Shown here: positions 1 to 64,000 of the stretch, piece by piece | Layout: every line of letters starts with the position of its first letter | Numbering within the stretch: the stretch's first letter is position 1 | NCBI RefSeq assembly: GCF_018336935.1 | Contig: NZ_CP068771.1 | Span: forward strand, 2,418,001 to 2,482,000 | Length of the DNA stretch: 64,000 nucleotides | Origin: Serratia plymuthica | GTDB lineage: Bacteria; Pseudomonadota; Gammaproteobacteria; Enterobacterales; Enterobacteriaceae | Reading direction: 5' to 3' | The notes under the pieces: model-generated | What the model saw: the letters and a program-made list of their open reading frames with translations, nothing else | The model's database searches: none | What the model was told of the DNA's origin: nothing | Made by a program: the position numbers and the translations under genes

Positions 1-36
1 CGAAGATGAGTGAACGCAGTCAAATCCACATCAGAT

Positions 37-522
37 TCAATTCCCAAGGGTGATTGTTACGCGTAGGCTTCCCGGTCGGTTAAGGGCCTCAAGGCCTGAA
101 GTGATTTTGCCTATTTTGATAACCCCTGCGGCTTCAGGTCCGCGGCCTCGGTAAAAAGCCATGTTCCCCCAGGGAGCATAGTAAGCAATGTCCCCGGTGG
201 CGCCGGCATCAGACTCGGGGGCCGCGTCTTGCGAAAGACGCTGTGGCAGCGCGCCGCTGATTTTCTCCGCATCACCGTAGTCTTTAAGCGTTAAGGTGAG
301 TGGCAGCAGTTTGACGAAGTCCCGCGCCGTCGGATTATCCTCAAGCGTCGCCGTCAGATGGGTGGAACCTATGGCTATCCGAATATCATGCATTTTTACC
401 TGCCGGGTTACGGTTTCTCTCTGGTTCTCAGCACTGGCCTGGGCTGCTTGTAATGTGCCGACTGTCGGCAGCATCAAGAGTAAAGCTGCATATTGGCTAA
501 CCCGCATAGAGGTCTTTCCCAT
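37..522 (-). CDS. secreted cyclophilin-like fold protein
   Basis: A small exported protein of 161 aa. The start at 522 is preferred over the ATG at 537 because AAAGGA lies 6 bases before it. The N-terminus (MGKTSMRVSQYAALLLML...) is a classical signal peptide with a likely cut near an AxA motif. The mature part (IRIAIGSTHLTATLEDNPTA, later GDIAYYAPWGNMAFYRG) matches the bacterial cyclophilin-like family, small beta-barrels related in fold to peptidyl-prolyl isomerases. Most members lack demonstrated isomerase activity. It lies 83 bp downstream of a secreted alpha/beta hydrolase on the same strand, and the two may be cotranscribed. The family call is by recognition; the substrate is unknown. 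Confidence 0.75.
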   Translation of the reverse strand: MGKTSMRVSQYAALLLMLPTVGTLQAAQASAENQRETVTRQVKMHDIRIAIGSTHLTATLEDNPTARDFVKLLPLTLTLKDYGDAEKISGALPQRLSQDAAPESDAGATGDIAYYAPWGNMAFYRGRGPEAAGVIKIGKITSGLEALNRPGSLRVTITLGN

Positions 523-605
523 GGCATGTCCTTTCATTACCCGTGAAATAAACTCAGGTTGAAGACCGCGCCAATGCGCGGCCCGAGGTTACGGAGACGA
601 AACGC

Positions 606-1634
606 TTACTTCAGATTGCTGTGGAAGAAAGAAGCCAGCTTGGCGAACGGGATCAGGTCGGTGCGGTCGTACAGATCCACATGGCCCGCGCCCGGCACGA
701 TGACCAGTTCTTTCGGTTGGCCGGCCAGTTTATAGGCCGCTTCGCTGAACTCACGCGAATGAGCTTCAGAACCCGTGATGAACAGCATCGGGCGAGGAGA
801 GATCGTCTCAATGTCGTTGAACGGGTAGAAGTTCAGGAACTTGACGACGCTGGTCAGCGTCGGATGGGTCGTCAGCGCCGGCGACGAACCTTTAGGGGTG
901 AATTCGCCACGCGGCGTGCGGTAGTAGTCATAGAACTCCCGCTGGATAGCCGGCGTGTCCGCTGTCAATTCATGCACGGTACCGCCGACGTATTCGGTTT
1001 TTCCGCCCGCGAACTCCACATCGCGCTGTTCGGATGCGGCGGCGATCATCTGCTTTCTCTGCTCCAGCGTTTGCGAATGTTTGATCCCATTGCGCATTGC
1101 CGCGCCCATATCATACATACTGACCGTAGCAACGGCTTTGATGCGCGAATCGATTTTCGCGGCGCTGATGACGAAGCTGCCGCTCCCGCAAATGCCCAGC
1201 ACGCCAATCTGCTCTTTGTCTACCCACGGCTGGGTTCTCAGATAGTCAACCGCTGCGCTGAATGCTTCCGCATAGAGGTCCGGTGCGACGGCATTACGAG
1301 GTTGCCCCTCACTCTCACCCCAGAAAGACTGATCGATAGCCAGGGTGACAAAACCTTGCTCAGCGAGCTTCTGCGCATAAAGGTTCGAACTCTGCTCTTT
1401 CACCGCCCCCATCGGATGGCCAATGACGATGGCAGGATAGCGGGTGCCCGGTTTCAGGTTTTCAGGCATGAACAGATTCCCTACAATCTTCATTTTGAAT
1501 TGATTGTTAAAGGTGATCTTTTGCGTCGTTACCTTATCGCTCCGGTAAAAATTATTTGCGCCGTTAGACATATCGGCTGCCATAGAGGTGAATGAACTGA
1601 CCAGCAGGGCCAGCGATAACGCTATTTTCTTCAT
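606..1634 (-). CDS. secreted alpha/beta hydrolase (dienelactone hydrolase-like)
   Basis: A 342-aa alpha/beta hydrolase with a signal peptide (MKKIALSLALLVSSFTSMAA), so probably periplasmic. The oxyanion-side motif IGHPMG is near residues 71-76. The nucleophile elbow reads LGICGSG, which puts Cys149 rather than Ser at the nucleophile position, as in dienelactone hydrolases. The C-terminal PGAGHVDLYD should supply the catalytic His. The family resembles YcjY-like hydrolases. It is divergent from a LysR gene 307 bp away, the usual arrangement of a LysR regulator and its target. The natural substrate cannot be told from sequence. Confidence 0.8.
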   Translation of the reverse strand: MKKIALSLALLVSSFTSMAADMSNGANNFYRSDKVTTQKITFNNQFKMKIVGNLFMPENLKPGTRYPAIVIGHPMGAVKEQSSNLYAQKLAEQGFVTLAIDQSFWGESEGQPRNAVAPDLYAEAFSAAVDYLRTQPWVDKEQIGVLGICGSGSFVISAAKIDSRIKAVATVSMYDMGAAMRNGIKHSQTLEQRKQMIAAASEQRDVEFAGGKTEYVGGTVHELTADTPAIQREFYDYYRTPRGEFTPKGSSPALTTHPTLTSVVKFLNFYPFNDIETISPRPMLFITGSEAHSREFSEAAYKLAGQPKELVIVPGAGHVDLYDRTDLIPFAKLASFFHSNLK

Positions 1635-1941
1635 CTGATTACTCTCGGTTGAAATAGTGAGGTTAATTTCTTCGGCGTTCGTATAAATAAATCGGCGAAT
1701 AACAACTCAAACCTGAACGCAGGTCATTTATTTAAACGACTCATTTCAAGTTTTATTTAAAGGGCCTGTCGACGCAGTCAATATAGCAACAATGATTAGC
1801 GCAATTAATGCCAAAAATCTTTACGCTTTTGTGAGAAAAATTCATCAATGGTTTTCTCTCAACCTGCATTTGGATAAGATAAGACACACTCAGGCACCGG
1901 CCCCCATCAACGCCTGGACCCAGCCCCAGAGGAGAAGCTAC
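1635..1941. promoter_or_regulatory. divergent promoter region, hydrolase / LysR
   Basis: This 307-bp AT-rich spacer separates the minus-strand hydrolase from the plus-strand LysR gene. It holds a short dyad, ACCTG-AACG-CAGGT, at 1711-1724, and AT-rich tracts around it. In-frame codons run back from the LysR gene to 1792, but the only good ribosome binding site is at 1930-1934, so I treat 1792-1941 as untranslated. No other gene is seen. Confidence 0.5.
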
Positions 1942-2832
1942 GTGGATGATCTAAAAGCGTTTCTGTGCATAGCCAGATTGCGGAGCTTTACCAAAGCGGC
2001 GGCGGAGATTGGCGTCACCCCTTCGGCCCTGAGCCACACGATTAAAACGCTGGAGGAAAAACTGGGGTATCGCTTGCTGACCCGAACCACCCGCAGCGTG
2101 GCCCCTACCGAAGAAGGCGAAATGTTGCTGCGCAGTCTGGGGCCCTTATTCGAGCAGATAAACGATGAGCTGGAAAAGTTGGGGGCGATGAGGAACACGC
2201 CGTCCGGGACGATTCGCCTGACAGGTTCCGATGATTCCGTTCAGTACCTGATTCGGCCTGTGCTGGCCGATTTTCTAAAAAAATATCCTGAGATTAATAT
2301 TGAAATCGGTATCGATTACGGCTTTACCAATATCGTCCAGGACCGCTTTGATGCGGGTATACGCTTGGGCGAGTCTATTGACAAGGACATGGTGGCGGTA
2401 CGGATCAGTCGGGACTGGCGATTGTGCGTGGTGGCGACGCCCACCTATTTCCAACAATATAGCGCCCCGGAAACCCCTAACGATCTTATCCGGCATAACT
2501 GCATTAATATCCGTCATTCAATCACCAGCGGTGTTTATGCCTGGGAGTTTGAAAAAGGCCAACATCAGTTTAGCGCAAAAGTGAAGGGGCAATTCACGGC
2601 AAACAGCACCCTGCATCAGTTAGACGCCGTGCTGGCGGGTATCGGCATTGCTTACCTGCCCGATTACCTGGTCGCCCCTTATCTCCAGAGCGGGAAACTG
2701 ACAGAAATCCTCTCTGAATGGTGCCCGTATTTTCAGGGGTATCACCTTTATTATCCTCATCGTCGCCACGGTTCACCGGCCTTTATGGCTCTGGTCGACA
2801 TCCTGAAGGAAAATTACCGCAAGACAGGTTAG
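1942..2832 (+). CDS. LysR-type transcriptional regulator
   Basis: A 296-aa LysR regulator. The N-terminal winged helix ([20 protein letters not shown], then [17 protein letters not shown]) is followed by a periplasmic-binding-type effector domain. I place the start at the GTG at 1942: AGGAG at 1930-1934 sits 7 bases upstream, and the protein then begins at the normal distance from the helix-turn-helix. A longer reading from 1792 adds 50 residues with no family counterpart. It is divergent from the secreted hydrolase and cyclophilin-like genes, its probable targets. Its effector is unknown. Confidence 0.85.
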
Positions 2833-2848
2833 CCGAGCTGAACGGGGC

Positions 2849-3481
2849 TTAAGCGGCGCCCTCGCCTTTTTTCAGTTCTTTCAGGTATTTGTAGACCGTC
2901 GCGCGCCCAAGGGATAACACGTTGGCGATATAATCGGCGGCGCTTTTGGCTTTGAAGGCGCCTTCATTGTAGAGATCGATCACCAGCTGCTTTTTTTGCT
3001 CACGGCTCAATGATGACAGCGAGGTGTTCTGAAGGCGGATCCACTCATGCAGGAAGGTATTAATCTTCTCTTGCCAGTCATCCTTGAACAGCTGCTGCGG
3101 CTGCGGTTGCAGACGAGTCACCGACAAGAACATGTCCAGCGCGTTTCTGGCGTCCTCGAACATGCCGGTGCTCAGGTTAACGCACAGCAGATAGCTCGGA
3201 TTACCCTGTTCATCGCGCGCGGGAATGCTCACCGAGCGCATTTTTTTGCCATCCCAGTTGAGCTTCTCGTAAGGGCCGGTGACCGGTGCGCCGCTGTTGA
3301 TATCAAAATCGTCCAGGCCGGCATCGTCGCCCGGTTTGCGCTTCGACAGGTTATTGGCGAGGTAGGCGACTTTGTTGGTCGACAGATCGTGTATCACCAC
3401 TTCCACATTCGGGAAAAACAGGGCTGCGATGCCGTCGGCGACCGACTGCAATAATTCAAGTTGGGACGTGGGTTTCAGCAC
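2849..3481 (-). CDS. DauR/YheO-type regulator (PAS-like + HTH)
   Basis: A 210-aa DNA-binding protein of the YheO/DauR family. The N-terminal half (LLQSVADGIAALFFPNVEVV, then NKVAYLANNLSKRKPGDD) is the PAS-like domain of this family. The C-terminus (ADYIANVLSLGRATVYKYLK) is the helix-turn-helix. DauR represses D-arginine use in Pseudomonas; the ligand of this protein is not evident. The start is GTG at 3481 with GGAG about 10 bases upstream. A 27-bp dyad lies just before the gene and may be its own operator. It points away from gdhA across 0.7 kb. Confidence 0.8.
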   Translation of the reverse strand: MLKPTSQLELLQSVADGIAALFFPNVEVVIHDLSTNKVAYLANNLSKRKPGDDAGLDDFDINSGAPVTGPYEKLNWDGKKMRSVSIPARDEQGNPSYLLCVNLSTGMFEDARNALDMFLSVTRLQPQPQQLFKDDWQEKINTFLHEWIRLQNTSLSSLSREQKKQLVIDLYNEGAFKAKSAADYIANVLSLGRATVYKYLKELKKGEGAA

Positions 3482-4174
3482 TCTGCCGTTTCTCCGTAGC
3501 GATAAGCATGATGATTTTGGCCGGTTTTCATCATTTGGTCAGCCGCTTAGCATACCTTACTTGCTGTGCAATGCCGAGCGGGAGAGCGGTCGCCCTGCCT
3601 GCGCTGGCTCCCCGATTTACCACAGCGTTGACCGCATATGTTGAGTCCGCAGCGGCAACATGCCACCAGCCCTTTTGTTAACGGAAAGTGAATGCCGCTA
3701 CGCATCATAAAACGAGGCTTCGAACTGCGCTGTAGCCCACATTTTGCGGCTTCGGTGTATTGATAGCACAAGATTTTCGATATATCAGTCAGTTGGCGTC
3801 GATTTCGTTTAATAAAGATACGATGCCAGGCCGTTTTAACATGGATTTTTCGTTGCCGTCAGGAAACGGCATTGTCAACCCGATGGTTAAATAAAATGAA
3901 ACTTTTTGATCACATTCAAGCTTCTGACAAATAGATAAAGGCAAAATTTATGCGCTTTTTGTGCATAAAGCATGAATGCCTCACGCAACCTCCTGACAAA
4001 AGTAATTAACTATTCATTTTTAGCCGTCAAAACCCGTTGGAAACCGGCCTGCAGCCCTGTCAGAGGGGGCTAACAACCGGCAGGTTTAATGGTAAATTTA
4101 GCGTCGCAAAAGTGTTATGCACTTAGTAATCCACGGTTAAACAAAATAAATACCTATTTTAAAAAAGGTTGGTT
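3482..4174. promoter_or_regulatory. non-coding region between dauR-like gene and gdhA
   Basis: About 690 bp without a convincing gene. A dyad with arms ATGATGA and TCATCAT lies at 3508-3534, 27 bp upstream of the DauR-like start. A second perfect dyad (TTTATGC, 9-bp spacer, GCATAAA) lies at 3947-3969, about 205 bp upstream of gdhA. Short open frames here lack coding character. The length suggests regulated, probably nitrogen-responsive, control of gdhA, but I see no clear sigma-54 or NtrC site. Confidence 0.4.
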
Positions 4175-5449
4175 ATGGAAAAGCTATCCTACGCTTCAGA
4201 AAGCAGCACAACGGCCTGGGCCACCTACTTGCAACAAATCGACCGCGTTGCACCTTACCTGGGTGACCTTTCTCGTTGGGTCGATACCCTGCGTCACCCC
4301 AAGCGTGCGCTGATTGTCGACATCCCATTGCAAATGGACGACGGCTCTATCCGCCACTTCGAAGGTTTCCGCGTTCAGCACAACCTGTCGCGCGGCCCGG
4401 GTAAAGGCGGCATCCGTTACCATCCGGATGTTGATCTCGATGAAGTCATGGCGTTGTCAGCATGGATGACCATCAAATGTGCGGCGGTCAACCTGCCGTA
4501 CGGCGGCGCCAAAGGCGGTATCCGCGTCGATCCTTTCAAACTGTCTGAAGGCGAGCTGGAGCGACTGACCCGCCGCTACACCAGCGAAATCGGTTTTATC
4601 ATCGGGCCGCAGAAAGATATTCCTGCACCGGACGTCGGTACCAACTCGAAAGTCATGGCCTGGATGATGGATACCTACTCCATGAACCACGGCACCACTA
4701 TCACCGGCGTGGTCACCGGCAAGCCGATTCACCTCGGCGGTTCTCTGGGCCGTGAAAAAGCCACCGGTCGCGGTGTGTTCGTCACCGGCAGCGAAGTGGC
4801 CAAGCGTCTTGGCGTTGAAATTGAAGGCGCTAAAGTCGCGGTACAGGGCTTTGGTAACGTAGGCAGCGAAGCCGCTCGTCTGTTCGTTGGCGTCGGTGCC
4901 CGTGTAGTGGTGATTCAGGACCACTCAGCCACCCTGTTCAACCCGGACGGCATCGATCTGGCCCCGCTGACCGAATGGCAGACCAAGAACAAGCAGATCG
5001 CGGGCTTCCCTGGCGCCAAAGAGATTGAAAGCGAAGCCTTCTGGTCGGTCGACATGGATATCCTGATCCCAGCGGCGCTGGAAGGCCAGATCACCCGCCA
5101 GCGCGCAGAAATCCTGAGCGCCAAGCTGGTACTGGAAGGCGCTAACGGCCCGACCTATCCAGACGCGGACGACGTGCTGCGCTCACGCAACATTACCGTA
5201 GTGCCTGACGTTATCTGTAACGCCGGCGGCGTGACCGTCAGTTACTTCGAATGGGTGCAGGATATGGCCAGCTACTTCTGGAGCGAGAGCGAAATCAACG
5301 AGCGTATGGACAAGATCATGACCGACGCTATGGTTCACGTCTGGAACAAAGCCGAAGAGAAAACGTGCAGCCTGCGTACAGCGGCTTATATCGTCGCCTG
5401 TGAGCGTATCCTGACCGCACGTAAAGAGCGTGGCATTTACCCAGGTTAA
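4175..5449 (+). CDS. gdhA: glutamate dehydrogenase, NAD(P)-dependent
   Basis: A 424-aa cytoplasmic enzyme of the Glu/Leu/Phe/Val dehydrogenase family, interconverting glutamate with 2-oxoglutarate plus ammonium. The catalytic lysine motif PYGGAKGGI places Lys113. [15 protein letters not shown] (substrate side) precedes it and the dinucleotide motif GFGNVGS follows near residue 215. The ATG at 4175 follows AAGG by 6 bases; a TTG two codons earlier is less likely. The roughly 420-residue length and sequence are closer to the Bacillus/archaeal-type enzyme than to the 447-aa NADP enzyme of E. coli, so the role could be catabolic. Cofactor preference is not decided by what I can see. Confidence 0.85.
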
Positions 5450-5461
5450 TACGTCGTACTG

Positions 5462-5484
5462 CCCGGCCTGCTTTGCGGGCCGGG
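5462..5484 (+). terminator. probable gdhA terminator
   Basis: The hairpin has arms CCCGGCC and GGCCGGG, begins 12 bases after the gdhA stop codon, and is followed by ATATTTCCCTT. The U-tract is weak, so this is a probable rather than certain intrinsic terminator. It separates gdhA from the convergent 1138-aa gene. Confidence 0.5.
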
Positions 5485-5633
5485 ATATTTCCCTTCCCCC
5501 GCCAGTCTTTCCAGTGCCGATCTTCGTTTCAGGCGAACAGCGTTTCTTCGACACAGATGCATTCGTGCCCTGCACGCGCCACCGACGACGCCAGCACAAC
5601 CGGGCAAAGCCGATTGCGCTGCGCCAGTTCGAT

Positions 5634-8600
5634 TCAATGTGAGGATTCGTTGATGCCACCGGCGATCACCGACATCCCGCCGTACCCGACCATCAGCGCG
5701 TATTGAATCACGCTTTCAATCAGTTTGGCGCGAGGATCCTTGGTCACGGCGATAGGAAACTCGAGTATACCGCCGAAATTAAAGGCAAAGTTTGCGATAG
5801 ACTCCGGGATCAATGATTTATAGCTGGTGTTCCACTTCTCATGATTTTCAACAATATTCATGATAACCGGCACATTCCAGACCAGATTGATCACCGACTC
5901 CACACCGGCAGATATCGTAGTGGCCAGATGTCCCGTCGGCAACGTCGCAAGCGGGATGTTAACGAATCCTTTGACAATACTTATCCCGGTCAGCGTATTG
6001 TTCATTTGTTGCCACCAGGTGGCGGTCAGCGCATTGATCAATGTCGCCAAATTGGGGGAAACATAAGACACATTGGCAATCGCCCCCACCAAAGCCAAGG
6101 TTTTTGGCCAACTATCCGCGAAACTGCCATCGCCTTCCTCAGTCACGCGTTGCAGTGAAAGGACTACCACCAGTCCTACGCTGCCTGCTAAGGCAAAGAA
6201 AGCGGAGACCAGACCAAACACCTTCAGACGTGCATCATCCAGTACCGGCGTTTCAGCAGTGCGATATCGGTTGGCACCGGGCAGCGAAGAGGACGCCAAC
6301 GTGAAGAACTGTTGGCGGACCTGCTCAAAATCTTCGGCCGCCAGTAATCCTTGAGTGAATGCATCCCCTTGCGGAAAGGGAGTGGCACCAAGGGCGATTT
6401 TACCGACCAGGGTGGCCGGGATGGCAGCGATAAAACAGAACAGGTCCAGGAAGGAAAGTTCGTCGCCGGTTAATTCTTTGTATAGCCAGGAAATCACGGG
6501 AATATCAAGAGGCGCGTCCAGTAAGCTCAGAAAACCCTCAGCCAATTGAACAAACACATCGATAGCAGCAAGCAGAATGTTCTCCGTGGTTTGCAGTAGG
6601 GTATCAACAATAATCGCGGTGAATTTTTGTATGATCTGAGTCACCGACAACGTATCAAACTGGCCGATAATATCCGTTTGGATCGCGTTATAGGCGCCGA
6701 CTAACGTGGCCTCTTCGCTATCAAGCAAGTTAAGCAGGTCTTGAAAAATCGCCTGATCCACCGAAGGGGAGCTGAATGTCGAACTCGCGCTCGACATATT
6801 GCCTTGATAATGGTGTAAACCGAGCTGAGCCGGCGCGCTGTTTTGCCCATCCAACGGCGGATTTACGGCGCTGGTGCCAGCCGGCGTTTGGTTAAACCCC
6901 GGAATATCCGCCCATCTATTGATATCGTTTTGCAACGCGAGAAAAACCGCAGACACTTCCGTCTTGAGGCCACTCAAGCTGTTTACGCTTTGCTTCACCC
7001 ATTGGGTAAACACATTTTTCATCACGCGATGGGTAATAAGGATATCTTTGAATTCGAAAAGGAACTCCAGGAACTGGATCAAGTCCGTAATGGCCGTTTT
7101 GATGGCGTTAAAGACCCAAACCGCAGCCTCCACCACTTTTTCAGCGGCGTCCAGTACCGCCGCATAGACCTTCCCGGCAATCCTGGCAATGAAGTTCCAC
7201 GTTTTGCTTGCGGCATCCTCAATGATTTGAATAACGGCTTCCACTCCCGACGCCAACCAACTGAAAAGGTCACCGATGTCGACCCACAGGGCATCTATTC
7301 CATCGACGCTCAATGTGGACGATGTAGGCGACATTTGTTGCGCCAATGCCATTTTCTGCAAAGCGGCAGTGCCCAATGTGCCGTAAACCTCGCCTAACTG
7401 ACTATTTGATGCGGCAACACTTTGCAGCTCCGCATTGGAGACGCCGGCCCCGATCAAGGGGCTGGACGAGCCGTCAGCATGGGTAATGGTGGCTTGCTTC
7501 AGGCTGTCGACGCTATTAAGTTGCGCGATTTTCCGCATCGGTTTGTCCATCGGGTCCACCAGCGTGGCTGGCCCATTGGCGGGTAATACGCTCAATCGGG
7601 TCCCGCTCAGGCCGTTTATCCATTCGATGACGGTTATACTGCCAAACTCATCGGTATTTATCTGAATGCCGGCGGCATCAATAATATAATACAAATGATT
7701 GATATAGACGCCGACTCTGGAACCGGCGCTGATGGAGACCCTCTCCCCTGCCAGCGGTTGGTTATTCTCATCGCTGACCTGGATCCGGGTGGTATAGGAG
7801 CTGTACTTTTGGGTATCTTTAATATCCGGCGAAGGCAGCGTAATACTCTGTGACGTCCACAGCGTATTGTCTGTCGATTTCACCCATTTATTCAACAGAT
7901 TGCCCGCTACCGTGAAGAAGGTGTTGCCGTCGTCCACCCGATTCAGATAAGGCGAGAACTGATCGACCGCAGTGACGATCGGCAATGGGTAGCTCCATGC
8001 TGAAGGCGATGCCAGCTCTTGACCCAGTGGGCAGCGAAGGTAAAAAATCTCGTCGTTGCCATTCAATCCCCAGACAACGGACATATTGTTGGACTGCGCA
8101 GCGTACATTTTTCTCACGCCGTTAAATAGGCTGCTTTGCGCCAGTAAAACACCCATGGCGCCATCCGTCTGATTATCACTCGCAAAGCAGTAAAGCCCAC
8201 CGTTGCTGCAAACATACAGATCGCTGGACATATTGGGTTTACGGCAGGAGGCAATGCTGTCGGCAATCAGGTTGCCGGGGAGCGATAAACGGGCCGAAAG
8301 CGCCGGTATATCAGGGTTGAACACATTGTACAGCGGCTGGAAAATCAACTGCGGGTTACCGTCGACCTGTCCGGCGGTATACAACCCATCGATTGTCGGT
8401 TGATGAGGGCTACCGGACAAATACTGGCGGCCCAAACAGCTGCTGTAGCTGCCGGCCTCCAAATCTATCGACACATCGTGCGGCATCCAGGCGGGCGTAC
8501 CCAAGGTGTTGATGTAATAGCGGGAAATCAGATGCTCAGCGCTGCTGGGATCCCTTAATATATCGACAACGATATATTGTTTGTTGTTAAGGGTCTCGCT

Positions 8601-9050
8601 CAGAAAAACGCCGGCAATGGTGATGTTCTTTGTCGGGTTATCAAACGGATACTGAACCCACACCGGTTTTTTTAACCAATCGGTATCGGCGTTGGAATTG
8701 CCCAGGCTCAGAAACAAATGATCGTTTACGCCGTCATTAAGCACCATCGCCAGGCCAACGGTGCCATCAACCACGCTTTGCCCCGCATCGAACATTTTAC
8801 AAACAATGTTACTCTGCCCGGGAAAACTCTGCGCAATCTGCCCGGCGCTGATATTGTTTTTTTCCCAACCGGTATCGTGTTTTATCGTCTCTTCGGTGGC
8901 GTAAAACGCGCCGTCCGAACCCACTGAAAACAACAGCGAGTTGCCACTGCGGGTTTGGAGAGCTTCAAACTGCTTCTCCGGCGACATCAGTAACGTCTGT
9001 TTGTAATTTTTCATCAACTCTACCGAGACTTCTACTTTTGGCGTAGTCAT
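5634..9050 (-). CDS. large propeller / helical-bundle protein of unknown function
   Basis: An 1138-aa protein with no signal peptide that I cannot assign to a characterised family. Residues about 15-410 are beta-rich with repeated short units (LLFSVGSDGAFYATEE, DLYVCSNGGLYCFASD, VVWGLNGNDEIFYLR), suggesting a beta-propeller. About 415-500 reads as an Ig-like insert (TRIQVSDENNQPLAGERVSI). The C-terminal 550 residues are helical and rich in long aliphatic stretches (VVEAAVWVFNAIKTAITDLI, VFGLVSAFFALAGSVGLVVV, DLFCFIAAIPATLVGKIALG), as in membrane-inserting or amphipathic bundles. It starts 13 bp after a P47/TULIP-like gene, with AAGG 8 bases upstream. The block is visibly more AT-rich than its neighbours, pointing to transfer. 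A toxin-like role is a hypothesis only. Confidence 0.7.
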   Translation of the reverse strand: MTTPKVEVSVELMKNYKQTLLMSPEKQFEALQTRSGNSLLFSVGSDGAFYATEETIKHDTGWEKNNISAGQIAQSFPGQSNIVCKMFDAGQSVVDGTVGLAMVLNDGVNDHLFLSLGNSNADTDWLKKPVWVQYPFDNPTKNITIAGVFLSETLNNKQYIVVDILRDPSSAEHLISRYYINTLGTPAWMPHDVSIDLEAGSYSSCLGRQYLSGSPHQPTIDGLYTAGQVDGNPQLIFQPLYNVFNPDIPALSARLSLPGNLIADSIASCRKPNMSSDLYVCSNGGLYCFASDNQTDGAMGVLLAQSSLFNGVRKMYAAQSNNMSVVWGLNGNDEIFYLRCPLGQELASPSAWSYPLPIVTAVDQFSPYLNRVDDGNTFFTVAGNLLNKWVKSTDNTLWTSQSITLPSPDIKDTQKYSSYTTRIQVSDENNQPLAGERVSISAGSRVGVYINHLYYIIDAAGIQINTDEFGSITVIEWINGLSGTRLSVLPANGPATLVDPMDKPMRKIAQLNSVDSLKQATITHADGSSSPLIGAGVSNAELQSVAASNSQLGEVYGTLGTAALQKMALAQQMSPTSSTLSVDGIDALWVDIGDLFSWLASGVEAVIQIIEDAASKTWNFIARIAGKVYAAVLDAAEKVVEAAVWVFNAIKTAITDLIQFLEFLFEFKDILITHRVMKNVFTQWVKQSVNSLSGLKTEVSAVFLALQNDINRWADIPGFNQTPAGTSAVNPPLDGQNSAPAQLGLHHYQGNMSSASSTFSSPSVDQAIFQDLLNLLDSEEATLVGAYNAIQTDIIGQFDTLSVTQIIQKFTAIIVDTLLQTTENILLAAIDVFVQLAEGFLSLLDAPLDIPVISWLYKELTGDELSFLDLFCFIAAIPATLVGKIALGATPFPQGDAFTQGLLAAEDFEQVRQQFFTLASSSLPGANRYRTAETPVLDDARLKVFGLVSAFFALAGSVGLVVVLSLQRVTEEGDGSFADSWPKTLALVGAIANVSYVSPNLATLINALTATWWQQMNNTLTGISIVKGFVNIPLATLPTGHLATTISAGVESVINLVWNVPVIMNIVENHEKWNTSYKSLIPESIANFAFNFGGILEFPIAVTKDPRAKLIESVIQYALMVGYGGMSVIAGGINESSH

Positions 9051-9063
9051 ATTATTTACCTTC

Positions 9064-10767
9064 TCAGAATTTAGCCGGCTTAATCGACTTGGCTGTCAGT
9101 CCTGGTTGAACATACGAAATATGTGAAACCAGGTCCTGATTGTTAGAAAAATCTACGTCTTTGAAGGTAAATGTTTTGCCTCCAGGGAAAACGAAACGCT
9201 GGGCAACGTTTAACGGTATGCTGTGGAATCCCGTCTGAGAAAAACTGCCGGCCCAGTCGGCAACATCACCAACCAGATCATTAAGGCCGGTAAAGATCTC
9301 AATAAACCAGTTGGTGCTCGGCGTAGCATCGGAATTGTCGACAGGTACTGAAATCAGACTGGCTGATAAATGCCCTTCCTGGTCGATAGCCAATGTATAG
9401 GTATCTGTAATGGTCTTGTTTATTGCTTTCCAGCTTTCCGAGGACTGCAGGGATCGAATATAGACCGACACGACAAATTTTTGCTCAACGACAATGGTAT
9501 TGCCGGCAAAGGTAACGGTAGCATTGTACGTCGTACCCAATGTCATCTCGCCCATGTCGCCGCCAAGCCCTGCGTCATCATTGTCGGAAGAGCTGTAGGA
9601 ATAGGTTAAAATAGTACTCCCCGTCGCCGGAATATCGACGGTCGGCATTTGATAAGGGGTCATGGACCAACTGTAATTGATCGTCGTATCAAGAAAACCG
9701 GAAAGCCAGACTCTCACCCAGGCCTTATAACAGTTTGCTGATACGTAATTGGATAGCTGACTTTTAAAATAATTTGCGAAGGTATTCCTGTTTATGGCAA
9801 TAACGCCGTCAAAACTGGACTCTTCGGCAGGTTCGACCCAATTCCAGGAGAAAGGTACCGCCGGTGGAAGGCTGTTGCCATTGACTTCACACAGATAATT
9901 AAGCGTATTTAAATCATTGGTGCTGGTACTGCTCGGTGTATAGGGGCTGACCTCAAGTTCCATTTTAGTCAACTTTAGGGTCGACGGATTGTTGTCGGGC
10001 GTGTTCTGTACGATAGAATAATTCAACACGGGTTGGGCATTGGCTTTCATTGCCGTGAAATAGGCCCCTAAAAACACTTCGGACAATACCGTGTAAGCCG
10101 GTGTGCCTGGCGTAACGCCATTGATCGTTGGCGTTGACTCCAGCGCTGCGTTATCTAAATCAAAAAACAGTTGTTGTACGCTGAAAGCGTCCGGTCCCAG
10201 ATTGTTAAGCTGTTCCTGAACGTCCGGCGGCAGATCGGCATTATCCATAATTTGTTTTAATGAAACGATGGAGGTAAAAAGCCAGGGCGAATTGGTAGGT
10301 TGTGTGGCACTGAAAAAACTGGTCAGGCCATGCCTGCCAAAGTTGCAGGTCACGACCGTAAACTGCGCGCAAATCAGATTGAAAATGACTGATTGGCTAG
10401 TGGGTTGCAGCGTAACGATATCAGGAATGGCATTAGGCTCTATGTCGGCAGGAATACCTATAGCAGCCTCAAAGGCAAAATAGAAATTGCTGTTATTAAT
10501 ATTTTCTATTTCAGGTGTCATGGGGTCGCCCTGACTCCAATTTGGCACGGTTAGCGGATCGGTCCCCTGAGTTTGCTGCAAGAGTTCCTCTCGGGATATC
10601 ACTACCGGCTGGCCTTGATCATCTTGATTCCAATACATCTTTACCGTGGGGAAGACGGAATTGTATAAATATTCTTTCATCGTTCCATTAATGCTGGCCT
10701 GAGAAGTGGCTACGACAAAATCATAACCATAGTGAGAGTCTGATAAATTGGATTGATTTGCACTCAT
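9064..10767 (-). CDS. P47/TULIP-like protein, putative
   Basis: A 567-aa protein without signal peptide, rich in Ser, Thr and Asn. Its N-terminus (HYGYDFVVATSQASINGTMK) fits the pattern that opens clostridial P47 and OrfX proteins: an aromatic-G-aromatic-D motif, then an amphipathic helix ending in KEY. Those are TULIP-fold lipid-binding proteins found beside botulinum and insecticidal toxin genes. The rest is beta-rich with aromatic strands (NYSWSMTPYQMPTVDIP, TYNATVTFAGNTIVVEQKF), compatible with TULIP domains. The start is firm: AGGAG is 9 bases upstream of the ATG. It is the first gene of a two-gene operon. The P47 link rests on motif resemblance; a plain hypothetical protein is the fallback. 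Confidence 0.5.
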   Translation of the reverse strand: MSANQSNLSDSHYGYDFVVATSQASINGTMKEYLYNSVFPTVKMYWNQDDQGQPVVISREELLQQTQGTDPLTVPNWSQGDPMTPEIENINNSNFYFAFEAAIGIPADIEPNAIPDIVTLQPTSQSVIFNLICAQFTVVTCNFGRHGLTSFFSATQPTNSPWLFTSIVSLKQIMDNADLPPDVQEQLNNLGPDAFSVQQLFFDLDNAALESTPTINGVTPGTPAYTVLSEVFLGAYFTAMKANAQPVLNYSIVQNTPDNNPSTLKLTKMELEVSPYTPSSTSTNDLNTLNYLCEVNGNSLPPAVPFSWNWVEPAEESSFDGVIAINRNTFANYFKSQLSNYVSANCYKAWVRVWLSGFLDTTINYSWSMTPYQMPTVDIPATGSTILTYSYSSSDNDDAGLGGDMGEMTLGTTYNATVTFAGNTIVVEQKFVVSVYIRSLQSSESWKAINKTITDTYTLAIDQEGHLSASLISVPVDNSDATPSTNWFIEIFTGLNDLVGDVADWAGSFSQTGFHSIPLNVAQRFVFPGGKTFTFKDVDFSNNQDLVSHISYVQPGLTAKSIKPAKF

Positions 10768-10871
10768 GATAAACGTCTCCTCGTTGCCTACTGAGTAAGC
10801 AAAGATATCGTTAGGTTATATTTAGCTGCGCAATAAAACTCCTGAGTTTGAAATTATCTAAAAAACAAAAT

Positions 10872-10933
10872 CCACGCTAAATACCTGCAAGCAGGAATAA
10901 ACGATAAAATATCGTCGCTGATATTTAGTGTGG
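10872..10933 (-). promoter_or_regulatory. cloverleaf-like nested inverted repeats in leader
   Basis: An outer stem pairs CCACGCTAAATA (10872-10883) with TATTTAGTGTGG (10922-10933), 11 of 12 matching. It encloses two perfect hairpins: CCTGC-AA-GCAGG (10884-10895) and ACGAT-AAAAT-ATCGT (10901-10915). The element lies 105-166 bp upstream of the 567-aa gene's start. It could be a structured RNA leader or a multi-site operator. No known riboswitch class is recognised. Confidence 0.45.
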
Positions 10934-11231
10934 TATGATTGCCAAGATAAATTGACAATATTTATCTGCGGGTTGATTTATGAACCCGTTACGTATTGAT
11001 AAATATGATTTGGCATGTTCATACCCGCTAATGCATGCAAGCAATATATATTATTAGCGGATTAATAATAATGCATTGTAATGGCTGGGTGTTTTTTTTG
11101 ACACGGATTTCCCGCGAAGAAAATTAACACGCCGCATACCTATTCCCAACAGAAACTTTAATATAGGATACCAGTAGGTATATGCAAGCAACCTGGCCGG
11201 CATAAATATGCTGCATTAAAAATAACCACAC

Positions 11232-11253
11232 TAACAACATGATTATGTTGTTA
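11232..11253. promoter_or_regulatory. perfect 9-bp dyad
   Basis: TAACAACAT and its exact complement are separated by GATT, and an AT-rich run follows. This is either an operator or a weak terminator-like hairpin. No gene ends nearby, so an operator is more likely. Confidence 0.35.
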
Positions 11254-11480
11254 TATTTAATTTATTTATCTTCTTGAAAAGAATATTTCATCAAAAATAT
11301 CTTAATCAATGCCTGTAAGGTTGCTTTCATGGTGCGAGTAAAATAATACCTGCGGGCCGTTTTCCAACCGTATGACGCGGTACCGCAGAGAAGGCAGGCC
11401 GCTGCCTTGATTCTGGTTCGCGCTCCCTGCCCGCATAAGCTATATGTTAGGGATCCTTTCCCCCCCCGGAGAACGTCCTC

Positions 11481-12050
11481 ATGAGCAAGAAAAAGATCCT
11501 GATGCTGGTCGGCGACTATGCCGAAGATTACGAAACCATGGTGCCGTTTCAGGCATTGCAGATGATTGGTCACCAGGTAGATGCCGTCTGCCCCGATAAA
11601 GTCAAAGGCGACTACATCATGACGGCGATCCATGATTTTGACGGCGCGCAGACCTACAGTGAGAAACCCGGCCACCGCTTTATCCTGAATGCCGATTTTG
11701 CCGCCGCACGGGAGGAGGATTATGACGCCCTGCTGATCCCCGGCGGCAGAGCGCCCGAATATCTGCGCCTCAACCCACAGGTGATCAAATTGGTGCAGGC
11801 TTTTGACGCCGCACGCAAACCTATAGCTGCCGTGTGCCACGGCCCGCAACTGCTGGCCGCCGCCAACGTGTTGAAAGGCCGCACCTGCAGCGCCTACCCG
11901 GCCTGCGCCCCCGAAGTGCAGTTAGCCGGCGGGCATTATGCGGATATCGGCATCGATCAGGCCCACGTCGACGGCAATCTGGTGACCGCCCCAGCCTGGC
12001 CGGCGCATCCGCAGTGGCTGGCGAAATTTGCTGAGGTGTTGGAACAATAA
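11481..12050 (+). CDS. DJ-1/PfpI family protein
   Basis: A 189-aa DJ-1/PfpI superfamily protein, complete. The nucleophile elbow [10 protein letters not shown] gives Cys119 followed by His120, as in the PfpI/YhbO subgroup. Acidic residues near 15-18 (AEDYE) should supply the partner of the cysteine, and LLIPGGR is conserved. Family members have been described as stress-related hydrolases, glyoxalases or deglycases; the actual activity cannot be chosen from sequence. GGAG lies 9 bases before the ATG. A run of eight C residues (11460-11467) abuts this ribosome binding site. Confidence 0.85.
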
Positions 12051-12058
12051 ACCCGGCG

Positions 12059-12089
12059 TAAAAAAGGCCCGCAATCGGATATGCGGGCC
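12059..12089 (-). terminator. terminator of the DUF1493-like gene
   Basis: Hairpin arms are GGCCCGCA (12066-12073) and TGCGGGCC (12082-12089). On the minus strand the stem is followed by a T-run (complement of the A-run ending at 12065), so it fits the minus-strand gene ending at 12170. The same stem may also stop the convergent pfpI-like transcript. Confidence 0.65.
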
Positions 12090-12169
12090 CAAAACAGCGC
12101 AAAGCCTCTATTTCCCGGCGGCGTTAATTTAGCGTCTGGAAACAGAAAATAATCCGCCCCGGTTTCGCT

Positions 12170-12547
12170 TCATTTTAATTGTTCAATCAGAAAATGGATA
12201 TCATACAGCCAGCGTTTAGCCCGGGCGGAACGTACCAGCATGTAAACATACAGCGGCCGGATCCTTTCCATCTCCAGATCCCAGTTATTCATGCGGCGGG
12301 GTGAGCCGGAGAACAATATTCCCGACTTTGTCTCCTGCCGGAAATACAACTCGTGATTGTAATTGCTGTTATCTATGCCGAAGGTGTCGAAGTAGCCGCT
12401 CATCAGCGTCTGCGACATTGGCAAGGTCAGGTTAAGCTCCTTGTTTATCTCGGTATTCAGAGTGACGGCAATGCCCTTTTTAAGAAATGCGGGCGCATTA
12501 TATCTGTCGATAACGGAAATCACTTGTTGCTGAATATCACTGTCCAT
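12170..12547 (-). CDS. DUF1493-like small protein
   Basis: A 125-aa cytosolic protein. The layout (N-terminal helix with IDRYNAPAF, then LMSGYFDTFGIDNSNYNHEL, ending with YVYMLVRSARAKRWLYDI) resembles the DUF1493 family of small acyl-carrier-like enterobacterial proteins. No catalytic motif or phosphopantetheine serine is evident. It has its own terminator and stands alone between the pfpI-like gene and the efflux operon. The role is unknown and the family call is tentative. Confidence 0.55.
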   Translation of the reverse strand: MDSDIQQQVISVIDRYNAPAFLKKGIAVTLNTEINKELNLTLPMSQTLMSGYFDTFGIDNSNYNHELYFRQETKSGILFSGSPRRMNNWDLEMERIRPLYVYMLVRSARAKRWLYDIHFLIEQLK

Positions 12548-12670
12548 TTCAACCTCAATATATTTGGCCGCGGGAAAGATGCGATATTGTTCTGACCTTT
12601 CTTATTGGGTCGAGTTCTGCCGGTCGGGGTTATTTTCCTTTTCTTTACATTTCCCTCACCGGATAAATAT

Positions 12671-12701
12671 AAAAACGCAGGGTGATAACACCACCCTGCG
12701 T
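12671..12701 (-). terminator. terminator of the RND efflux operon
   Basis: Hairpin arms ACGCAGGGTG and CACCCTGCGT have a 7-base loop. On the minus strand it is followed by a T-rich run (TTTTTATATTT). It lies about 27 bp past the stop codon of the outer-membrane factor gene, closing the MFP-RND-OMF operon. Confidence 0.8.
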
Positions 12702-12727
12702 AATAGGTTTATTGATTGCGAATAAGT

Positions 12728-14182
12728 TTAACGGGTCAGGGTCGCGCTATTGGCGACCACGCTGTCCCCTTGCTTCTCCGCCGTAATACCGCCACCCAGC
12801 ACCTTATACAGCGTAATCAGATTCTGGTACTGCGTTTGCTGCGCGCCGATCAACGACTGGCGGGCGGTGTACAGCGTCCGCTGCGCGTCCAGCATGTTCA
12901 GGTAGGTATCCACGCCGTGGCGATAACGCAGTTCGGCCAGGCGATAATACTCCCGCGAAGCGGCTACGTAGCCGGTCTGCGCCGCCAGTTGCTCCCCAAT
13001 GGTGCCTTTGCGCGCCAGCGCATCGGCAGTTTCCTGGAACGCCGTCTGCACCGCTTTTTCATAGGTGGCGACGTACAGATCCTTTTGCGCCTTGGTGTAG
13101 TTGAGCTGCGAGGTATTATAGCCGCCGGTGAAAATCGGCAGGCTGATGCTCGGCGCAAAGGACCAGACGCCGGCTCCCTTGCTGAACAGAGACGACAGCT
13201 CCCCGCTGCCCACCCCGCCGCTGGCCGTCAGGCTGATCGACGGGAAGAACGCCGCGCGCGCGGAACCGATGCTGGCGTTGGCCGACTTCAGATTATGCTC
13301 GGCTTCCAGCACGTCCGGCCGGTTCAGCAGCACCTGCGACGACACATTGGCCGGCATGTCTTTCATGATGCCGGACAGCGCCTCGATCCCGTTCGGCAAC
13401 AGGCTTTCGGGCACGCTTTGCCCCACCACCAGATCCAGCGCGTTTTTCGCCTGCGCGGCGCTGGTGGTGTAGCTGGCGACGTCTGAGCGGGCCTGCTGAT
13501 AAACCGTGTCCGCCGAAGCCACATCCACCATCGACAAAATGCCGTTTTGCTGGTTTTTACGCGTCACTTCCAGCGACAGCCTGGCGCTTTCCATCGTGTC
13601 TTGGGCCGCCTTCAACAGGCTGCGTTCCGCCGCCACGTTCACCCAGTCGGTGACGATATCGGCAATCAGCGTCAGGCGCGTACTTTTCGCCGCCTCGGAC
13701 TCCGCCAGATAGGACTCGAATTTTGCGCGCGACAGGCTGCGGTTTTTACCGAACAGATCCAACTCAAATGAACTGGTGCTGGCGCTGGCTTCGTAGCTCT
13801 GGCCGATCGCGGTCGCATTGCCGTTGCCGGTCAAAGAGCGTGAGCGCGTGCCGTCCACGCCGGCGTTGATGGTCGGGAACAGTTCGGAACGCTGTTCGCC
13901 GTACAACGCCCGCGCCGATTCAATGTTGGCGATCGCTTCACGCAGATCACGGCTGCTGCTCAGCCCCATCGCCACCACCTGCCGCAGCCGCGCATCCACC
14001 ACATAATCGCGCCACGGGATATCCGGGTAGCTCAGCGAAAGCTTATCGCTGGGCGCGGCATAGGCGGCACCTTGCGGCAGGTTTGCCGGCACCGGCGCCT
14101 GTGGCCGCTGATAGTCCGGATCCAGTGAAATACAGCCTGCCAGCAACAGGGGGAATGTCAGAGTTATCAAACGTTGCAGCAC
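12728..14182 (-). CDS. outer-membrane efflux lipoprotein, NodT/OprM type
   Basis: A 484-aa outer-membrane factor forming the exit duct of a tripartite pump. The N-terminus carries a lipobox (FPLLLAGC), so it should be a lipid-anchored TolC-like trimer. It has the repeated long coiled-coil segments of the OEP family (YEKAVQTAFQETADALARKG, SREYYRLAELRYRHGVDTYL) and OprM-like LLAGCISLDPDYQRP. It is the last gene of the operon and starts 1 bp after the RND pump gene, so translation is coupled. Confidence 0.9.
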   Translation of the reverse strand: MLQRLITLTFPLLLAGCISLDPDYQRPQAPVPANLPQGAAYAAPSDKLSLSYPDIPWRDYVVDARLRQVVAMGLSSSRDLREAIANIESARALYGEQRSELFPTINAGVDGTRSRSLTGNGNATAIGQSYEASASTSSFELDLFGKNRSLSRAKFESYLAESEAAKSTRLTLIADIVTDWVNVAAERSLLKAAQDTMESARLSLEVTRKNQQNGILSMVDVASADTVYQQARSDVASYTTSAAQAKNALDLVVGQSVPESLLPNGIEALSGIMKDMPANVSSQVLLNRPDVLEAEHNLKSANASIGSARAAFFPSISLTASGGVGSGELSSLFSKGAGVWSFAPSISLPIFTGGYNTSQLNYTKAQKDLYVATYEKAVQTAFQETADALARKGTIGEQLAAQTGYVAASREYYRLAELRYRHGVDTYLNMLDAQRTLYTARQSLIGAQQTQYQNLITLYKVLGGGITAEKQGDSVVANSATLTR

Positions 14183-14183
14183 A

Positions 14184-17100
14184 TTATTCTCCTGCCTGTG
14201 GCGTGGTGCTTGCTACCTGTTTGGCGACGACAGGTTTACGTGCAAATACCCGGCGTACCAAAACGTAGAACAAAGGAACAAAGAAGATCGCCAATAGCGT
14301 CGCGGTAAGGGTGCCGCCGATAATCCCGGTGCCAATGGCAATTCGGCTGTTGGCGCCGGCGCCGGTGGAAATCGCCAGCGGCAATACCCCGGCGGTAAAC
14401 GCCAGCGACGTCATCAGGATCGGCCGCAAGCGCATACGGGATGCTTCGACCGCCGAGGCGATCAGCGTTTCTCCGTGCCGGTACTTCTCTTCGGCAAATT
14501 CCACGATCAGAATGGCGTTCTTGGCCGACAGGCCAATAATGGTCAACAGCGCCACCTGGAAGTAGATGTCGTTTTCGAGACCGCGCAGCGTGACCGCCAA
14601 TAGCGAGCCCACCACGCCCATCGGCACCACCATCATGACCGCGAACGGGATCGACCAGCTCTCATACAATGCCGCCAGGCACAGGAACACCACCAATAGC
14701 GCGATGGCGTACAGCGATCCCGCCTGGCCGCTGGTCAGGCGTTCCTGATAAGACAGCCCGCTCCAGGAGTAGCTGCTGCCTGCGGAGAACTTCGCCGCCA
14801 GCTTTTCCATTTCATCCATCGCGGTGCCGGAACTGGTGCCCGGAGCGCCTTCGCCGGTGATTTCGAACGACGAAAGCCCGTTATAACGCGACAGGTTTTC
14901 CGGCCCGTAGATCCAGCGGGATGAGGCAAAGGCCGAGAACGGCGTCATGCTGGTCGAGGTTGTGCTCGTGCCGGAACTGGTGCTGGTTGAGCTGCCGCGC
15001 ACAAACCATTTATCCAGATCCTCAGGTTTTGAGCGGAACGCCACATCCCCCTGCATATAGACTTTCTTCACCCGGTTGCGGTCGATAAAGTCGTTAACAT
15101 AGGTGCTGCCGAAAGAACTGGTGAGCGTGCTGCTGACGTCGCCGGCGCTCAGGCCCAACGCTTGCAGCTTGTCATTATCGATATCCACCTGCAGCTGCGG
15201 GGTATCCGGCAAGGTGTTGGCGCGCACGGCGATCAGGCCCGAATTATTACCGGCGGCGGCAATGATTTGGTCACGCATCGCCTGCAACTCCGCACGGGTC
15301 GTTGCGCCTTTGGCCTGCAGCTCGAAGGTGAACCCGTTGGACTGACCAAAACCGTCGATCGACGGCGGGCTCATCGAAAACACCTGGGCATCGCGAATGC
15401 CGGCAAAGTGCCCCATGGCGCGCTTGGCAATCGCATCAGCGGTATTCTCGCTGCCGCTGCGCAGGCTCCAGTCCTTGAGGCTGACGAAGGCCATGCCGGC
15501 GTTCTGGCCGCTGCCGCTAAAACCAAAGCCGTTAATGGTAAAGATGGTATTGACGTTGGCCTTCTCATTGGTGAGGAAGTAATCCTTCACCTCGTCGCTG
15601 ACCACCGAGGTGCGGGCGTCGGTAGCGCCGGCCGGCAGCGTATACTGCACCATCACCATCCCCTGATCTTCGTTAGGCAGGAAACCGGTCGGCAGGCGCA
15701 TATACATGACCGCGGCTGCGATCAGCAACAGGCCGTACATCAGCAGGTAACGCATTGGGCGGTGGATCACCATGCCGACCTTGTCGGCGTACTTCGCCTG
15801 CAGCCGGTCATAACCCCGGTTGAATTTGCCCAGCAGGCCTTTGCCGGTCAGTTCCTCATGCGCGGGTTTGAGCAGCGTGGCGCACAGCGCCGGTGCCAGC
15901 GTCAGCGCCAGGATCACCGAAAGCGCCATGGAAGAGACGATAGTGACGGAGAATTGGCGATAGATTACCCCGGTGGAGCCGCCGAAGAACGCCATCGGCA
16001 GAAATACCGCAGACAGCACCATCGCAATGCCCACCAACGCGCCGGTGATCTCTTTCATCGACTTTTCCGTCGCTTCGCGCGGCGGCAGTTTTTCTTCGCG
16101 CATCACGCGCTCGACGTTCTCCACCACCACGATGGCGTCATCCACCAACAGCCCGATGGCCAGTACCATGCCAAACAGCGTCAGGGTGTTGATCGAATAA
16201 CCGAACACCGCCAGCACGCCAAAGGTGCCGAGCAGCACCACCGGCACGGTAATGGTCGGGATCAGCGTCGTACGCAGGTTCTGCAGGAAGATGAACATCA
16301 CGATCACCACCAGCACCACCGCTTCGAACAGCGTCTTAACCACTTCTTCAATCGAGATGTTGATAAAGTCGGTGCTGTCTTTCGGATATGCGACCTTGTA
16401 GCCCTCCGGCATGGATGACTGGTATTCCGCTACCTTGGCCTTGACCAGTTTGGCGGTGTTGAGCGCATTGGCCCCGGCGGCCAGTTTGACCGCGATACCC
16501 GCCGCCGGGTGGCCGTTCAGGCGTGCGCTGGAAGAGTAATCCTCATTGCCCAGTTCAACCCGCGCTACGTCGCCCAGGCGCACCAGGGCTCCGCTGCTGT
16601 CGCTTTTCAGGATGATATTGCGAAATTGCTCCGGCGTTTGCAGCCGGGATTGCGCCTTGACCGTGGCGGTCAATTGCTGATCGGCGCCGGCCGGCAGATC
16701 GCCGACCTTACCCGCAGAAACCTGGGTGTTCTGCGCCTCAATCGCCGTCTCCACATCGGACGGCATCAGCGAATAGGACGCCAGTTTGGTCGGGTTCAGC
16801 CAGATACGCATGGCGTATTCCGAGCCGAACACCTGCACGTCGCCCACGCCGTTAATGCGCGACAGCGGATCTTGCAGGTTACTGACCAGATAGTCGGAGA
16901 TATCGGCCATCGTCGCCTTGTCGGTCTCATCGTACAGACCGACGATCAGCAAAAAGCTGTTCTGCGATTTCTTGACCGTGACCCCTTGCGAGGTGACCTC
17001 CGACGGCAAGCGGCTTTCCGCCTGCTGCACCTTGTTTTGCACCTGCACCTGGGCGATGTCCGGATCGGTACCCTGATCGAAGGTCACGTTGATGCTTACC

Positions 17101-17360
17101 GAACCGTTGGAACTGCTGGTCGACGAGAAATACAGCAGGCCGTCCAGGCCGGTGAGCTGCTGCTCAATGACCTGCGTCACGCTGTTTTCCAGGGTCTCCG
17201 CATCAGCGCCCGGATAGGTCGCCGAAATGGCGATCTGCGGTGGGGAGACGTCCGGATATTGCGAAATGGGCAGCGAGTTGATCGACATCAGGCCACACAG
17301 CATGATGATGATCGCGATCACCCAGGCAAACACCGGCCGCCGAATAAAGAACTGCGCCAT
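14184..17360 (-). CDS. RND multidrug efflux pump, HAE1 family
   Basis: A 1058-aa inner-membrane proton/drug antiporter of the AcrB family. It opens with the typical MAQFFIRRPVFAWVIAIIIM. The TM4 proton-relay motif is clear in GLLVDDAIVVVENVERVM (two adjacent Asp), and the second half repeats the fold (NAILIVEFAEE). Length and motifs are complete. An unusual Ser/Thr-rich insert (about residues 790-806) sits in the porter region where AcrB has a short loop before VPFSAFSS. It lies 2 bp after the membrane-fusion gene and 1 bp before the outer-membrane factor, so the pump is encoded as a full tripartite unit. The closest named relative cannot be fixed by eye. Confidence 0.93.
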   Translation of the reverse strand: MAQFFIRRPVFAWVIAIIIMLCGLMSINSLPISQYPDVSPPQIAISATYPGADAETLENSVTQVIEQQLTGLDGLLYFSSTSSSNGSVSINVTFDQGTDPDIAQVQVQNKVQQAESRLPSEVTSQGVTVKKSQNSFLLIVGLYDETDKATMADISDYLVSNLQDPLSRINGVGDVQVFGSEYAMRIWLNPTKLASYSLMPSDVETAIEAQNTQVSAGKVGDLPAGADQQLTATVKAQSRLQTPEQFRNIILKSDSSGALVRLGDVARVELGNEDYSSSARLNGHPAAGIAVKLAAGANALNTAKLVKAKVAEYQSSMPEGYKVAYPKDSTDFINISIEEVVKTLFEAVVLVVIVMFIFLQNLRTTLIPTITVPVVLLGTFGVLAVFGYSINTLTLFGMVLAIGLLVDDAIVVVENVERVMREEKLPPREATEKSMKEITGALVGIAMVLSAVFLPMAFFGGSTGVIYRQFSVTIVSSMALSVILALTLAPALCATLLKPAHEELTGKGLLGKFNRGYDRLQAKYADKVGMVIHRPMRYLLMYGLLLIAAAVMYMRLPTGFLPNEDQGMVMVQYTLPAGATDARTSVVSDEVKDYFLTNEKANVNTIFTINGFGFSGSGQNAGMAFVSLKDWSLRSGSENTADAIAKRAMGHFAGIRDAQVFSMSPPSIDGFGQSNGFTFELQAKGATTRAELQAMRDQIIAAAGNNSGLIAVRANTLPDTPQLQVDIDNDKLQALGLSAGDVSSTLTSSFGSTYVNDFIDRNRVKKVYMQGDVAFRSKPEDLDKWFVRGSSTSTSSGTSTTSTSMTPFSAFASSRWIYGPENLSRYNGLSSFEITGEGAPGTSSGTAMDEMEKLAAKFSAGSSYSWSGLSYQERLTSGQAGSLYAIALLVVFLCLAALYESWSIPFAVMMVVPMGVVGSLLAVTLRGLENDIYFQVALLTIIGLSAKNAILIVEFAEEKYRHGETLIASAVEASRMRLRPILMTSLAFTAGVLPLAISTGAGANSRIAIGTGIIGGTLTATLLAIFFVPLFYVLVRRVFARKPVVAKQVASTTPQAGE

Positions 17361-17362
17361 GA

Positions 17363-18511
17363 TTACTGCTCCCCGCCGTTAGCCGTTTGTGTCTGCTTTT
17401 GCACTTCAACCGCTTTAACGTCGGCCCCGGCGGCCACCTTATTGGTGCCTTCGACGATCAGGCGATCGCCGTCGTTCAGCCCTTTGCTCACCAGCCAGTT
17501 GCTGCCGATCACCCGTTCGGTGGTGACCGTGCGCTGTTCCACCTTGTTTTGCGCATTCACCACCAGCGCAGTAGCTTCCCCTTTGGCATTGCGGGTGATG
17601 CCCTGCTGCGGCGCGAGGATGCCTTTGGGATCGACGCCGTTATCGACTCTGGCGCGCACGTACATGCCCGGCAGCAATTCATGCTCCGGGTTAGGGAATA
17701 CGGCGCGTAGCGTAACGGAGCCGGTAGACTCATCCACCGACACTTCCGTCAGTTCCAGTTTGCCGTCATGCGCATAAGGCGTGCCGTCTTCAAGCTGGAT
17801 GGCGACCGGTGTGACATCGTCACGTTTTAAGGACGCCTGCAGTTTGCGCAACCTGAGCAACTGGCTGCTGGACTGCGTGAGATCGACATAAATGGGATCC
17901 AGCGCGCGAATGGTGGCCAGCGCATCGGTCTGGCTGGCGGTCACCAGCGCGCCCGGCGTCACCGAGGAAATGCCGATGCGGCCGGAAATCGGCGCGCGCA
18001 CCTGGGTATAAGCGAGATTGATTTTGGTGGTCTCCAGCGCCGCCTGATACTGGTCGACGGAAGCGACCGCTTGCAGATAGGTCGCCATCGCATCGTCCGC
18101 ATCCTGTTTGGAGACGCCATTCTCTTTCACCAGCGCCGCGTAACGTTGCGCCTTCAGGCGGCTGGATTTGACCGTGGCCTGCGCGCTTTTCAACTGGGCG
18201 GCAGCCTGGTTATAACTGGCCTGATAGGTGGCGGGATCGATTTGATACAGTATCTGGCCGGCTTTTACCTCGGCCCCTTCGGTAAACAGGCGCTGTTTGA
18301 TAATGCCGTCAACCTGCGGACGTACGTCCGACGTCATGGTGGCGTTCACCCTGCCGCTCAAATCGCTGCTCAGCGTGACCGGTTGCCCGTGCAGCGTCGC
18401 AACCCCAACCTCCGGCGTGCCGCCTGCTCCCATCGGGGCTCCGCCGGGTTTGCCGTCACAGGCGGCCAGCAATAACGCCAGGCTGGCAAGAAAAATCTGT
18501 TTCCTCTGCAT
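17363..18511 (-). CDS. efflux membrane-fusion lipoprotein (AcrA-like)
   Basis: A 382-aa periplasmic adaptor linking the RND pump to the outer-membrane duct. A lipobox (ALLLAACDGKPGG) marks lipid anchoring. The lipoyl/hairpin order is normal: ...GAEVKAGQILYQIDPATYQA, a coiled hairpin, then the return strand INLAYTQVRAPISGRIGIS. It is the first gene of the tripartite operon. A perfect 8-bp palindrome lies 14 bp upstream of its start, so it probably has its own regulated promoter apart from the MFS gene 115 bp further upstream. Confidence 0.92.
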   Translation of the reverse strand: MQRKQIFLASLALLLAACDGKPGGAPMGAGGTPEVGVATLHGQPVTLSSDLSGRVNATMTSDVRPQVDGIIKQRLFTEGAEVKAGQILYQIDPATYQASYNQAAAQLKSAQATVKSSRLKAQRYAALVKENGVSKQDADDAMATYLQAVASVDQYQAALETTKINLAYTQVRAPISGRIGISSVTPGALVTASQTDALATIRALDPIYVDLTQSSSQLLRLRKLQASLKRDDVTPVAIQLEDGTPYAHDGKLELTEVSVDESTGSVTLRAVFPNPEHELLPGMYVRARVDNGVDPKGILAPQQGITRNAKGEATALVVNAQNKVEQRTVTTERVIGSNWLVSKGLNDGDRLIVEGTNKVAAGADVKAVEVQKQTQTANGGEQ

Positions 18512-18524
18512 CGAGTATCTATCC

Positions 18525-18548
18525 TATTGAGAACGTTTATTCTCAATA
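18525..18548. promoter_or_regulatory. palindromic operator before the RND operon
   Basis: TATTGAGA and TCTCAATA are perfect inverted arms separated by 8 bases, ending 14 bp before the membrane-fusion protein start. The size and placement suit a repressor of the TetR/AcrR kind. The sequence differs from the dyad at the neighbouring TetR gene, so it may bind a different regulator. Confidence 0.5.
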
Positions 18549-18626
18549 TATAGACTCTGGTATTTTTCGTCTGACAGGGTTACGTAAGGATTCGGTAAAA
18601 GTCCTTCGCAAAGCATGAGAAACGCC

Positions 18627-20182
<1,556 letters not shown>

Positions 20183-20184
20183 AT

Positions 20185-20892
20185 ATGAGTTATTCTTTTC
20201 TCCGGTCAATGGATCTCGCCGCGATGACAGCACAAAACGTTAAGAAACCCACCTCTCCACGCCGCCCAGGCAGGCCCAGCGGCGCGGCCAACGGGGCAGA
20301 GAAACGGGAACACCTGCTCGACACTGCGTTGAATTTGTTCGCTCGCCAGGGCATTGCCGATACGTCGCTGAACGCCATTGCCCGCGAGGCTGGCGTTACC
20401 CCGGCGATGCTGCACTACTACTTTCACAACCGCGAACAACTGCTCGATGTGCTGATTGACGAGCGTTTCCTGCCGGTGAGAATTGCCGCCGGCGGCGTTT
20501 TCGACGCCAACGAAGACGATCCGGTAGCGGCCTTCACTGAGCTGGCGCAACGGTTTATCGATATTTCCATCGCCCATCCGTGGTTCGCCCCGTTGTGGTT
20601 GCGCGAAGTGATGAGCGACAGCGGCGTATTGAAGCAGCGGATGGACGAGCGTTTCGGCGACAAACAGCGCAAAACGGCGATGCAGTCCATCGTACGTTGG
20701 CAGAAGGAAGGCAAGCTGCATGCCGATCTGGAGCCGTCCCTGCTGATTGTCACCCTGTTTGGCATGACGCTGCTGCCGTTAGCCACGGCGTCAAAATGGC
20801 AGCGCGATAACGCCCTCAGCCCGTTGCGCGCCGAAGACATTGCCCGGCATGCCATTACCTTGCTCACCCACGGCCTGGGGCCGCAACGCTGA
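20185..20892 (+). CDS. TetR-family repressor of efflux genes
   Basis: A TetR regulator of up to 235 aa. The helix-turn-helix is clear (LFARQGIADTSLNAIAREAG, then TPAMLHYYFHNREQLLDVLI), preceded by a basic RRPGRPSG stretch. The remainder is an all-helical ligand domain. Starts at 20185, 20209 and 20224 are all possible. The first lies directly behind an operator dyad without a ribosome binding site, while a GGA precedes 20224 by about 10 bases, so a 222-aa product is plausible. The divergent MFS pump is its expected target. Confidence 0.88.
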   Translation: MSYSFLRSMDLAAMTAQNVKKPTSPRRPGRPSGAANGAEKREHLLDTALNLFARQGIADTSLNAIAREAGVTPAMLHYYFHNREQLLDVLIDERFLPVRIAAGGVFDANEDDPVAAFTELAQRFIDISIAHPWFAPLWLREVMSDSGVLKQRMDERFGDKQRKTAMQSIVRWQKEGKLHADLEPSLLIVTLFGMTLLPLATASKWQRDNALSPLRAEDIARHAITLLTHGLGPQR

Positions 20893-21046
20893 AAAGAGAT
20901 CTATTCTGGTGCGGGGCGCTCCCGCGCCGGGTGCAATACCCACCTTGACCCGCCCGCTTTCCCGCTATTTGCGCCCGTCGCTTAACTGGCACCTTTTTTG
21001 CTTTGCCTACTCCGCCTAATTTGGCTTTCTAATCAGGGGTAGCGCT

Positions 21047-22096
21047 ATGTTTCAAATAATTAGAGTGGCATTTTTTTTATTGACCTTAGGGTGCGCCAAT
21101 GCGGCGACCGCCGCCGGTGAGTTACCGCACATCGTTATTTTGGCCACCGGCGGCACCATTGCCGGCTCGGCTGCTTCCAATACCCAAACCACCGGCTACA
21201 AAGCCGGGGCGCTCGGGGTGGATACCTTGATTGCCGCAGTGCCGGAAATGCAGAAAGTCGCCCGGGTGGACGGCGAGCAGATTGCCAATATCGGCAGTGA
21301 AAACATGACCAGCGAGATCCTGCTCAAGCTGTCAAAACGCGTCAACGAACTGCTGGCGCGCGATGACGTCGCCGGCGTGGTGATCACCCACGGCACCGAT
21401 ACGCTGGACGAATCGCCCTACTTCCTTAACCTGACGGTAAAAAGCGACAAACCGGTGGTGTTCACGGCCGCCATGCGCCCGGCGACCGCCATCAGCGCCG
21501 ACGGCCCGATGAACCTGCTGGATGCGGTGACCGTCGCCGCCGATAAACAGGCTGCAGGCCGCGGCGTCATGGTGGTGCTGAACGATCGCATTGGTTCCGC
21601 CCGCTTCAGCACCAAAACCAACGCCACCACGCTGGACACGTTCAAGGCGCCGGAGGAAGGCTATTTGGGGGTGATTGTCGGCGGCAAACCTTACTTTGAA
21701 ACCCGGGTGGATAAAATTCATACCACCCGTTCGGTGTTTGACGTGCGCAATGTCAGCGCACTGCCGAAAGTCGACATTATTTACGGTTATCAGGACGATC
21801 CTGAATACATGTATGACGCCGCCATTCAGCACAAGGTAGACGGGATTGTTTATGCCGGCACCGGTGCCGGTTCGGTGTCGGTGCGTAGCTCGGCCGGGAT
21901 CGAAAAAGCGGAAAAAGCCGGCGTGCTGGTCGTTCGCGCCAGCCGCACCGGCAGCGGTATTGTCCCGGAGGATGCCGGTCAGCCCGGCCTGGTTTCCGAC
22001 TCGCTCAACCCGGCTAAATCACGCATTCTGCTGATGCTGGCGCTGACCAAAACCCATAACCCGCAGGTGATCCAGGACTATTTCCACACCTATTGA
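21047..22096 (+). CDS. ansB: L-asparaginase, type II, periplasmic
   Basis: A 349-aa exported asparaginase hydrolysing asparagine to aspartate and ammonia. The signal peptide ([15 protein letters not shown]) is followed by the active-site blocks of the E. coli type II enzyme: [11 protein letters not shown] (Thr37), a flexible-loop Tyr near 51, [12 protein letters not shown] (Thr117-Asp118) and STKTN (Lys190). All catalytic residues are present and the length is normal. AGGGG precedes the ATG. It stands alone and is convergent with the BenE-type transporter. Confidence 0.92.
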
Positions 22097-22108
22097 TCCG
22101 CGCTGTCA

Positions 22109-22131
22109 CGTCCCGGCGACAAGCCGGGACG
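22109..22131. terminator. hairpin shared by convergent genes
   Basis: A 9-bp GC-rich stem (CGTCCCGGC and its complement) with a 5-base loop lies between the convergent ansB and benE-like genes. There is no U-tract, so it may be a bidirectional, weak or Rho-assisted terminator. Confidence 0.4.
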
Positions 22132-22142
22132 CTCACGAAAGA

Positions 22143-23333
22143 CTACCTGGCCAGCACCGGACGGCGACCGGAAAGCAGAGTCAGGGAGAAGTGCGCGGCC
22201 AGCCCGAAGATCAACCCCCAGAATACCGACGCCATGCCTAAAAAGTTCATGCCGGACGCCGTGACCAGGAACGTGATTAACGCCGCTTCCCGCTGCTTCT
22301 CGTCGGCCATTGCACCGGTCAGCCCGGTGCTGATTGCGCCAAACAGCGCCAGCCCGGCCAGCGAGATAATCAGTTCCTTGGGCAATGCGGTAAACACCGA
22401 GGCCAGCGTCGCGCCGAAAATCCCCATCACAATGTAGAAAATCCCGCAGGCCACGCCGGCGATGTAGCGTTTGCTTTTCTCGCGGTGTGCCTCTTCGCTG
22501 GTGCAAATCGCGGCGGTGATGGCCGCCAGATTCACCCCGTGCGAACCAAAGGGCGCCAGTAACACCGAGGCAATCGCGGTCATCGAGACGATCGGCCGGG
22601 CCGGCGTGGCGTAACCGGAGGAACGCAATACCGCCATGCCGGGTACGTACTGACCGGTCAGCGTTACCAGCGTAAGCGGCAGTGCGATATTAATGATGGC
22701 GTGCCAACTCCAGGCCGGGGTAATCAGAACCGGATGCGCGACGCTGACGACGATATCCCCGCTGTTCAACATGCCGCTCATGCCCGCCACTGCACCGCCG
22801 GCAAACAGCACCGCGACGATGGCATAGCGTGGCAGCAGCCGCTTAAACAGCAGGTAGGTGACGAACATGGCCATGACCAGCGTCGGTTGCAACTGAATGG
22901 AGACAAACATCTCGGCGCCGAAGTGGAATAAAATGCCGGCCAGCATGGCGGCGGCGATCGAGCGCGGTAATTTGCCGATCAGTTTATCGAAGGCGCCGGA
23001 CAGGCCTATGACGGCGATAATGAGCGAGGAAACGATATAAGCCCCTACCGCCTCGTTGATCGTCACCCCAGGCAATAACCCGACCAGCAGCGCCGCGCCG
23101 GGGGTTGACCAGGCGGTGATCACCGGCACCCGCAGGCGCCAGCTTAAAATCAGCCCGGTGATGCCGCTGCCGATGGAGATGGCCCAAATCCAGGAGGAGA
23201 TCACCTCCGTGGGCAAGTGCGCCGCACTGGCGGCCTGAAACACGATGATCAACGGGCCGGCGTAAGACACTATCACCGCAATGGCCCCTGCCACTACCGC
23301 CGAAAGAGAAAAATCCTGTCGCAATCTGTCCAT
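22143..23333 (-). CDS. BenE/YdcO-family membrane transporter
   Basis: A 396-aa inner-membrane protein with about 12 hydrophobic segments, of the benzoate/H+ symporter (BenE, YdcO) family. Recognisable blocks are TAWSTPGAALL near TM3 and FGSHGVNLAAITAAICTSEE, which is highly conserved in BenE. I start at the ATG at 23333, which has AGGGG 5 bases before it. ATG codons at 23336 and 23372 are less well placed. In E. coli ydcO also lies near an XRE-cupin gene (ydcN) and a MocR gene (ydcR), as here. The real substrate is not proven to be benzoate. Confidence 0.85.
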   Translation of the reverse strand: MDRLRQDFSLSAVVAGAIAVIVSYAGPLIIVFQAASAAHLPTEVISSWIWAISIGSGITGLILSWRLRVPVITAWSTPGAALLVGLLPGVTINEAVGAYIVSSLIIAVIGLSGAFDKLIGKLPRSIAAAMLAGILFHFGAEMFVSIQLQPTLVMAMFVTYLLFKRLLPRYAIVAVLFAGGAVAGMSGMLNSGDIVVSVAHPVLITPAWSWHAIINIALPLTLVTLTGQYVPGMAVLRSSGYATPARPIVSMTAIASVLLAPFGSHGVNLAAITAAICTSEEAHREKSKRYIAGVACGIFYIVMGIFGATLASVFTALPKELIISLAGLALFGAISTGLTGAMADEKQREAALITFLVTASGMNFLGMASVFWGLIFGLAAHFSLTLLSGRRPVLAR

Positions 23334-23634
23334 CATTACCCCTATCAATGCACATCGATTAAATCGATGCAATATGCCAGAAAAGAAAAAACCCGATAAA
23401 TTAACGTAAAAACAATAATTTGAAGACTCATAAACAAACGTCGCTTCGAAAATAGCATCAATTGAATCGAATCAATTTAAGTCGATTGTATCTGTGTAAT
23501 TCTTTCTGTGTTAATACTTATTACATCAATTTAATGGCTGGCTTATACTGTAATCGTCTTATCCCCGCCCTGCGGCCAACGTTGCCAGTGCAGGAAGCCT
23601 GTGGAGATAGCCATTCAAAGCATACAGAGGGTCT
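23334..23634. promoter_or_regulatory. divergent promoter, benE-like / mocR-like, with ATCGAT dyads
   Basis: This 301-bp AT-rich spacer holds a perfect dyad CATCGAT-TAA-ATCGATG at 23353-23369, next to the transporter start. A second pair, AATCGA (23465-23470) and TCGATT (23482-23487), has an 11-bp spacer. The shared core suggests two sites for the divergent MocR regulator. No gene is seen inside. Confidence 0.5.
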
Positions 23635-25029
23635 ATGTGGACACCGCGCTTCAGTGAGAAAAATGCCCCGGTGTATTTGCTGATTGCAGATGCGCTGCAA
23701 AATGACATCAACAACGGCGTGCTGCCTGCCGGTTCACGTTTGCCTACATTGAAAGAGTTGGCGCAGACGCTGGCCGTTACGCCGGGCACCGTTAATCGCG
23801 CCTATGAAGAAGCGGCGCGGCGCGGGCTGGTTCAGGGCGAAGTGGGCCGCGGGACCTTTGTGCTGGCCACGCCTGAAAGGGCCATGGAAAGCGCGCGCCT
23901 GCCGCACTTCAGCCCTTCATCTTCCGCCCAGCGGGATCATATCGATCTGTCGGTGATCAAGCCGGAGGTGCAGGCTCAGGAACAGGGGATCCGCACCGCG
24001 CTCGAGCATCTGGTCGCCAGCCCGGAACTGGGGTTGGCGCTCGACTATTCGCCGGAAGGCGGGCATCCGGCGCATCGCGACGCCGGCGCCAGCTGGCTGC
24101 GGCGTTTCTTGCCTGACGTACACTGGCAGCAAGTGGTGTTGACCGCCGGCGCTCAACACGGTTTGCTGGTCGCCATCAATGCCCTGACGGCGCACCAGGA
24201 CCTGGTCCTGTGCGAAGCGCTGTGTTATCCGGGCATTATCTCGTTGGTACACGGCAATGGGCGGCGGCTGCGCGGGGTTGAAATGGATAGCGAGGGCATC
24301 GTGCCCGACTCGCTGAGAGCCCTGTGCCGCCAGGAAAAACCGGCGATGCTGATCTGTGTGGCGAGCTGCCAAAACCCCACTACGGTGGTGATGTCGAACG
24401 CCAGACGGGCCGAAATCGCGCAGATTGCCCGCGAGTTCGATTTTTACATTCTCGATGACGATATTTACGGTTTTCTTACCGCAGAGCCGGTCGAGGCGCT
24501 GTCTTCGTTTGCCCCTGAACGCTCGGTGTACCTGACCAGCCTGTCGAAAAGCATCTCACCGGCGTTGCGCATCGGCTATCTGCATGCGCCGGCGGAAACC
24601 TTGTCGCGGCTGACGTCGATGGTGCGAACCAGCATCTGGATGCCTTCCCCGCTCATCGCGCAGCTGGCCAGCAATATCATCACTTCCGGCATTGGGGCTG
24701 AAATGCTGCAGACCCAGAGGCAAGAAGCGGCGGCGCGCCAGGCCATCGCCGCAGAGGTTTTCCACGGGCTGGAGGTCGCTTCGCAGCCCTACGGTTACCA
24801 TATTTGGGTCAACCTGCCGGAGCCCTGGACCAGCGATGAATTCGCCAATCTGGCGCGCGCCCAGGGAGTGAATATCTCCAGCGGCACGCAATTCCTGGCC
24901 GAACGCAGCGGCCATACCCGTGCCGTGCGCATCGTGCTGATGTCGCCAACCAGCCGCAGCGAATTGAAATTTGCCCTGACCAAGCTGCGCAGCATGATCG
25001 AATCTGCAGAACCCCGCCTGTATTACTGA
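23635..25029 (+). CDS. MocR-type regulator (GntR HTH + aminotransferase fold)
   Basis: A 464-aa chimeric regulator like E. coli YdcR. Residues about 10-80 form a GntR winged helix (LPTLKELAQTLAVTPGTVNR). The remainder is a fold-type I aminotransferase domain. The PLP lysine is present in SLSKSISPALRIGY (Lys305), and DDDIYGF carries the conserved Asp/Tyr pair. Such proteins bind PLP as a sensor and usually do not transaminate. It is divergent from the BenE-type transporter, its likely target. Confidence 0.9.
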   Translation: MWTPRFSEKNAPVYLLIADALQNDINNGVLPAGSRLPTLKELAQTLAVTPGTVNRAYEEAARRGLVQGEVGRGTFVLATPERAMESARLPHFSPSSSAQRDHIDLSVIKPEVQAQEQGIRTALEHLVASPELGLALDYSPEGGHPAHRDAGASWLRRFLPDVHWQQVVLTAGAQHGLLVAINALTAHQDLVLCEALCYPGIISLVHGNGRRLRGVEMDSEGIVPDSLRALCRQEKPAMLICVASCQNPTTVVMSNARRAEIAQIAREFDFYILDDDIYGFLTAEPVEALSSFAPERSVYLTSLSKSISPALRIGYLHAPAETLSRLTSMVRTSIWMPSPLIAQLASNIITSGIGAEMLQTQRQEAAARQAIAAEVFHGLEVASQPYGYHIWVNLPEPWTSDEFANLARAQGVNISSGTQFLAERSGHTRAVRIVLMSPTSRSELKFALTKLRSMIESAEPRLYY

Positions 25030-25037
25030 GGCCCAGG

Positions 25038-25061
25038 TCCGGCGCGCTTTACCGCGCCGGA
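25038..25061. terminator. hairpin between convergent mocR-like and xre-cupin genes
   Basis: Arms TCCGGCGCG and CGCGCCGGA form a perfect 9-bp stem with loop CTTTAC, placed between two convergent stop codons. It lacks a T-run on either strand, so termination is likely but not certain. Confidence 0.45.
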
Positions 25062-25631
25062 TTAGCCTTGTTCAATCAGCATCACCGCCGTGGTATCCGC
25101 CTCCAGAGCTTCAAATATATGCTCCCGATCGGCGGAGTAACTGATGTAATCCCCCGCACTCAACTCCACCGGTTGCTCCGTCGGCCCGATTCGCGCCCTG
25201 CCGCTGCTGATAATCACGTGCTCAATGGTGCCCGGCATATGCGGGCGTGAAACCCGAGCTTCGCCCGGCTGAACGCGCAAACGGTAAATATCGCGCTGTG
25301 CCCCCGGCGGGCAGGTTGCCAGCAACGTAGCGGCATAGTTGGCCTGTTCGGAAACCGTGGCGACCCCTTCGTTGGCGCGGATCACCTGCACATGCTGACG
25401 CGGTTGAGAGATTAACCGGCTGACGGGTACGTCAAGGGCCATCGCCAGCGACCACAAGGTTTCCAGGCTCGGGTTGCCGCTGCCGGTTTCCAATTGGGAA
25501 AGCGTCGATTTTGCGATGCCGGCGCGGCGCGCCAGTTCGGTGACCGACAGCCCCAACCGCTCGCGTTCACGGCGAATGGCGGCTGAAAGCAGGCCGATGG
25601 GCGTGCCGTTAGTGAAGGTATTATCGCTCAT
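25062..25631 (-). CDS. XRE-cupin transcriptional regulator
   Basis: A 189-aa regulator with an N-terminal Cro/CI-type helix-turn-helix (LGLSVTELARRAGIAKSTLS, then QLETGSGNPSLETLWSLA). The C-terminal cupin sensor domain (RPHMPGTIEHVIISSGRARI, then LSAGDYISYSADREHIFEAL) should bind a small ligand. The design matches YdcN/SutR-type proteins. It is divergent from an EamA exporter across a spacer packed with repeated GTTC motifs, which are probably its operators. Confidence 0.88.
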   Translation of the reverse strand: MSDNTFTNGTPIGLLSAAIRRERERLGLSVTELARRAGIAKSTLSQLETGSGNPSLETLWSLAMALDVPVSRLISQPRQHVQVIRANEGVATVSEQANYAATLLATCPPGAQRDIYRLRVQPGEARVSRPHMPGTIEHVIISSGRARIGPTEQPVELSAGDYISYSADREHIFEALEADTTAVMLIEQG

Positions 25632-25760
25632 TGTTCACCATAACGTTCATTTGTTCGACTTGACGAACAACTGCGAGCTGTTCATCATAATGTTCAGTTG
25701 TTCATTTTAATGGTGTTCGTCGACGGCGGCAAGCACGGCACTCAATCAGGGAGAAGGCAA
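25632..25760. promoter_or_regulatory. operator array for XRE-cupin regulator
   Basis: The divergent spacer carries a perfect palindrome TTGTTCG-ACTTGA-CGAACAA at 25651-25670. Further GTTCA/GTTCG half-sites lie near 25633, 25645, 25680, 25692, 25700 and 25716. This density points to several cooperative binding sites for the XRE regulator that begins at 25631. Confidence 0.55.
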
Positions 25761-26666
25761 ATGAAGGTAAACACCCGCGGCGTAGTACAGATGACTCTGG
25801 CGATGGTGATCTCCGGCACCGTCGGCTGGCCGGTGATCGCACTGGGGCAACCGGCGGCGACGGTGGTTTTCTGGCGCTGCGCGTTTGGCGCCCTTGCGAT
25901 GTTGATCGCCTGCGCCCTGCTCGGCCTGCTGAAAAAAGGCATGCTGACCCGCCGCCAGGCCGCCGTGGCGGTACTGGGCGGCATGGCGCTGGTGCTGAAC
26001 TGGACGCTGCTGTTTGGCGCTTATGCCCATGCCTCTATCGCCGTAGCCACGGTGACCTATCACGTGCAGCCCTTTATGCTGGTCGGGCTGGGCGTGCTGT
26101 TCTTTGGCGAGAAACTGACGGCGAATAAACTGGGTTGGCTGCTGCTGGCCTTTGGCGGCATGCTGCTGATTATTACCGGCCGCCCCGGCGCGGGCGGTTT
26201 AGGATCGGATTACGTTATCGGCGTACTGTTGGCGCTGGGCGCCGCGTTTATGTATGCGGTGGCGGCGGCGATCGTCAAAGGGCTAAAAACCGTGCCGCCG
26301 CATTTGATCGTGTTGATCCAGCTCAGCGTCGGGGTAGTCGTGCTGGCGCCGTTCGCCGGCCTGGCCCACCTACCGTCAACGGCCAATGCCTGGCTGCTGC
26401 TGGCGACTATCGGCCTGGTGCATACCGGGCTGATGTCTTCGCTGCTGTACGGCGCGATCCAGAAAATCCCCACCAGCCTGGTCGGCGCGTTGTCGTTCAT
26501 CTACCCGCTGGTGGCGATCATCGTCGACTGGGCGGTATTCGGGCACCGCCTCAGCCTGATGCAGCTATTGGGCGCTGCCGCCATTCTGACTGCCGCGGCG
26601 GGCATGAACTTTGGCTGGCGGGTGATGCGCGCGGGTAAAACCGCCCGCACGGCGGAGAGGCAGTAA
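25761..26666 (+). CDS. EamA-family (DMT) exporter
   Basis: A 301-aa inner-membrane transporter of the drug/metabolite superfamily, with two EamA repeats and about ten membrane segments (LAMVISGTVGWPVIALGQ in TM1; VATVTYHVQPFMLVGLGVLF in TM4). I start at the ATG at 25761 behind AGGGAGAAGG; reading from 25698 would begin inside the operator array. Exporters of this type often move amino acids or metabolites. The adjacent XRE-cupin gene should control it. Confidence 0.88.
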   Translation: MKVNTRGVVQMTLAMVISGTVGWPVIALGQPAATVVFWRCAFGALAMLIACALLGLLKKGMLTRRQAAVAVLGGMALVLNWTLLFGAYAHASIAVATVTYHVQPFMLVGLGVLFFGEKLTANKLGWLLLAFGGMLLIITGRPGAGGLGSDYVIGVLLALGAAFMYAVAAAIVKGLKTVPPHLIVLIQLSVGVVVLAPFAGLAHLPSTANAWLLLATIGLVHTGLMSSLLYGAIQKIPTSLVGALSFIYPLVAIIVDWAVFGHRLSLMQLLGAAAILTAAAGMNFGWRVMRAGKTARTAERQ

Positions 26667-26674
26667 CCGACAGG

Positions 26675-27547
26675 TTATTTTTTCAAGGCGTGCAGGCTGG
26701 CGATCACCTTCTGCAGCGCCCTGCTCAGCGGCTTATCCTGGCGCAGTACGATGCCTAAAGTGCGCTCAAGCGCGGGCGTAAGAGAGTCTCCCCGGATGCC
26801 GGAGAGCGCCATGCGCGGCACAATGCTGTACCCAAGCCCGGCGGCAACCATCTCTTTGATCGCCTCGATGCTGCCCAATTCCATTATCGGCACCGGTTTA
26901 ACCCCAGCGCCAAGGAACCAGCCATCAATCAGGCGACGGGTGCTGCTGCCGGATTCAAAAGCCACCCACGGGAGCGCCCCCAGGGTGTGCGGGGTGAACG
27001 TGGCAGGCAAATCGGGGGAGTCTGCGGGGAAAATGACGGCAAACTCGTCCTGCAACAGCGGCGTCAGTTGCAAACTGCGGCCATTGGCCGGAAAGGTCAC
27101 CAGCGCGATGTCGATGCGGTTTTCTTCCACCGCTTTCACCATGTCATCGGTGTTGCCGGTGCGAACCCCGACGTTCAACAAAGGATAAGCCTGTTTCAAC
27201 TCCCGCAGCAGCGTCGGCAGCAGATGGATACAGGCCGTGGCACCGGTGCCCAGGGTCAGGGTGCCGGCAATCTCCTGCGCGTGGCCGGCCATGTCGCTCA
27301 GCGCATTATCCACCGCCGCATTGATGCGGCTTATGTGTTCCAGTAGCGCCTCACCGGCGGACGTCGGCCGTACGCGCCTGGCGACCCGCTCCAGCAGCCG
27401 AACTTGCAGCCGCTGTTCCAATTGCCGGATTTGCAAGCTGACCGCGGGCTGGCTCAGCCCCAGTACGTCCCCTGCGGCGGAAAAACTCCCTTGCCTCACC
27501 ACCAAAGCAAAGGTCTGAAGCTGGTCCAAATTAAGCTTGCCCACCAC
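26675..27547 (-). CDS. LysR-type regulator (CysB/CynR-like)
   Basis: A 290-aa LysR regulator. The helix-turn-helix (GSFSAAGDVLGLSQPAVSLQ, then IRQLEQRLQVRLLER) and the effector domain (LGTGATACIHLLPTLLRELK) are intact. It is divergent from the sulfur-scavenging operon that begins about 0.3-0.6 kb away, so it is a good candidate regulator of that operon, though the DMT exporter lies convergent on its other side. No feature fixes its ligand. Confidence 0.85.
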   Translation of the reverse strand: MVGKLNLDQLQTFALVVRQGSFSAAGDVLGLSQPAVSLQIRQLEQRLQVRLLERVARRVRPTSAGEALLEHISRINAAVDNALSDMAGHAQEIAGTLTLGTGATACIHLLPTLLRELKQAYPLLNVGVRTGNTDDMVKAVEENRIDIALVTFPANGRSLQLTPLLQDEFAVIFPADSPDLPATFTPHTLGALPWVAFESGSSTRRLIDGWFLGAGVKPVPIMELGSIEAIKEMVAAGLGYSIVPRMALSGIRGDSLTPALERTLGIVLRQDKPLSRALQKVIASLHALKK

Positions 27548-27657
27548 GAATACCCCTCATGAAAAATGTCCGCTGCCGCTCCCCCACATGAGGAACCGGC
27601 AGCGCTGAGTGTATCCTTGCGGAGCCTCTTTGTAATCAGGCCTGACCCGGCGCGCAT

Positions 27658-27675
27658 TGCGTTATGCCTAACGCA
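27658..27675. promoter_or_regulatory. TGCGTTA dyad in LysR / sulfur operon spacer
   Basis: TGCGTTA-TGCC-TAACGCA is a perfect 7-bp inverted repeat, 111 bp upstream of the LysR start and 160 bp upstream of the short ORF. A LysR-type or other dimeric regulator is a plausible binder. Confidence 0.45.
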
Positions 27676-27819
27676 GAGGCGTGATGGCGTTTTTGCAGAA
27701 AGTCTGACGGTGGTGAAAATATTATCCCGAAAACCTCAAAAGCTAAGCGAAATAACGTATTCGACCCGTTTTAAAATAGCTGTTATCTCTATTAAGCAGA
27801 CACGGAGGAGGAATTAACG

Positions 27820-27969
27820 ATGACGCGTTATGTGTGGAATAACCGGCTGAAACAGCGCATCCGTTTCAGCTACTGGAATGAGCTGTGCGTCACTGGCTGC
27901 GCGGGCAGAGCCCTCTTGCCGGTTATCGGCGCGGGAAAATCACCGCCCGCCTATCGCAAAGCTAATTAA
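27820..27969 (+). CDS. short ORF, candidate leader peptide of the sulfur operon
   Basis: A 49-codon ORF below usual annotation length. It has an excellent ribosome binding site, GGAGGAG at 27804-27810, 9 bases before the ATG, and overlaps no other gene. The peptide starts MTRYVWNNRLKQRIRF and has two cysteines close together (ELCVTGCAGR, codons 23 and 27), three aromatic residues and several arginines. It ends about 175 bp before a sulfur-scavenging operon. Cysteine-containing leader peptides are known ahead of sulfur genes in other bacteria, so a cysteine-sensing role is plausible. A small protein with its own function is the alternative. Confidence 0.45.
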   Translation: MTRYVWNNRLKQRIRFSYWNELCVTGCAGRALLPVIGAGKSPPAYRKAN

Positions 27970-28143
27970 TCGCTAAGTAATGGACTATTTGTAATAAGCC
28001 TTTGCTTTACACCGCAACCTGCAAGTTATTATTATCACTTCGTACCCCACCGCTGTATCAATTTAAATTTTAATTATATTTCATCGCGCCATGCCCGCGG
28101 CGGCGCGTTATTTACTGCTGTCTCCCGTATTGAGGACATCGTT

Positions 28144-29382
28144 ATGGTTGTTTCTGTTTCGCCTGCGCCGGATGCGGCCAATTTCCCTCACGCAGAAGAA
28201 CGGACCCACAGGATTGTCGACGACCAACAGGCGCTGGATGCAGCACGGCAAGTCGCCGCGGCCGCCGCGCCTGAAGCCCAACTGCGTGACCGCCAACGGC
28301 GCTATCCGTTACAACAGCTGGCGCTGTTTACCCAATCTGGCCTCGGTGGCATTTCCATCCCGCGTGAATACGGCGGACCGGCACTGTCCTTTACCACGCT
28401 GGCGGAGGTGTTTCGCCTGATTTCCGCCGTTGATCCGGCGCTGGGGCAAATTCCGCAAAACCATTTCGGCCTGATTCAGTTAATCCGTGATGCCGGCAAT
28501 GAAGAACAGAAACGGCGTATTTTCGCGGCGGTGCTGGCCGGCCAACGCATCGGGAACGGTGGCCCAGAGAAAAACAGCAAGCACACGCTGGATATGCAGA
28601 GCCGCTTACGGCAAACCGCAGACGGCCTGCGCTTTACCGGCGACAAGTTTTACTCCACCGGCGCGCTGTTCGCCCATATCGTCGCCGCCAAGGCACTCGA
28701 CGATCGGCAACAGCCGGTACTGGCATTGATCCCCCACCCGGCGACAGGCCTGGCGATCGTCGATGACTGGTCCGGCATGGGGCAGCGCACCACCGCCAGC
28801 GGCACGGTGCGCCTGCGTGAGGTCCTGGTCGATCCGGACAATGTGATCCCGCTGCTGCCGCTGGCAGAAAGACCGACGATTCAGGGCGCCGTTTCCCAGC
28901 TGATTCAGGCCGCCATCGATGCCGGCATTGCGCAGGGCGCGCTGGACGAGGCTACCCAGTTTATTCGCGAGCGTTCTCGCCCCTGGATCGACGCAGGCGT
29001 CGAACGCAACGCTGACGATCCCTACATTCTGGCCGACGTCGGCCGGCTCAGCATGGAACTGAGCGCGGCGAACGCCCTGTTGCGCCGTGCGGCGTGGACG
29101 CTGGATGAGATCGACCGCCGACCGGTGACCGCCGAGAGCGCCGCAGCGGCGTCGATCGCCGTCGCCGAAGCCAAGGTGCTGACCACGGAAGTGGCGCTGT
29201 TGGCCAGCGAAAAACTGTTCGAATGGTCCGGCAGCCGCGCCACGCTGGCGGAGCACGGCCTCGATCGTCACTGGCGTAACGCACGCACCCACACGTTGCA
29301 CGATCCGGTGCGCTGGAAATACCACGCCATTGGCGAGTACTACCTCAACGGCCGCTTTCCGGCGCGCCATTCGTGGATTTAA
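28144..29382 (+). CDS. SfnB-family sulfur-acquisition flavoprotein
   Basis: A 412-aa member of the acyl-CoA-dehydrogenase-fold flavin enzymes. It matches the SfnB/DszC-like group used in organosulfur breakdown rather than fatty-acid oxidation. Blocks seen are GISIPREYGGP near 70-80, GQIPQNHFG, DDWSGMGQRTTASGTV and the C-terminal DRHWRNARTHTLHDPVRWKY. Such enzymes use reduced flavin and oxygen on sulfones, sulfonates or related compounds. It is the first large gene of a seven-gene unit. The next gene is a paralogue, starting 11 bp after this stop. Confidence 0.85.
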   Translation: MVVSVSPAPDAANFPHAEERTHRIVDDQQALDAARQVAAAAAPEAQLRDRQRRYPLQQLALFTQSGLGGISIPREYGGPALSFTTLAEVFRLISAVDPALGQIPQNHFGLIQLIRDAGNEEQKRRIFAAVLAGQRIGNGGPEKNSKHTLDMQSRLRQTADGLRFTGDKFYSTGALFAHIVAAKALDDRQQPVLALIPHPATGLAIVDDWSGMGQRTTASGTVRLREVLVDPDNVIPLLPLAERPTIQGAVSQLIQAAIDAGIAQGALDEATQFIRERSRPWIDAGVERNADDPYILADVGRLSMELSAANALLRRAAWTLDEIDRRPVTAESAAAASIAVAEAKVLTTEVALLASEKLFEWSGSRATLAEHGLDRHWRNARTHTLHDPVRWKYHAIGEYYLNGRFPARHSWI

Positions 29383-29393
29383 AGGAGCAGAAC

Positions 29394-30599
29394 ATGACCA
29401 CCCAGGTAGCCTCTCAACGCGTGGCGCAACGCATTACCAGCCCCGAACAGGCGCTGGAGACCGCATACCGGCTGGCGGAGCAATTCAGCCCGACCGCCGC
29501 CGAGCGTGACAGCCAACGACGATTGCCGGTTGCCGAACTGGCAGACCTGTTCGCCTCTGGCCTCGGCGCGATTACCGTGCCGCACGAATTTGGCGGCCCG
29601 GGGTTGTCGAACCGCGTGCTGGCGCAGGTCATCGCTATTCTCAGCCAGGGCGATGCGTCGATCGGCCAGGTGCCGCAAAACCATTATTACGCGCTGGAAG
29701 TGCTGCGGGTGAACGGTTCGCCGCAGCAGCAACGGCGGCTGTACCAGGAAGCGCTGGACGGAGTGCATTTCGGCAATGCGCTGGCGGAGTTTGCCGGCAA
29801 GGCCGCCCACCACCGCAGCACCTCGCTGGCCAGGCATGAAAGCCAATGGCAACTGTCCGGCCAAAAATTTTACGCTACCGGCGCGTTGTACGCCGGGCGC
29901 ATCCCGACCGCCGCGCGGGGCGAAGACGGTAAAGAACAGTTGGTGTTTTTGCCGCGCAATACGCCTGGCCTGAGCATCACCGACGACTGGTCCGGCTTTG
30001 GTCAGCGCACCACCGGCAGCGGCAGCGTGACGCTGGAACAGTGCCCGGTCGATGAAGAGGATATCGTGCCCTTCCAGACGGCGTTTGAACGGCCGACGCC
30101 GGTGGGCCCGCTGGCGCAAATCATGCACGCCGCCATCGATCAGGGCATTGCCAAAGCCGCGTGGCAGGACATGCTGCAATTTGTTCGCAGCCGTTCGCGC
30201 CCGTGGATTGATGCCGGCGTCGAACATGCCAGCGAGGACCCGTTGACGCTGGACCGCATAGGCAAAATTTCCGCCCGCATTCAGGCCGGCGACGCCCTGC
30301 TGGCGGTGGCCGGTGACGCCATCGATGTCGCTCAGCGCCACAGCGATGCCCAGTCGGTCGCGCAAGCCTCGATTGAGGTCGCCACAGCGCGCGCCTGGAC
30401 CACCGAGGTCGCCCTGGCCGCCGGCAATCTGCTGTTTGAGCTGGCCGGTAGCCGTGCCACGCTGCAGGAATATAACCTCGATCGCCACTGGCGCAACGCC
30501 CGAACCCACACCTTGCATGACCCGGTACGCTGGAAATACCCGGCGATCGGCAATTACGTGCTGAACGGGGTGCTGCCGCCGCGCCGGGGGACACTGTAA
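29394..30599 (+). CDS. SfnB-family sulfur-acquisition flavoprotein, second copy
   Basis: A 401-aa paralogue of the preceding gene with the same blocks (GAITVPHEFGGPGLS, GQVPQNHYYALEVLR, DDWSGFGQRTTGSGSV, DRHWRNARTHTLHDPVRWKY). The start at 29394 has AAAGGAG upstream; an earlier ATG at 29373 overlaps the previous gene and is less likely. Divergence between the copies is substantial, so they probably act on different substrates or form a mixed enzyme. The stop overlaps the next start (TAATG), showing translational coupling with the FMN monooxygenase. Confidence 0.87.
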   Translation: MTTQVASQRVAQRITSPEQALETAYRLAEQFSPTAAERDSQRRLPVAELADLFASGLGAITVPHEFGGPGLSNRVLAQVIAILSQGDASIGQVPQNHYYALEVLRVNGSPQQQRRLYQEALDGVHFGNALAEFAGKAAHHRSTSLARHESQWQLSGQKFYATGALYAGRIPTAARGEDGKEQLVFLPRNTPGLSITDDWSGFGQRTTGSGSVTLEQCPVDEEDIVPFQTAFERPTPVGPLAQIMHAAIDQGIAKAAWQDMLQFVRSRSRPWIDAGVEHASEDPLTLDRIGKISARIQAGDALLAVAGDAIDVAQRHSDAQSVAQASIEVATARAWTTEVALAAGNLLFELAGSRATLQEYNLDRHWRNARTHTLHDPVRWKYPAIGNYVLNGVLPPRRGTL

Positions 30600-31969
30600 T
30601 GAACGCTGTCGCCAAAGAGGTCCTGCTGAACGCCTTCAACATGAACTGCGTCGGCCATATTCATCACGGCATGTGGACCCATCCGCAGGATCGCTCCACC
30701 GAATTCAACCAGCTCAGCTACTGGACCGAGCTGGCGCAGTTGCTGGAGCGCGGGCTGTTCGACGGGTTGTTCATCGCCGATATCCTCGGCGTTTACGATG
30801 TCTATCAGCAAAACATCGCCCTGACCGCCCGCGAGTCGATACAGCTGCCGGTTAACGATCCGCTGCTGCTGGTGTCGGCGATGGCCGGAGTGACCCAACA
30901 TCTGGGCTTCGGCATCACCGCCAACCTGAGTTATGAAGCGCCCTATCCCTTTGCCCGCCGCATGTCGACGCTGGACCATCTGACCCAGGGCCGCATCGGC
31001 TGGAATATCGTCACCGGCTACCTGGACAGCGCCGCGCGCGCGATGGGGTTGAACGAACAGATCGGTCACGATCGCCGTTACGATCAGGCCGATGAGTTTC
31101 TCGACGTTGCCTATCGGTTATGGGAAGGCAGTTGGGAAGATGACGCCGTGCTGGCCGACCGTCAACGACGGATTTACGCCGATGCGCAGAAGATCCACAA
31201 GGTTACCCACCGCGGCGAATTTTATCAGGTGGAGGGCTATCACCTGTCTTCGCCTTCGCCGCAGCGTACCCCGCTGCTGTTCCAGGCCGGCAGCTCGGCA
31301 CGGGGGATTCAGTTCGCCGCCCGCCACGCGGAGTGCACCTTCGTTAACCACGCCACCCCGGCGGTAATGAAAGCGCAGGTGGACAAGCTGCGTACCGCAG
31401 CGGTGGCGGCCGGCCGCCAGCGACAGGATTTGAAAGTGTTTATGGGGGTCGGCGTTATCGTTGCGCCAACCGCCGCCGAGGCGCAGGACAAACACCGTGA
31501 ATATCTGCGTTACGCCAGCCCTGAAGCCGGTCTGGCGCATTTTTCCAGTTCGACCGGCATCGATCTTTCACGCTTTGGCCTGGACGACCCGATCCAGGCC
31601 GGGCCGACGCAGGCCATTGAATCGGTAACCCAAACCTACCGCGGCTGGACCCGCCGCCAACTGCTGGAACAGCACGCCATGGGCGGACGTTATCCGTTGG
31701 TGGTGGGCGATCCGCAACAGGTGGCGGACAGGTTGCTGCAATGGGTGGATCAAGCCGATATCGACGGGTTTAACCTGACGCGCATCGTTAACCCAGGCAG
31801 CTACCGCGATTTTATCGATCTGGTGGTGCCGGAGTTGCAAGCGCGTGGCCGCTACAAAACCGCCTACCGCGCCGGCAGCCTGCGGCAAAAGCTGTTTCGA
31901 CAGCAGGACCGCTTGCCGCACAGCCATCCGGCGGCCAGCTGGCGTCTGGGCGCGCCTTTACCCGTTTGA
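30599..31969 (+). CDS. FMN-dependent monooxygenase, NtaA/SnaA/DszA family
   Basis: A 456-aa bacterial-luciferase-like monooxygenase of the NtaA/SnaA/SoxA(DszA) family. It shows HHGMWTHPQDRST near the start, RMSTLDHLTQGRIGWNIVTG and LFQAGSSARGIQFAARHAE. These enzymes use FMNH2 from a separate reductase to oxidise sulfones, sulfonates or chelators. Gene order (two SfnB types, then this) suggests stepwise C-S bond cleavage. No flavin reductase is seen nearby, so one encoded elsewhere must serve it. The substrate is not defined. Confidence 0.88.
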   Translation: MNAVAKEVLLNAFNMNCVGHIHHGMWTHPQDRSTEFNQLSYWTELAQLLERGLFDGLFIADILGVYDVYQQNIALTARESIQLPVNDPLLLVSAMAGVTQHLGFGITANLSYEAPYPFARRMSTLDHLTQGRIGWNIVTGYLDSAARAMGLNEQIGHDRRYDQADEFLDVAYRLWEGSWEDDAVLADRQRRIYADAQKIHKVTHRGEFYQVEGYHLSSPSPQRTPLLFQAGSSARGIQFAARHAECTFVNHATPAVMKAQVDKLRTAAVAAGRQRQDLKVFMGVGVIVAPTAAEAQDKHREYLRYASPEAGLAHFSSSTGIDLSRFGLDDPIQAGPTQAIESVTQTYRGWTRRQLLEQHAMGGRYPLVVGDPQQVADRLLQWVDQADIDGFNLTRIVNPGSYRDFIDLVVPELQARGRYKTAYRAGSLRQKLFRQQDRLPHSHPAASWRLGAPLPV

Positions 31970-31998
31970 ACCCTCACTTTTTTTGAAGGAACAACCCT

Positions 31999-32811
31999 AT
32001 GACAATACCCTTTCGGACAGTAACACTGCTGTTTTCGGCGCTGCTGGCGATCTCAGGCCCGGCGGCTGCGGCCAATGAGTACAGCGGAGCCCTGAAAGTC
32101 GGCACCACCGCCGCCTTCGCCCCGCCGCTGGAGGTAGCGGCGGAAGAGGCTCGCAAACAGGGACTGAAGGTCGACATCGTCGAATTCAGCGACTGGACCG
32201 CACCGAACGTCAGCCTGGAAAACGGCGATATCGACGTCAACCTGTTCCAGCACTTGCCGTTCCTGCACAACGCCAATAAAGAAGGCAATTTCCACCTGGT
32301 GGCCTATGCCCCGGCGATCATCAATAACGTCGGGCTGTACTCCAAAAAATACCGGAGCATCGCCGATCTGCCGGAGGGTGCCAAAGTGGCGATCGCCAAC
32401 GACGTGATTAACGGTGGCCGCGGCCTGTTGCTGTTGCAAAAGGCCGGGTTGATTAAGCTCAAGGCGGGCTCCGGCCTGCAGGCCACCCAGGCAGACATCG
32501 TCAGTAACCCTAAACATATCAACATTATCGAAGTGGAAGCGGTGCAACTGGCACGCACGCTGGAGGAAGTTGACCTGGCGCAGGGCTATCCGCACTACCT
32601 GCGGCTGTCCGGCACCGTCGATCCCAACAGCGCCCTGCTGTTCGACGGCCTGGAAAACCCGGAGTACGTGATCCAGTTCGTGGTCCGCGATGGCCATCAG
32701 GACGACCCGCGTCTGCGCAAGTTTGTCGACGTTTACCAGCATTCGCCGGTCGTGCGCGCCAAACTCGACAGTTTCTACGGCAAGCTGTATCAGCCGGGCT
32801 GGAGCCAGTAG
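31999..32811 (+). CDS. MetQ/NlpA-family periplasmic binding protein
   Basis: A 270-aa exported binding protein. The signal peptide ends in GPAAAANEY and has no lipobox cysteine, unlike MetQ of E. coli. The mature protein has the family features LKVGTTAAFAPPLEVAAEEA and GDIDVNLFQHLPFL. It is followed by a matching ATPase and permease, making a complete MetQNI-type importer. In this sulfur operon it may take up a methionine-like or other organosulfur compound. Confidence 0.87.
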   Translation: MTIPFRTVTLLFSALLAISGPAAAANEYSGALKVGTTAAFAPPLEVAAEEARKQGLKVDIVEFSDWTAPNVSLENGDIDVNLFQHLPFLHNANKEGNFHLVAYAPAIINNVGLYSKKYRSIADLPEGAKVAIANDVINGGRGLLLLQKAGLIKLKAGSGLQATQADIVSNPKHINIIEVEAVQLARTLEEVDLAQGYPHYLRLSGTVDPNSALLFDGLENPEYVIQFVVRDGHQDDPRLRKFVDVYQHSPVVRAKLDSFYGKLYQPGWSQ

Positions 32812-32814
32812 TTT

Positions 32815-33906
32815 ATGTCCAGCCTGATTTTGTCTAACCCGGATGCCCTCGTCGCCGACGAGGTGGTGCGCCGCCATGATGACACCCACCTGCGCTTTAC
32901 CCGGCTCAGCAAGCGTTACCCCGGCCAACTGACCGAGGCGCTGAAGGAGATCTCCCTGGGCATTCGCCGTGGGGAGATATTCGGCATTATCGGCCGCAGC
33001 GGCGCCGGCAAGTCGTCCCTGATCCGCACCATCAATCGGCTGGAACGCCCCAGCGGCGGCAGCGTGGAGGTCGATGGCGTTGATATCGGCCAATTGAATG
33101 AAGATCAACTGGTGGCCTACCGGCGGCGCACCGGCATGATTTTCCAGCACTTCAACCTGCTGTCGGCCAAAACCGTCCGGCAGAATATCGAGTTGCCGCT
33201 GCGAGTGGCGGGCGTGCCCGTCGCCGAGCGGCGCAGCAGAGTGGACGCATTGCTGGAACTGGTCGGGCTGAGCGACTACCCGGACGCCTATCCGGCGCAG
33301 CTTTCCGGCGGGCAGAAACAGCGGGTCGGCATTGCCAGGGCGCTGGTGCATAACCCCGAATTGCTGTTGTGCGATGAAGCCACCTCCGCGCTCGATCCGG
33401 AAACCACCCGCGCCATTCTGGCGCTGTTACGGCGCATCAACCGTGAGTTCAACATCACCATCGTGCTGATTACCCATGAAATGGAGGTGATCCATGATAT
33501 CTGCCACCGGGTGGCGGTGCTGGAACGGGGTGAGATTATCGAATGCGGCCCGGTGTGGCAGGTGTACGGCAACCCGCAGCAGAAAACGACCCGCATCCTG
33601 CTGACCCCTTCACACGATCGCTTGCCGGAGGAATGGGTTGGGCGGATTGCCGCCACGCCCCCCACGCCGGATGCAGCGCAATTGATCCGGTTACGCTACC
33701 GCGGCCAAGGAGCATCGCTGGAGTTAAACCGCGTGCTGGCGGCTTTTCAGGGCAGCGTGACGCTGGTGGAAAGCGCCATTGAACATATTCAGGGGCGCAC
33801 CATCGGTTATCTGCTGCTGACCGTGACGCCGTCACTGAATGATCGAACCATTCCGCAGACGCTGGCCGACAGCGTGGAGGTCCTGGGTTATGTCACTGTT
33901 GCTTGA
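32815..33906 (+). CDS. MetN-like ABC importer ATPase
   Basis: A 363-aa ATPase of the methionine importer family. Walker A is GRSGAGKSS (60-68), the signature is LSGGQKQR, Walker B is [14 protein letters not shown], and the H-loop is VLITHEME. The C-terminal hundred residues form the NIL regulatory domain typical of MetN ([20 protein letters not shown]). It starts 3 bp after the binding-protein gene and overlaps the permease gene by 17 bases. Confidence 0.9.
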
Positions 33907-34543
33907 ACGGCTGTGGGCCGGATTTCTCGATACGTTGCTGATGGTGGGCGTTTCTTCCCTGTTGGCGCTGGTGCTGGGATTGCCGCTGGCGATCCTGTTG
34001 GTGGTCAGTGAACGCGGCGGATTGTATGAACAGGTTGGCGTTCAGCGGGTGCTCGGCGGGTTGGTGAATCTGTTCCGCTCGATCCCCTTTTTGATCCTGA
34101 TGGTGGCGCTGATCCCCTTCACCCGCATGATTGTCGGCACCTCTTATGGCGTATGGGCCGCCGTGGTGCCGCTGACCATCGCCGCCATGCCGTTTTTCGC
34201 GCGTATCGCCGAAGTCAGTCTGCGAGAGGTGGACCAGGGGCTGGTTGAAGCGGCGCAGGCAATGGGTTGCCGCCGTGGGCATATCATTCGCCATGTGCTG
34301 TTGCCGGAAGCCATGCCCGGTATTGTCAGCGGCTTTACCATCACCCTGGTGACCATGATTAACGCCTCTGCGATGGCAGGAGCAATAGGCGCGGGCGGCC
34401 TGGGTGACCTGGCGTACCGTTATGGGTACCAGCGTTTCGACACCCAGGTAATGCTCACCGTCATCGTGGTATTGGTGGCGCTGGTGACCCTGCTGCAATT
34501 TTTTGGCGATCGGCTTTCCCGCCGGTTAAACCACCGTCATTAA
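33890..34543 (+). CDS. MetI-like ABC importer permease
   Basis: A 217-aa inner-membrane permease with five to six membrane spans. The coupling-loop region ([20 protein letters not shown]) carries the EAA motif and matches MetI. I take the ATG at 33890 ([12 protein letters not shown]), which overlaps the end of the ATPase gene; the longer reading from 33839 lies fully within it. Together with the two preceding genes it completes the importer. Confidence 0.9.
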
Positions 34544-34566
34544 CCTTTACTGACTGGATATGCGTA

Positions 34567-35517
34567 ATGAAAAAACTGAAAGCCTCGCTGATCGCCGCTG
34601 CGCTGCTAGCGGGGACATTCGCCCTGCCGGCCGTGGCGGCGCAGGAAAAACCGCAGCAAATCACCATCGGTTACCAGAAAGCCAATATTTTCGCCCTGCT
34701 GAAATATCGCGGTACGCTGGAGAAAACCCTGACGCCGCAGGGCATCAACGTGCGCTGGATTGAGTTTCCCGCCGGGCCACAAATGCTCGAAGGGCTGAAC
34801 GTCGGCAGCATTGATCTGGCGGCGACCGGCGATGCGCCACCGGCCTTTGCCCAGGCCGCCAAAGCCGAGTTGATCTATCTGGGGCATTCGCCGGCCAGCC
34901 CGAAAACCGAAGCCATCGTGGTGCCGCAGGATTCGCCGATCAAAACCGTTGCCGACCTCAAGGGCAAACGCGTGGCGCTGAACAAAGGCTCCGACGTCAA
35001 CTACCTGTTGGTCAGCGCGCTTGAACAGGCCGGGCTGAGCTACAAAGACGTGACGCCGGTGTATTTGCCGCCGAGTGACGCCCGCGCCGCCTTCCAGCGC
35101 GGCAGCGTCGACGCCTGGGTGATTTGGGACCCTTACTACGCCGAGGTGGAAACCCACGCCAACGCCCGTCTGCTGAAGGATGCCGAAGGTCTGGTGCCGC
35201 ATTACACCTTCTATCTCGCCAGCCGCCACTTTGCCGAAACCTACCCGGACAGCGCAAAATTGGTGATCGGCCAGCTAAGTGAACTGAGCGCCTGGGCCAA
35301 TGCCCATCAGGACGACGCGGCGAAGATCCTGGCGCAAAGCACCGGGTTGGATCAGGCCATTTGGGCCAGAGCCCTCGCCCGCATGCCGTTCGGCAGCCAA
35401 CGCATGACGCCGGCGGTATTTGCCGAACAGCAGCAATTAGCCGACAAGTTCACCGCGATTGGCCTGCTGCCGGTCAAGGTGGACATCGGCGCCGCACGCT
35501 GGTCCGAGGATAAGTAA
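34567..35517 (+). CDS. SsuA-family aliphatic sulfonate-binding protein
   Basis: A 316-aa exported substrate-binding protein. A signal peptide (KASLIAAALLAGTFALPAVA) precedes a SsuA-type fold (ITIGYQKANIFALLKYRG, then GPQMLEGLNVGSIDLAATGD; WVIWDPYYAEVET). The cognate SsuB/SsuC components are not present here, so it must use a pump encoded elsewhere or the MetNI-like one beside it. It is the last gene of the sulfur operon and is followed by a clear terminator. Confidence 0.9.
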   Translation: MKKLKASLIAAALLAGTFALPAVAAQEKPQQITIGYQKANIFALLKYRGTLEKTLTPQGINVRWIEFPAGPQMLEGLNVGSIDLAATGDAPPAFAQAAKAELIYLGHSPASPKTEAIVVPQDSPIKTVADLKGKRVALNKGSDVNYLLVSALEQAGLSYKDVTPVYLPPSDARAAFQRGSVDAWVIWDPYYAEVETHANARLLKDAEGLVPHYTFYLASRHFAETYPDSAKLVIGQLSELSAWANAHQDDAAKILAQSTGLDQAIWARALARMPFGSQRMTPAVFAEQQQLADKFTAIGLLPVKVDIGAARWSEDK

Positions 35518-35682
35518 CTTACTGAATATCTTTGTATTGATTCAGCTAAGCAAAGCGATATTCGGCATTTAACCTGCAGGGATATTTTTATTATTATCGG
35601 GACATGTCTCTGGAAGCACTTTCTTTCAGGGCCTGTCTACCGGAGTTTTTGTCCTTGTTTCGTTCGTCGCGAACTTATTTTG

Positions 35683-35712
35683 GCCGCACTTTTGTGCGGC
35701 TTTTCTTTTTTG
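35683..35712 (+). terminator. terminator of the organosulfur operon
   Basis: GCCGCAC-TTTT-GTGCGGC is followed directly by TTTTCTTTTTT. A strong intrinsic terminator on the plus strand, 165 bp after the SsuA-like stop. Confidence 0.88.
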
Positions 35713-35732
35713 GCACGGGTCCGCTGCGGGTA

Positions 35733-35766
35733 TAAAAAAGCCGGCACAGAGTGCTCTGCGCCGGCT
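35733..35766 (-). terminator. terminator of the encapsulin operon
   Basis: The hairpin has outer arms AGCCGGC and GCCGGCT and an inner CAGAG/CTCTG stem. On the minus strand a run of six T residues follows. It lies 26 bp past the cysteine desulfurase stop. Confidence 0.85.
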
Positions 35767-35791
35767 CGGTTATCCTTCGTGTTACTCGCTA

Positions 35792-37603
35792 TTAGCGCCC
35801 TTTTGCCAGCTTGCGCAAGGTTGCCGCCAACAGATCCACTTCCTCGTAAGTATTGTAAAACGCCAGCGATGGCCGCACCGTCGCCTCGACGCCAAAGCGC
35901 CGCAGGATAGGTTGGGCGCAGTGATGGCCGGAGCGCACCGCAATGCCCTCACGGTTAAGCGCGTTACCCACTTCTTCGGTACGGTAGCCGCTCAACACAA
36001 ACGACAGCACGCTGGCCTTGTTGGCGGCGGTACCAATCAGGCGCAGACCGGGAATGCGAATCAACTGCCCGGTGGCATACTCCAGCAATTCATGCTCGTA
36101 ACGGTTGATGTTATCAAGCCCCAGGCGTTCGACGTAATCCAATGCCGCCCCTAATCCCACCGCGTCGGCGATGTTGCCGGTACCGGCTTCAAACCTGGCC
36201 GGAGCCGGCTGGTACAGCGTTTTCTCAAAGGTGACATCGGCAATCATATTGCCGCCACCCTGCCACGGCGGCAGGGTTTCCAGCAGCTCCGCCTTGCCGT
36301 ACACCGCGCCGATGCCGGTTGGGCCAAACACCTTGTGGCCGGAGAACACGTAAAAGTCCGCGTCCATCGTCTGCACGTTAACTTTCAGATGCGATACCGC
36401 CTGTGCGCCATCCACCAACACCCGCGCGCCGGCCTGATGAGCCAGCGCAATCACCTGCTCGACCGGCGTCACCGTACCCAGCGCATTGGATACCTGGGTG
36501 ATCGAAACCAAACGGGTTCGCGGCGACAAGAGTTTGCGGTATTCATCCAGCAGAATCTGCCCGCTGTCATCGACCGGGATCACCCGAATTTTGGCCCCCA
36601 CGCCGGCGGCGAGCTGCTGCCAGGGCACGATGTTGGCGTGGTGTTCCAACTGGGAAACCACGATTTCATCGCCTTCGCCGATGTGTTGGCGGCCAAAAGT
36701 ATTGGCAATCAGGTTGATGGCTTCCGTTGCCCCCCGGGTAAAGATAATTTCCGCCGGTGTTTTGGCTCCCAGAAAACGGGCGACGCTGTTTCTGGCCCCT
36801 TCATAGGCATCCGTTGCCCTGGCGGCCAGCTCATGCGCCGCGCGGTGGATATTCGAGTTTTCATGGGCGTAAAAATACGCCAGCCGATCGATAACCACCT
36901 GCGGTTTATGGGTGGTGGCGGCGTTATCCAGCCACACCAAAGGTTTGCCGTTAACCCGTTCCGCAAGAATGGGAAAGTCGCGGCGTACGGCATGCACATC
37001 AAAACTGCTGCGCGGCCGTTGCTGCGGGGCGGCGTCTCGCCGTGGCTGACCCTGCTCCAGGAAATAATACTGCCCGCCGGTCGCATCTTGCGCCACGCCG
37101 CCAACCGACGCGGCGACGGCAGGAAACAGCGATCCGATAACCGACTCCAGCCCGCCGTTGACCGCCCCGGCGAAGGGTTGGTCGCTAAGATGCTCCTGCC
37201 CGGTCAGCGTCTGGTTCGCCAGGCCGTCCAGCCCGCTATCCGGCGGCAAGCGTTTCTGCTGCGCCTGATTTTCGCTCAGAAAATAGAACCCGGCCGTCGC
37301 CGCCGGATCCCGTGGCTGAGGCAGCGTCGGCGGTGCCAAAAAGGCCTGCCGCTGTGCGCCCTGCTGCCAACCGGACGACGTTTGCGCCTCCAGACCGTCG
37401 GTGGCCAGCGCCGGCTCCAGCACTGGCGTAGCGGTCGGTGGTAACACCGTCGTGGCGCGTTCGCTGCCTGCGGCCGCCTCACGCCCAGGCAAGGCACTGA
37501 AGATCTGATTAGCCAGGTTGGCCAGCGCGTTAACGTCCGGCAATCCGGCTGGCGGATGCGCCTCGTGAGGCAATGAACTACTTGTAACTGTCTGGATAGT
37601 CAT
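35792..37603 (-). CDS. encapsulin cargo cysteine desulfurase (family 2A)
   Basis: A 603-aa PLP enzyme converting cysteine to alanine plus enzyme-bound sulfane sulfur. Residues about 203-603 are a complete SufS-like class II desulfurase: PLP Lys424 in FSGHKVFGPTG and catalytic Cys562 in RSGHHCAQP. The first 200 residues are a low-complexity, Pro/Ala/Gln-rich extension typical of family 2A encapsulin cargo. It carries LANLANQIFSALPG (27-40) and two related short motifs, GFYFL (105-109) and QYYFL (178-182). Such N-termini target the enzyme into the shell. The gene overlaps the shell gene by 26 bp, so the two are translated together. Confidence 0.93.
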   Translation of the reverse strand: MTIQTVTSSSLPHEAHPPAGLPDVNALANLANQIFSALPGREAAAGSERATTVLPPTATPVLEPALATDGLEAQTSSGWQQGAQRQAFLAPPTLPQPRDPAATAGFYFLSENQAQQKRLPPDSGLDGLANQTLTGQEHLSDQPFAGAVNGGLESVIGSLFPAVAASVGGVAQDATGGQYYFLEQGQPRRDAAPQQRPRSSFDVHAVRRDFPILAERVNGKPLVWLDNAATTHKPQVVIDRLAYFYAHENSNIHRAAHELAARATDAYEGARNSVARFLGAKTPAEIIFTRGATEAINLIANTFGRQHIGEGDEIVVSQLEHHANIVPWQQLAAGVGAKIRVIPVDDSGQILLDEYRKLLSPRTRLVSITQVSNALGTVTPVEQVIALAHQAGARVLVDGAQAVSHLKVNVQTMDADFYVFSGHKVFGPTGIGAVYGKAELLETLPPWQGGGNMIADVTFEKTLYQPAPARFEAGTGNIADAVGLGAALDYVERLGLDNINRYEHELLEYATGQLIRIPGLRLIGTAANKASVLSFVLSGYRTEEVGNALNREGIAVRSGHHCAQPILRRFGVEATVRPSLAFYNTYEEVDLLAATLRKLAKGR

Positions 37604-38510
37604 GATATTTGCTCACATCAACATCGTCTAAAACGGCAACGGCATCTTCAGTCAGAACCGCCAATGAGCAGTAAAGGGAGATCAGGTAGGAGGCTATCGC
37701 ATTGCGGTTAATCCCCATAAAGCGCACCGACAGCCCCGGGCTTTGCTCACCGGCGACGCCCGGCTGGTAAAGGCCAATGACGCCCTGACGTTTTTCCCCG
37801 GTACGCAGCAGGATAATTTTGGTTTTGCCTTCTTCGTCGATGGGCAACTTATCCGAAGGGATCAGCGGCAAACCACGCCAGGTGAGAAACTGCGAACCGA
37901 ACAGGCTGACGGTTGGCGGCGGTACGCCACGGCGGGTGCACTCGCGGCCAAAGGCGGCGATGGCTAGCGGATGAGCGAGGAAGAAACCGGGCTCTTTCCA
38001 TACTTTGGCGATCAGTTCGTCCAGATCGTCCGGCGTCGGCGCACCGGTCAGCGTTGAAATACGCTGGGCTTCATCAACGCTGGCCAATAAGCCGTACTCA
38101 GGGTTATTGATCAGCTCGTTTTCCTGGCGCTCTTTAATGGTTTCAATGGTCAGGCGCAACTGTTCGCGAATTTGATCGTGCGGGCTGCTGTACAAATCGG
38201 AGACGCGGGTATGCACATCCAGAATGGTGGTAACGGCATTGAGAAAATACTCGCGCGGCGCTTCTTCATAATCCACATAGGTCTGGGGCAATAACCCTTC
38301 ATCGCGCTGCGAGCAGGCAACCTGAACATTTAACGGGTTCTTGACCTTGTTCAGGCGAAATATCCCTGCCTCGACCGGTGTCCATTGCAGCAAATGCACC
38401 AGCCAACGCGGCGTGATAATGGATAATTGCGGGACGGTTTTTGTCGCGTTAGCCAATTGCCGTGCTGCATTATCTCCTAATGCAAGCCGGGCGTCATTTT
38501 GTTGAGACAT
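37578..38510 (-). CDS. family 2A encapsulin shell protein (SrpI-like)
   Basis: A 310-aa HK97-fold shell protein of the SrpI-like family 2A encapsulins, which self-assemble into closed nanocompartments. The N-terminal arm leads into SIITPRWLVHLLQWTPVEAG. The acidic middle (EEAPREYFLNAVTTILDVHT) and FLTWRGLPLIPSDKLPI match the family. No cyclic-nucleotide-binding domain is present, which separates 2A from 2B. Neighbours are exactly the 2A set: serine acetyltransferase and rhodanese upstream, cysteine desulfurase downstream. AGGAGA precedes the ATG by 7 bases. Older annotations call this protein a major membrane protein, which is misleading. Confidence 0.93.
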   Translation of the reverse strand: MSQQNDARLALGDNAARQLANATKTVPQLSIITPRWLVHLLQWTPVEAGIFRLNKVKNPLNVQVACSQRDEGLLPQTYVDYEEAPREYFLNAVTTILDVHTRVSDLYSSPHDQIREQLRLTIETIKERQENELINNPEYGLLASVDEAQRISTLTGAPTPDDLDELIAKVWKEPGFFLAHPLAIAAFGRECTRRGVPPPTVSLFGSQFLTWRGLPLIPSDKLPIDEEGKTKIILLRTGEKRQGVIGLYQPGVAGEQSPGLSVRFMGINRNAIASYLISLYCSLAVLTEDAVAVLDDVDVSKYHDYPDSYK

Positions 38511-38653
38511 GGTTGTTTCTCCTGAAAAAATAGGCTGGTGATAAACAATGAATAATTACCGATTTAATAGCGCGTTAAATAGAATATGAATTTTTTGATT
38601 GTTTTTTTGCAGACCTCACTGCGGGCTAATTAAAATGATTGAAATGCGCCAGA

Positions 38654-39607
38654 TTAAATACCTGAGCCAAATTCATGACTGTCGCTCTGGATATTTGCCT
38701 GGCGAATATTGCTGCCCGGTTTGACGCTGCGCGTCAGCCAGACGTTGCCGCCAATGGACGATCCCTTGCCAATGGTAATTCTGCCCAGCAACGTAGCGCC
38801 GGCGTAGATCACCACATCGTCTTCAATAATCGGATGGCGTGGCTGCCCTTTTTGCAGAATGCCGGACTCCTCGGTGACAAAACGTTTGGCGCCCAGCGTG
38901 ACCGCCTGATAGAGACGTACCCGCTTGCCGATAATGGCGGTTTCGCCAATCACCACGCCCGTGCCGTGGTCGATAAAAAAACCGTCATCGATTTGTGCGC
39001 CGGGATGAATATCGATACCGGTTTCACCGTGAGCCTTTTCGGCGATGATGCGCGCCAGCAAAGGAACGCCCGCGAGATAAAAATAGTGCGCCAGCCGGTG
39101 GTGGATAATGGCGTTGACGCCGGGGAAACACAGCAGCACCTCGTCCACGCTGCGCGCCGAAGGATCGCCGTGATAAGCGGCCAGAATGTCGCTGTCCAGC
39201 CGGCGGCGGATGGCCGGCAGCACGGTGGCGAACTGCCGCACCAGCGTCACCGCCTGCGCATTGAGCGAGTCCCCTTGCTCCGCGTCGCCACCCTCTGAAC
39301 GGCTAAACCCCAAAGCGAGGCGCACCTGAATCAGCAGTGCATTCAGCACCGCATCCAGCGTATGGCCAACGAAGTAGTCTTCGCTTTCATGGCGCAGATC
39401 GTCCGGCCCCAATCGCATCGGGAATAAAATCGCCCGCAGCGATTCGGTTATTTCGTTGACCGCAGTTTTCGACGGCAGCTCCTTTTGCCCGGAAAGCGAT
39501 GCCTGGCCGCTGCGCTCGCGCCAGGAGAGCCGCGCTGAGCGCAGCTCATTGACGATATCGGCAAGTTGCCAGTTGGTATTTTCTTGCGGCTGTGAAAAGC
39601 GAGTCAT
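38654..39607 (-). CDS. serine O-acetyltransferase (EpsC-like), encapsulin operon
   Basis: A 317-aa enzyme making O-acetylserine, the carbon skeleton for cysteine. The N-terminal helical domain runs to about 180. The left-handed beta-helix follows (EKAHGETGIDIHPGAQIDDG, then FFIDHGTGVVIGETAIIGKR; GATLLGRITIGKGSSIGGNV), with the catalytic His residues in place. It differs from housekeeping CysE and matches the EpsC type linked to family 2A encapsulins. GAGGG lies 4 bases before the ATG. It sits between the rhodanese and shell genes, 143 bp before the shell. Confidence 0.92.
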   Translation of the reverse strand: MTRFSQPQENTNWQLADIVNELRSARLSWRERSGQASLSGQKELPSKTAVNEITESLRAILFPMRLGPDDLRHESEDYFVGHTLDAVLNALLIQVRLALGFSRSEGGDAEQGDSLNAQAVTLVRQFATVLPAIRRRLDSDILAAYHGDPSARSVDEVLLCFPGVNAIIHHRLAHYFYLAGVPLLARIIAEKAHGETGIDIHPGAQIDDGFFIDHGTGVVIGETAIIGKRVRLYQAVTLGAKRFVTEESGILQKGQPRHPIIEDDVVIYAGATLLGRITIGKGSSIGGNVWLTRSVKPGSNIRQANIQSDSHEFGSGI

Positions 39608-39660
39608 AATTCCCTCTGTTTATGTGATAACACCCAATGACCCACTCGGTTCGAGCGCCG

Positions 39661-40101
39661 TCAGGCGGTCTTCAGCCAGGGCAAGTGTCGTGCGCCCTCA
39701 ACCCCGCCTTGCACCCCGTAAGCCTGCGTATAACCGGCTTTAAGGGCGGCCAGCACCGCATCGGCGGAGCGTTTGCCGGTTTGGCACAACAAGATGACCT
39801 GCTGTTGTTTGTCGACAGCTTTGCTTAACTCAAGGAAAAAGCGTGGGTTGCGGATTTTGTTCGAGCCGGTTAACCAGGGAACCTGCACGGATTGCTCAAC
39901 GTAGCCAAAGGTTTTGCGCTCTTCCGGGGTACGGATATCCACCAACACCGCCGCCCCGCTGTTGACTAATTGCCAACTGACTTCCGGCGTCAGATCGCGT
40001 TCAAAAACGGCGGCATTTTGGGCGGCGTAGTTATCCCTGCCCGGGCTACCCGCATTCACGTTGGAATGGGTGTTAAACGTTTGTGCAGATGCGTAGGACA
40101 T
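39661..40101 (-). CDS. rhodanese-like sulfurtransferase, encapsulin operon
   Basis: A 146-aa single-domain rhodanese. The active-site loop LLCQTGKRS gives Cys106, which can carry a persulfide. DIRTPEERKTFGYVEQSVQV is the usual second conserved block. The start at 40101 is set by GGAGG 5 bases upstream; the ATG at 40116 has none. It is the first gene of the encapsulin operon and would take up or pass on sulfane sulfur from the desulfurase. The roughly 35-residue N-terminal extension lacks a signal peptide. Confidence 0.9.
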   Translation of the reverse strand: MSYASAQTFNTHSNVNAGSPGRDNYAAQNAAVFERDLTPEVSWQLVNSGAAVLVDIRTPEERKTFGYVEQSVQVPWLTGSNKIRNPRFFLELSKAVDKQQQVILLCQTGKRSADAVLAALKAGYTQAYGVQGGVEGARHLPWLKTA

Positions 40102-40453
40102 ATTTACCTCCGGCATGTTTTCTATTTTTCAGTAGGGTCGTTTTCTTTCATTAACGTCAATTTATTATCCTTTCCGACCAGCAATAAATAACTTTTCATT
40201 AGGGCTTATAGTAAAAGCATCTAGCCCGACTTAGCTAAAATCAGGCTAATGAAAACCAATTATTGGCTTATGAATTTCAATTTTTGCGCGGCTATGTTAC
40301 GGCGCGCTGTTACCCGTTTTCTCCCGTCGATCACATTACGGGTAACACAGTTTGTTAACACTCTTCAGCGTGATATCTGTCGCAAAACCGCCGTCTGAAA
40401 ACCGCTTTGATAACAGCAACGAAGCAATGATGTTTTCTGAACAGGTGAAAATG
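40102..40453. promoter_or_regulatory. divergent promoter, encapsulin operon / hydroxyacid dehydrogenase
   Basis: About 350 bp of AT-rich DNA upstream of both the minus-strand encapsulin operon and the plus-strand hydroxyacid dehydrogenase. Apart from a weak TAGCC/GGCTA dyad around 40221-40247 I see no recognisable operator. Open codons from 40352 precede the dehydrogenase but are not expected to be translated. Confidence 0.4.
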
Positions 40454-41401
40454 ATGACCGATACCCCAAATAACGTGCTGTTAATCGCCCCGCTAATGGA
40501 CAGCCTGCTTGCCCGCCTTGAGGCTGACTTTGTCGTGCACCGGCTCTACGAACAGGCCGATCCGGCCGCTTTTCTGGCCGCCAAGGGCGGAACTTTCACC
40601 GCCCTGGTCACCCGCGGCGATATTGGCGTTGCTACGCCGGTACTGGAACAACTGCCGAATCTGGGGCTGATTGCCGTTTTCGGCGTGGGTACCGACGCCA
40701 TTGACCTGAGTTATACCCGGCAGCGCGGCATCGCGGTCACCATCACCTCCGGCGCACTGACCGAAGACGTGGCGGATATGGCGCTGGGGTTGTTGCTGGC
40801 GACCGCGCGCCAGCTGTGCCGCTACGACCGTTTTGTGCGTGAGGGCCGCTGGCAGCAGGAAGCGCCGGGCCTGTCGGTGCAGGTCAGCGGCAAGCGCCTC
40901 GGCATTTTTGGCATGGGCAACATCGGCCGCGCCATTGCCCAGCGCGCTGCCGGTTTCAACATGCATATTCAATACGCCAGCCACCAACAGGATGGCGCAT
41001 TACCCTATGCCTACTTCCCTGATCCCCTTTCCCTGGCGCGGGAAAGCGACTTCTTTGTTATCGCCATTTCCGGCGGCAAAGACAGCATCGGCCTGGTGGA
41101 CAAGGCAGTCTTCGACGCTCTGCCGCCGCACGCGCTGGTGATTAACATTGCCCGCGGCAGCATCGTTAATGAACAGGATCTGATCGATGCCCTGCAAAGC
41201 GGCGCCATCGCAGGCGCCGGGCTGGATGTCTACGCCGATGAGCCAAGGGTGCCCGCCGAACTGATTGGCATGAACAACGTGGTGCTGCAACCCCACGTCG
41301 CCAGTGGCACGCACGAAACCCGGCAAAAGATGAGCGATATCGTGTTCGCCAACGTAAAAGCCTTCTTTAACCGTACGCCGCTGCCCAACGCGATTGAGTA
41401 A
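40454..41401 (+). CDS. D-2-hydroxyacid dehydrogenase, NAD(P)-dependent
   Basis: A 315-aa enzyme of the GhrB/hydroxypyruvate-reductase group, reducing 2-oxo acids such as glyoxylate or hydroxypyruvate. The dinucleotide motif is LGIFGMGNIGRAIAQRA. The catalytic Arg (INIARGSIVNE), Glu (DVYADEP) and His (QPHVASGTHET) are all present. I choose the ATG at 40454, with AGGTGA upstream; ATGs at 40427, 40430 and 40451 are possible. It leads a likely operon with an MFS transporter and an RpiR regulator. Confidence 0.87.
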   Translation: MTDTPNNVLLIAPLMDSLLARLEADFVVHRLYEQADPAAFLAAKGGTFTALVTRGDIGVATPVLEQLPNLGLIAVFGVGTDAIDLSYTRQRGIAVTITSGALTEDVADMALGLLLATARQLCRYDRFVREGRWQQEAPGLSVQVSGKRLGIFGMGNIGRAIAQRAAGFNMHIQYASHQQDGALPYAYFPDPLSLARESDFFVIAISGGKDSIGLVDKAVFDALPPHALVINIARGSIVNEQDLIDALQSGAIAGAGLDVYADEPRVPAELIGMNNVVLQPHVASGTHETRQKMSDIVFANVKAFFNRTPLPNAIE

Positions 41402-41456
41402 TTAACCGCGAACGACAGAACCTTATTGTTACCCTCGCCCGCAAAGAGAGATCGCC

Positions 41457-42764
41457 ATGGATAATAAAATCCCCAACACCCGCTGGTTGCGGGTTATTGC
41501 CCCGATCCTGATCGCCTGCATTATTTCTTTTATGGACCGGGTTAATATCAGTTTTGCGCTGCCCGGCGGCATGGAAAGTGATTTGGGCATCACCAGCCAG
41601 ATGGCCGGCCTGGCCAGCGGCATTTTCTTTATCGGTTATCTGTTTTTGCAGGTGCCCGGTGGGCGCATCGCGGTTAACGGCAGCGGCAAACGTTTTATCG
41701 CCTGGTCTTTGTGCGCGTGGGCGGTAGTTTCGGTGGCCACCGGATTTGTCACCAATCACTATCAGCTGCTGGTACTGCGCTTTGTTCTGGGCATTTCCGA
41801 AGGGGGCATGTTGCCGGTGGTGCTGACCATGATCAGCAACTGGTTCCCGGAGAAAGAGCTGGGGCGCGCCAACGCTTTCGTCATGATGTTCGCCCCTCTT
41901 GGCGGCATGCTGACCGCACCGATCTCCGGTGCCATCATCAATCAGCTCGACTGGCGCTGGCTGTTTATACTCGAAGGGGTACTGTCGCTGCTGGTGCTGG
42001 CCGTCTGGTGGCTGTTGATCAGCGATCGTCCGCAGGAGGCGCGTTGGTTACCGGCCCGCGAGCGTGAATATCTGATAACCGAATTGGCGCGTGAGCGTCA
42101 GGCGCGCAGCAAAATGCAGCCGGTCAGTAATGCTCCATTGAGAGATGTGTTCCGCAATAAAGGGCTGATGAAACTGGTGCTGCTGAACTTCTTTTATCAA
42201 ACCGGCGATTACGGCTACACCCTGTGGCTACCCACCATCCTGAAAAATCTCACCGGCGGCAATATGGCCTCGGTCGGGTTTCTGGCCATTTTGCCCTTCG
42301 TCGCCACGCTGCTGGGGATTTACCTGATTTCGGTACTCACCGACAAAACCGGCAAGCGCCGCCTGTGGGTGATGGTTTCACTGTTCTGCTTCGCCACCGC
42401 GCTGTTGGCCTCGGTGGTACTGCGCCATAACGTCGTGGCGGCCTACATCGCCCTGGTGGTCTGCGGGTTCTTCCTCAAGGCCGCCACCAGCCCGTTCTGG
42501 TCGATGCCTGGCCGCATCGCTTCGGCGGAAGTAGCCGGCGGCGCGCGCGGCGTGATCAACGGCCTGGGCAATCTGGGCGGTTTCTGCGGGCCTTATCTGG
42601 TCGGCGTGATGATTTATCTGTACGGCCAGAACGTCGCCGTCTGCGCGCTGGCCGTCTCGCTGATTATCGCCGGCATTATCGCCTGGCGGCTGCCGAAGGA
42701 GTGCGATCTGACCGGCTCAGAACCGGCGCATGACGCCCTGCTGGATAAGGCTAAACGCGCCTGA
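41457..42764 (+). CDS. MFS transporter, anion:cation symporter family
   Basis: A 435-aa inner-membrane symporter with 12 spans. FMDRVNISFALPGGMESDLG in TM1 and FVLGISEGGMLPVVLTMISN, followed by WFPEKELGRANAF, are diagnostic of the ACS family (ExuT, GarP, phthalate-permease types), which import sugar acids and organic acids. It lies 55 bp behind the hydroxyacid dehydrogenase, suggesting uptake of that enzyme's substrate or a precursor. Confidence 0.87.
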   Translation: MDNKIPNTRWLRVIAPILIACIISFMDRVNISFALPGGMESDLGITSQMAGLASGIFFIGYLFLQVPGGRIAVNGSGKRFIAWSLCAWAVVSVATGFVTNHYQLLVLRFVLGISEGGMLPVVLTMISNWFPEKELGRANAFVMMFAPLGGMLTAPISGAIINQLDWRWLFILEGVLSLLVLAVWWLLISDRPQEARWLPAREREYLITELARERQARSKMQPVSNAPLRDVFRNKGLMKLVLLNFFYQTGDYGYTLWLPTILKNLTGGNMASVGFLAILPFVATLLGIYLISVLTDKTGKRRLWVMVSLFCFATALLASVVLRHNVVAAYIALVVCGFFLKAATSPFWSMPGRIASAEVAGGARGVINGLGNLGGFCGPYLVGVMIYLYGQNVAVCALAVSLIIAGIIAWRLPKECDLTGSEPAHDALLDKAKRA

Positions 42765-42852
42765 AAAGCAACGGAAACCACGAGCGGGCTACGGCAGAAT
42801 TTGCTATGTTAGCCCGCTGATTACGCTCTGTTGCCACTAGCCGGATAAGTCT

Positions 42853-43587
42853 ATGTTTACCCATAAAGCAATCGCCGAACTCAACGCGCTGGAAATGATG
42901 GTTTATAACTACGTCATCAAAAACAAGAAACCGGTGATGTACATGACGATCCGCGAACTGGCCGAGGCTAGCGGGGTGTCAACCACCACCGTGTTGCGCT
43001 TTTGCAAGAAAATGGGTTGCGAGGGGTATTCCGAATTCCGTATCCGTTTCAAGCTGTATCTGGAGCAAACGGAAGTCATGCCGCTGGATTTTGGCACCAG
43101 TGAAATCATCAGTTTTTTTAAAAGCATCAACAACGACGAGTTTAATCAGCAAATCGATCAGGCGGTACAGCATATCGCCGCGGCGGAACGTATTATTTTC
43201 GTCGGCGTAAGCACCTCGGGCGCGTTGGGCAAATACGGGGCGCGTTTCTTTTCCAACGTCGGGAAATTCAGCACCCATATTGACGATCCTTATTACCCGA
43301 TCAACAGCGATATGTATAAAAGCGCAGTGGCGATTATGCTTTCGGTCTCCGGCGAAACCGAAGAGATCCTGCGTCTCGCCAGCCAGTTCAGCCTGCATCA
43401 CTGCAAGATTGTCAGCATCACCAACAACGAAACCTCGTCGCTGGCCAAAATTGCGGACTTCAACCTCTCCTATCACGTCCCCCAACAGCTCATCGCCGGC
43501 CAACATAATATCACCACCCAGATTCCGGTCATTTACATTATTGAAACCATCGGCAAGCGGCTGGGGAATATTAACGCCGCAAAATAA
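42853..43587 (+). CDS. RpiR/MurR-family regulator with SIS domain
   Basis: A 244-aa regulator. The N-terminal helix-turn-helix (MTIRELAEASGVSTTTVLRF) is followed by a SIS sugar-phosphate-binding domain (RIIFVGVSTSGALGKYGARF; VSGETEEILRLASQF). Such proteins sense sugar phosphates. It may control the preceding dehydrogenase/MFS pair, or the 6-phospho-beta-glucosidase 260 bp downstream on the same strand. Confidence 0.87.
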   Translation: MFTHKAIAELNALEMMVYNYVIKNKKPVMYMTIRELAEASGVSTTTVLRFCKKMGCEGYSEFRIRFKLYLEQTEVMPLDFGTSEIISFFKSINNDEFNQQIDQAVQHIAAAERIIFVGVSTSGALGKYGARFFSNVGKFSTHIDDPYYPINSDMYKSAVAIMLSVSGETEEILRLASQFSLHHCKIVSITNNETSSLAKIADFNLSYHVPQQLIAGQHNITTQIPVIYIIETIGKRLGNINAAK

Positions 43588-43687
43588 AACAGTCTGTTTT
43601 TTTAATGTGACAAGTTACCGAAGCGGCGATTTGTTATATCGTGACATTTAATTCCAGCTTGTTACTCTATTCTCAGACGCTAACAAA

Positions 43688-43815
43688 ATATACCCTTCAT
43701 ACTTGAAGCTGCATCTGTGTTGGCCGCGCCCGCGCACCCCAGTCACTTAGCTTACTAAGCTCCTGGGGATTTACGGTCTTGCCGCCTTGATGCAACTCCA
43801 ATTATTTTGCGTATA
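43688..43815. repeat. ERIC (IRU) element
   Basis: A roughly 128-bp enterobacterial repetitive intergenic consensus element. The central segment (ACCCCAGTCACTTAGCTTAC and AAGCTCCTGGGGATTTACGG) matches the complement of the classical ERIC core. The ends are complementary (TATACCCTT... and ...TTTTGCGTATA), giving a long imperfect hairpin. It sits intact between the RpiR gene and bglA, 33 bp before the bglA start, and would be part of the bglA leader if transcription starts upstream. Confidence 0.93.
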
Positions 43816-43830
43816 GCCTTTCATTAATAA

Positions 43831-45285
<1,455 letters not shown>

Positions 45286-45312
45286 CAATCACGGGTTTTT
45301 CTTATGAAAACG

Positions 45313-45345
45313 AAAATGAGCCACATCTCTGTGGCTCATTTTTAT
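45313..45345 (+). terminator. bglA terminator
   Basis: ATGAGCCACA and TGTGGCTCAT are perfect arms with loop TCTC, extended by flanking A/T pairs and followed by TTTTTATTT. A strong intrinsic terminator 27 bp after the bglA stop. Confidence 0.9.
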
Positions 45346-45356
45346 TTGAACGATGC

Positions 45357-45377
45357 TACATAACCTCAGGTTATGTA
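45357..45377. promoter_or_regulatory. PcaQ-like operator upstream of pcaHG
   Basis: TACATAACC and its exact complement GGTTATGTA are separated by TCA: a perfect 9-bp dyad about 142 bp before pcaH. The ATAACC...GGTTA halves match the PcaQ site reported in rhizobia, with one base less spacing. A pcaQ gene lies directly downstream of pcaG. Confidence 0.6.
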
Positions 45378-45461
45378 AAACGCCGCTAGATTTCACTTTA
45401 TCGTAACACTTCGGCTTGCGTAGACTCAGTGTGGGGACCGGGTTTCTCCCCTTCGCGCTGA

Positions 45462-46246
<785 letters not shown>

Positions 46247-46247
<1 letters not shown>

Positions 46248-46870
46248 TGCCGCAACAGTATCTGCCGGAAACGCCGTCGCAAACCGCCGGGCCTTATGTC
46301 CACATCGGCCTGGCTCCATTTGCCGCCGGCTTCGATATTTTTGAAAACAACTTCAACCACATTCTGACCCAGCCGGAAACCCAGGGCGAACGCATCACCC
46401 TCGAAGGCCGGGTGTTCGACGGCAGCGGCTCGCCGATCCGCGATGTGCTGCTGGAAATCTGGCAGGCCAATGCGCACGGCCGCTACAACCATCCTGGAGA
46501 TCAACAGCACGACAAGCCGCTGGACAGCGCTTTTCGCGGTTGGGGCCGCAGTTGTTCGGATTTTGAAACCGGCCACTATCGCTTTGAAACCATCAAACCC
46601 GGCGCAGTTTGCGGGCGTGACGGCCGCGTAATGGCTCCGCACGTTAATCTGTGGATCGTCGCGCGCGGCATCAATCTTGGGCTGCACACCCGGGTGTATT
46701 TTGCCGACGAAGATGCCGCCAACCGGCAAGATCCGGTGCTGAATCTGATCGAACTGGAGGTACGCCGTAAAACGCTGATTGCGCACCCCGAGCGCCGTGG
46801 CGATGAGCTGGTGTATCGGTTTGACATCGTTATTCAGGGCGATCGCGAAACAGTTTTCTTCGACCTGTAA
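46247..46870 (+). CDS. pcaG: protocatechuate 3,4-dioxygenase alpha subunit
   Basis: A 207-aa alpha subunit, same fold as PcaH but without the full set of iron ligands, as usual. It begins ETPSQTAGPYVHIGLAPFAA and has VLLEIWQANAHGRYNHPGDQ and PHVNLWIVARGINLGLHTRV, typical of PcaG. One-base overlap with pcaH indicates coupled synthesis of the two subunits in equal amounts. Confidence 0.95.
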
Positions 46871-46968
46871 TTCCCGCCGCCGCAGCGGCCGCAAAAAATC
46901 TGCACGTCAGTGCAAATATGCGGCCGCCGTCACTTGTTGCCGCTGGGGAAAACTCCCTACACTGGGGC

Positions 46969-47904
46969 ATGAAAAAAGCCAATTTATTTATACAGCGCAT
47001 GCGCTTGCGCCACATCAACGGGTTCGTCGCGGTGGCGCAGGAGCGATCGCTGAGTCGTGCCGCCGACAAACTGAGCCTGAGCCAGCCGGCGCTGTCGAAA
47101 ACGCTGAGTGAACTGGAAGCCCTGACCGGTAACCGCCTGCTGGTGCGCAGCCGGCAGGGAACCCGGTTGACCGAACAAGGCGAACAGTTTTTAGGGTATG
47201 CCACGCGGGTGCTGGAGGCGCTGACCGCCGCCGGGCACGCGCTGGACAGACTTGACGACGCACCGGCGCGGGTGCTGCGTATCGGCGCCTTGCCGACCAC
47301 CGCGCTGGGCATGCTGCCGCAGTCGATCGGCCAATATCAGCAGGCGCGCCCTTATTCACGTATTCAGGTGATCACCGCCAAAAATACCGAATTGCTGGCG
47401 CAGCTCAAAGCGGGCGACATCGACGTGGCGATTGGCCGCATGGCCGAACCGGAAATGATGAGCGGCATTGCCTTCGAATTGCTGCTGCTGGAATCATTGC
47501 TGATGGTGACGCGCCCGGGGCACCCGCTGTTGAGCGAGACCATCACCCTCGAGCAGGCGCTCAACTATCCGGCCATTTTGTCGCCCAAAGGCACGGTGCC
47601 GCGCCACAATACCGAGAATCTGTTATCCACCCAGGGGTTCAACCTGCCAGGCCAGTATATCGAAACGCTGTCCGCCTCTTTGGCACGCCAGATGACGCTG
47701 CAATTTGACTATGTGTGGTTTGTGCCTTCCAGCGCGGTTAAAGCCGATATTGCCGCCGGGCAGCTTATCCCCCTGCCGCTGCCCACTCAGGGCATGGAGG
47801 AAACGGTGGGCATTTTGAGTCGTAACGACGGCGAACTCAGTGAAGCGGCGCTGGCGTTTATCGCCACCGTGCGCCGCGTTGCCAACGCCAAAGGTTCCGC
47901 TTAG
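46969..47904 (+). CDS. pcaQ: LysR-type protocatechuate regulator PcaQ
   Basis: A 311-aa LysR activator. The HTH (RSLSRAADKLSLSQPALSKT, then LSELEALTGNRLLVRSRQG) and effector domain (RVLRIGALPTTALGMLPQSI) match PcaQ/GalR-type regulators of the protocatechuate branch. I start at the ATG at 46969, not 46918, since the family begins about ten residues before RMRLRHINGFVAV. It lies downstream of pcaHG on the same strand and overlaps the convergent pcaC stop by 4 bp. Expected to act on pcaHG through the dyad at 45357-45377. Confidence 0.85.
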   Translation: MKKANLFIQRMRLRHINGFVAVAQERSLSRAADKLSLSQPALSKTLSELEALTGNRLLVRSRQGTRLTEQGEQFLGYATRVLEALTAAGHALDRLDDAPARVLRIGALPTTALGMLPQSIGQYQQARPYSRIQVITAKNTELLAQLKAGDIDVAIGRMAEPEMMSGIAFELLLLESLLMVTRPGHPLLSETITLEQALNYPAILSPKGTVPRHNTENLLSTQGFNLPGQYIETLSASLARQMTLQFDYVWFVPSSAVKADIAAGQLIPLPLPTQGMEETVGILSRNDGELSEAALAFIATVRRVANAKGSA

Positions 47905-48290
47905 CTCGCCTCGCTATCCTGCTCGGCGAAAACCTCCTCCGCCAGATGGAATGCCGAGTTTGCCGCCGGCAGGCCGCAGTACAGCGCACTCTGCATCAAT
48001 ACCTCTTTGATCTCATCGCGGGTCACGCCATTATTTGCTGCCGCTTTCAGGTGCATGCGCAGTTCGGCTTCGCGGTTAAGGGCGATCAACATGGCAATGG
48101 TGATCAGGCTGCGGGTGTGGCGCGCCAGCCCTGGCCGGGTCCAAATCTCCCCCCAAGCGTAGCGGCTGATAAAATGCTGAAATTCCTCGTTTAACGGACT
48201 GAGCCGGTCAAGACTGCGGTCAACGTGGGCATCCCCCAGCACGGCGCGCCGCACCTCAATGCCCTGCTGATAACGTTGATCATCATTCAT
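47901..48290 (-). CDS. pcaC: 4-carboxymuconolactone decarboxylase
   Basis: A 129-aa enzyme converting gamma-carboxymuconolactone to beta-ketoadipate enol-lactone. It has the family blocks FQHFISRYAWGEIWTRPGL, RHTRSLITIAMLIALNREAE and IKEVLMQSALYCGLPAANSA with the conserved Cys and His. It is a stand-alone PcaC, not the PcaL fusion with the enol-lactone hydrolase. It overlaps pcaB by 8 bases. Confidence 0.94.
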   Translation of the reverse strand: MNDDQRYQQGIEVRRAVLGDAHVDRSLDRLSPLNEEFQHFISRYAWGEIWTRPGLARHTRSLITIAMLIALNREAELRMHLKAAANNGVTRDEIKEVLMQSALYCGLPAANSAFHLAEEVFAEQDSEAS

Positions 48291-49647
48291 ATCGTTTTGC
48301 TCCTGCGGTTAACCGGGATGCCTGATCCAGCACCCGTTGAGTAAATGTCTGCGCGCTGCCGAGGTAATGCTGCGGATCCAGCAATGCGGCCAGCCGCTCT
48401 GGGGTCAAATACGCCATTACCCTGCTGTCTTCCAGCAAGACGTCGAGCAACGTGCGCTGCTGCGCCAGCGCCAGATGGCACTGTTTTTCAATAAGCTGAT
48501 GTGCCTGCTGGCGGCCGATAGCCTCGCCCAGCGCCATAGTGACGGACTCGGCCATGATCAATCCGCCGGTTAACTTCAGGTTATGTTGCATCTGCTGCGG
48601 GAATACCTGCAAACCGGCGATCAGATCGCCCGCCGTGTGCAATGCGCCCGTCGCCAGCATCACCAATTCCGGCAGGCTTTCCCATTCGGCGTGCCAGCCA
48701 CCCAGTCCGCGTTCATGTTCCTGCACCATAGCGGCATACAGCCCGCCGACCAGCGCCGGAACCCGGTTGGCCGCCGCGAGGATCGCCGCGCAGGCCACCG
48801 GATTGCGTTTATGTGGCATGGTGGAAGAACCGCCGCGCCCTTCGGCCACCGGTTCGGCGACCTCCGCCACTTCGGTTTGCATCAATAAGGAGATGTCCCG
48901 TGCCAGTTTGCCCAGCGTACCGGTTAAACCGGCGTACCAACCGGCAATCTCCAGCAGACGATCGCGCTGGCTGTGCCAGGGCGTATCCGCTGCGCTCAGT
49001 TGCAATCGTGCGGCCAGAGCCGGCACCAGCAGACCGCCTTCCCCGCCCAGTGACGCCAGCGTCCCCGCCGCGCCGCCAAGTTGCAATGCCAGCACCCGAG
49101 AACGCATTTCATCCAGCCGCTGACGGTAGCGCAACAAGGCATCCAGCGAACCGGCCAACTTTAGCCCCAGCGTGGTCGGCAGCGCGTGCTGCATCCAGGT
49201 TCGCCCGACCAGCACGCAATCCTGATGCCGCGTAATTTGTTGTACCAGCGCCGCCATCAACCGGTTCAGATCCTCTTGCGTGATGGCGATTGCGTGCCGC
49301 AGTTGCAGCATCAGGCCGCTGTCGATGGCGTCCTGACTGGTCGCCCCCCAATGAACAAAGCGTGCGGCACCGGTATCGCGCTGCGCGACTAACGCCGTGA
49401 GTTGCTTTACCAGCGGGATCGCCAGATTGCCGGCCTGCGCCGCCGCCTGCGCCAGCGCCGTGCTGTCGACTAAATGACTGTGGCAACAGGCGGCGATATG
49501 CTGCGCGGCGTCTGGCGGAATGATCCCCAACCCGGCCTGCGCGGTGGCCAGCGCAGCTTCGAAATCCAGCATGCCCTGCAGGGTAGCGGCATCGCTGAAA
49601 CATTCGCTAACCGCTGAAGACCGCAACAACGGCGTCAGTAATTCCAT
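48283..49647 (-). CDS. pcaB: 3-carboxy-cis,cis-muconate cycloisomerase
   Basis: A 454-aa enzyme of the fumarase/adenylosuccinate lyase superfamily acting after PcaHG. The superfamily signature GGSSTMPHKRNP is intact, and VHWGATSQDAIDSGL and VGRTWMQHALPTTLG match PcaB. It is upstream of and overlapping pcaC. A PcaR-type box lies 80-95 bp upstream, within the spacer to pobA, so the pair may have its own promoter. Confidence 0.94.
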   Translation of the reverse strand: MELLTPLLRSSAVSECFSDAATLQGMLDFEAALATAQAGLGIIPPDAAQHIAACCHSHLVDSTALAQAAAQAGNLAIPLVKQLTALVAQRDTGAARFVHWGATSQDAIDSGLMLQLRHAIAITQEDLNRLMAALVQQITRHQDCVLVGRTWMQHALPTTLGLKLAGSLDALLRYRQRLDEMRSRVLALQLGGAAGTLASLGGEGGLLVPALAARLQLSAADTPWHSQRDRLLEIAGWYAGLTGTLGKLARDISLLMQTEVAEVAEPVAEGRGGSSTMPHKRNPVACAAILAAANRVPALVGGLYAAMVQEHERGLGGWHAEWESLPELVMLATGALHTAGDLIAGLQVFPQQMQHNLKLTGGLIMAESVTMALGEAIGRQQAHQLIEKQCHLALAQQRTLLDVLLEDSRVMAYLTPERLAALLDPQHYLGSAQTFTQRVLDQASRLTAGAKRYE

Positions 49648-49727
49648 AAATTCTCCGACCTAAAAGGGGCTTTTTCCGATGATGGCGCGACCCAAGGCAG
49701 GGTGCAAGAGCGATAAACGCAGCTTTG

Positions 49728-49742
49728 GGCGATAATCGAAAC
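49728..49742. promoter_or_regulatory. PcaR/PcaU-type box before pcaBC
   Basis: GGCGATAATCGAAAC carries the CGAT(A/T)ATCG core found in the other boxes of this region. It lies about 80 bp upstream of pcaB, in the 144-bp gap after pobA, and suits an IclR-type regulator. Confidence 0.5.
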
Positions 49743-49791
49743 ATTGGGCATTTTTCTGCTACCGGCTGCGTTTTTTGTGATCCCGGTTGGG

Positions 49792-50970
49792 TCAGCTCAT
49801 CTGAAAAGGCGAGCCGACGTAATTTTCCGCCAGTACCGTCATGGCGCTGCGCGACTTGACGGTATATTGCAGCTCCGACAGTTGCAGCCGCTGCTGGAAT
49901 GGGCTGCCGTCAGGGTGGGTGTGCAACATATTGGTCATCCACCAGGAAAAATGCTCGGCGCGCCATACCCGCTTAAGCGCATCGTCGCTGTAGCTGTCCA
50001 GCCACCGCCAGCTTTTGCGCAGATAAAACGCCTCCAGCGCTTGCGACAGCAGGCAGACGTCCGCCATCGCCAGATTCAGCCCCTTCGCGCCGGTCGGCGG
50101 CACGATATGCGCCGCATCCCCCGCCAACAGCAGGCGTTTGCAGCGCATGGGCTCAGTGACAAAGCTGCGCATGCCAACCACGTTTTTCTGAAAAATACGG
50201 CCCTTTTTCAGCGACCAGCCATCGTGATTTTCCAGCCGGGTTTCCAGTTCGTTCCAGATGCGATCGTCCGACCATTGGTCGACATTTTCCGCCGGATCGC
50301 ACTGGAAATACATCCTCTGCACGCCCGCCGACCGGGTGCTGATCAGCGCAAAGCCGCGCGCGTGTCGGGCGTAAATCAATTCATCACTCGATGGCGGCGC
50401 CTCCACCAGAATGCCGAACCAGCCGAAGGGATAGATCCGGGTGTAATCCTGCCTCAGCCCACCGGGCATCGCCGCCCGGCTGATACCGTGAAAACCGTCG
50501 CAACCGATAACGAAATCGCAGCTTAGCTGCCGCTGTTCGCCGGCGTGGCGGTAATGAACCTGCGGCCGTTCGCTGTCCAGCGCCTGTAATGACACCTGCT
50601 CGACCTCAAAATAGAGCTGGGCCTGCGCCGCTTGCCGCGCGGCTATCATGTCCTTCAGCACCTCGTGCTGGGCATAAACGGTGATCGCCCTGTCAGTGAG
50701 CTCGGTAAGGTCTATCCGGTGCTGTTGCCCGCCAAACGCCAACCGAATGCCGTGGTGTTGCACGCCTTCCCTGCGCATGCGCTCGCCAATCCCGGTTTGG
50801 TTCAGTAAATCTACCGTGCCCTGCTCGAGCACCCCGGCACGAATCGTGGATTCCACCGCCTGCCGGCTGCGCGTCTCCAGCACCACAGACTCAATACCCT
50901 GCAGATGCAGCAGGTGCGATAACATCAATCCGGCAGGGCCGGCGCCGATAATGGCGACCTGTGTACGCAT
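49792..50970 (-). CDS. pobA: 4-hydroxybenzoate 3-monooxygenase
   Basis: A 392-aa FAD monooxygenase turning 4-hydroxybenzoate into protocatechuate with NADPH and O2. The FAD motif is VAIIGAGPAGLMLSHLLH. The second FAD/NADPH motif is FVIGCDGFHGISRAAMP, and LLAGDAAHIVPPTGAKGLNL closes the FAD site. The length equals that of the well-studied Pseudomonas enzyme. It starts 11 bp after an AAHS-type transporter gene, so uptake and hydroxylation are coexpressed. Confidence 0.95.
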   Translation of the reverse strand: MRTQVAIIGAGPAGLMLSHLLHLQGIESVVLETRSRQAVESTIRAGVLEQGTVDLLNQTGIGERMRREGVQHHGIRLAFGGQQHRIDLTELTDRAITVYAQHEVLKDMIAARQAAQAQLYFEVEQVSLQALDSERPQVHYRHAGEQRQLSCDFVIGCDGFHGISRAAMPGGLRQDYTRIYPFGWFGILVEAPPSSDELIYARHARGFALISTRSAGVQRMYFQCDPAENVDQWSDDRIWNELETRLENHDGWSLKKGRIFQKNVVGMRSFVTEPMRCKRLLLAGDAAHIVPPTGAKGLNLAMADVCLLSQALEAFYLRKSWRWLDSYSDDALKRVWRAEHFSWWMTNMLHTHPDGSPFQQRLQLSELQYTVKSRSAMTVLAENYVGSPFQMS

Positions 50971-50981
50971 GTTTATCTCCC

Positions 50982-52337
50982 TTATAGCGCTTTGTTGAGT
51001 GAGCCGGGCAACGCCGGTGCTCGGGTGGAAAAGTGTTTGATCATCAGTGCCACTGCGGCAACCAATGCGGGAATGGCCAGCAGAGTGAAAATGGTGCTGA
51101 ACGACAGCTGCATTTGCATCAGCACCCCGCCGCTCATGGCGCCCAGGATGCCGCCAAAGCGGCCCAACCCCAGCATCCAGGCCACGCCGGTCGCCCGTCC
51201 CTGGGTCGGATAAAAACCGGCGGCCAGCGCCGGCATTGAAGACTGCGCCCCGTTCATGCAGGTGCCGGCGATAAATACCGTCACCGCCATCAGCACCGGA
51301 TGGGTATAAACGTAACCAATCGCGCAGACAAACAGCCCGGTCAGCAGATAACCCACCGCCACCACCTTGTGCGGGTTCATTCGGTCCATCAGCCAGCCGA
51401 TGATCAGCACGCCAATGCCGCCGCCCAAAGGAAACAGTGCGGTAATCAGCGAAGCCTGGCGGATGGAGGCGCCGGTTTCACGGATCAATAGCGGCAACCA
51501 ACTGGTCAGCAGGTAGAAAATCATCAGGCCCATAAAGTAGGTCAGGCACAGCATCAGCGTGCCCATCAGATAGCGCTGGGAGAAAATCACGCCCAACGCC
51601 GACTTCGCCTTCACCTGGCCGCTTTCACTCAGGGTAAAACGCAGCGATTCAGGCAAATTGATCGGCGCTATGCGCTTGAGCACCGCGGCGATGCGTTCGC
51701 GCGGATAACCGTGCACCACCATGAAACGGGCGGATTCCGGCAAGGCGACAATCAACACTATCGCCAACAGCAGCGGCATTACGCCGCCCAGCACCATCAC
51801 GCTCTGCCAGCCAAAGTGCGGGATCAGCCACGCGGAAACGAAACCGCCCAGGGAGGAGCCGAGCGGGAAGCCGCAAAACATCAGGTTCACCAGCAGCGCG
51901 CGTTTACGTTCGGGCGCATATTCCGACATCAGGGTGGCGGCATTCGGCATCGCCGCGCCCAGCCCCAGCCCGGTTAAAAAACGCAGCAAGGTCAACATGG
52001 GCAGTGAGGTGGCAAACGCCGTCAGCAGGCTGAAACCGCCAAACAGGATCAGCGACATCACCAGCACCTTTTTGCGGCCAATGCGGTCCGCCAGCGGCCC
52101 GGCGGTCAGCGCGCCCACCGCCAGCCCCACCAGTGCGGCACTCATCACCGGCCCCAGAGAGGTCTTCTCAATCCCCCAATCCTGCACCAGCGAAGTGGCG
52201 ATGAAACCGATGATCGCAGTATCGAATCCGTCCAGCGCCACCGTTAAAAAACACAGTATCAGGATCATCCACTGATAACGGGAAAAGGGTTTGGCGTTGA
52301 TAAACGACTGAATTTCTAAGGTGTTGTGATCGGACAT
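50982..52337 (-). CDS. pcaK: aromatic acid/H+ symporter (AAHS family, PcaK-like)
   Basis: A 451-aa MFS importer with 12 spans. The AAHS-family TM1 motif is VALDGFDTAIIGF, and the loop motif GPLADRIGRKKVLV follows TM2. GLGLGAAMPNAATLMSEYAP is typical of PcaK/BenK. It is directly followed by pobA, so 4-hydroxybenzoate and/or protocatechuate are likely substrates. PcaR-type boxes lie 77-180 bp upstream. Confidence 0.85.
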   Translation of the reverse strand: MSDHNTLEIQSFINAKPFSRYQWMILILCFLTVALDGFDTAIIGFIATSLVQDWGIEKTSLGPVMSAALVGLAVGALTAGPLADRIGRKKVLVMSLILFGGFSLLTAFATSLPMLTLLRFLTGLGLGAAMPNAATLMSEYAPERKRALLVNLMFCGFPLGSSLGGFVSAWLIPHFGWQSVMVLGGVMPLLLAIVLIVALPESARFMVVHGYPRERIAAVLKRIAPINLPESLRFTLSESGQVKAKSALGVIFSQRYLMGTLMLCLTYFMGLMIFYLLTSWLPLLIRETGASIRQASLITALFPLGGGIGVLIIGWLMDRMNPHKVVAVGYLLTGLFVCAIGYVYTHPVLMAVTVFIAGTCMNGAQSSMPALAAGFYPTQGRATGVAWMLGLGRFGGILGAMSGGVLMQMQLSFSTIFTLLAIPALVAAVALMIKHFSTRAPALPGSLNKAL

Positions 52338-52674
52338 TAGCGTTTCCTAAGTTGGCCTGGCGAAATAAGCCCGGCGGGAATGGCCAGATGCGACGCTGGC
52401 ACAATCGCTTTTTGTGCGATTATCGAAACTTAGTTCGTTAATCGACTTTCAAATCAAAACACCGCCAACAATAAGTTTCAATATTGTTAAATTAATTAGC
52501 GTGCGATTACCGAACGAGAAAAGGTTAAGGTTTCTGTAAGGCGTTTATTTTAAAAGGGATGATTGGTTTTTTCGCAAAAAGGAAGGAATGGCGTTCTGTG
52601 AGCTGATTAACATTGATGAAACATGATTTTTCAACCGCGCACCGGCCTGATTAACCGGCGCGCGGCCTCAACGA
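52338..52674. promoter_or_regulatory. pcaK promoter region with PcaR-type boxes
   Basis: A 337-bp spacer between two same-strand transporter genes. It contains GTGCGATTATCGAAAC at 52414-52429, GTTCGTTAATCGAC at 52433-52446 and GTGCGATTACCGAAC at 52501-52515, all close to the PcaU/PcaR box in one orientation or the other. A GC-rich hairpin near 52634-52664 probably ends the upstream transporter transcript. No gene is seen. Confidence 0.6.
52634..52664 (-). terminator. terminator-like hairpin after the second AAHS transporter
   Basis: GC-rich arms (CCGCGC...CCGG and CCGG...GCGCGG) are followed on the minus strand by TTGAAAAAT. It begins 10 bp past the transporter stop. The U-tract is poor. Confidence 0.45.
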
Positions 52675-54033
52675 TCAAATGCTCTTGGCGATCTCGCCTG
52701 TCGGTAACTGGGCCTGGCGGTTATAGCCGCGAATGCCCTTAAGGAAGATGGCGCAAGCGGTGATCACCGCCGGAACGGCGATAATGGCAAAGATGCGCTC
52801 GAACCCCCACCCCAGCGCCAGCATCTCTGCGCCGGCAAAGGCGCTGAGGATAGCGCCAATGCGCCCGACGCCATGCATCCAACTGGAGCCGGTCGCCCGC
52901 GCCTCGGTCGGGTAATAGTGCGCCGACAGCGCATTCATGCCGGTATTGGCGCCATTCAGGCAAAAACCGCAGACCAACGCCAGCACGCCGAGCATCACGC
53001 TGCTGTGAGAAGCCAACCCTATCATCACCGTGAAACAGGCGCCCAGCAGGTAGATCACGCCCAGCACCCGATGGGGATTAACCCGATCCATCAGCCAGCC
53101 GGCAAACAGTGAGCCCAGGGTGCCACCGGCCTGATACAGCGCCGTAATCACCGCCGCTTGCGCCACGCTCATCCCAATGCCTTTCACCAGCGTCGGCAGC
53201 CAACTGCCCAGCAGATAGACCAGGAACAGCGCCATAAAATACCCCAGCCATAGCATGATGCTGCCAAAACGGTATTGAGGCGACACCACAATCTGCATCG
53301 AGCCTTTACCGGGGGCTACCAGCGGCGGCAACGTGTAGCGCGTGTCGGCGTCGGTACTCCCCGGCGCCAGTTTTTCCACAATTTTGCCGATGCGTTCAGG
53401 GCTGGCGCGCTTGGTCACCAGGAATCGCACCGATTCCGGCAGCTTGGCGAGCAGCAGCGGCACGCTAAGCAACGGCAGTATGCCCCCCAGCAGCAGCAGC
53501 GCATGCCAGCCCATCTGCGGAATAATCCATGAGGCGGCGAATCCCCCCAGCGCAGCGCCGAAGGTAAAGCCGCAGAACACGACGGTGATAATGAACGACC
53601 GCTTTTTTTCCGGCGCATATTCGGAGATCAGGGTGCCGACGTTCGGCATTGCCGCCCCCAGCCCCAGCCCGGTCATGAAGCGGAAGAAAATCATCTGATC
53701 GATATTCTGCGAAAATGCGGTGATCAGCGTCCACAAACCAAAAAAGAACACGCTGTTGATGATAATCACCCTGCGACCCATCCAATCCGCCAGCGGCCCG
53801 GACAGCAACGCGCCTATCGTCAGGCCGATCAACGCCGCACTGATCACCATGCCAAGTTGATGATTGCCGACGCCCCATTCGCTTTTCAGCTCCGGCGCGA
53901 TAAAGCCCATCAGGGTAATGTCGAAACCGTCCAGTGCAATAACGGTAAATCCAAGCAAAACGATCAATTTCTGATACCCGGATAACGGGCGATCGTTAAT
54001 CAGTGTGCGAACATCAATCTCGTTTGAAGCCAC
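52675..54033 (-). CDS. aromatic acid/H+ symporter (AAHS family), second copy
   Basis: A 452-aa MFS importer like PcaK, with VIALDGFDITLMGF in TM1, GPLADWMGRRVIIINS and GLGLGAAMPNVGTLISEYAP. It is a diverged paralogue of the neighbouring pcaK-like gene. Since the adjacent divergent gene is a quinate/shikimate dehydrogenase and its promoter holds a perfect PcaU-type box, quinate, shikimate or protocatechuate are reasonable substrates. It is transcribed alone, with a hairpin after its stop. Confidence 0.83.
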   Translation of the reverse strand: MASNEIDVRTLINDRPLSGYQKLIVLLGFTVIALDGFDITLMGFIAPELKSEWGVGNHQLGMVISAALIGLTIGALLSGPLADWMGRRVIIINSVFFFGLWTLITAFSQNIDQMIFFRFMTGLGLGAAMPNVGTLISEYAPEKKRSFIITVVFCGFTFGAALGGFAASWIIPQMGWHALLLLGGILPLLSVPLLLAKLPESVRFLVTKRASPERIGKIVEKLAPGSTDADTRYTLPPLVAPGKGSMQIVVSPQYRFGSIMLWLGYFMALFLVYLLGSWLPTLVKGIGMSVAQAAVITALYQAGGTLGSLFAGWLMDRVNPHRVLGVIYLLGACFTVMIGLASHSSVMLGVLALVCGFCLNGANTGMNALSAHYYPTEARATGSSWMHGVGRIGAILSAFAGAEMLALGWGFERIFAIIAVPAVITACAIFLKGIRGYNRQAQLPTGEIAKSI

Positions 54034-54156
54034 AATTTCTTCCTCCGTACAGTCGGCTCAGGCCGCAAATGTCGTTATAAGCGTCGGGACTGTCTCCGCG
54101 TCGCTGTGTTATTCGCTTTACGGCCACCAGGGCTACAGGCGCAGATGAATGCAAAT

Positions 54157-54171
54157 GTTCGATAATCGCAC
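54157..54171. promoter_or_regulatory. PcaU/PobR-type operator box
   Basis: GTTCGATAATCGCAC equals the box I recall for the IclR-type regulators PcaU and PobR of Acinetobacter. A second, weaker copy (11 of 15) follows 19 bp on at 54176-54190 in the same orientation. GGCGGTTATCGAAC at 54244-54257 is a further inverted relative. Confidence 0.6.
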
Positions 54172-54492
54172 CAACATTCAAATATCGCACTTCCAATGTA
54201 AGAACTCTCAAGCGAGTCGGCAACGGAGGGTATCGATAATCTGGGCGGTTATCGAACCTATTGGTACGTTTATCGCCAAGTTAAAACACCGCACTACCGA
54301 GAGCCGATAATACAAAACGCTGAAAACTAATATAATTAATAACCTTATTACCGGGTGAAACGCCAGCGCGGCGGCGAAAAATAATGTTGCCGAAGTGTGA
54401 GGAAGATCATTATGACGCTGCCAATGCCCGCAAATTGCTTAACATTCAGCCAACATGATACCGATCACAAATCGAAAATAGCCGGTTTACAT

Positions 54493-54512
54493 AAAGTACC
54501 AAATGGTTCATT
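54493..54512. promoter_or_regulatory. AATGAACC-type operator before the dehydrogenase gene
   Basis: AAAGTACC-AAAT-GGTTCATT has the right arm and spacing of the perfect dyad upstream of quiC (57423-57442). It ends 51 bp before the quinate/shikimate dehydrogenase start, where a repressor would act. Confidence 0.5.
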
Positions 54513-54563
54513 TTTTCTTCGTGTCGTGATCCACGGCGTCCCAGCCCTGAACCCGGAGAAACC

Positions 54564-55427
54564 ATGAAAAATAATGAACAACCTCGCCCGCTCTATCTGC
54601 TCGCCCTGCTGGGCCAGGGCATTCAGGGTTCACTGTCACCGCAGCTGTATGAACAGGAGGCCCGTCGACAAGGCCTTAGGTGCGCCTATCAACTGCTCGA
54701 TTTCACCCAACGCGGCTGGGCCGACGACCGCCTGCCGGAGGTGCTCGACAGCCTGGCGCTGTTGGGTTTCAGCGGCTGCAATATCACGCATCCGTTCAAG
54801 CAACAGGTTATTCCCTGGCTCGATGAGCTGTCGCCGCAGGCCAGCGCCATTGGCGCGGTCAATACCGTGCTGTTCCAGAATGGCAAACGCATTGGCCACA
54901 ACACCGACTGCGACGGGTTTATCACCCACTTTAGCCAAGGGTTGGCCGGCGAAAATATCCATCGCGTGGTTCAGGTGGGTGCGGGCGGCGCGGGCTATGC
55001 GGTGGCTTATGGCCTATTGGCGCACGGCGTCGGTCATTTGATGTTGCACGATCGGGATCCGGCGCGCAGCCACAGCCTGCAACGGCAACTGGCGCGGCAC
55101 TTTGGCGAACAGCGGATCGGCGTGACGGAAAACGTGGCCGGGGCGCTGGCAGACAGCGATGGCCTGGTACAGGCCACGCCGATCGGCATGACCGGTCACC
55201 CGGGCATGCCGGTGGATATCGACTGGCTGCAGCCGCGCCACTGGTTGGCGGACGTGATTTACGTTCCCCGGGAAACCGAACTGGTGAAAAAGGCCCGCGC
55301 CAAAGGCTGCCGGGCTATCGTGGGCGACGGCATGGTGGTGCACCAGGCAGCGCTGGCGTTTCAGCTGTATACCGGCCACGCGCCGGATACCGCAAGCATG
55401 AGCCAGGTATTCCAGCAGGCCGGTTAA
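54564..55427 (+). CDS. quinate/shikimate dehydrogenase
   Basis: A 287-aa AroE/YdiB-family oxidoreductase. Catalytic Lys79 (NITHPFKQ) and Asp115 (NTDCDG) are present, with GSLSP for substrate binding and VVQVGAGGAGYAVAYGL as the dinucleotide loop. Placement beside quiC and the pca/pob genes points to catabolic oxidation of shikimate or quinate to 3-dehydroshikimate or 3-dehydroquinate, rather than the biosynthetic AroE role. GGAG precedes the ATG. A dehydroquinase is not seen here and would be supplied elsewhere for quinate use. Confidence 0.87.
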   Translation: MKNNEQPRPLYLLALLGQGIQGSLSPQLYEQEARRQGLRCAYQLLDFTQRGWADDRLPEVLDSLALLGFSGCNITHPFKQQVIPWLDELSPQASAIGAVNTVLFQNGKRIGHNTDCDGFITHFSQGLAGENIHRVVQVGAGGAGYAVAYGLLAHGVGHLMLHDRDPARSHSLQRQLARHFGEQRIGVTENVAGALADSDGLVQATPIGMTGHPGMPVDIDWLQPRHWLADVIYVPRETELVKKARAKGCRAIVGDGMVVHQAALAFQLYTGHAPDTASMSQVFQQAG

Positions 55428-55434
55428 CCAGAAC

Positions 55435-55460
55435 GGGCGCGGTCACTGCGAACCGCGCCC
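55435..55460. terminator. bidirectional hairpin between dehydrogenase gene and quiC
   Basis: GGGCGCGGT and ACCGCGCCC form a perfect 9-bp stem with an 8-base loop, lying exactly between the convergent stop codons (55427 and 55466). No T-run on either side. Confidence 0.45.
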
Positions 55461-55465
55461 TGCCA

Positions 55466-57340
55466 TCACCGCAATTGCCGCATCGCCGCCAAACGCGCCG
55501 CACCATTCACCGCACCATACTGGGCGTAACCGCCAAACCTTTGCAGTATTTCAAAGAAGAACCGCCCTTCAGCAAACGGATGGCTGTAGACGTGCAACAG
55601 CTCGCCGCCCTGCGCGTCGCGATCGTAGAGAATATGGTGCTGTGCCAGCCGGGCGATAAAGGCGTCATCGAGATCAAAACGGGCAGCCAGATCTTCGTAG
55701 TAGTTATCGGCGATGGTCAACAACTGCATGCCGTTGGCCTTGGCCTGTTCAACCGCCTGAAAAATATCCCCGGTCGAGAACGCAACGTGCTGTAGCCCGG
55801 CGCCGTGGTAGGTTTCCACCGTTCTGGCGCTGAGCGTCGCACTGCTCTGCGAGACGTTCAGCGGCAAGCGGATGCCGTTACAACGGCTGTGCATCGCCCG
55901 GCTGTGCACCAGCCCGTAAGGATCCGGCAGCAGCTGTTCGCCGTCAGGTTCGAAACCCGGTACGCAGCGCAAGAACATCACCCAGTTTTTTAAGGCGCTT
56001 TCGGGCATGGCCACCGCCAGATGATCGATACCCTCAAGTGCAGAAGCCGTGGGTGTCGGCTTGTTCAGCAGCTGAAAATCATCCTGATAAATCGCCGCTT
56101 CGCCGCCGTTAGCCGGGGTCTCAACCAGGTAGATCAGGCTGCCGTCGGGTGCGCACAGCGCCGGAATGCGGTGTTCATTTGGGCCAACCTGCCCCTGATA
56201 AACCGGATAACCGAAATCATGCGCCCGCTGTAGCAACGCGGACGGATTAGGCACCCGCCAGGCCATGGCGCACAGCGAAACGCCATGCCGCTCACGGTAA
56301 TCATCGGCAAAGGAGTCGTTTTGCTGGTTAAGGATGATGCGCACCGCGCCGTTTTGATACAGTGTCACCGCCTTGGAACGGTGCTCACCGCGCAGGCTGA
56401 ACCCCATCTGCCGCAGCCAGCCGGCCAGGTTTTCCGCCTCCTGCCCGTTTACCGCAAACTCGATAAATTCAATCTGCTGGCTTTCAGGCAAAGGCGCGCT
56501 GTTGAATAACTCAGGCGTGGGCGGTTGGGTGGCGGCCACCTGTTCTTCCAGGTACAGCAGCGAGCGCAGGCCGTCCTGCGCCGTTGGCGTGCTCGGCGTG
56601 GCGCGAAAACCGTCGTTGAAAATTTCCAGCGACCAGGGGCCGGCGTAGCCTTTTTCAACCAGTCGACGGGTGAACTCGACCAGCGGCAACTCCCCCTGAC
56701 CGGGGAAACAACGAAAATGCCGGCTCCATTCGATCACTTCCATGTTCATCAATGGCGCATCGGCCAGTTGCAGGAAGCTGATTTTCTCCGCCGGGATATC
56801 GTCCAGTTGATCGAGGTTATCGCCCAACGCCAAAATATGAAAACTGTCCAGCACCAGCCCCAACGAAGGGCTGTCGACGGCGCGAACCCGTTCCCAGGCC
56901 TGGCGATAGCGATTCACATGCCGCCCCCAGGCGAGCGCCTCGTACCCCACCACCATGCCTTGTTGCTGAGCCAGATCGGCCAGACGCCCCAGATCCTCAA
57001 TCTGCAGTTCAATCTCTGCGGAGCAGTCGGGCGCTACGTTGCTGCACAGCAGCATGCGGTCGCAGCCAAGCTCCTGCATCAGCGCAAACTTGCGCCGCAC
57101 GCGTTCGAGATTGGCCGCCAGCCGATCGCGTGGGCCACCCTCAAAGTCGCGAAACGGCTGGAACAGCGTAATCGCCAGCCCAAGTTCCTGCGCCAGACGA
57201 CGGATATCCGCCGGTTTGCCGGGATAATACAGCAGGTCGTTTTCAAAAATCTCCACGCCGTCAAAACCGGCGGCGGCAATCGCTTCCAGCTTTTCCGGCA
57301 GGGTTCCTGCGATGGAGACGGTGGCTATAGAACGAAACAT
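55466..57340 (-). CDS. quiC: 3-dehydroshikimate dehydratase, two-domain
   Basis: A 624-aa enzyme converting 3-dehydroshikimate to protocatechuate. The N-terminal 280 residues are a TIM barrel with metal ligands in GYEALAWG, LVLDSFHIL, FLQLADA and SLEIFNDGF. The C-terminal part (about 295-610) is a VOC/4-hydroxyphenylpyruvate-dioxygenase-like domain keeping His in IDHLAVAMPE and LQHVAFSTGD and Glu in FFFEILQRFGG. This fusion matches the QuiC/QsuB type. It feeds protocatechuate to PcaHG. A perfect AATGAACC dyad is 83 bp upstream. Confidence 0.93.
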   Translation of the reverse strand: MFRSIATVSIAGTLPEKLEAIAAAGFDGVEIFENDLLYYPGKPADIRRLAQELGLAITLFQPFRDFEGGPRDRLAANLERVRRKFALMQELGCDRMLLCSNVAPDCSAEIELQIEDLGRLADLAQQQGMVVGYEALAWGRHVNRYRQAWERVRAVDSPSLGLVLDSFHILALGDNLDQLDDIPAEKISFLQLADAPLMNMEVIEWSRHFRCFPGQGELPLVEFTRRLVEKGYAGPWSLEIFNDGFRATPSTPTAQDGLRSLLYLEEQVAATQPPTPELFNSAPLPESQQIEFIEFAVNGQEAENLAGWLRQMGFSLRGEHRSKAVTLYQNGAVRIILNQQNDSFADDYRERHGVSLCAMAWRVPNPSALLQRAHDFGYPVYQGQVGPNEHRIPALCAPDGSLIYLVETPANGGEAAIYQDDFQLLNKPTPTASALEGIDHLAVAMPESALKNWVMFLRCVPGFEPDGEQLLPDPYGLVHSRAMHSRCNGIRLPLNVSQSSATLSARTVETYHGAGLQHVAFSTGDIFQAVEQAKANGMQLLTIADNYYEDLAARFDLDDAFIARLAQHHILYDRDAQGGELLHVYSHPFAEGRFFFEILQRFGGYAQYGAVNGAARLAAMRQLR

Positions 57341-57422
57341 GACTTTTCCCCTTTGCGACAGTGGTTACAAATCGGCTCGCCGTCGTTAAAGGGGGAAACG
57401 GGCGGCGGCATATGCAGTTATA

Positions 57423-57442
57423 AATGAACCATAAGGTTCATT
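57423..57442. promoter_or_regulatory. palindromic operator before quiC
   Basis: AATGAACC-ATAA-GGTTCATT is a perfect 8-bp dyad with 4-bp spacer, a typical TetR-size site, 83 bp upstream of quiC. The dehydrogenase promoter has a close match, so one regulator probably governs both. Confidence 0.6.
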
Positions 57443-57487
57443 GTGTCAATGCGCCGCCCGCGAACGTTAACAACTCTTTAACCCGGA

Positions 57488-57505
57488 TCACAAAAGCGCC
57501 GCCGC
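57488..57505 (+). repeat. 18-bp direct repeat, left copy
   Basis: TCACAAAAGCGCCGCCGC occurs here and again, exactly and in the same orientation, at 61009-61026. Together they bound a 3.5-kb AT-rich block holding the ATP-grasp and N-hydroxylase genes. Confidence 0.7.
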
Positions 57506-57522
57506 TGTGCGGGGATCAGAGG

Positions 57523-58401
57523 TTATTTCAGCTTAAGCATCTTCCCGAGCAGGATATCCGTGGGTTCGAGTATGTCCGTATCAAGCCCTGCGGAAGGGGT
57601 GAAGGTCAACTCGCCAAAAATGACTTTGCCATTGGAGATATAGAAGTCGACGCGGACAAATTCAAAGGGTTCAGACAATTTTCTGGCGTACTCAAAGAGC
57701 TCATCGTAACCTTCGGGTTTAACAAAAGCGTCGATCTCTTCCTGGCTGAGCGCCAGGCAGTCCTCGCTATAACAAAGAAACTTGAAGTCTTTATCGAAGA
57801 AGTAATATTTCGGCATGCCGGTTTCTCTGCCGACACACAGTAACGTGCAATAAGGAACGCCATGAAAACAGTATATTTTATAATCATCAGGACCAGCGCC
57901 ATTCGATGACTCTATAAATTTCTCACCTATTATTTTTTTATTGATCTTCTTGTAGTTTAACTCCGCATAGACCTTCCAATAGTCCTCACGCATCCAGTTT
58001 TCAATGGTTTTCGATGTTTGCACCCTATCCAATGCGCTTTTATCCTGACAAATCAGGTTGTAACCTGAACCGTGGTTCCCCTTAATCACAAACTTGTCAG
58101 GTAAGGAACCCCATGGGATCTCATGAACCGAATCGCAGGCGAAATAGAGCTCATTGAGAATTTCTTCACATCCTTTGGCTTTCAGATACTCTCTGACTGC
58201 GTATTTATCCGCACATTGCGTGACCAATGCATTGTTGCTGTAATCGTTGAGTTTGAGATAATTTATCTTCTCGTTCCATGTCGATGGCGGGTTTAAATTC
58301 AATTTTTTCCCGAATGCCTTTTTATATATAAATTTGGTCTTGAACGTGGGCGCGAATGTCGCCAATTGATTCATGATGAATTTATTAATGTGTCTTCTCA
58401 T
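57523..58401 (-). CDS. TupA-like ATP-grasp protein
   Basis: A 292-aa protein of the TupA-like ATP-grasp family, usually found in surface-polysaccharide or teichuronopeptide loci and thought to ligate amino acids. The family blocks are PPSTWNEKINYLKLNDYSNN near 38-57, PDKFVIKGNHGSGYNLICQD (the ATP-binding Lys/Gly loop), DDYKIYCFHGVPYCTLL and FVRVDFYISNGKVIFGELTF, where the acidic residues should bind Mg-ATP. It is visibly AT-rich against the neighbouring quiC. It lies 29 bp behind an IucD-type hydroxylase on the same strand, with no polysaccharide genes around. The product is unknown. Confidence 0.8.
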   Translation of the reverse strand: MRRHINKFIMNQLATFAPTFKTKFIYKKAFGKKLNLNPPSTWNEKINYLKLNDYSNNALVTQCADKYAVREYLKAKGCEEILNELYFACDSVHEIPWGSLPDKFVIKGNHGSGYNLICQDKSALDRVQTSKTIENWMREDYWKVYAELNYKKINKKIIGEKFIESSNGAGPDDYKIYCFHGVPYCTLLCVGRETGMPKYYFFDKDFKFLCYSEDCLALSQEEIDAFVKPEGYDELFEYARKLSEPFEFVRVDFYISNGKVIFGELTFTPSAGLDTDILEPTDILLGKMLKLK

Positions 58402-58430
58402 GCAACCTGTCTCATCATTTGATAAAAATA

Positions 58431-59756
58431 TTAAAAGGGTGACCGGGATGTCCCAAAGGAATTTAAAGCGATTGGCTGTTCTTGCTCACTGCGCCATTGA
58501 ATCATCGCTGGTGCGGTGCTCAGATCAAATTGGTTCTGACCTAAAGCCCGGTTGAGAATGCGAGCCGAGCGCCAGGCTATCAGGCTAAGCTGAGGATCGG
58601 CAATGCCGTGCTGGTGCATGCTGGCGTTGACCGCAAACAAGCAATTCTCATGTTCCCCTTCCCGCTCAAGGGCAAAATCAGAAGCAATGCGATATTGCCC
58701 ATCGGCGGTGGTCAACAAACGATCGGCCAGGGAATCAAGAAAGGCCGGGCGGACCTGTTCATAACCGGTGGCAAAAATAACCACGTCTGCATCAACGCTT
58801 TCTCGCCCGTGATCAAGGTGATGCAGCGTCTCTAACTGATAAGCATTGTCTTTGGCATTAAGGGTCGTAACAGAACGGCTGGGCAGCAAGCGCACCCATC
58901 GCTTCTCACGGAGCACATCGAAGTGGTGATACAGGGCGCGATAAATGGCCAACAGAGACTCGCTGGTGATCCCGTCAGAAGTCATCTTCTGTTCCTGCAG
59001 CATGTGTTCTTTGGCCGCGTGGCCGAGCGTGTAGAAGTTGTCGACATAATCTGGCGTAAAATACTCGTTGGCAAAGGCGGCTTCATCAAGCGCGTTGTAG
59101 TTGTTGCGCCGAGATATCCAGCTAAGCTGTTCGGGCCGGCCCCATTCCCCCTGGAAAATATTCAAGAACAGGTCAGCGCCGCTTTGGCCTCCACCGACAA
59201 TGGCTACGCGTTTTCCGGCCAGGTTTGGCTGGCGCAGCATCATTTCGCTGGCGTGAAAACATTGATCATTTTGTTGGGTTACACAGGCCGGCAGTTTGAT
59301 TTGCTTGCCTATACCCACGCACAGGTGTTTGGCGTAAAGCACGTCATTCTGGGTGGTGACGACAAACTGCCGCTGATTGTCGTCAAAGTCGACACGGCGA
59401 ACCTCTTGGTTGAACATCAGCGAATCCAAACCCGTTGCCGCCCAGTTGAGATAATCGGCAAACTCTTCGCGTGACGCGGTACGCTGTTCAGTCGTCAGGA
59501 AGCGGTAGAACTTTTTGCTCTTCACCAGATAGTTGAGAAAACTATAAGGGTTGGTTGGCGAGACGGCGGTGACCAGATCCTTCAAGAAATGGGTCTGCAT
59601 GCTGCTATCCGCCAGGATCATGCCCGGGTGCCAGGAAAAGTGCGGTTTGCGTTCGAGGAATTTGCAATTGAAGCCTGCGATTTCGCTTCCAAGCGCAGCA
59701 AGGCTGAGGTTGGACGGACCGATACCAACACCGATAAAGTCCAAACGCTGGTTCAT
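58431..59756 (-). CDS. L-lysine N6-hydroxylase (IucD-like)
   Basis: A 441-aa FAD/NADPH N-hydroxylase. Block for block it follows IucD of aerobactin synthesis: LDFIGVGIGPSNLSLAALGS (FAD), FSWHPGMILADSSMQTHFLK, VAIVGGGQSGADLFLN (NADPH), ISRRNNYNALDEAAFANEYF and VIFATGY. Lysine is therefore the likely substrate, ornithine the alternative. The start at 59756 has AGGAG 8 bases upstream; an ATG at 59792 is less good. No iucABC siderophore synthetase or receptor genes are in the window, and no convincing Fur box was seen. It forms an apparent two-gene unit with the ATP-grasp gene. Confidence 0.88.
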   Translation of the reverse strand: MNQRLDFIGVGIGPSNLSLAALGSEIAGFNCKFLERKPHFSWHPGMILADSSMQTHFLKDLVTAVSPTNPYSFLNYLVKSKKFYRFLTTEQRTASREEFADYLNWAATGLDSLMFNQEVRRVDFDDNQRQFVVTTQNDVLYAKHLCVGIGKQIKLPACVTQQNDQCFHASEMMLRQPNLAGKRVAIVGGGQSGADLFLNIFQGEWGRPEQLSWISRRNNYNALDEAAFANEYFTPDYVDNFYTLGHAAKEHMLQEQKMTSDGITSESLLAIYRALYHHFDVLREKRWVRLLPSRSVTTLNAKDNAYQLETLHHLDHGRESVDADVVIFATGYEQVRPAFLDSLADRLLTTADGQYRIASDFALEREGEHENCLFAVNASMHQHGIADPQLSLIAWRSARILNRALGQNQFDLSTAPAMIQWRSEQEQPIALNSFGTSRSPF

Positions 59757-60019
59757 TGAGTGTGCTCCTGAGTGAATAAATATATATCCCAAAGATATCT
59801 TGCGGTCCGGTAAAGTAACGCAACTAAACTAAATAGTGCCATTGGGCTTATTGACGCCCTCGGAGTTTAGGCACGACTTTCATTTACCCTCTGCGGATTG
59901 TTACCTTTCCCTGACGCTTGCCATTAGCAACCACAAGATAAAAATATTAAAATTACCGTAATAGATCGTCGTTTTATTTCACTTAAAATTCTCACGCATC
60001 ACGTTTTGGCAAGAGAATT

Positions 60020-60274
60020 TCAGCTAAAATAAGAACGCTTTGCAGCGCTATGAAAAGAGAGTGCTTCAGGAGGTAAATTCGAGACAATGAAATCCAATAG
60101 TTCAAAAGAAAAATCCATAACATGTCCCTGTATATCCCGCATAACATCATCCTTAATTAGACATTGCCGGTTCAGAGTAGCGGCAAAACTGCGGTCTGGC
60201 ATGTAAAAAAACATAAAATCAAACTCAACGCGCTTTGTTAATGTGAAAATAAAAGTGAAATCGTCAATGTTCAT
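60020..60274 (-). CDS. hypothetical 84-aa ORF, doubtful
   Basis: Encodes an 84-aa peptide (MNIDDFTFIFTLTKRVEFDF at the start) with varied, protein-like composition, which is why it is recorded. It has only a weak AAGTGAAA upstream, no known domain and no partner gene. It may be a remnant of an imported gene or a chance frame. Confidence 0.2.
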   Translation of the reverse strand: MNIDDFTFIFTLTKRVEFDFMFFYMPDRSFAATLNRQCLIKDDVMRDIQGHVMDFSFELLDFIVSNLPPEALSFHSAAKRSYFS

Positions 60275-61008
60275 AAAATTTCACTTGGGTTTGGCCGCAA
60301 CCACAGGCGTTTCTCCGGGTTGCAATGCCTCTTCACGAGAACAACAAATCAACAAAAATCATTTAAAATCAATAAATTGAAAATTATCATTATAAGCCAA
60401 CCGCCAGATTTAACTTCGCGCAACGCCTGTGTATTTTCTATCCACCCATATCATCGCATTCCGCTTTTTTTGCGATATTTGAGATTCGCCGTCGAAGTGA
60501 TTATCCGAATTATATTTCCGTCACCGTATTTTCAGGCATTTTATCCTGCTGTTATCGCCTATACGGCAGTTTTCCCTTCTCACTTGCCATAAATATCTGT
60601 GCTCTGGCATAAATGGGCGCTTTATCGATATTGCCGACTCTGGGTCAAACATGTCGATTCCCATTGAACGGCGACAGGTAAAATTAAGCCTTGCGGTGAT
60701 AGAAAGCTAAAAGCCTGAGCTCATCCGGGCATGATTTGCAAACGCACTTCGTCATAAACAACCGGAGGGAAGAGTGAATCGTGGAAGTTTGGGGGGGGAG
60801 CCATTTACTGTACGAACGCCATCAGTTTACATAATCCATTTTCAAACCCAGAGTTAATGATTTTCATATCAACTGCAGCATTTGTTCAGATGAATATATT
60901 CTCTGCTCAGTATGCAAAAATAAAAAAACCTCTCTTATTAATAGGATTCCCTTTCAGATTCAAATTCAGGCCCCCCTATTCCACACTTTTATAGCAACAT
61001 GATAGCGC

Positions 61009-61026
61009 TCACAAAAGCGCCGCCGC
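61009..61026 (+). repeat. 18-bp direct repeat, right copy
   Basis: Exact second copy of the sequence at 57488-57505, 59 bp before the TetR start. GC-rich DNA resumes immediately after it. Confidence 0.7.
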
Positions 61027-61050
61027 AGCGGATTGTATTACCCGGTGACC

Positions 61051-61068
61051 CCGGTTACTCTTAACCGG
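61051..61068. promoter_or_regulatory. palindromic operator before the TetR-IclR pair
   Basis: CCGGTTA-CTCT-TAACCGG is a perfect 7-bp dyad with a 4-bp spacer, 17 bp upstream of the TetR start. It is a candidate autoregulatory site. It shares GGTT/AACC cores with the quiC dyad but not the full sequence. Confidence 0.5.
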
Positions 61069-61084
61069 TGTACCCAAACGATAA

Positions 61085-61741
61085 GTGACTGATGTGTTGA
61101 ACAATGATGATATCCCCGCCACCAAACGCAAAAATGACCCTGTCGGCCTGAAACAGCGCATCTTCGCCGGGGCGCTGAGTGAGTTTGCCGAAGCGGGCCT
61201 GAAAGGCGCCCGCATGGAGAACATTGCCGAGCACGCGGCCACCACCAAACGCATGGTGGTTTATCATTTCAAGAACAAGGAGTCGCTCTATCTGGAGGTG
61301 CTCGAGCACGTGTATCAGCATATCCGCGCGCACGAATCCTCATTGGATCTGCACGCGTTGCCGCCGGTAGAAGCGATGACCCGGCTGGTTGAGGAAAGCT
61401 TCAATTACCACGCGGAGCACCCTGACTTCATCCGCGTGATTTGCATGGAAAACATGCTGCGTGGCCAGTACATCCGCCAGTCCCCGCGCATCAAGGCGCT
61501 GAATCAGAGCGCCCTGACTTTGCTGGAAGATATTTTGCAGCGCGGCAAGCAAAGCCGGGAGTTTACTGCAGATGCCAGCGCCGCCGACGTGCACCGCTTG
61601 ATCAGCAGCCTGTGTTTCCACTATGTTGCCAACCAGTACACCTTTAATACGCTGTTCGAAAGTCATGAACCGCCGGAAGACCAGGTTATCCATAACCGCC
61701 GGCTGGCCGTCGTGGCGACCCTGCGCTATCTGGCGCTGTAA
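61085..61741 (+). CDS. TetR-family regulator (quinate/shikimate locus)
   Basis: A 218-aa TetR regulator. The HTH (AEAGLKGARMENIAEHAATT, then KRMVVYHFKNKESLYLEVLE) is followed by a helical ligand domain with NYHAEHPDFIRVICMENMLR. The start is GTG at 61085 without a strong ribosome binding site, so a slightly later start is possible. It precedes a PcaR-like IclR gene by 21 bp. If the 3.5-kb AT-rich block is removed, it would be divergent from quiC, making quiC and the dehydrogenase gene its likely targets. Confidence 0.85.
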   Translation: MTDVLNNDDIPATKRKNDPVGLKQRIFAGALSEFAEAGLKGARMENIAEHAATTKRMVVYHFKNKESLYLEVLEHVYQHIRAHESSLDLHALPPVEAMTRLVEESFNYHAEHPDFIRVICMENMLRGQYIRQSPRIKALNQSALTLLEDILQRGKQSREFTADASAADVHRLISSLCFHYVANQYTFNTLFESHEPPEDQVIHNRRLAVVATLRYLAL

Positions 61742-61762
61742 GCATTTAAACCGGGAGCCTGA

Positions 61763-62596
61763 ATGACCAAGATCTCTGCCGGCGAAGACATCGCCACCCA
61801 TGACATTTCGCTGCCCGCCGCCAGCGGCGATCCCTTCAAGGGCGATCCCAACTTTATGGCCTCGCTGGCGCGGGGGTTGGAGGTGATCCAGGCCTTTACC
61901 CCGCAACGCCGCCTGATGTCGATTTCGCAAATCAGCCAGAAAACCGGCATTCCGCGCGCCGCGGTGCGCCGTTGTCTGTATACCCTGAACAAGCTGGGGT
62001 TCGTTTACGCGCAGGACGGCAAAAACTTCGAGCTGCGCCCGCGTATTCTGACGCTGGCCCACGCCTATCTCGGCTCGACGCCGTTGGCCAAGGCCACCCA
62101 GCCGGTACTGAAACACATCAGCCAATTGCTGAATGAATCCTGTTCCATCGCCACGCTGGACGGCGACAATATTTTGTATATCGCCCGCGCCTCCGCCGAA
62201 CGCATCATGACTATCGATCTGAACATAGGCAGCCGGCTGCCGGCGTTCGCCACCTCGATGGGGCGCGTGCTGCTGAGCCATTTGCCGGCGGATAAGCGGG
62301 ATGATTACCTGCAACGCATCACCCTGATGCGCTATACGCAGTACACCATCGGTTCCATCGACAAACTGCGTGAAGAGCTGGATAAGGTCCGCGCGCAGGG
62401 TTATGCGATTAACGATCAGGAACTGGAAATCGGCCTGCGTTCCATTGCCGTGCCGATCATGTCGGCCAACGGCAGCGTCACCGCCGCGTTAAACGTCGGC
62501 GTACAGGCCGGCCACGTTCCGGTAAGCGAATTGACCGAGCGCATCCTGCCGATCCTGCTCGAAGGTGCGCAAGAGCTTTCGCTGCTGACGCACTAA
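61763..62596 (+). CDS. IclR-family beta-ketoadipate pathway regulator (PcaR/PcaU-like)
   Basis: A 277-aa IclR regulator. The winged helix ([20 protein letters not shown], then [20 protein letters not shown]) and effector domain ([40 protein letters not shown]) closely fit the PcaR/PcaU/PobR subgroup. GGGAG lies 6 bases before the ATG. It is second in an operon with a TetR gene. GTTCGATAATCGCAC-type boxes before pcaK-pobA, pcaBC and the second transporter are its probable sites. Its stop overlaps that of dsdA by 4 bp. Confidence 0.88.
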
Positions 62597-63930
62597 CCGG
62601 CCTCGTGCGCACTGGCCAGATATTTCGCCATCTCCGCCTCTGGCACCATGCCGCCGCCGGTAGCCCATACCAGGTGAGTGGCCTGGTTCATCTGCTGTTC
62701 GTCCAGCCCGCGTTCGGCCAGCCACTCAGAGTTAGCCGCCACGCGCCACGGCCCCGCCATGCCCGCCAGCGCTGAAGGCTCCAGTTGAATGTGCTCCTGG
62801 CGATCCAACAGCCCAAGCAGCGCGAACATCTCGCGATCGCTTAAGGTGTAAAAAGCGCTGAGCAGGCGCTCCATGGCGCGGCCAACAAAGCCGGAAGCGC
62901 GCCCAACCGCCAGCCCGTCCGCGGCGGTTTGATTATCGATGCCCAGATCCTGAACCGCGATCCGATCATGCAGCCCGGTATAGACCCCAAGCAGCATGCA
63001 CGGCGAGTGCGTCGGTTCGGCAAAGATGCAGTGAACGTGGTCGCCAAAGGCCAGTTTCAACCCGAAAGCCACTCCGCCCGGCCCGCCGCCGACGCCGCAG
63101 GGCAGATAGACAAACAGCGGGTGCTGCGCGTCAACCGGAATGCCGCGCTCGGCGAACTGCCGCTTCAGGCGGCCACCGGCCACCGCATAACCGAGAAACA
63201 GCGTTTGCGAGTTTTCGTCATCGATAAAAAAGCAGCTCGGATCGCCCGCTGCCTGCAGGCGGCCCTGCTCAACGGCGACGCCGTAATCTTGCTGGTACTC
63301 GATCACGTTGACGCCATTGTCGCGCAGCTTCTGCTTTTTCCATTCGCGCGCGTCCGCCGACATGTGTACGCTAACGCTGAATCCCAACCTGGCGCTGATA
63401 ATACCGATAGACATCCCCAGATTGCCGGTTGACCCCACGGCAATGCGGTAACGGCTGAAAAACTGGCGGAACTCCTCCGAGAACAGCTTGCCGTAGTCGT
63501 CCGTAAGCTGTAACAACCCCGCCTCCAGCGCCAGTTTTTCCGCATGCGCCAGCACCTCATAGATGCCCCCGCGCGCCTTGATTGAACCGGAAATCGGCAG
63601 ATGGCTGTCTTTTTTCAGCAGCAAATGGCCACCGAGCCTCAGCCCATAGCGCTGGTCGAGCGCAGCTTGCATCGCCGGAATGGCGACAACCTCGGATTCG
63701 ATCACGCCGTTGGCGGCCCGGGTTTCCGGGAAAGCGGCGCTCAGGTAGGGAGCGAAACGCGCCAGCCGCCGCTCCGCGTCGGCGACGTCGTCGGCGCCCA
63801 ATCCGACGTACGGCAACCCCGCCTGCACAGTCGTTGCACGCGGGTTGAACCAGGTTATCGGGTTGAGGTCGATCAGGTCTTGCACCAAAGGGAATTGCGT
63901 AACCCACTGCTGAATCTGTGATTTATCCAT
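62593..63930 (-). CDS. dsdA: D-serine dehydratase
   Basis: A 445-aa PLP lyase converting D-serine to pyruvate and ammonia. The PLP lysine is Lys118 in [16 protein letters not shown], the same position as in E. coli DsdA. The phosphate-binding glycine loop is [10 protein letters not shown] and [13 protein letters not shown] is conserved. The gene is complete and convergent with the IclR regulator. No dsdC or dsdX is seen within the window; upstream sequence is limited to 70 bp. Confidence 0.94.
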
Positions 63931-64000
63931 TATAATTCTCTACGCTACCTAACCGTTTCCCCTAGGGTGCAGCGATTCGCCGGCGCTGACAAATGATAAA

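Follow-up and report, generated by a model that had tools for sequence, protein, structure and literature searches.

The 64,000-nucleotide stretch of Serratia plymuthica DNA analysed here (the window) carries an intact four-gene operon of a family 2A encapsulin, a further member of this known kind of sulfur nanocompartment. In the reading that we consider rather probable, the shell encloses a cysteine desulfurase and likely serves as a store of cysteine-derived sulfur, and the serine O-acetyltransferase (SAT) encoded in the same operon would dock by its C-terminal tail on the cysteine synthase CysK, allowing cysteine to be rebuilt.

The observation of such an operon, first made in an earlier note drawn up from the letters alone, is confirmed. 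The ORF list gives four open frames running in one direction on the minus strand, with the limits proposed at that time and with the transcription order rhodanese, SAT, shell and cysteine desulfurase, an order common to 59 of 77 non-Serratia loci (Table 1). The gene identities proposed in that note also held, shell, cargo and SAT passing NCBI models and the rhodanese matching PF00581 with 50 bits (cut-off 22.2). In the mechanical ORF list the rhodanese frame spans 39661-40116, and the GGAGG just before the alternative ATG makes 40101 the likelier start. Both accessory genes of family 2A are present, rhodanese and SAT being the most enriched ones around 2A desulfurases in the survey by Giessen, according to the available text (PMC8346489). 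To call this the full known 2A gene set, as had been done, is right in that the four genes are all there, but goes slightly too far, as a cysteine synthase gene forms part of certain 2A operons as well, among them that of Synechococcus elongatus. Several features described below go beyond the earlier note: the C-terminal tail of the SAT, the lack of a cysteine synthase gene, the adjoining genes for sulfur scavenging, the empty site and the overlap of the shell and cargo genes.

Table 1. Features of the operon and its surroundings, in positions of the window
Feature	Position	Strand	Basis or remark
Sulfur-scavenging genes (sfnB-like, dmoA-like, metQ-, metN-, metI-like, ssuA-like)	29373..35517	+	Convergent with operon
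Segment missing from the empty site of two Serratia	35715..40316	.	Limits approximate
Terminator-like hairpin and T run, just 3' of operon	35738..35767	-	13-pair stem, consensus scan
Cargo cysteine desulfurase, SufS-like, 603 aa, 199-residue N-terminal extension	35792..37603	-	NF041166; 8kg1
SGHHCAQP	35909..35932	-	Aligned with solved SufS-type enzymes
YYFLEQG motif in N-terminal extension	37049..37069	-	Compare PYYFLDG in available text of PMC8049743
FYFLSEN motif in N-terminal extension	37268..37288	-	Compare PYYFLDG in available text of PMC8049743
LANLANQIFS, likely cargo-loading motif	37496..37525	-	Compare LARLANEFFS in available text of PMC8049743
Shell stop/desulfurase start overlap, 26 bases	37578..37603	-	Offset identical in most relatives
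Family 2A encapsulin shell, 310 aa	37578..38510	-	NF041162; solved shells 8t6r, 6x8m
SAT, EpsC type, 317 aa	38654..39607	-	NF041874, 157 bits (cut-off 150)
SAT C-terminal tail EFGSGI, predicted cysteine synthase docking tail	38657..38674	-	Tail survey; likeness to own CysE
Rhodanese, 146 aa	39661..40101	-	PF00581, 4e-13; GGAGG before ATG at 40101
Rhodanese loop CQTGKRS	39766..39786	-	Residue 106 of 146
Inverted repeat TTTTCATTAG...CTAATGAAAA, upstream region, possibly regulatory	40193..40255	.	Pattern TCATTAG..CTAATGA

The assignment of shell and cargo to family 2A is supported by curated models matched above their cut-offs. The shell, already described as being of the SrpI-like 2A type, scores 546 bits against NF041162 (encap_f2a, cut-off 380) and 355 bits against PF19307 (cut-off 22.8), and it matches the solved 2A shells 8t6r (3e-173) and 6x8m (3e-150) over nearly its whole length, which points to the HK97 fold from sequence likeness only. 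It also exceeds the cut-off of the 2B model (431 bits, cut-off 400), with a score 115 bits below that for 2A. The cyclic-nucleotide-binding domain that marks 2B and is absent in 2A, as stated in the available part of PMC8346489, was not found by a profile search of the 310 residues, in which PF19307 alone matched. An AlphaFold model of the shell built on a 17-row alignment (mean pLDDT 36) was not used and has no bearing on the fold either way. The name "Major membrane protein I" appears in the PDB list, in agreement with the former remark that such shells are misnamed, and a distant blastn search of a collection of 5,426 genomes returned no similar shell DNA in E. coli.

The desulfurase scores 894 bits against NF041166 (cut-off 800), and its catalytic part 624 bits against 8kg1. 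Both published loading motifs are recognisable in residues 1-199 by comparison with the available text of PMC8049743; of 102 desulfurases, 35 matched the pattern used for the first motif and 80 that for the second, so that neither is universal. The description of a 200-residue disordered N-terminus stood as regards length (199 residues) and, in part, composition, with 62% of disorder-promoting residues versus 49% in the catalytic part, but the FoldIndex of the extension is +0.10, not negative, and disorder is not called. The cysteine of SGHHCAQP is likely the persulfide cysteine of the desulfurase, and that of the rhodanese CQTGKRS loop is presumably the sulfur carrier, as in the rhodanese family.

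In many relatives a further in-frame ATG lies upstream of the one in the overlap, making the true desulfurase start ambiguous; in Serratia this doubt does not arise, the frame being open from just 35 bases ahead of the shell stop onwards. The CAT codon at the overlap position, set against 189 CAT out of 441 elsewhere, is no more than suggestive of selection, since CAT is required by definition wherever that ATG exists; CAT also stands there in 6 of the 19 loci that lack the overlap, and the overlap was set aside as a proof of selection. A better contrast is provided by five Cellvibrio-like loci (L024, L025, L029, L030 and L036), which encode the same His-Asp through CAC and have the cargo start downstream.

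From the studied 2A systems it could be expected that the shell subunits build a small icosahedral particle and that the N-terminal extension loads the desulfurase, with the overlap perhaps coupling cargo translation to shell translation. The desulfurase would then deposit cysteine sulfur in the shell as sulfane or elemental sulfur, and the rhodanese would collect sulfur at the shell outside. The role assigned in the earlier note, to store or channel cysteine-derived sulfur, would be one inherited from studied relatives, according to the available text of PMC8049743. A channel rather than a store was proposed by Giessen and Andreas (PMC8346489, in the part available), encasement serving to reserve the persulfide sulfur of the desulfurase for the operon's rhodanese and a dedicated use, which would be compatible with docking of the SAT. 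The rhodanese indeed heads the Serratia operon and has a homologue in 74 of the 77 non-Serratia loci, but its identity across such loci is 37-53% versus 81-92% for the shell, which is odd for a partner docking at the shell surface. In addition, a later sulfur-storage paper on Acinetobacter baumannii, from 2024, reportedly claims storage in its title. Channelling is thus a possible function, although on balance we doubt it.

As to the onward use of the sulfur, the operon SAT ends in HEFGSGI, a GxGI-type tail with a final Ile like that of the CysE of the same genome, which ends in FEYGDGI (PRK11132, 556 bits, cut-off 397). The available texts indicate that in CysE docking the C-terminal Ile, a critical residue, inserts into the active site of CysK (PMC5562914), and that CysM is reported not to bind CysE (PMC12895370). 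No cysteine synthase gene was found in the operon or elsewhere within positions 28001-46000 of the window; homologues are encoded elsewhere in the chromosome, and CysK is among the proteins encoded elsewhere in the genome (TIGR01139, 478 bits, cut-off 351). The tail is predicted as likely to dock on the cell's own CysK, and the operon SAT to work with this chromosomal enzyme; through this pairing, cysteine would be formed again from the sulfur that leaves the shell. In this step, which is new here, the SAT would make O-acetylserine and join CysK in trans, so that the supply of acceptor for making cysteine would be tied to the cell's sulfur status.

The tail was surveyed in 109 loci (110 were examined, duplicates and non-shell loci having been removed by hand, and L120 proved to equal L081), of which 94 have a readable SAT tail and 15 do not. 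It is present in all six 2A loci where a cysteine synthase is encoded no more than 8 kb away and in 10 of the 88 where none is (Fisher p 1e-5, ignoring kinship), six of these ten being Serratia. A nearby synthase could be missed in 30 of the 89 rows scored as lacking one (with a duplicate counted in), because the stretch there reaches less than 8 kb on one side, and less than 4 kb in three of them. By score, the synthases of L108 and L110, both among the six loci in favour, are closer to CysM than to CysK. A kinship-aware test gave only four independent pairs, with 2.4 on average going the same way and none the opposite, which is not significant.

These counts bear on a simpler view, namely that of an ordinary 2A sulfur store whose SAT just feeds the O-acetylserine pool, the GSGI tail being a leftover with no docking role. 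The 78 of 88 SATs without nearby synthase that lack the tail, five Acinetobacter loci included, belong to operons that persist all the same, indicating that 2A systems in general can work without docking. Moreover, the SATs of Serratia group in a single clade with the GxGI SATs of two further enterobacterial loci, L108 and L110 (support 99/97), so that descent alone could explain the Serratia tail. A mere leftover fits poorly, however, with a tail present in every synthase-linked locus, and with EFGSGI being found in all six Serratia loci, where five of its six codons vary synonymously without a single residue change, even in the species whose SAT is only 86.5% identical. We consider it unlikely that the tail is a relic. 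Five of the best 120 of 7,994 SAT relatives end in GxGI, three of them Serratia-like (at least 95% identity), one at 86%, plus P0016. The SAT tree comprised 92 rows, the CysE-type SATs L136, L137, L139 and L140 being left out as having no anchor, and the hypothesis that all GxGI tails go back to one origin was rejected (p 0.0003).

Extending the docking reading to other hosts, we tentatively suggest, at chances slightly poorer than even, that one version of the 2A system is wired to the cysteine synthase complex through the GxGI tail of its SAT, shell and complex together acting as a two-way buffer of cysteine sulfur. With the same reserve, the synthase would come from a gene next to that of the shell in Synechococcus, Aliarcobacter and some enterobacteria; in Serratia it would be the chromosomal CysK, acting in trans.

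The neighbouring genes suggest that the operon would serve under scarce sulfate, with sulfonates and other organosulfur in use. Among their products, SfnB, DmoA family, SsuA and MetI exceed the NCBIfam cut-offs, and MetQ and MetN are best matches under cut-off. These genes adjoin the operon in five of six Serratia; the fact that L096 and L097 have them without the operon, and L095 the operon without them, indicates that they are not bound to it. The desulfurase degrades cysteine and the sequence does not fix direction, so the shell might instead dispose of excess cysteine rather than save scarce sulfur. Such detoxification seems quite improbable, given that the co-encoded SAT would raise the cysteine precursor, that scavenging genes lie nearby, and that in S. 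elongatus the homologue is induced when the cells are starved of sulfate, as reported in the available text of PMC8049743. Finally, encapsulins have the HK97 fold in common with viruses (PMC8346489, available text), and databases list shells of this kind as membrane proteins. The view that the shell protein is a relic of a phage capsid, or a membrane protein, standing among these genes by accident has practically no chance, however, and is refuted by the 2A-specific score (546 bits over 380), the overlapping cargo gene and the order kept in 59 of 77 relatives.

Around the operon, the terminator consensus scan gave nine such sites in the region versus a shuffled mean of 7.8, and no Rfam family reached its gathering threshold over 28-46 kb. 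The pattern of the upstream inverted repeat occurs once in this genome, at the operon, and in 8 of 30 Serratia genomes, with a backwards-read control pattern in 2 of 30. It is likewise single and at the operon in G005 and G016, and its matches in G006, G007, G008, G021 and G027 have different cores and places; in G007, G008 and G019, which carry the operon, the repeat there is unmatched, each having one changed base in an arm. As the pattern search found it nowhere else in this genome, there is no sign of a shared regulon, and the search of the 30 genomes does not support the repeat as a regulon signal.

The distribution of the operon is patchy: it is present in 6 of 30 Serratia genomes and in 4 of 198 genomes sampled from the family, own genome included. 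The empty site is seen in two other Serratia genomes, L096 and L097, which align up to 35674 and 35714 and resume from 40324 and 40317, respectively; no direct repeats of more than 9 bases were found between 35501-35800 and 40102-40420. A shell clade with L108-L110 was rejected (AU p 0.0003). A mosaic origin, with the SAT from one 2A lineage and the shell from another, is suggested by the trees as a lead only, because neither a SAT clade with Pseudomonadaceae (p 0.12; 45 of the 92 rows) nor a desulfurase clade with L108-L110 (p 0.10; 48 rows) was rejected, the rows being hand-chosen in both.

Published accounts, as far as their available texts go, do not settle how sulfur leaves 2A shells for metabolism, nor why so many 2A operons include a SAT gene. 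The predicted docking tail offers a direct and cheap test, binding to CysK, and Serratia, easily grown and with sister species having the empty site, is convenient for testing the purpose of the operon. If docking were true, sulfur storage would be linked to re-use through the cell's own cysteine-making enzyme.

Among the best 80 of 452 loci found, the nearest shells (89-92%) are those of ten Pseudomonas, Azotobacter and Azomonas loci, which share the Serratia gene order in 8 of 10 cases and, in all ten, an ATG that precedes the shell stop by 26 bases. Unlike in Serratia, their readable SATs (66% identical in L005) are without the GxGI tail, and in the stretches read nothing reaches 40% identity to a member of the Serratia sulfur cluster. 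A second type of 2A operon, in three other enterobacterial genera (L108-L110), has a family 2A shell of 58% identity and, in the two where the SAT was seen, a GxGI tail and a place in one clade with the Serratia SAT; these operons add a cysteine synthase, a JAMM protease, a ThiS/SAMP-like carrier and a MoeZ-like E1-rhodanese, and the two checked have a short cargo extension without LAxLAN or YYFL patterns. The A. baumannii shell (PDB 8t6r; organism as given in the available part of PMC11946847) is 81% identical to that of Serratia. Five other Acinetobacter loci have rhodanese, shell and desulfurase on one strand, as in Serratia, with FYFL and YYFL cargo motifs in L076 as well, but their SAT lies on the opposite strand and lacks GxGI, whereas the Serratia SAT is inside the operon and has it. 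The plasmid-borne cysK-epsC-srpI-cyd-rhodanese operon of S. elongatus PCC 7942, whose first two genes we take to be those named srpG and srpH, differs from that of Serratia in having its own cysK, the rhodanese last and no shell/cargo overlap. It shares with it a shell of 74% identity, a cargo with LAQLAQ and FYFI motifs, a rhodanese and, next to the cysK gene, a SAT with a GxGI tail, ending in ESGGGI.

The genome holding the window (5.46 Mb, single contig) carries there four minus-strand ORFs in the order rhodanese, serine acetyltransferase (SAT), shell and cysteine desulfurase. In Pfam and NCBIfam searches, shell, cargo and SAT scored above the curated cut-offs of the 2A-specific shell, 2A cargo and EpsC models, the rhodanese exceeding only that of the general Pfam domain. 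The shell matches solved 2A shells across nearly its full length, and the catalytic part of the desulfurase, from residue 199 onward, matches solved SufS-type enzymes. Since ORFs, curated models and matches to solved proteins agree, the coordinates and gene calls of the earlier note were right. The closest named shell relatives come from S. plymuthica, S. inhibens and an S. liquefaciens MAG (99% each), on which ground the genome is assigned to Serratia.

Coordinates of the operon and of compared features (plain coordinates refer to the window)
Feature	Coordinates	Strand	Remarks
Rhodanese gene	39661-40101	minus	
SAT gene	38654-39607	minus	EpsC-type
Shell gene	37578-38510	minus	
Desulfurase gene	35792-37603	minus	
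Catalytic-part motifs		minus	SGHHCAQP, SGHKVFGP
Motifs of 199-residue extension		minus	LANLANQIFS, FYFLSEN, YYFLEQG
Inverted repeat TTTTCATTAG...CTAATGAAAA	40193-40255		upstream of rhodanese gene, in block common to six Serratia
Sulfur-scavenging cluster	29373-35517	plus	
Second sfnB-like gene	L003 19705; L002 16171		Serratia loci
Different 2A operon	L108 3558-9900; L109 76-5305; L110 3473-10079		other enterobacterial genera
Split desulfurase match	L020 10908-12700		Aquitalea pelogenes

All six Serratia operon SATs end in EFGSGI. Five of the six codons vary across these genomes, every change being synonymous, and one of the SATs is only 86.5% identical to that of the window. The CysE of the same genome (PRK11132, 556 bits versus a cut-off of 397) ends in FEYGDGI; according to PMC5562914, the C-terminal Ile of CysE inserts into the active site of CysK, anchoring the cysteine synthase complex. 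When SAT C-termini were compared over 94 distinct 2A loci, a tail of this kind (GxGI) was found in all six loci where a cysteine synthase is encoded no more than 8 kb from the shell gene (S. elongatus, Aliarcobacter, two enterobacterial genera, one locus each from the same class, G360, and the same phylum, G748) versus 10 of 88 where none is. Among the 89 rows taken to lack a synthase, 30 had less than 8 kb examined on one side. The ten tails without a synthase are those of the six Serratia plus the loci L073, L135, L136 and L137. On this comparison (Fisher's p 1e-5, kinship ignored), the tail appears to mark SATs accompanied by a cysteine synthase. It was gained or lost more than once, and a kinship-aware test yielded four pairs, too few for significance, with none in the opposite direction. 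Against the link, the synthases of the enterobacterial loci L108 and L110 score nearer CysM, which PMC12895370 reports not to join CysE; the S. elongatus and Aliarcobacter synthases exceed the cut-off of the CysK model. Serratia retains the tail without a synthase gene in the operon vicinity, and CysK (478 bits versus a cut-off of 351) and CysM (540 versus 413) are encoded elsewhere on the chromosome. A non-Serratia SAT on a short metagenome contig (P0016, 67% identical) also ends in GSGI.

Around these observed genes, motifs, tail and conservation a mechanism can be proposed. By analogy with known 2A systems, the shell would assemble and be loaded with desulfurase through the N-terminal extension, and sulfur stripped from cysteine would be stored until the rhodanese passes it on. 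The operon SAT would provide O-acetylserine and, docking through its tail on CysK in trans, may allow released sulfur to be re-fixed as cysteine, which would make the system a two-way buffer.

Genomes with a shell of this type number 6 of 30 in Serratia, 4 of 198 in the taxonomic family (the window's own genome counted), 7 of 369 in the class (six of the seven over the cut-off) and 17 of 398 in the phylum; a search of 5,426 E. coli genomes found no DNA similar to the shell. Five of the six operon-bearing Serratia have the operon flanked by ssuA and a D-2-hydroxyacid dehydrogenase gene; in the sixth (L095) the ssuA cluster is missing. Two operon-less Serratia have the same neighbours, and their DNA stops aligning near 35714 and resumes near 40317; the segment is thus present or missing as a unit. 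The inverted repeat is exact in three of the six, one arm base being changed in the others. The adjoining cluster is a separate unit, convergent with the operon. SfnB, DmoA-family monooxygenase, SsuA and MetI exceed NCBIfam cut-offs, MetQ and MetN being best-matching models scoring below theirs; this content fits sulfur scavenging. In the stretches examined, genes at least 40% identical to cluster members were found in 7 of 77 non-Serratia loci, L064 having a MetN-like ATPase only. A second sfnB-like gene, 46% identical, stands beside the first in two Serratia loci, adjoining the scavenging cluster.

Among shells, that of the window falls with those of Pseudomonas, Azotobacter and Azomonas (SH-aLRT 95), a shell clade with three other enterobacterial genera being rejected, and the SAT groups with those of two of these three genera (99/97). 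Together these placements hint at a mosaic origin of the operon; alternative placements of SAT and desulfurase were not rejected in tree tests. The three genera (L108-L110) carry a different 2A operon comprising SAT (not included in the L109 stretch examined), cysteine synthase, JAMM protease, ThiS/SAMP-like carrier, MoeZ-like E1-rhodanese, 2A shell and desulfurase, which resembles a protein-thiocarboxylate pathway for making cysteine, coupled to an encapsulin. An Aliarcobacter plasmid (L140) bears a similar set, broken up by transposase genes. The L108-L110 desulfurases have short N-terminal extensions sharing SARDYGLPDxRDL, possibly an alternative loading motif; LAxLAN and YYFL patterns had no match in the desulfurase N-termini of L108, L110 and L140. 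Azotobacter vinelandii has two shell-desulfurase copies in one genome (L010, L011), and no SAT or rhodanese homologue was found beside one of them. In Aquitalea pelogenes the desulfurase match is split among frames, owing either to gene disruption or to an error in sequencing.

The last 26 bases of the shell gene overlap the start of the desulfurase gene. Of 109 desulfurase-bearing loci, 84 (one duplicate pair among them) have an in-frame ATG at -26 or -29; five Cellvibrio-like loci encode the same shell residues without ATG, the desulfurase starting downstream. A terminator-like hairpin (13-pair stem) lies 3' of the operon and a second at the end of the convergent ssuA side, such sites being no more frequent here than in shuffled sequence. 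The rhodanese contains CQTGKRS with the likely sulfur-carrying cysteine, and SGHHCAQP of the desulfurase includes the likely persulfide cysteine.

Among papers found on encapsulin together with cysteine synthase, with Serratia, or with Enterobacter and rhodanese, or on SrpI together with SAT, neither titles nor abstract openings mention the SAT tail or a 2A system of Serratia; a 2024 sulfur-storage paper, outside this scope, may treat such points. Of 102 desulfurases, 35 matched our own pattern for the first loading motif and 80 that for the second. The four-gene set belongs to an already described type, and the desulfurase extension carries forms of both loading-domain motifs, LARLANEFFS and AASPYYFLDG, reported by Nichols et al. 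(PMC8049743).
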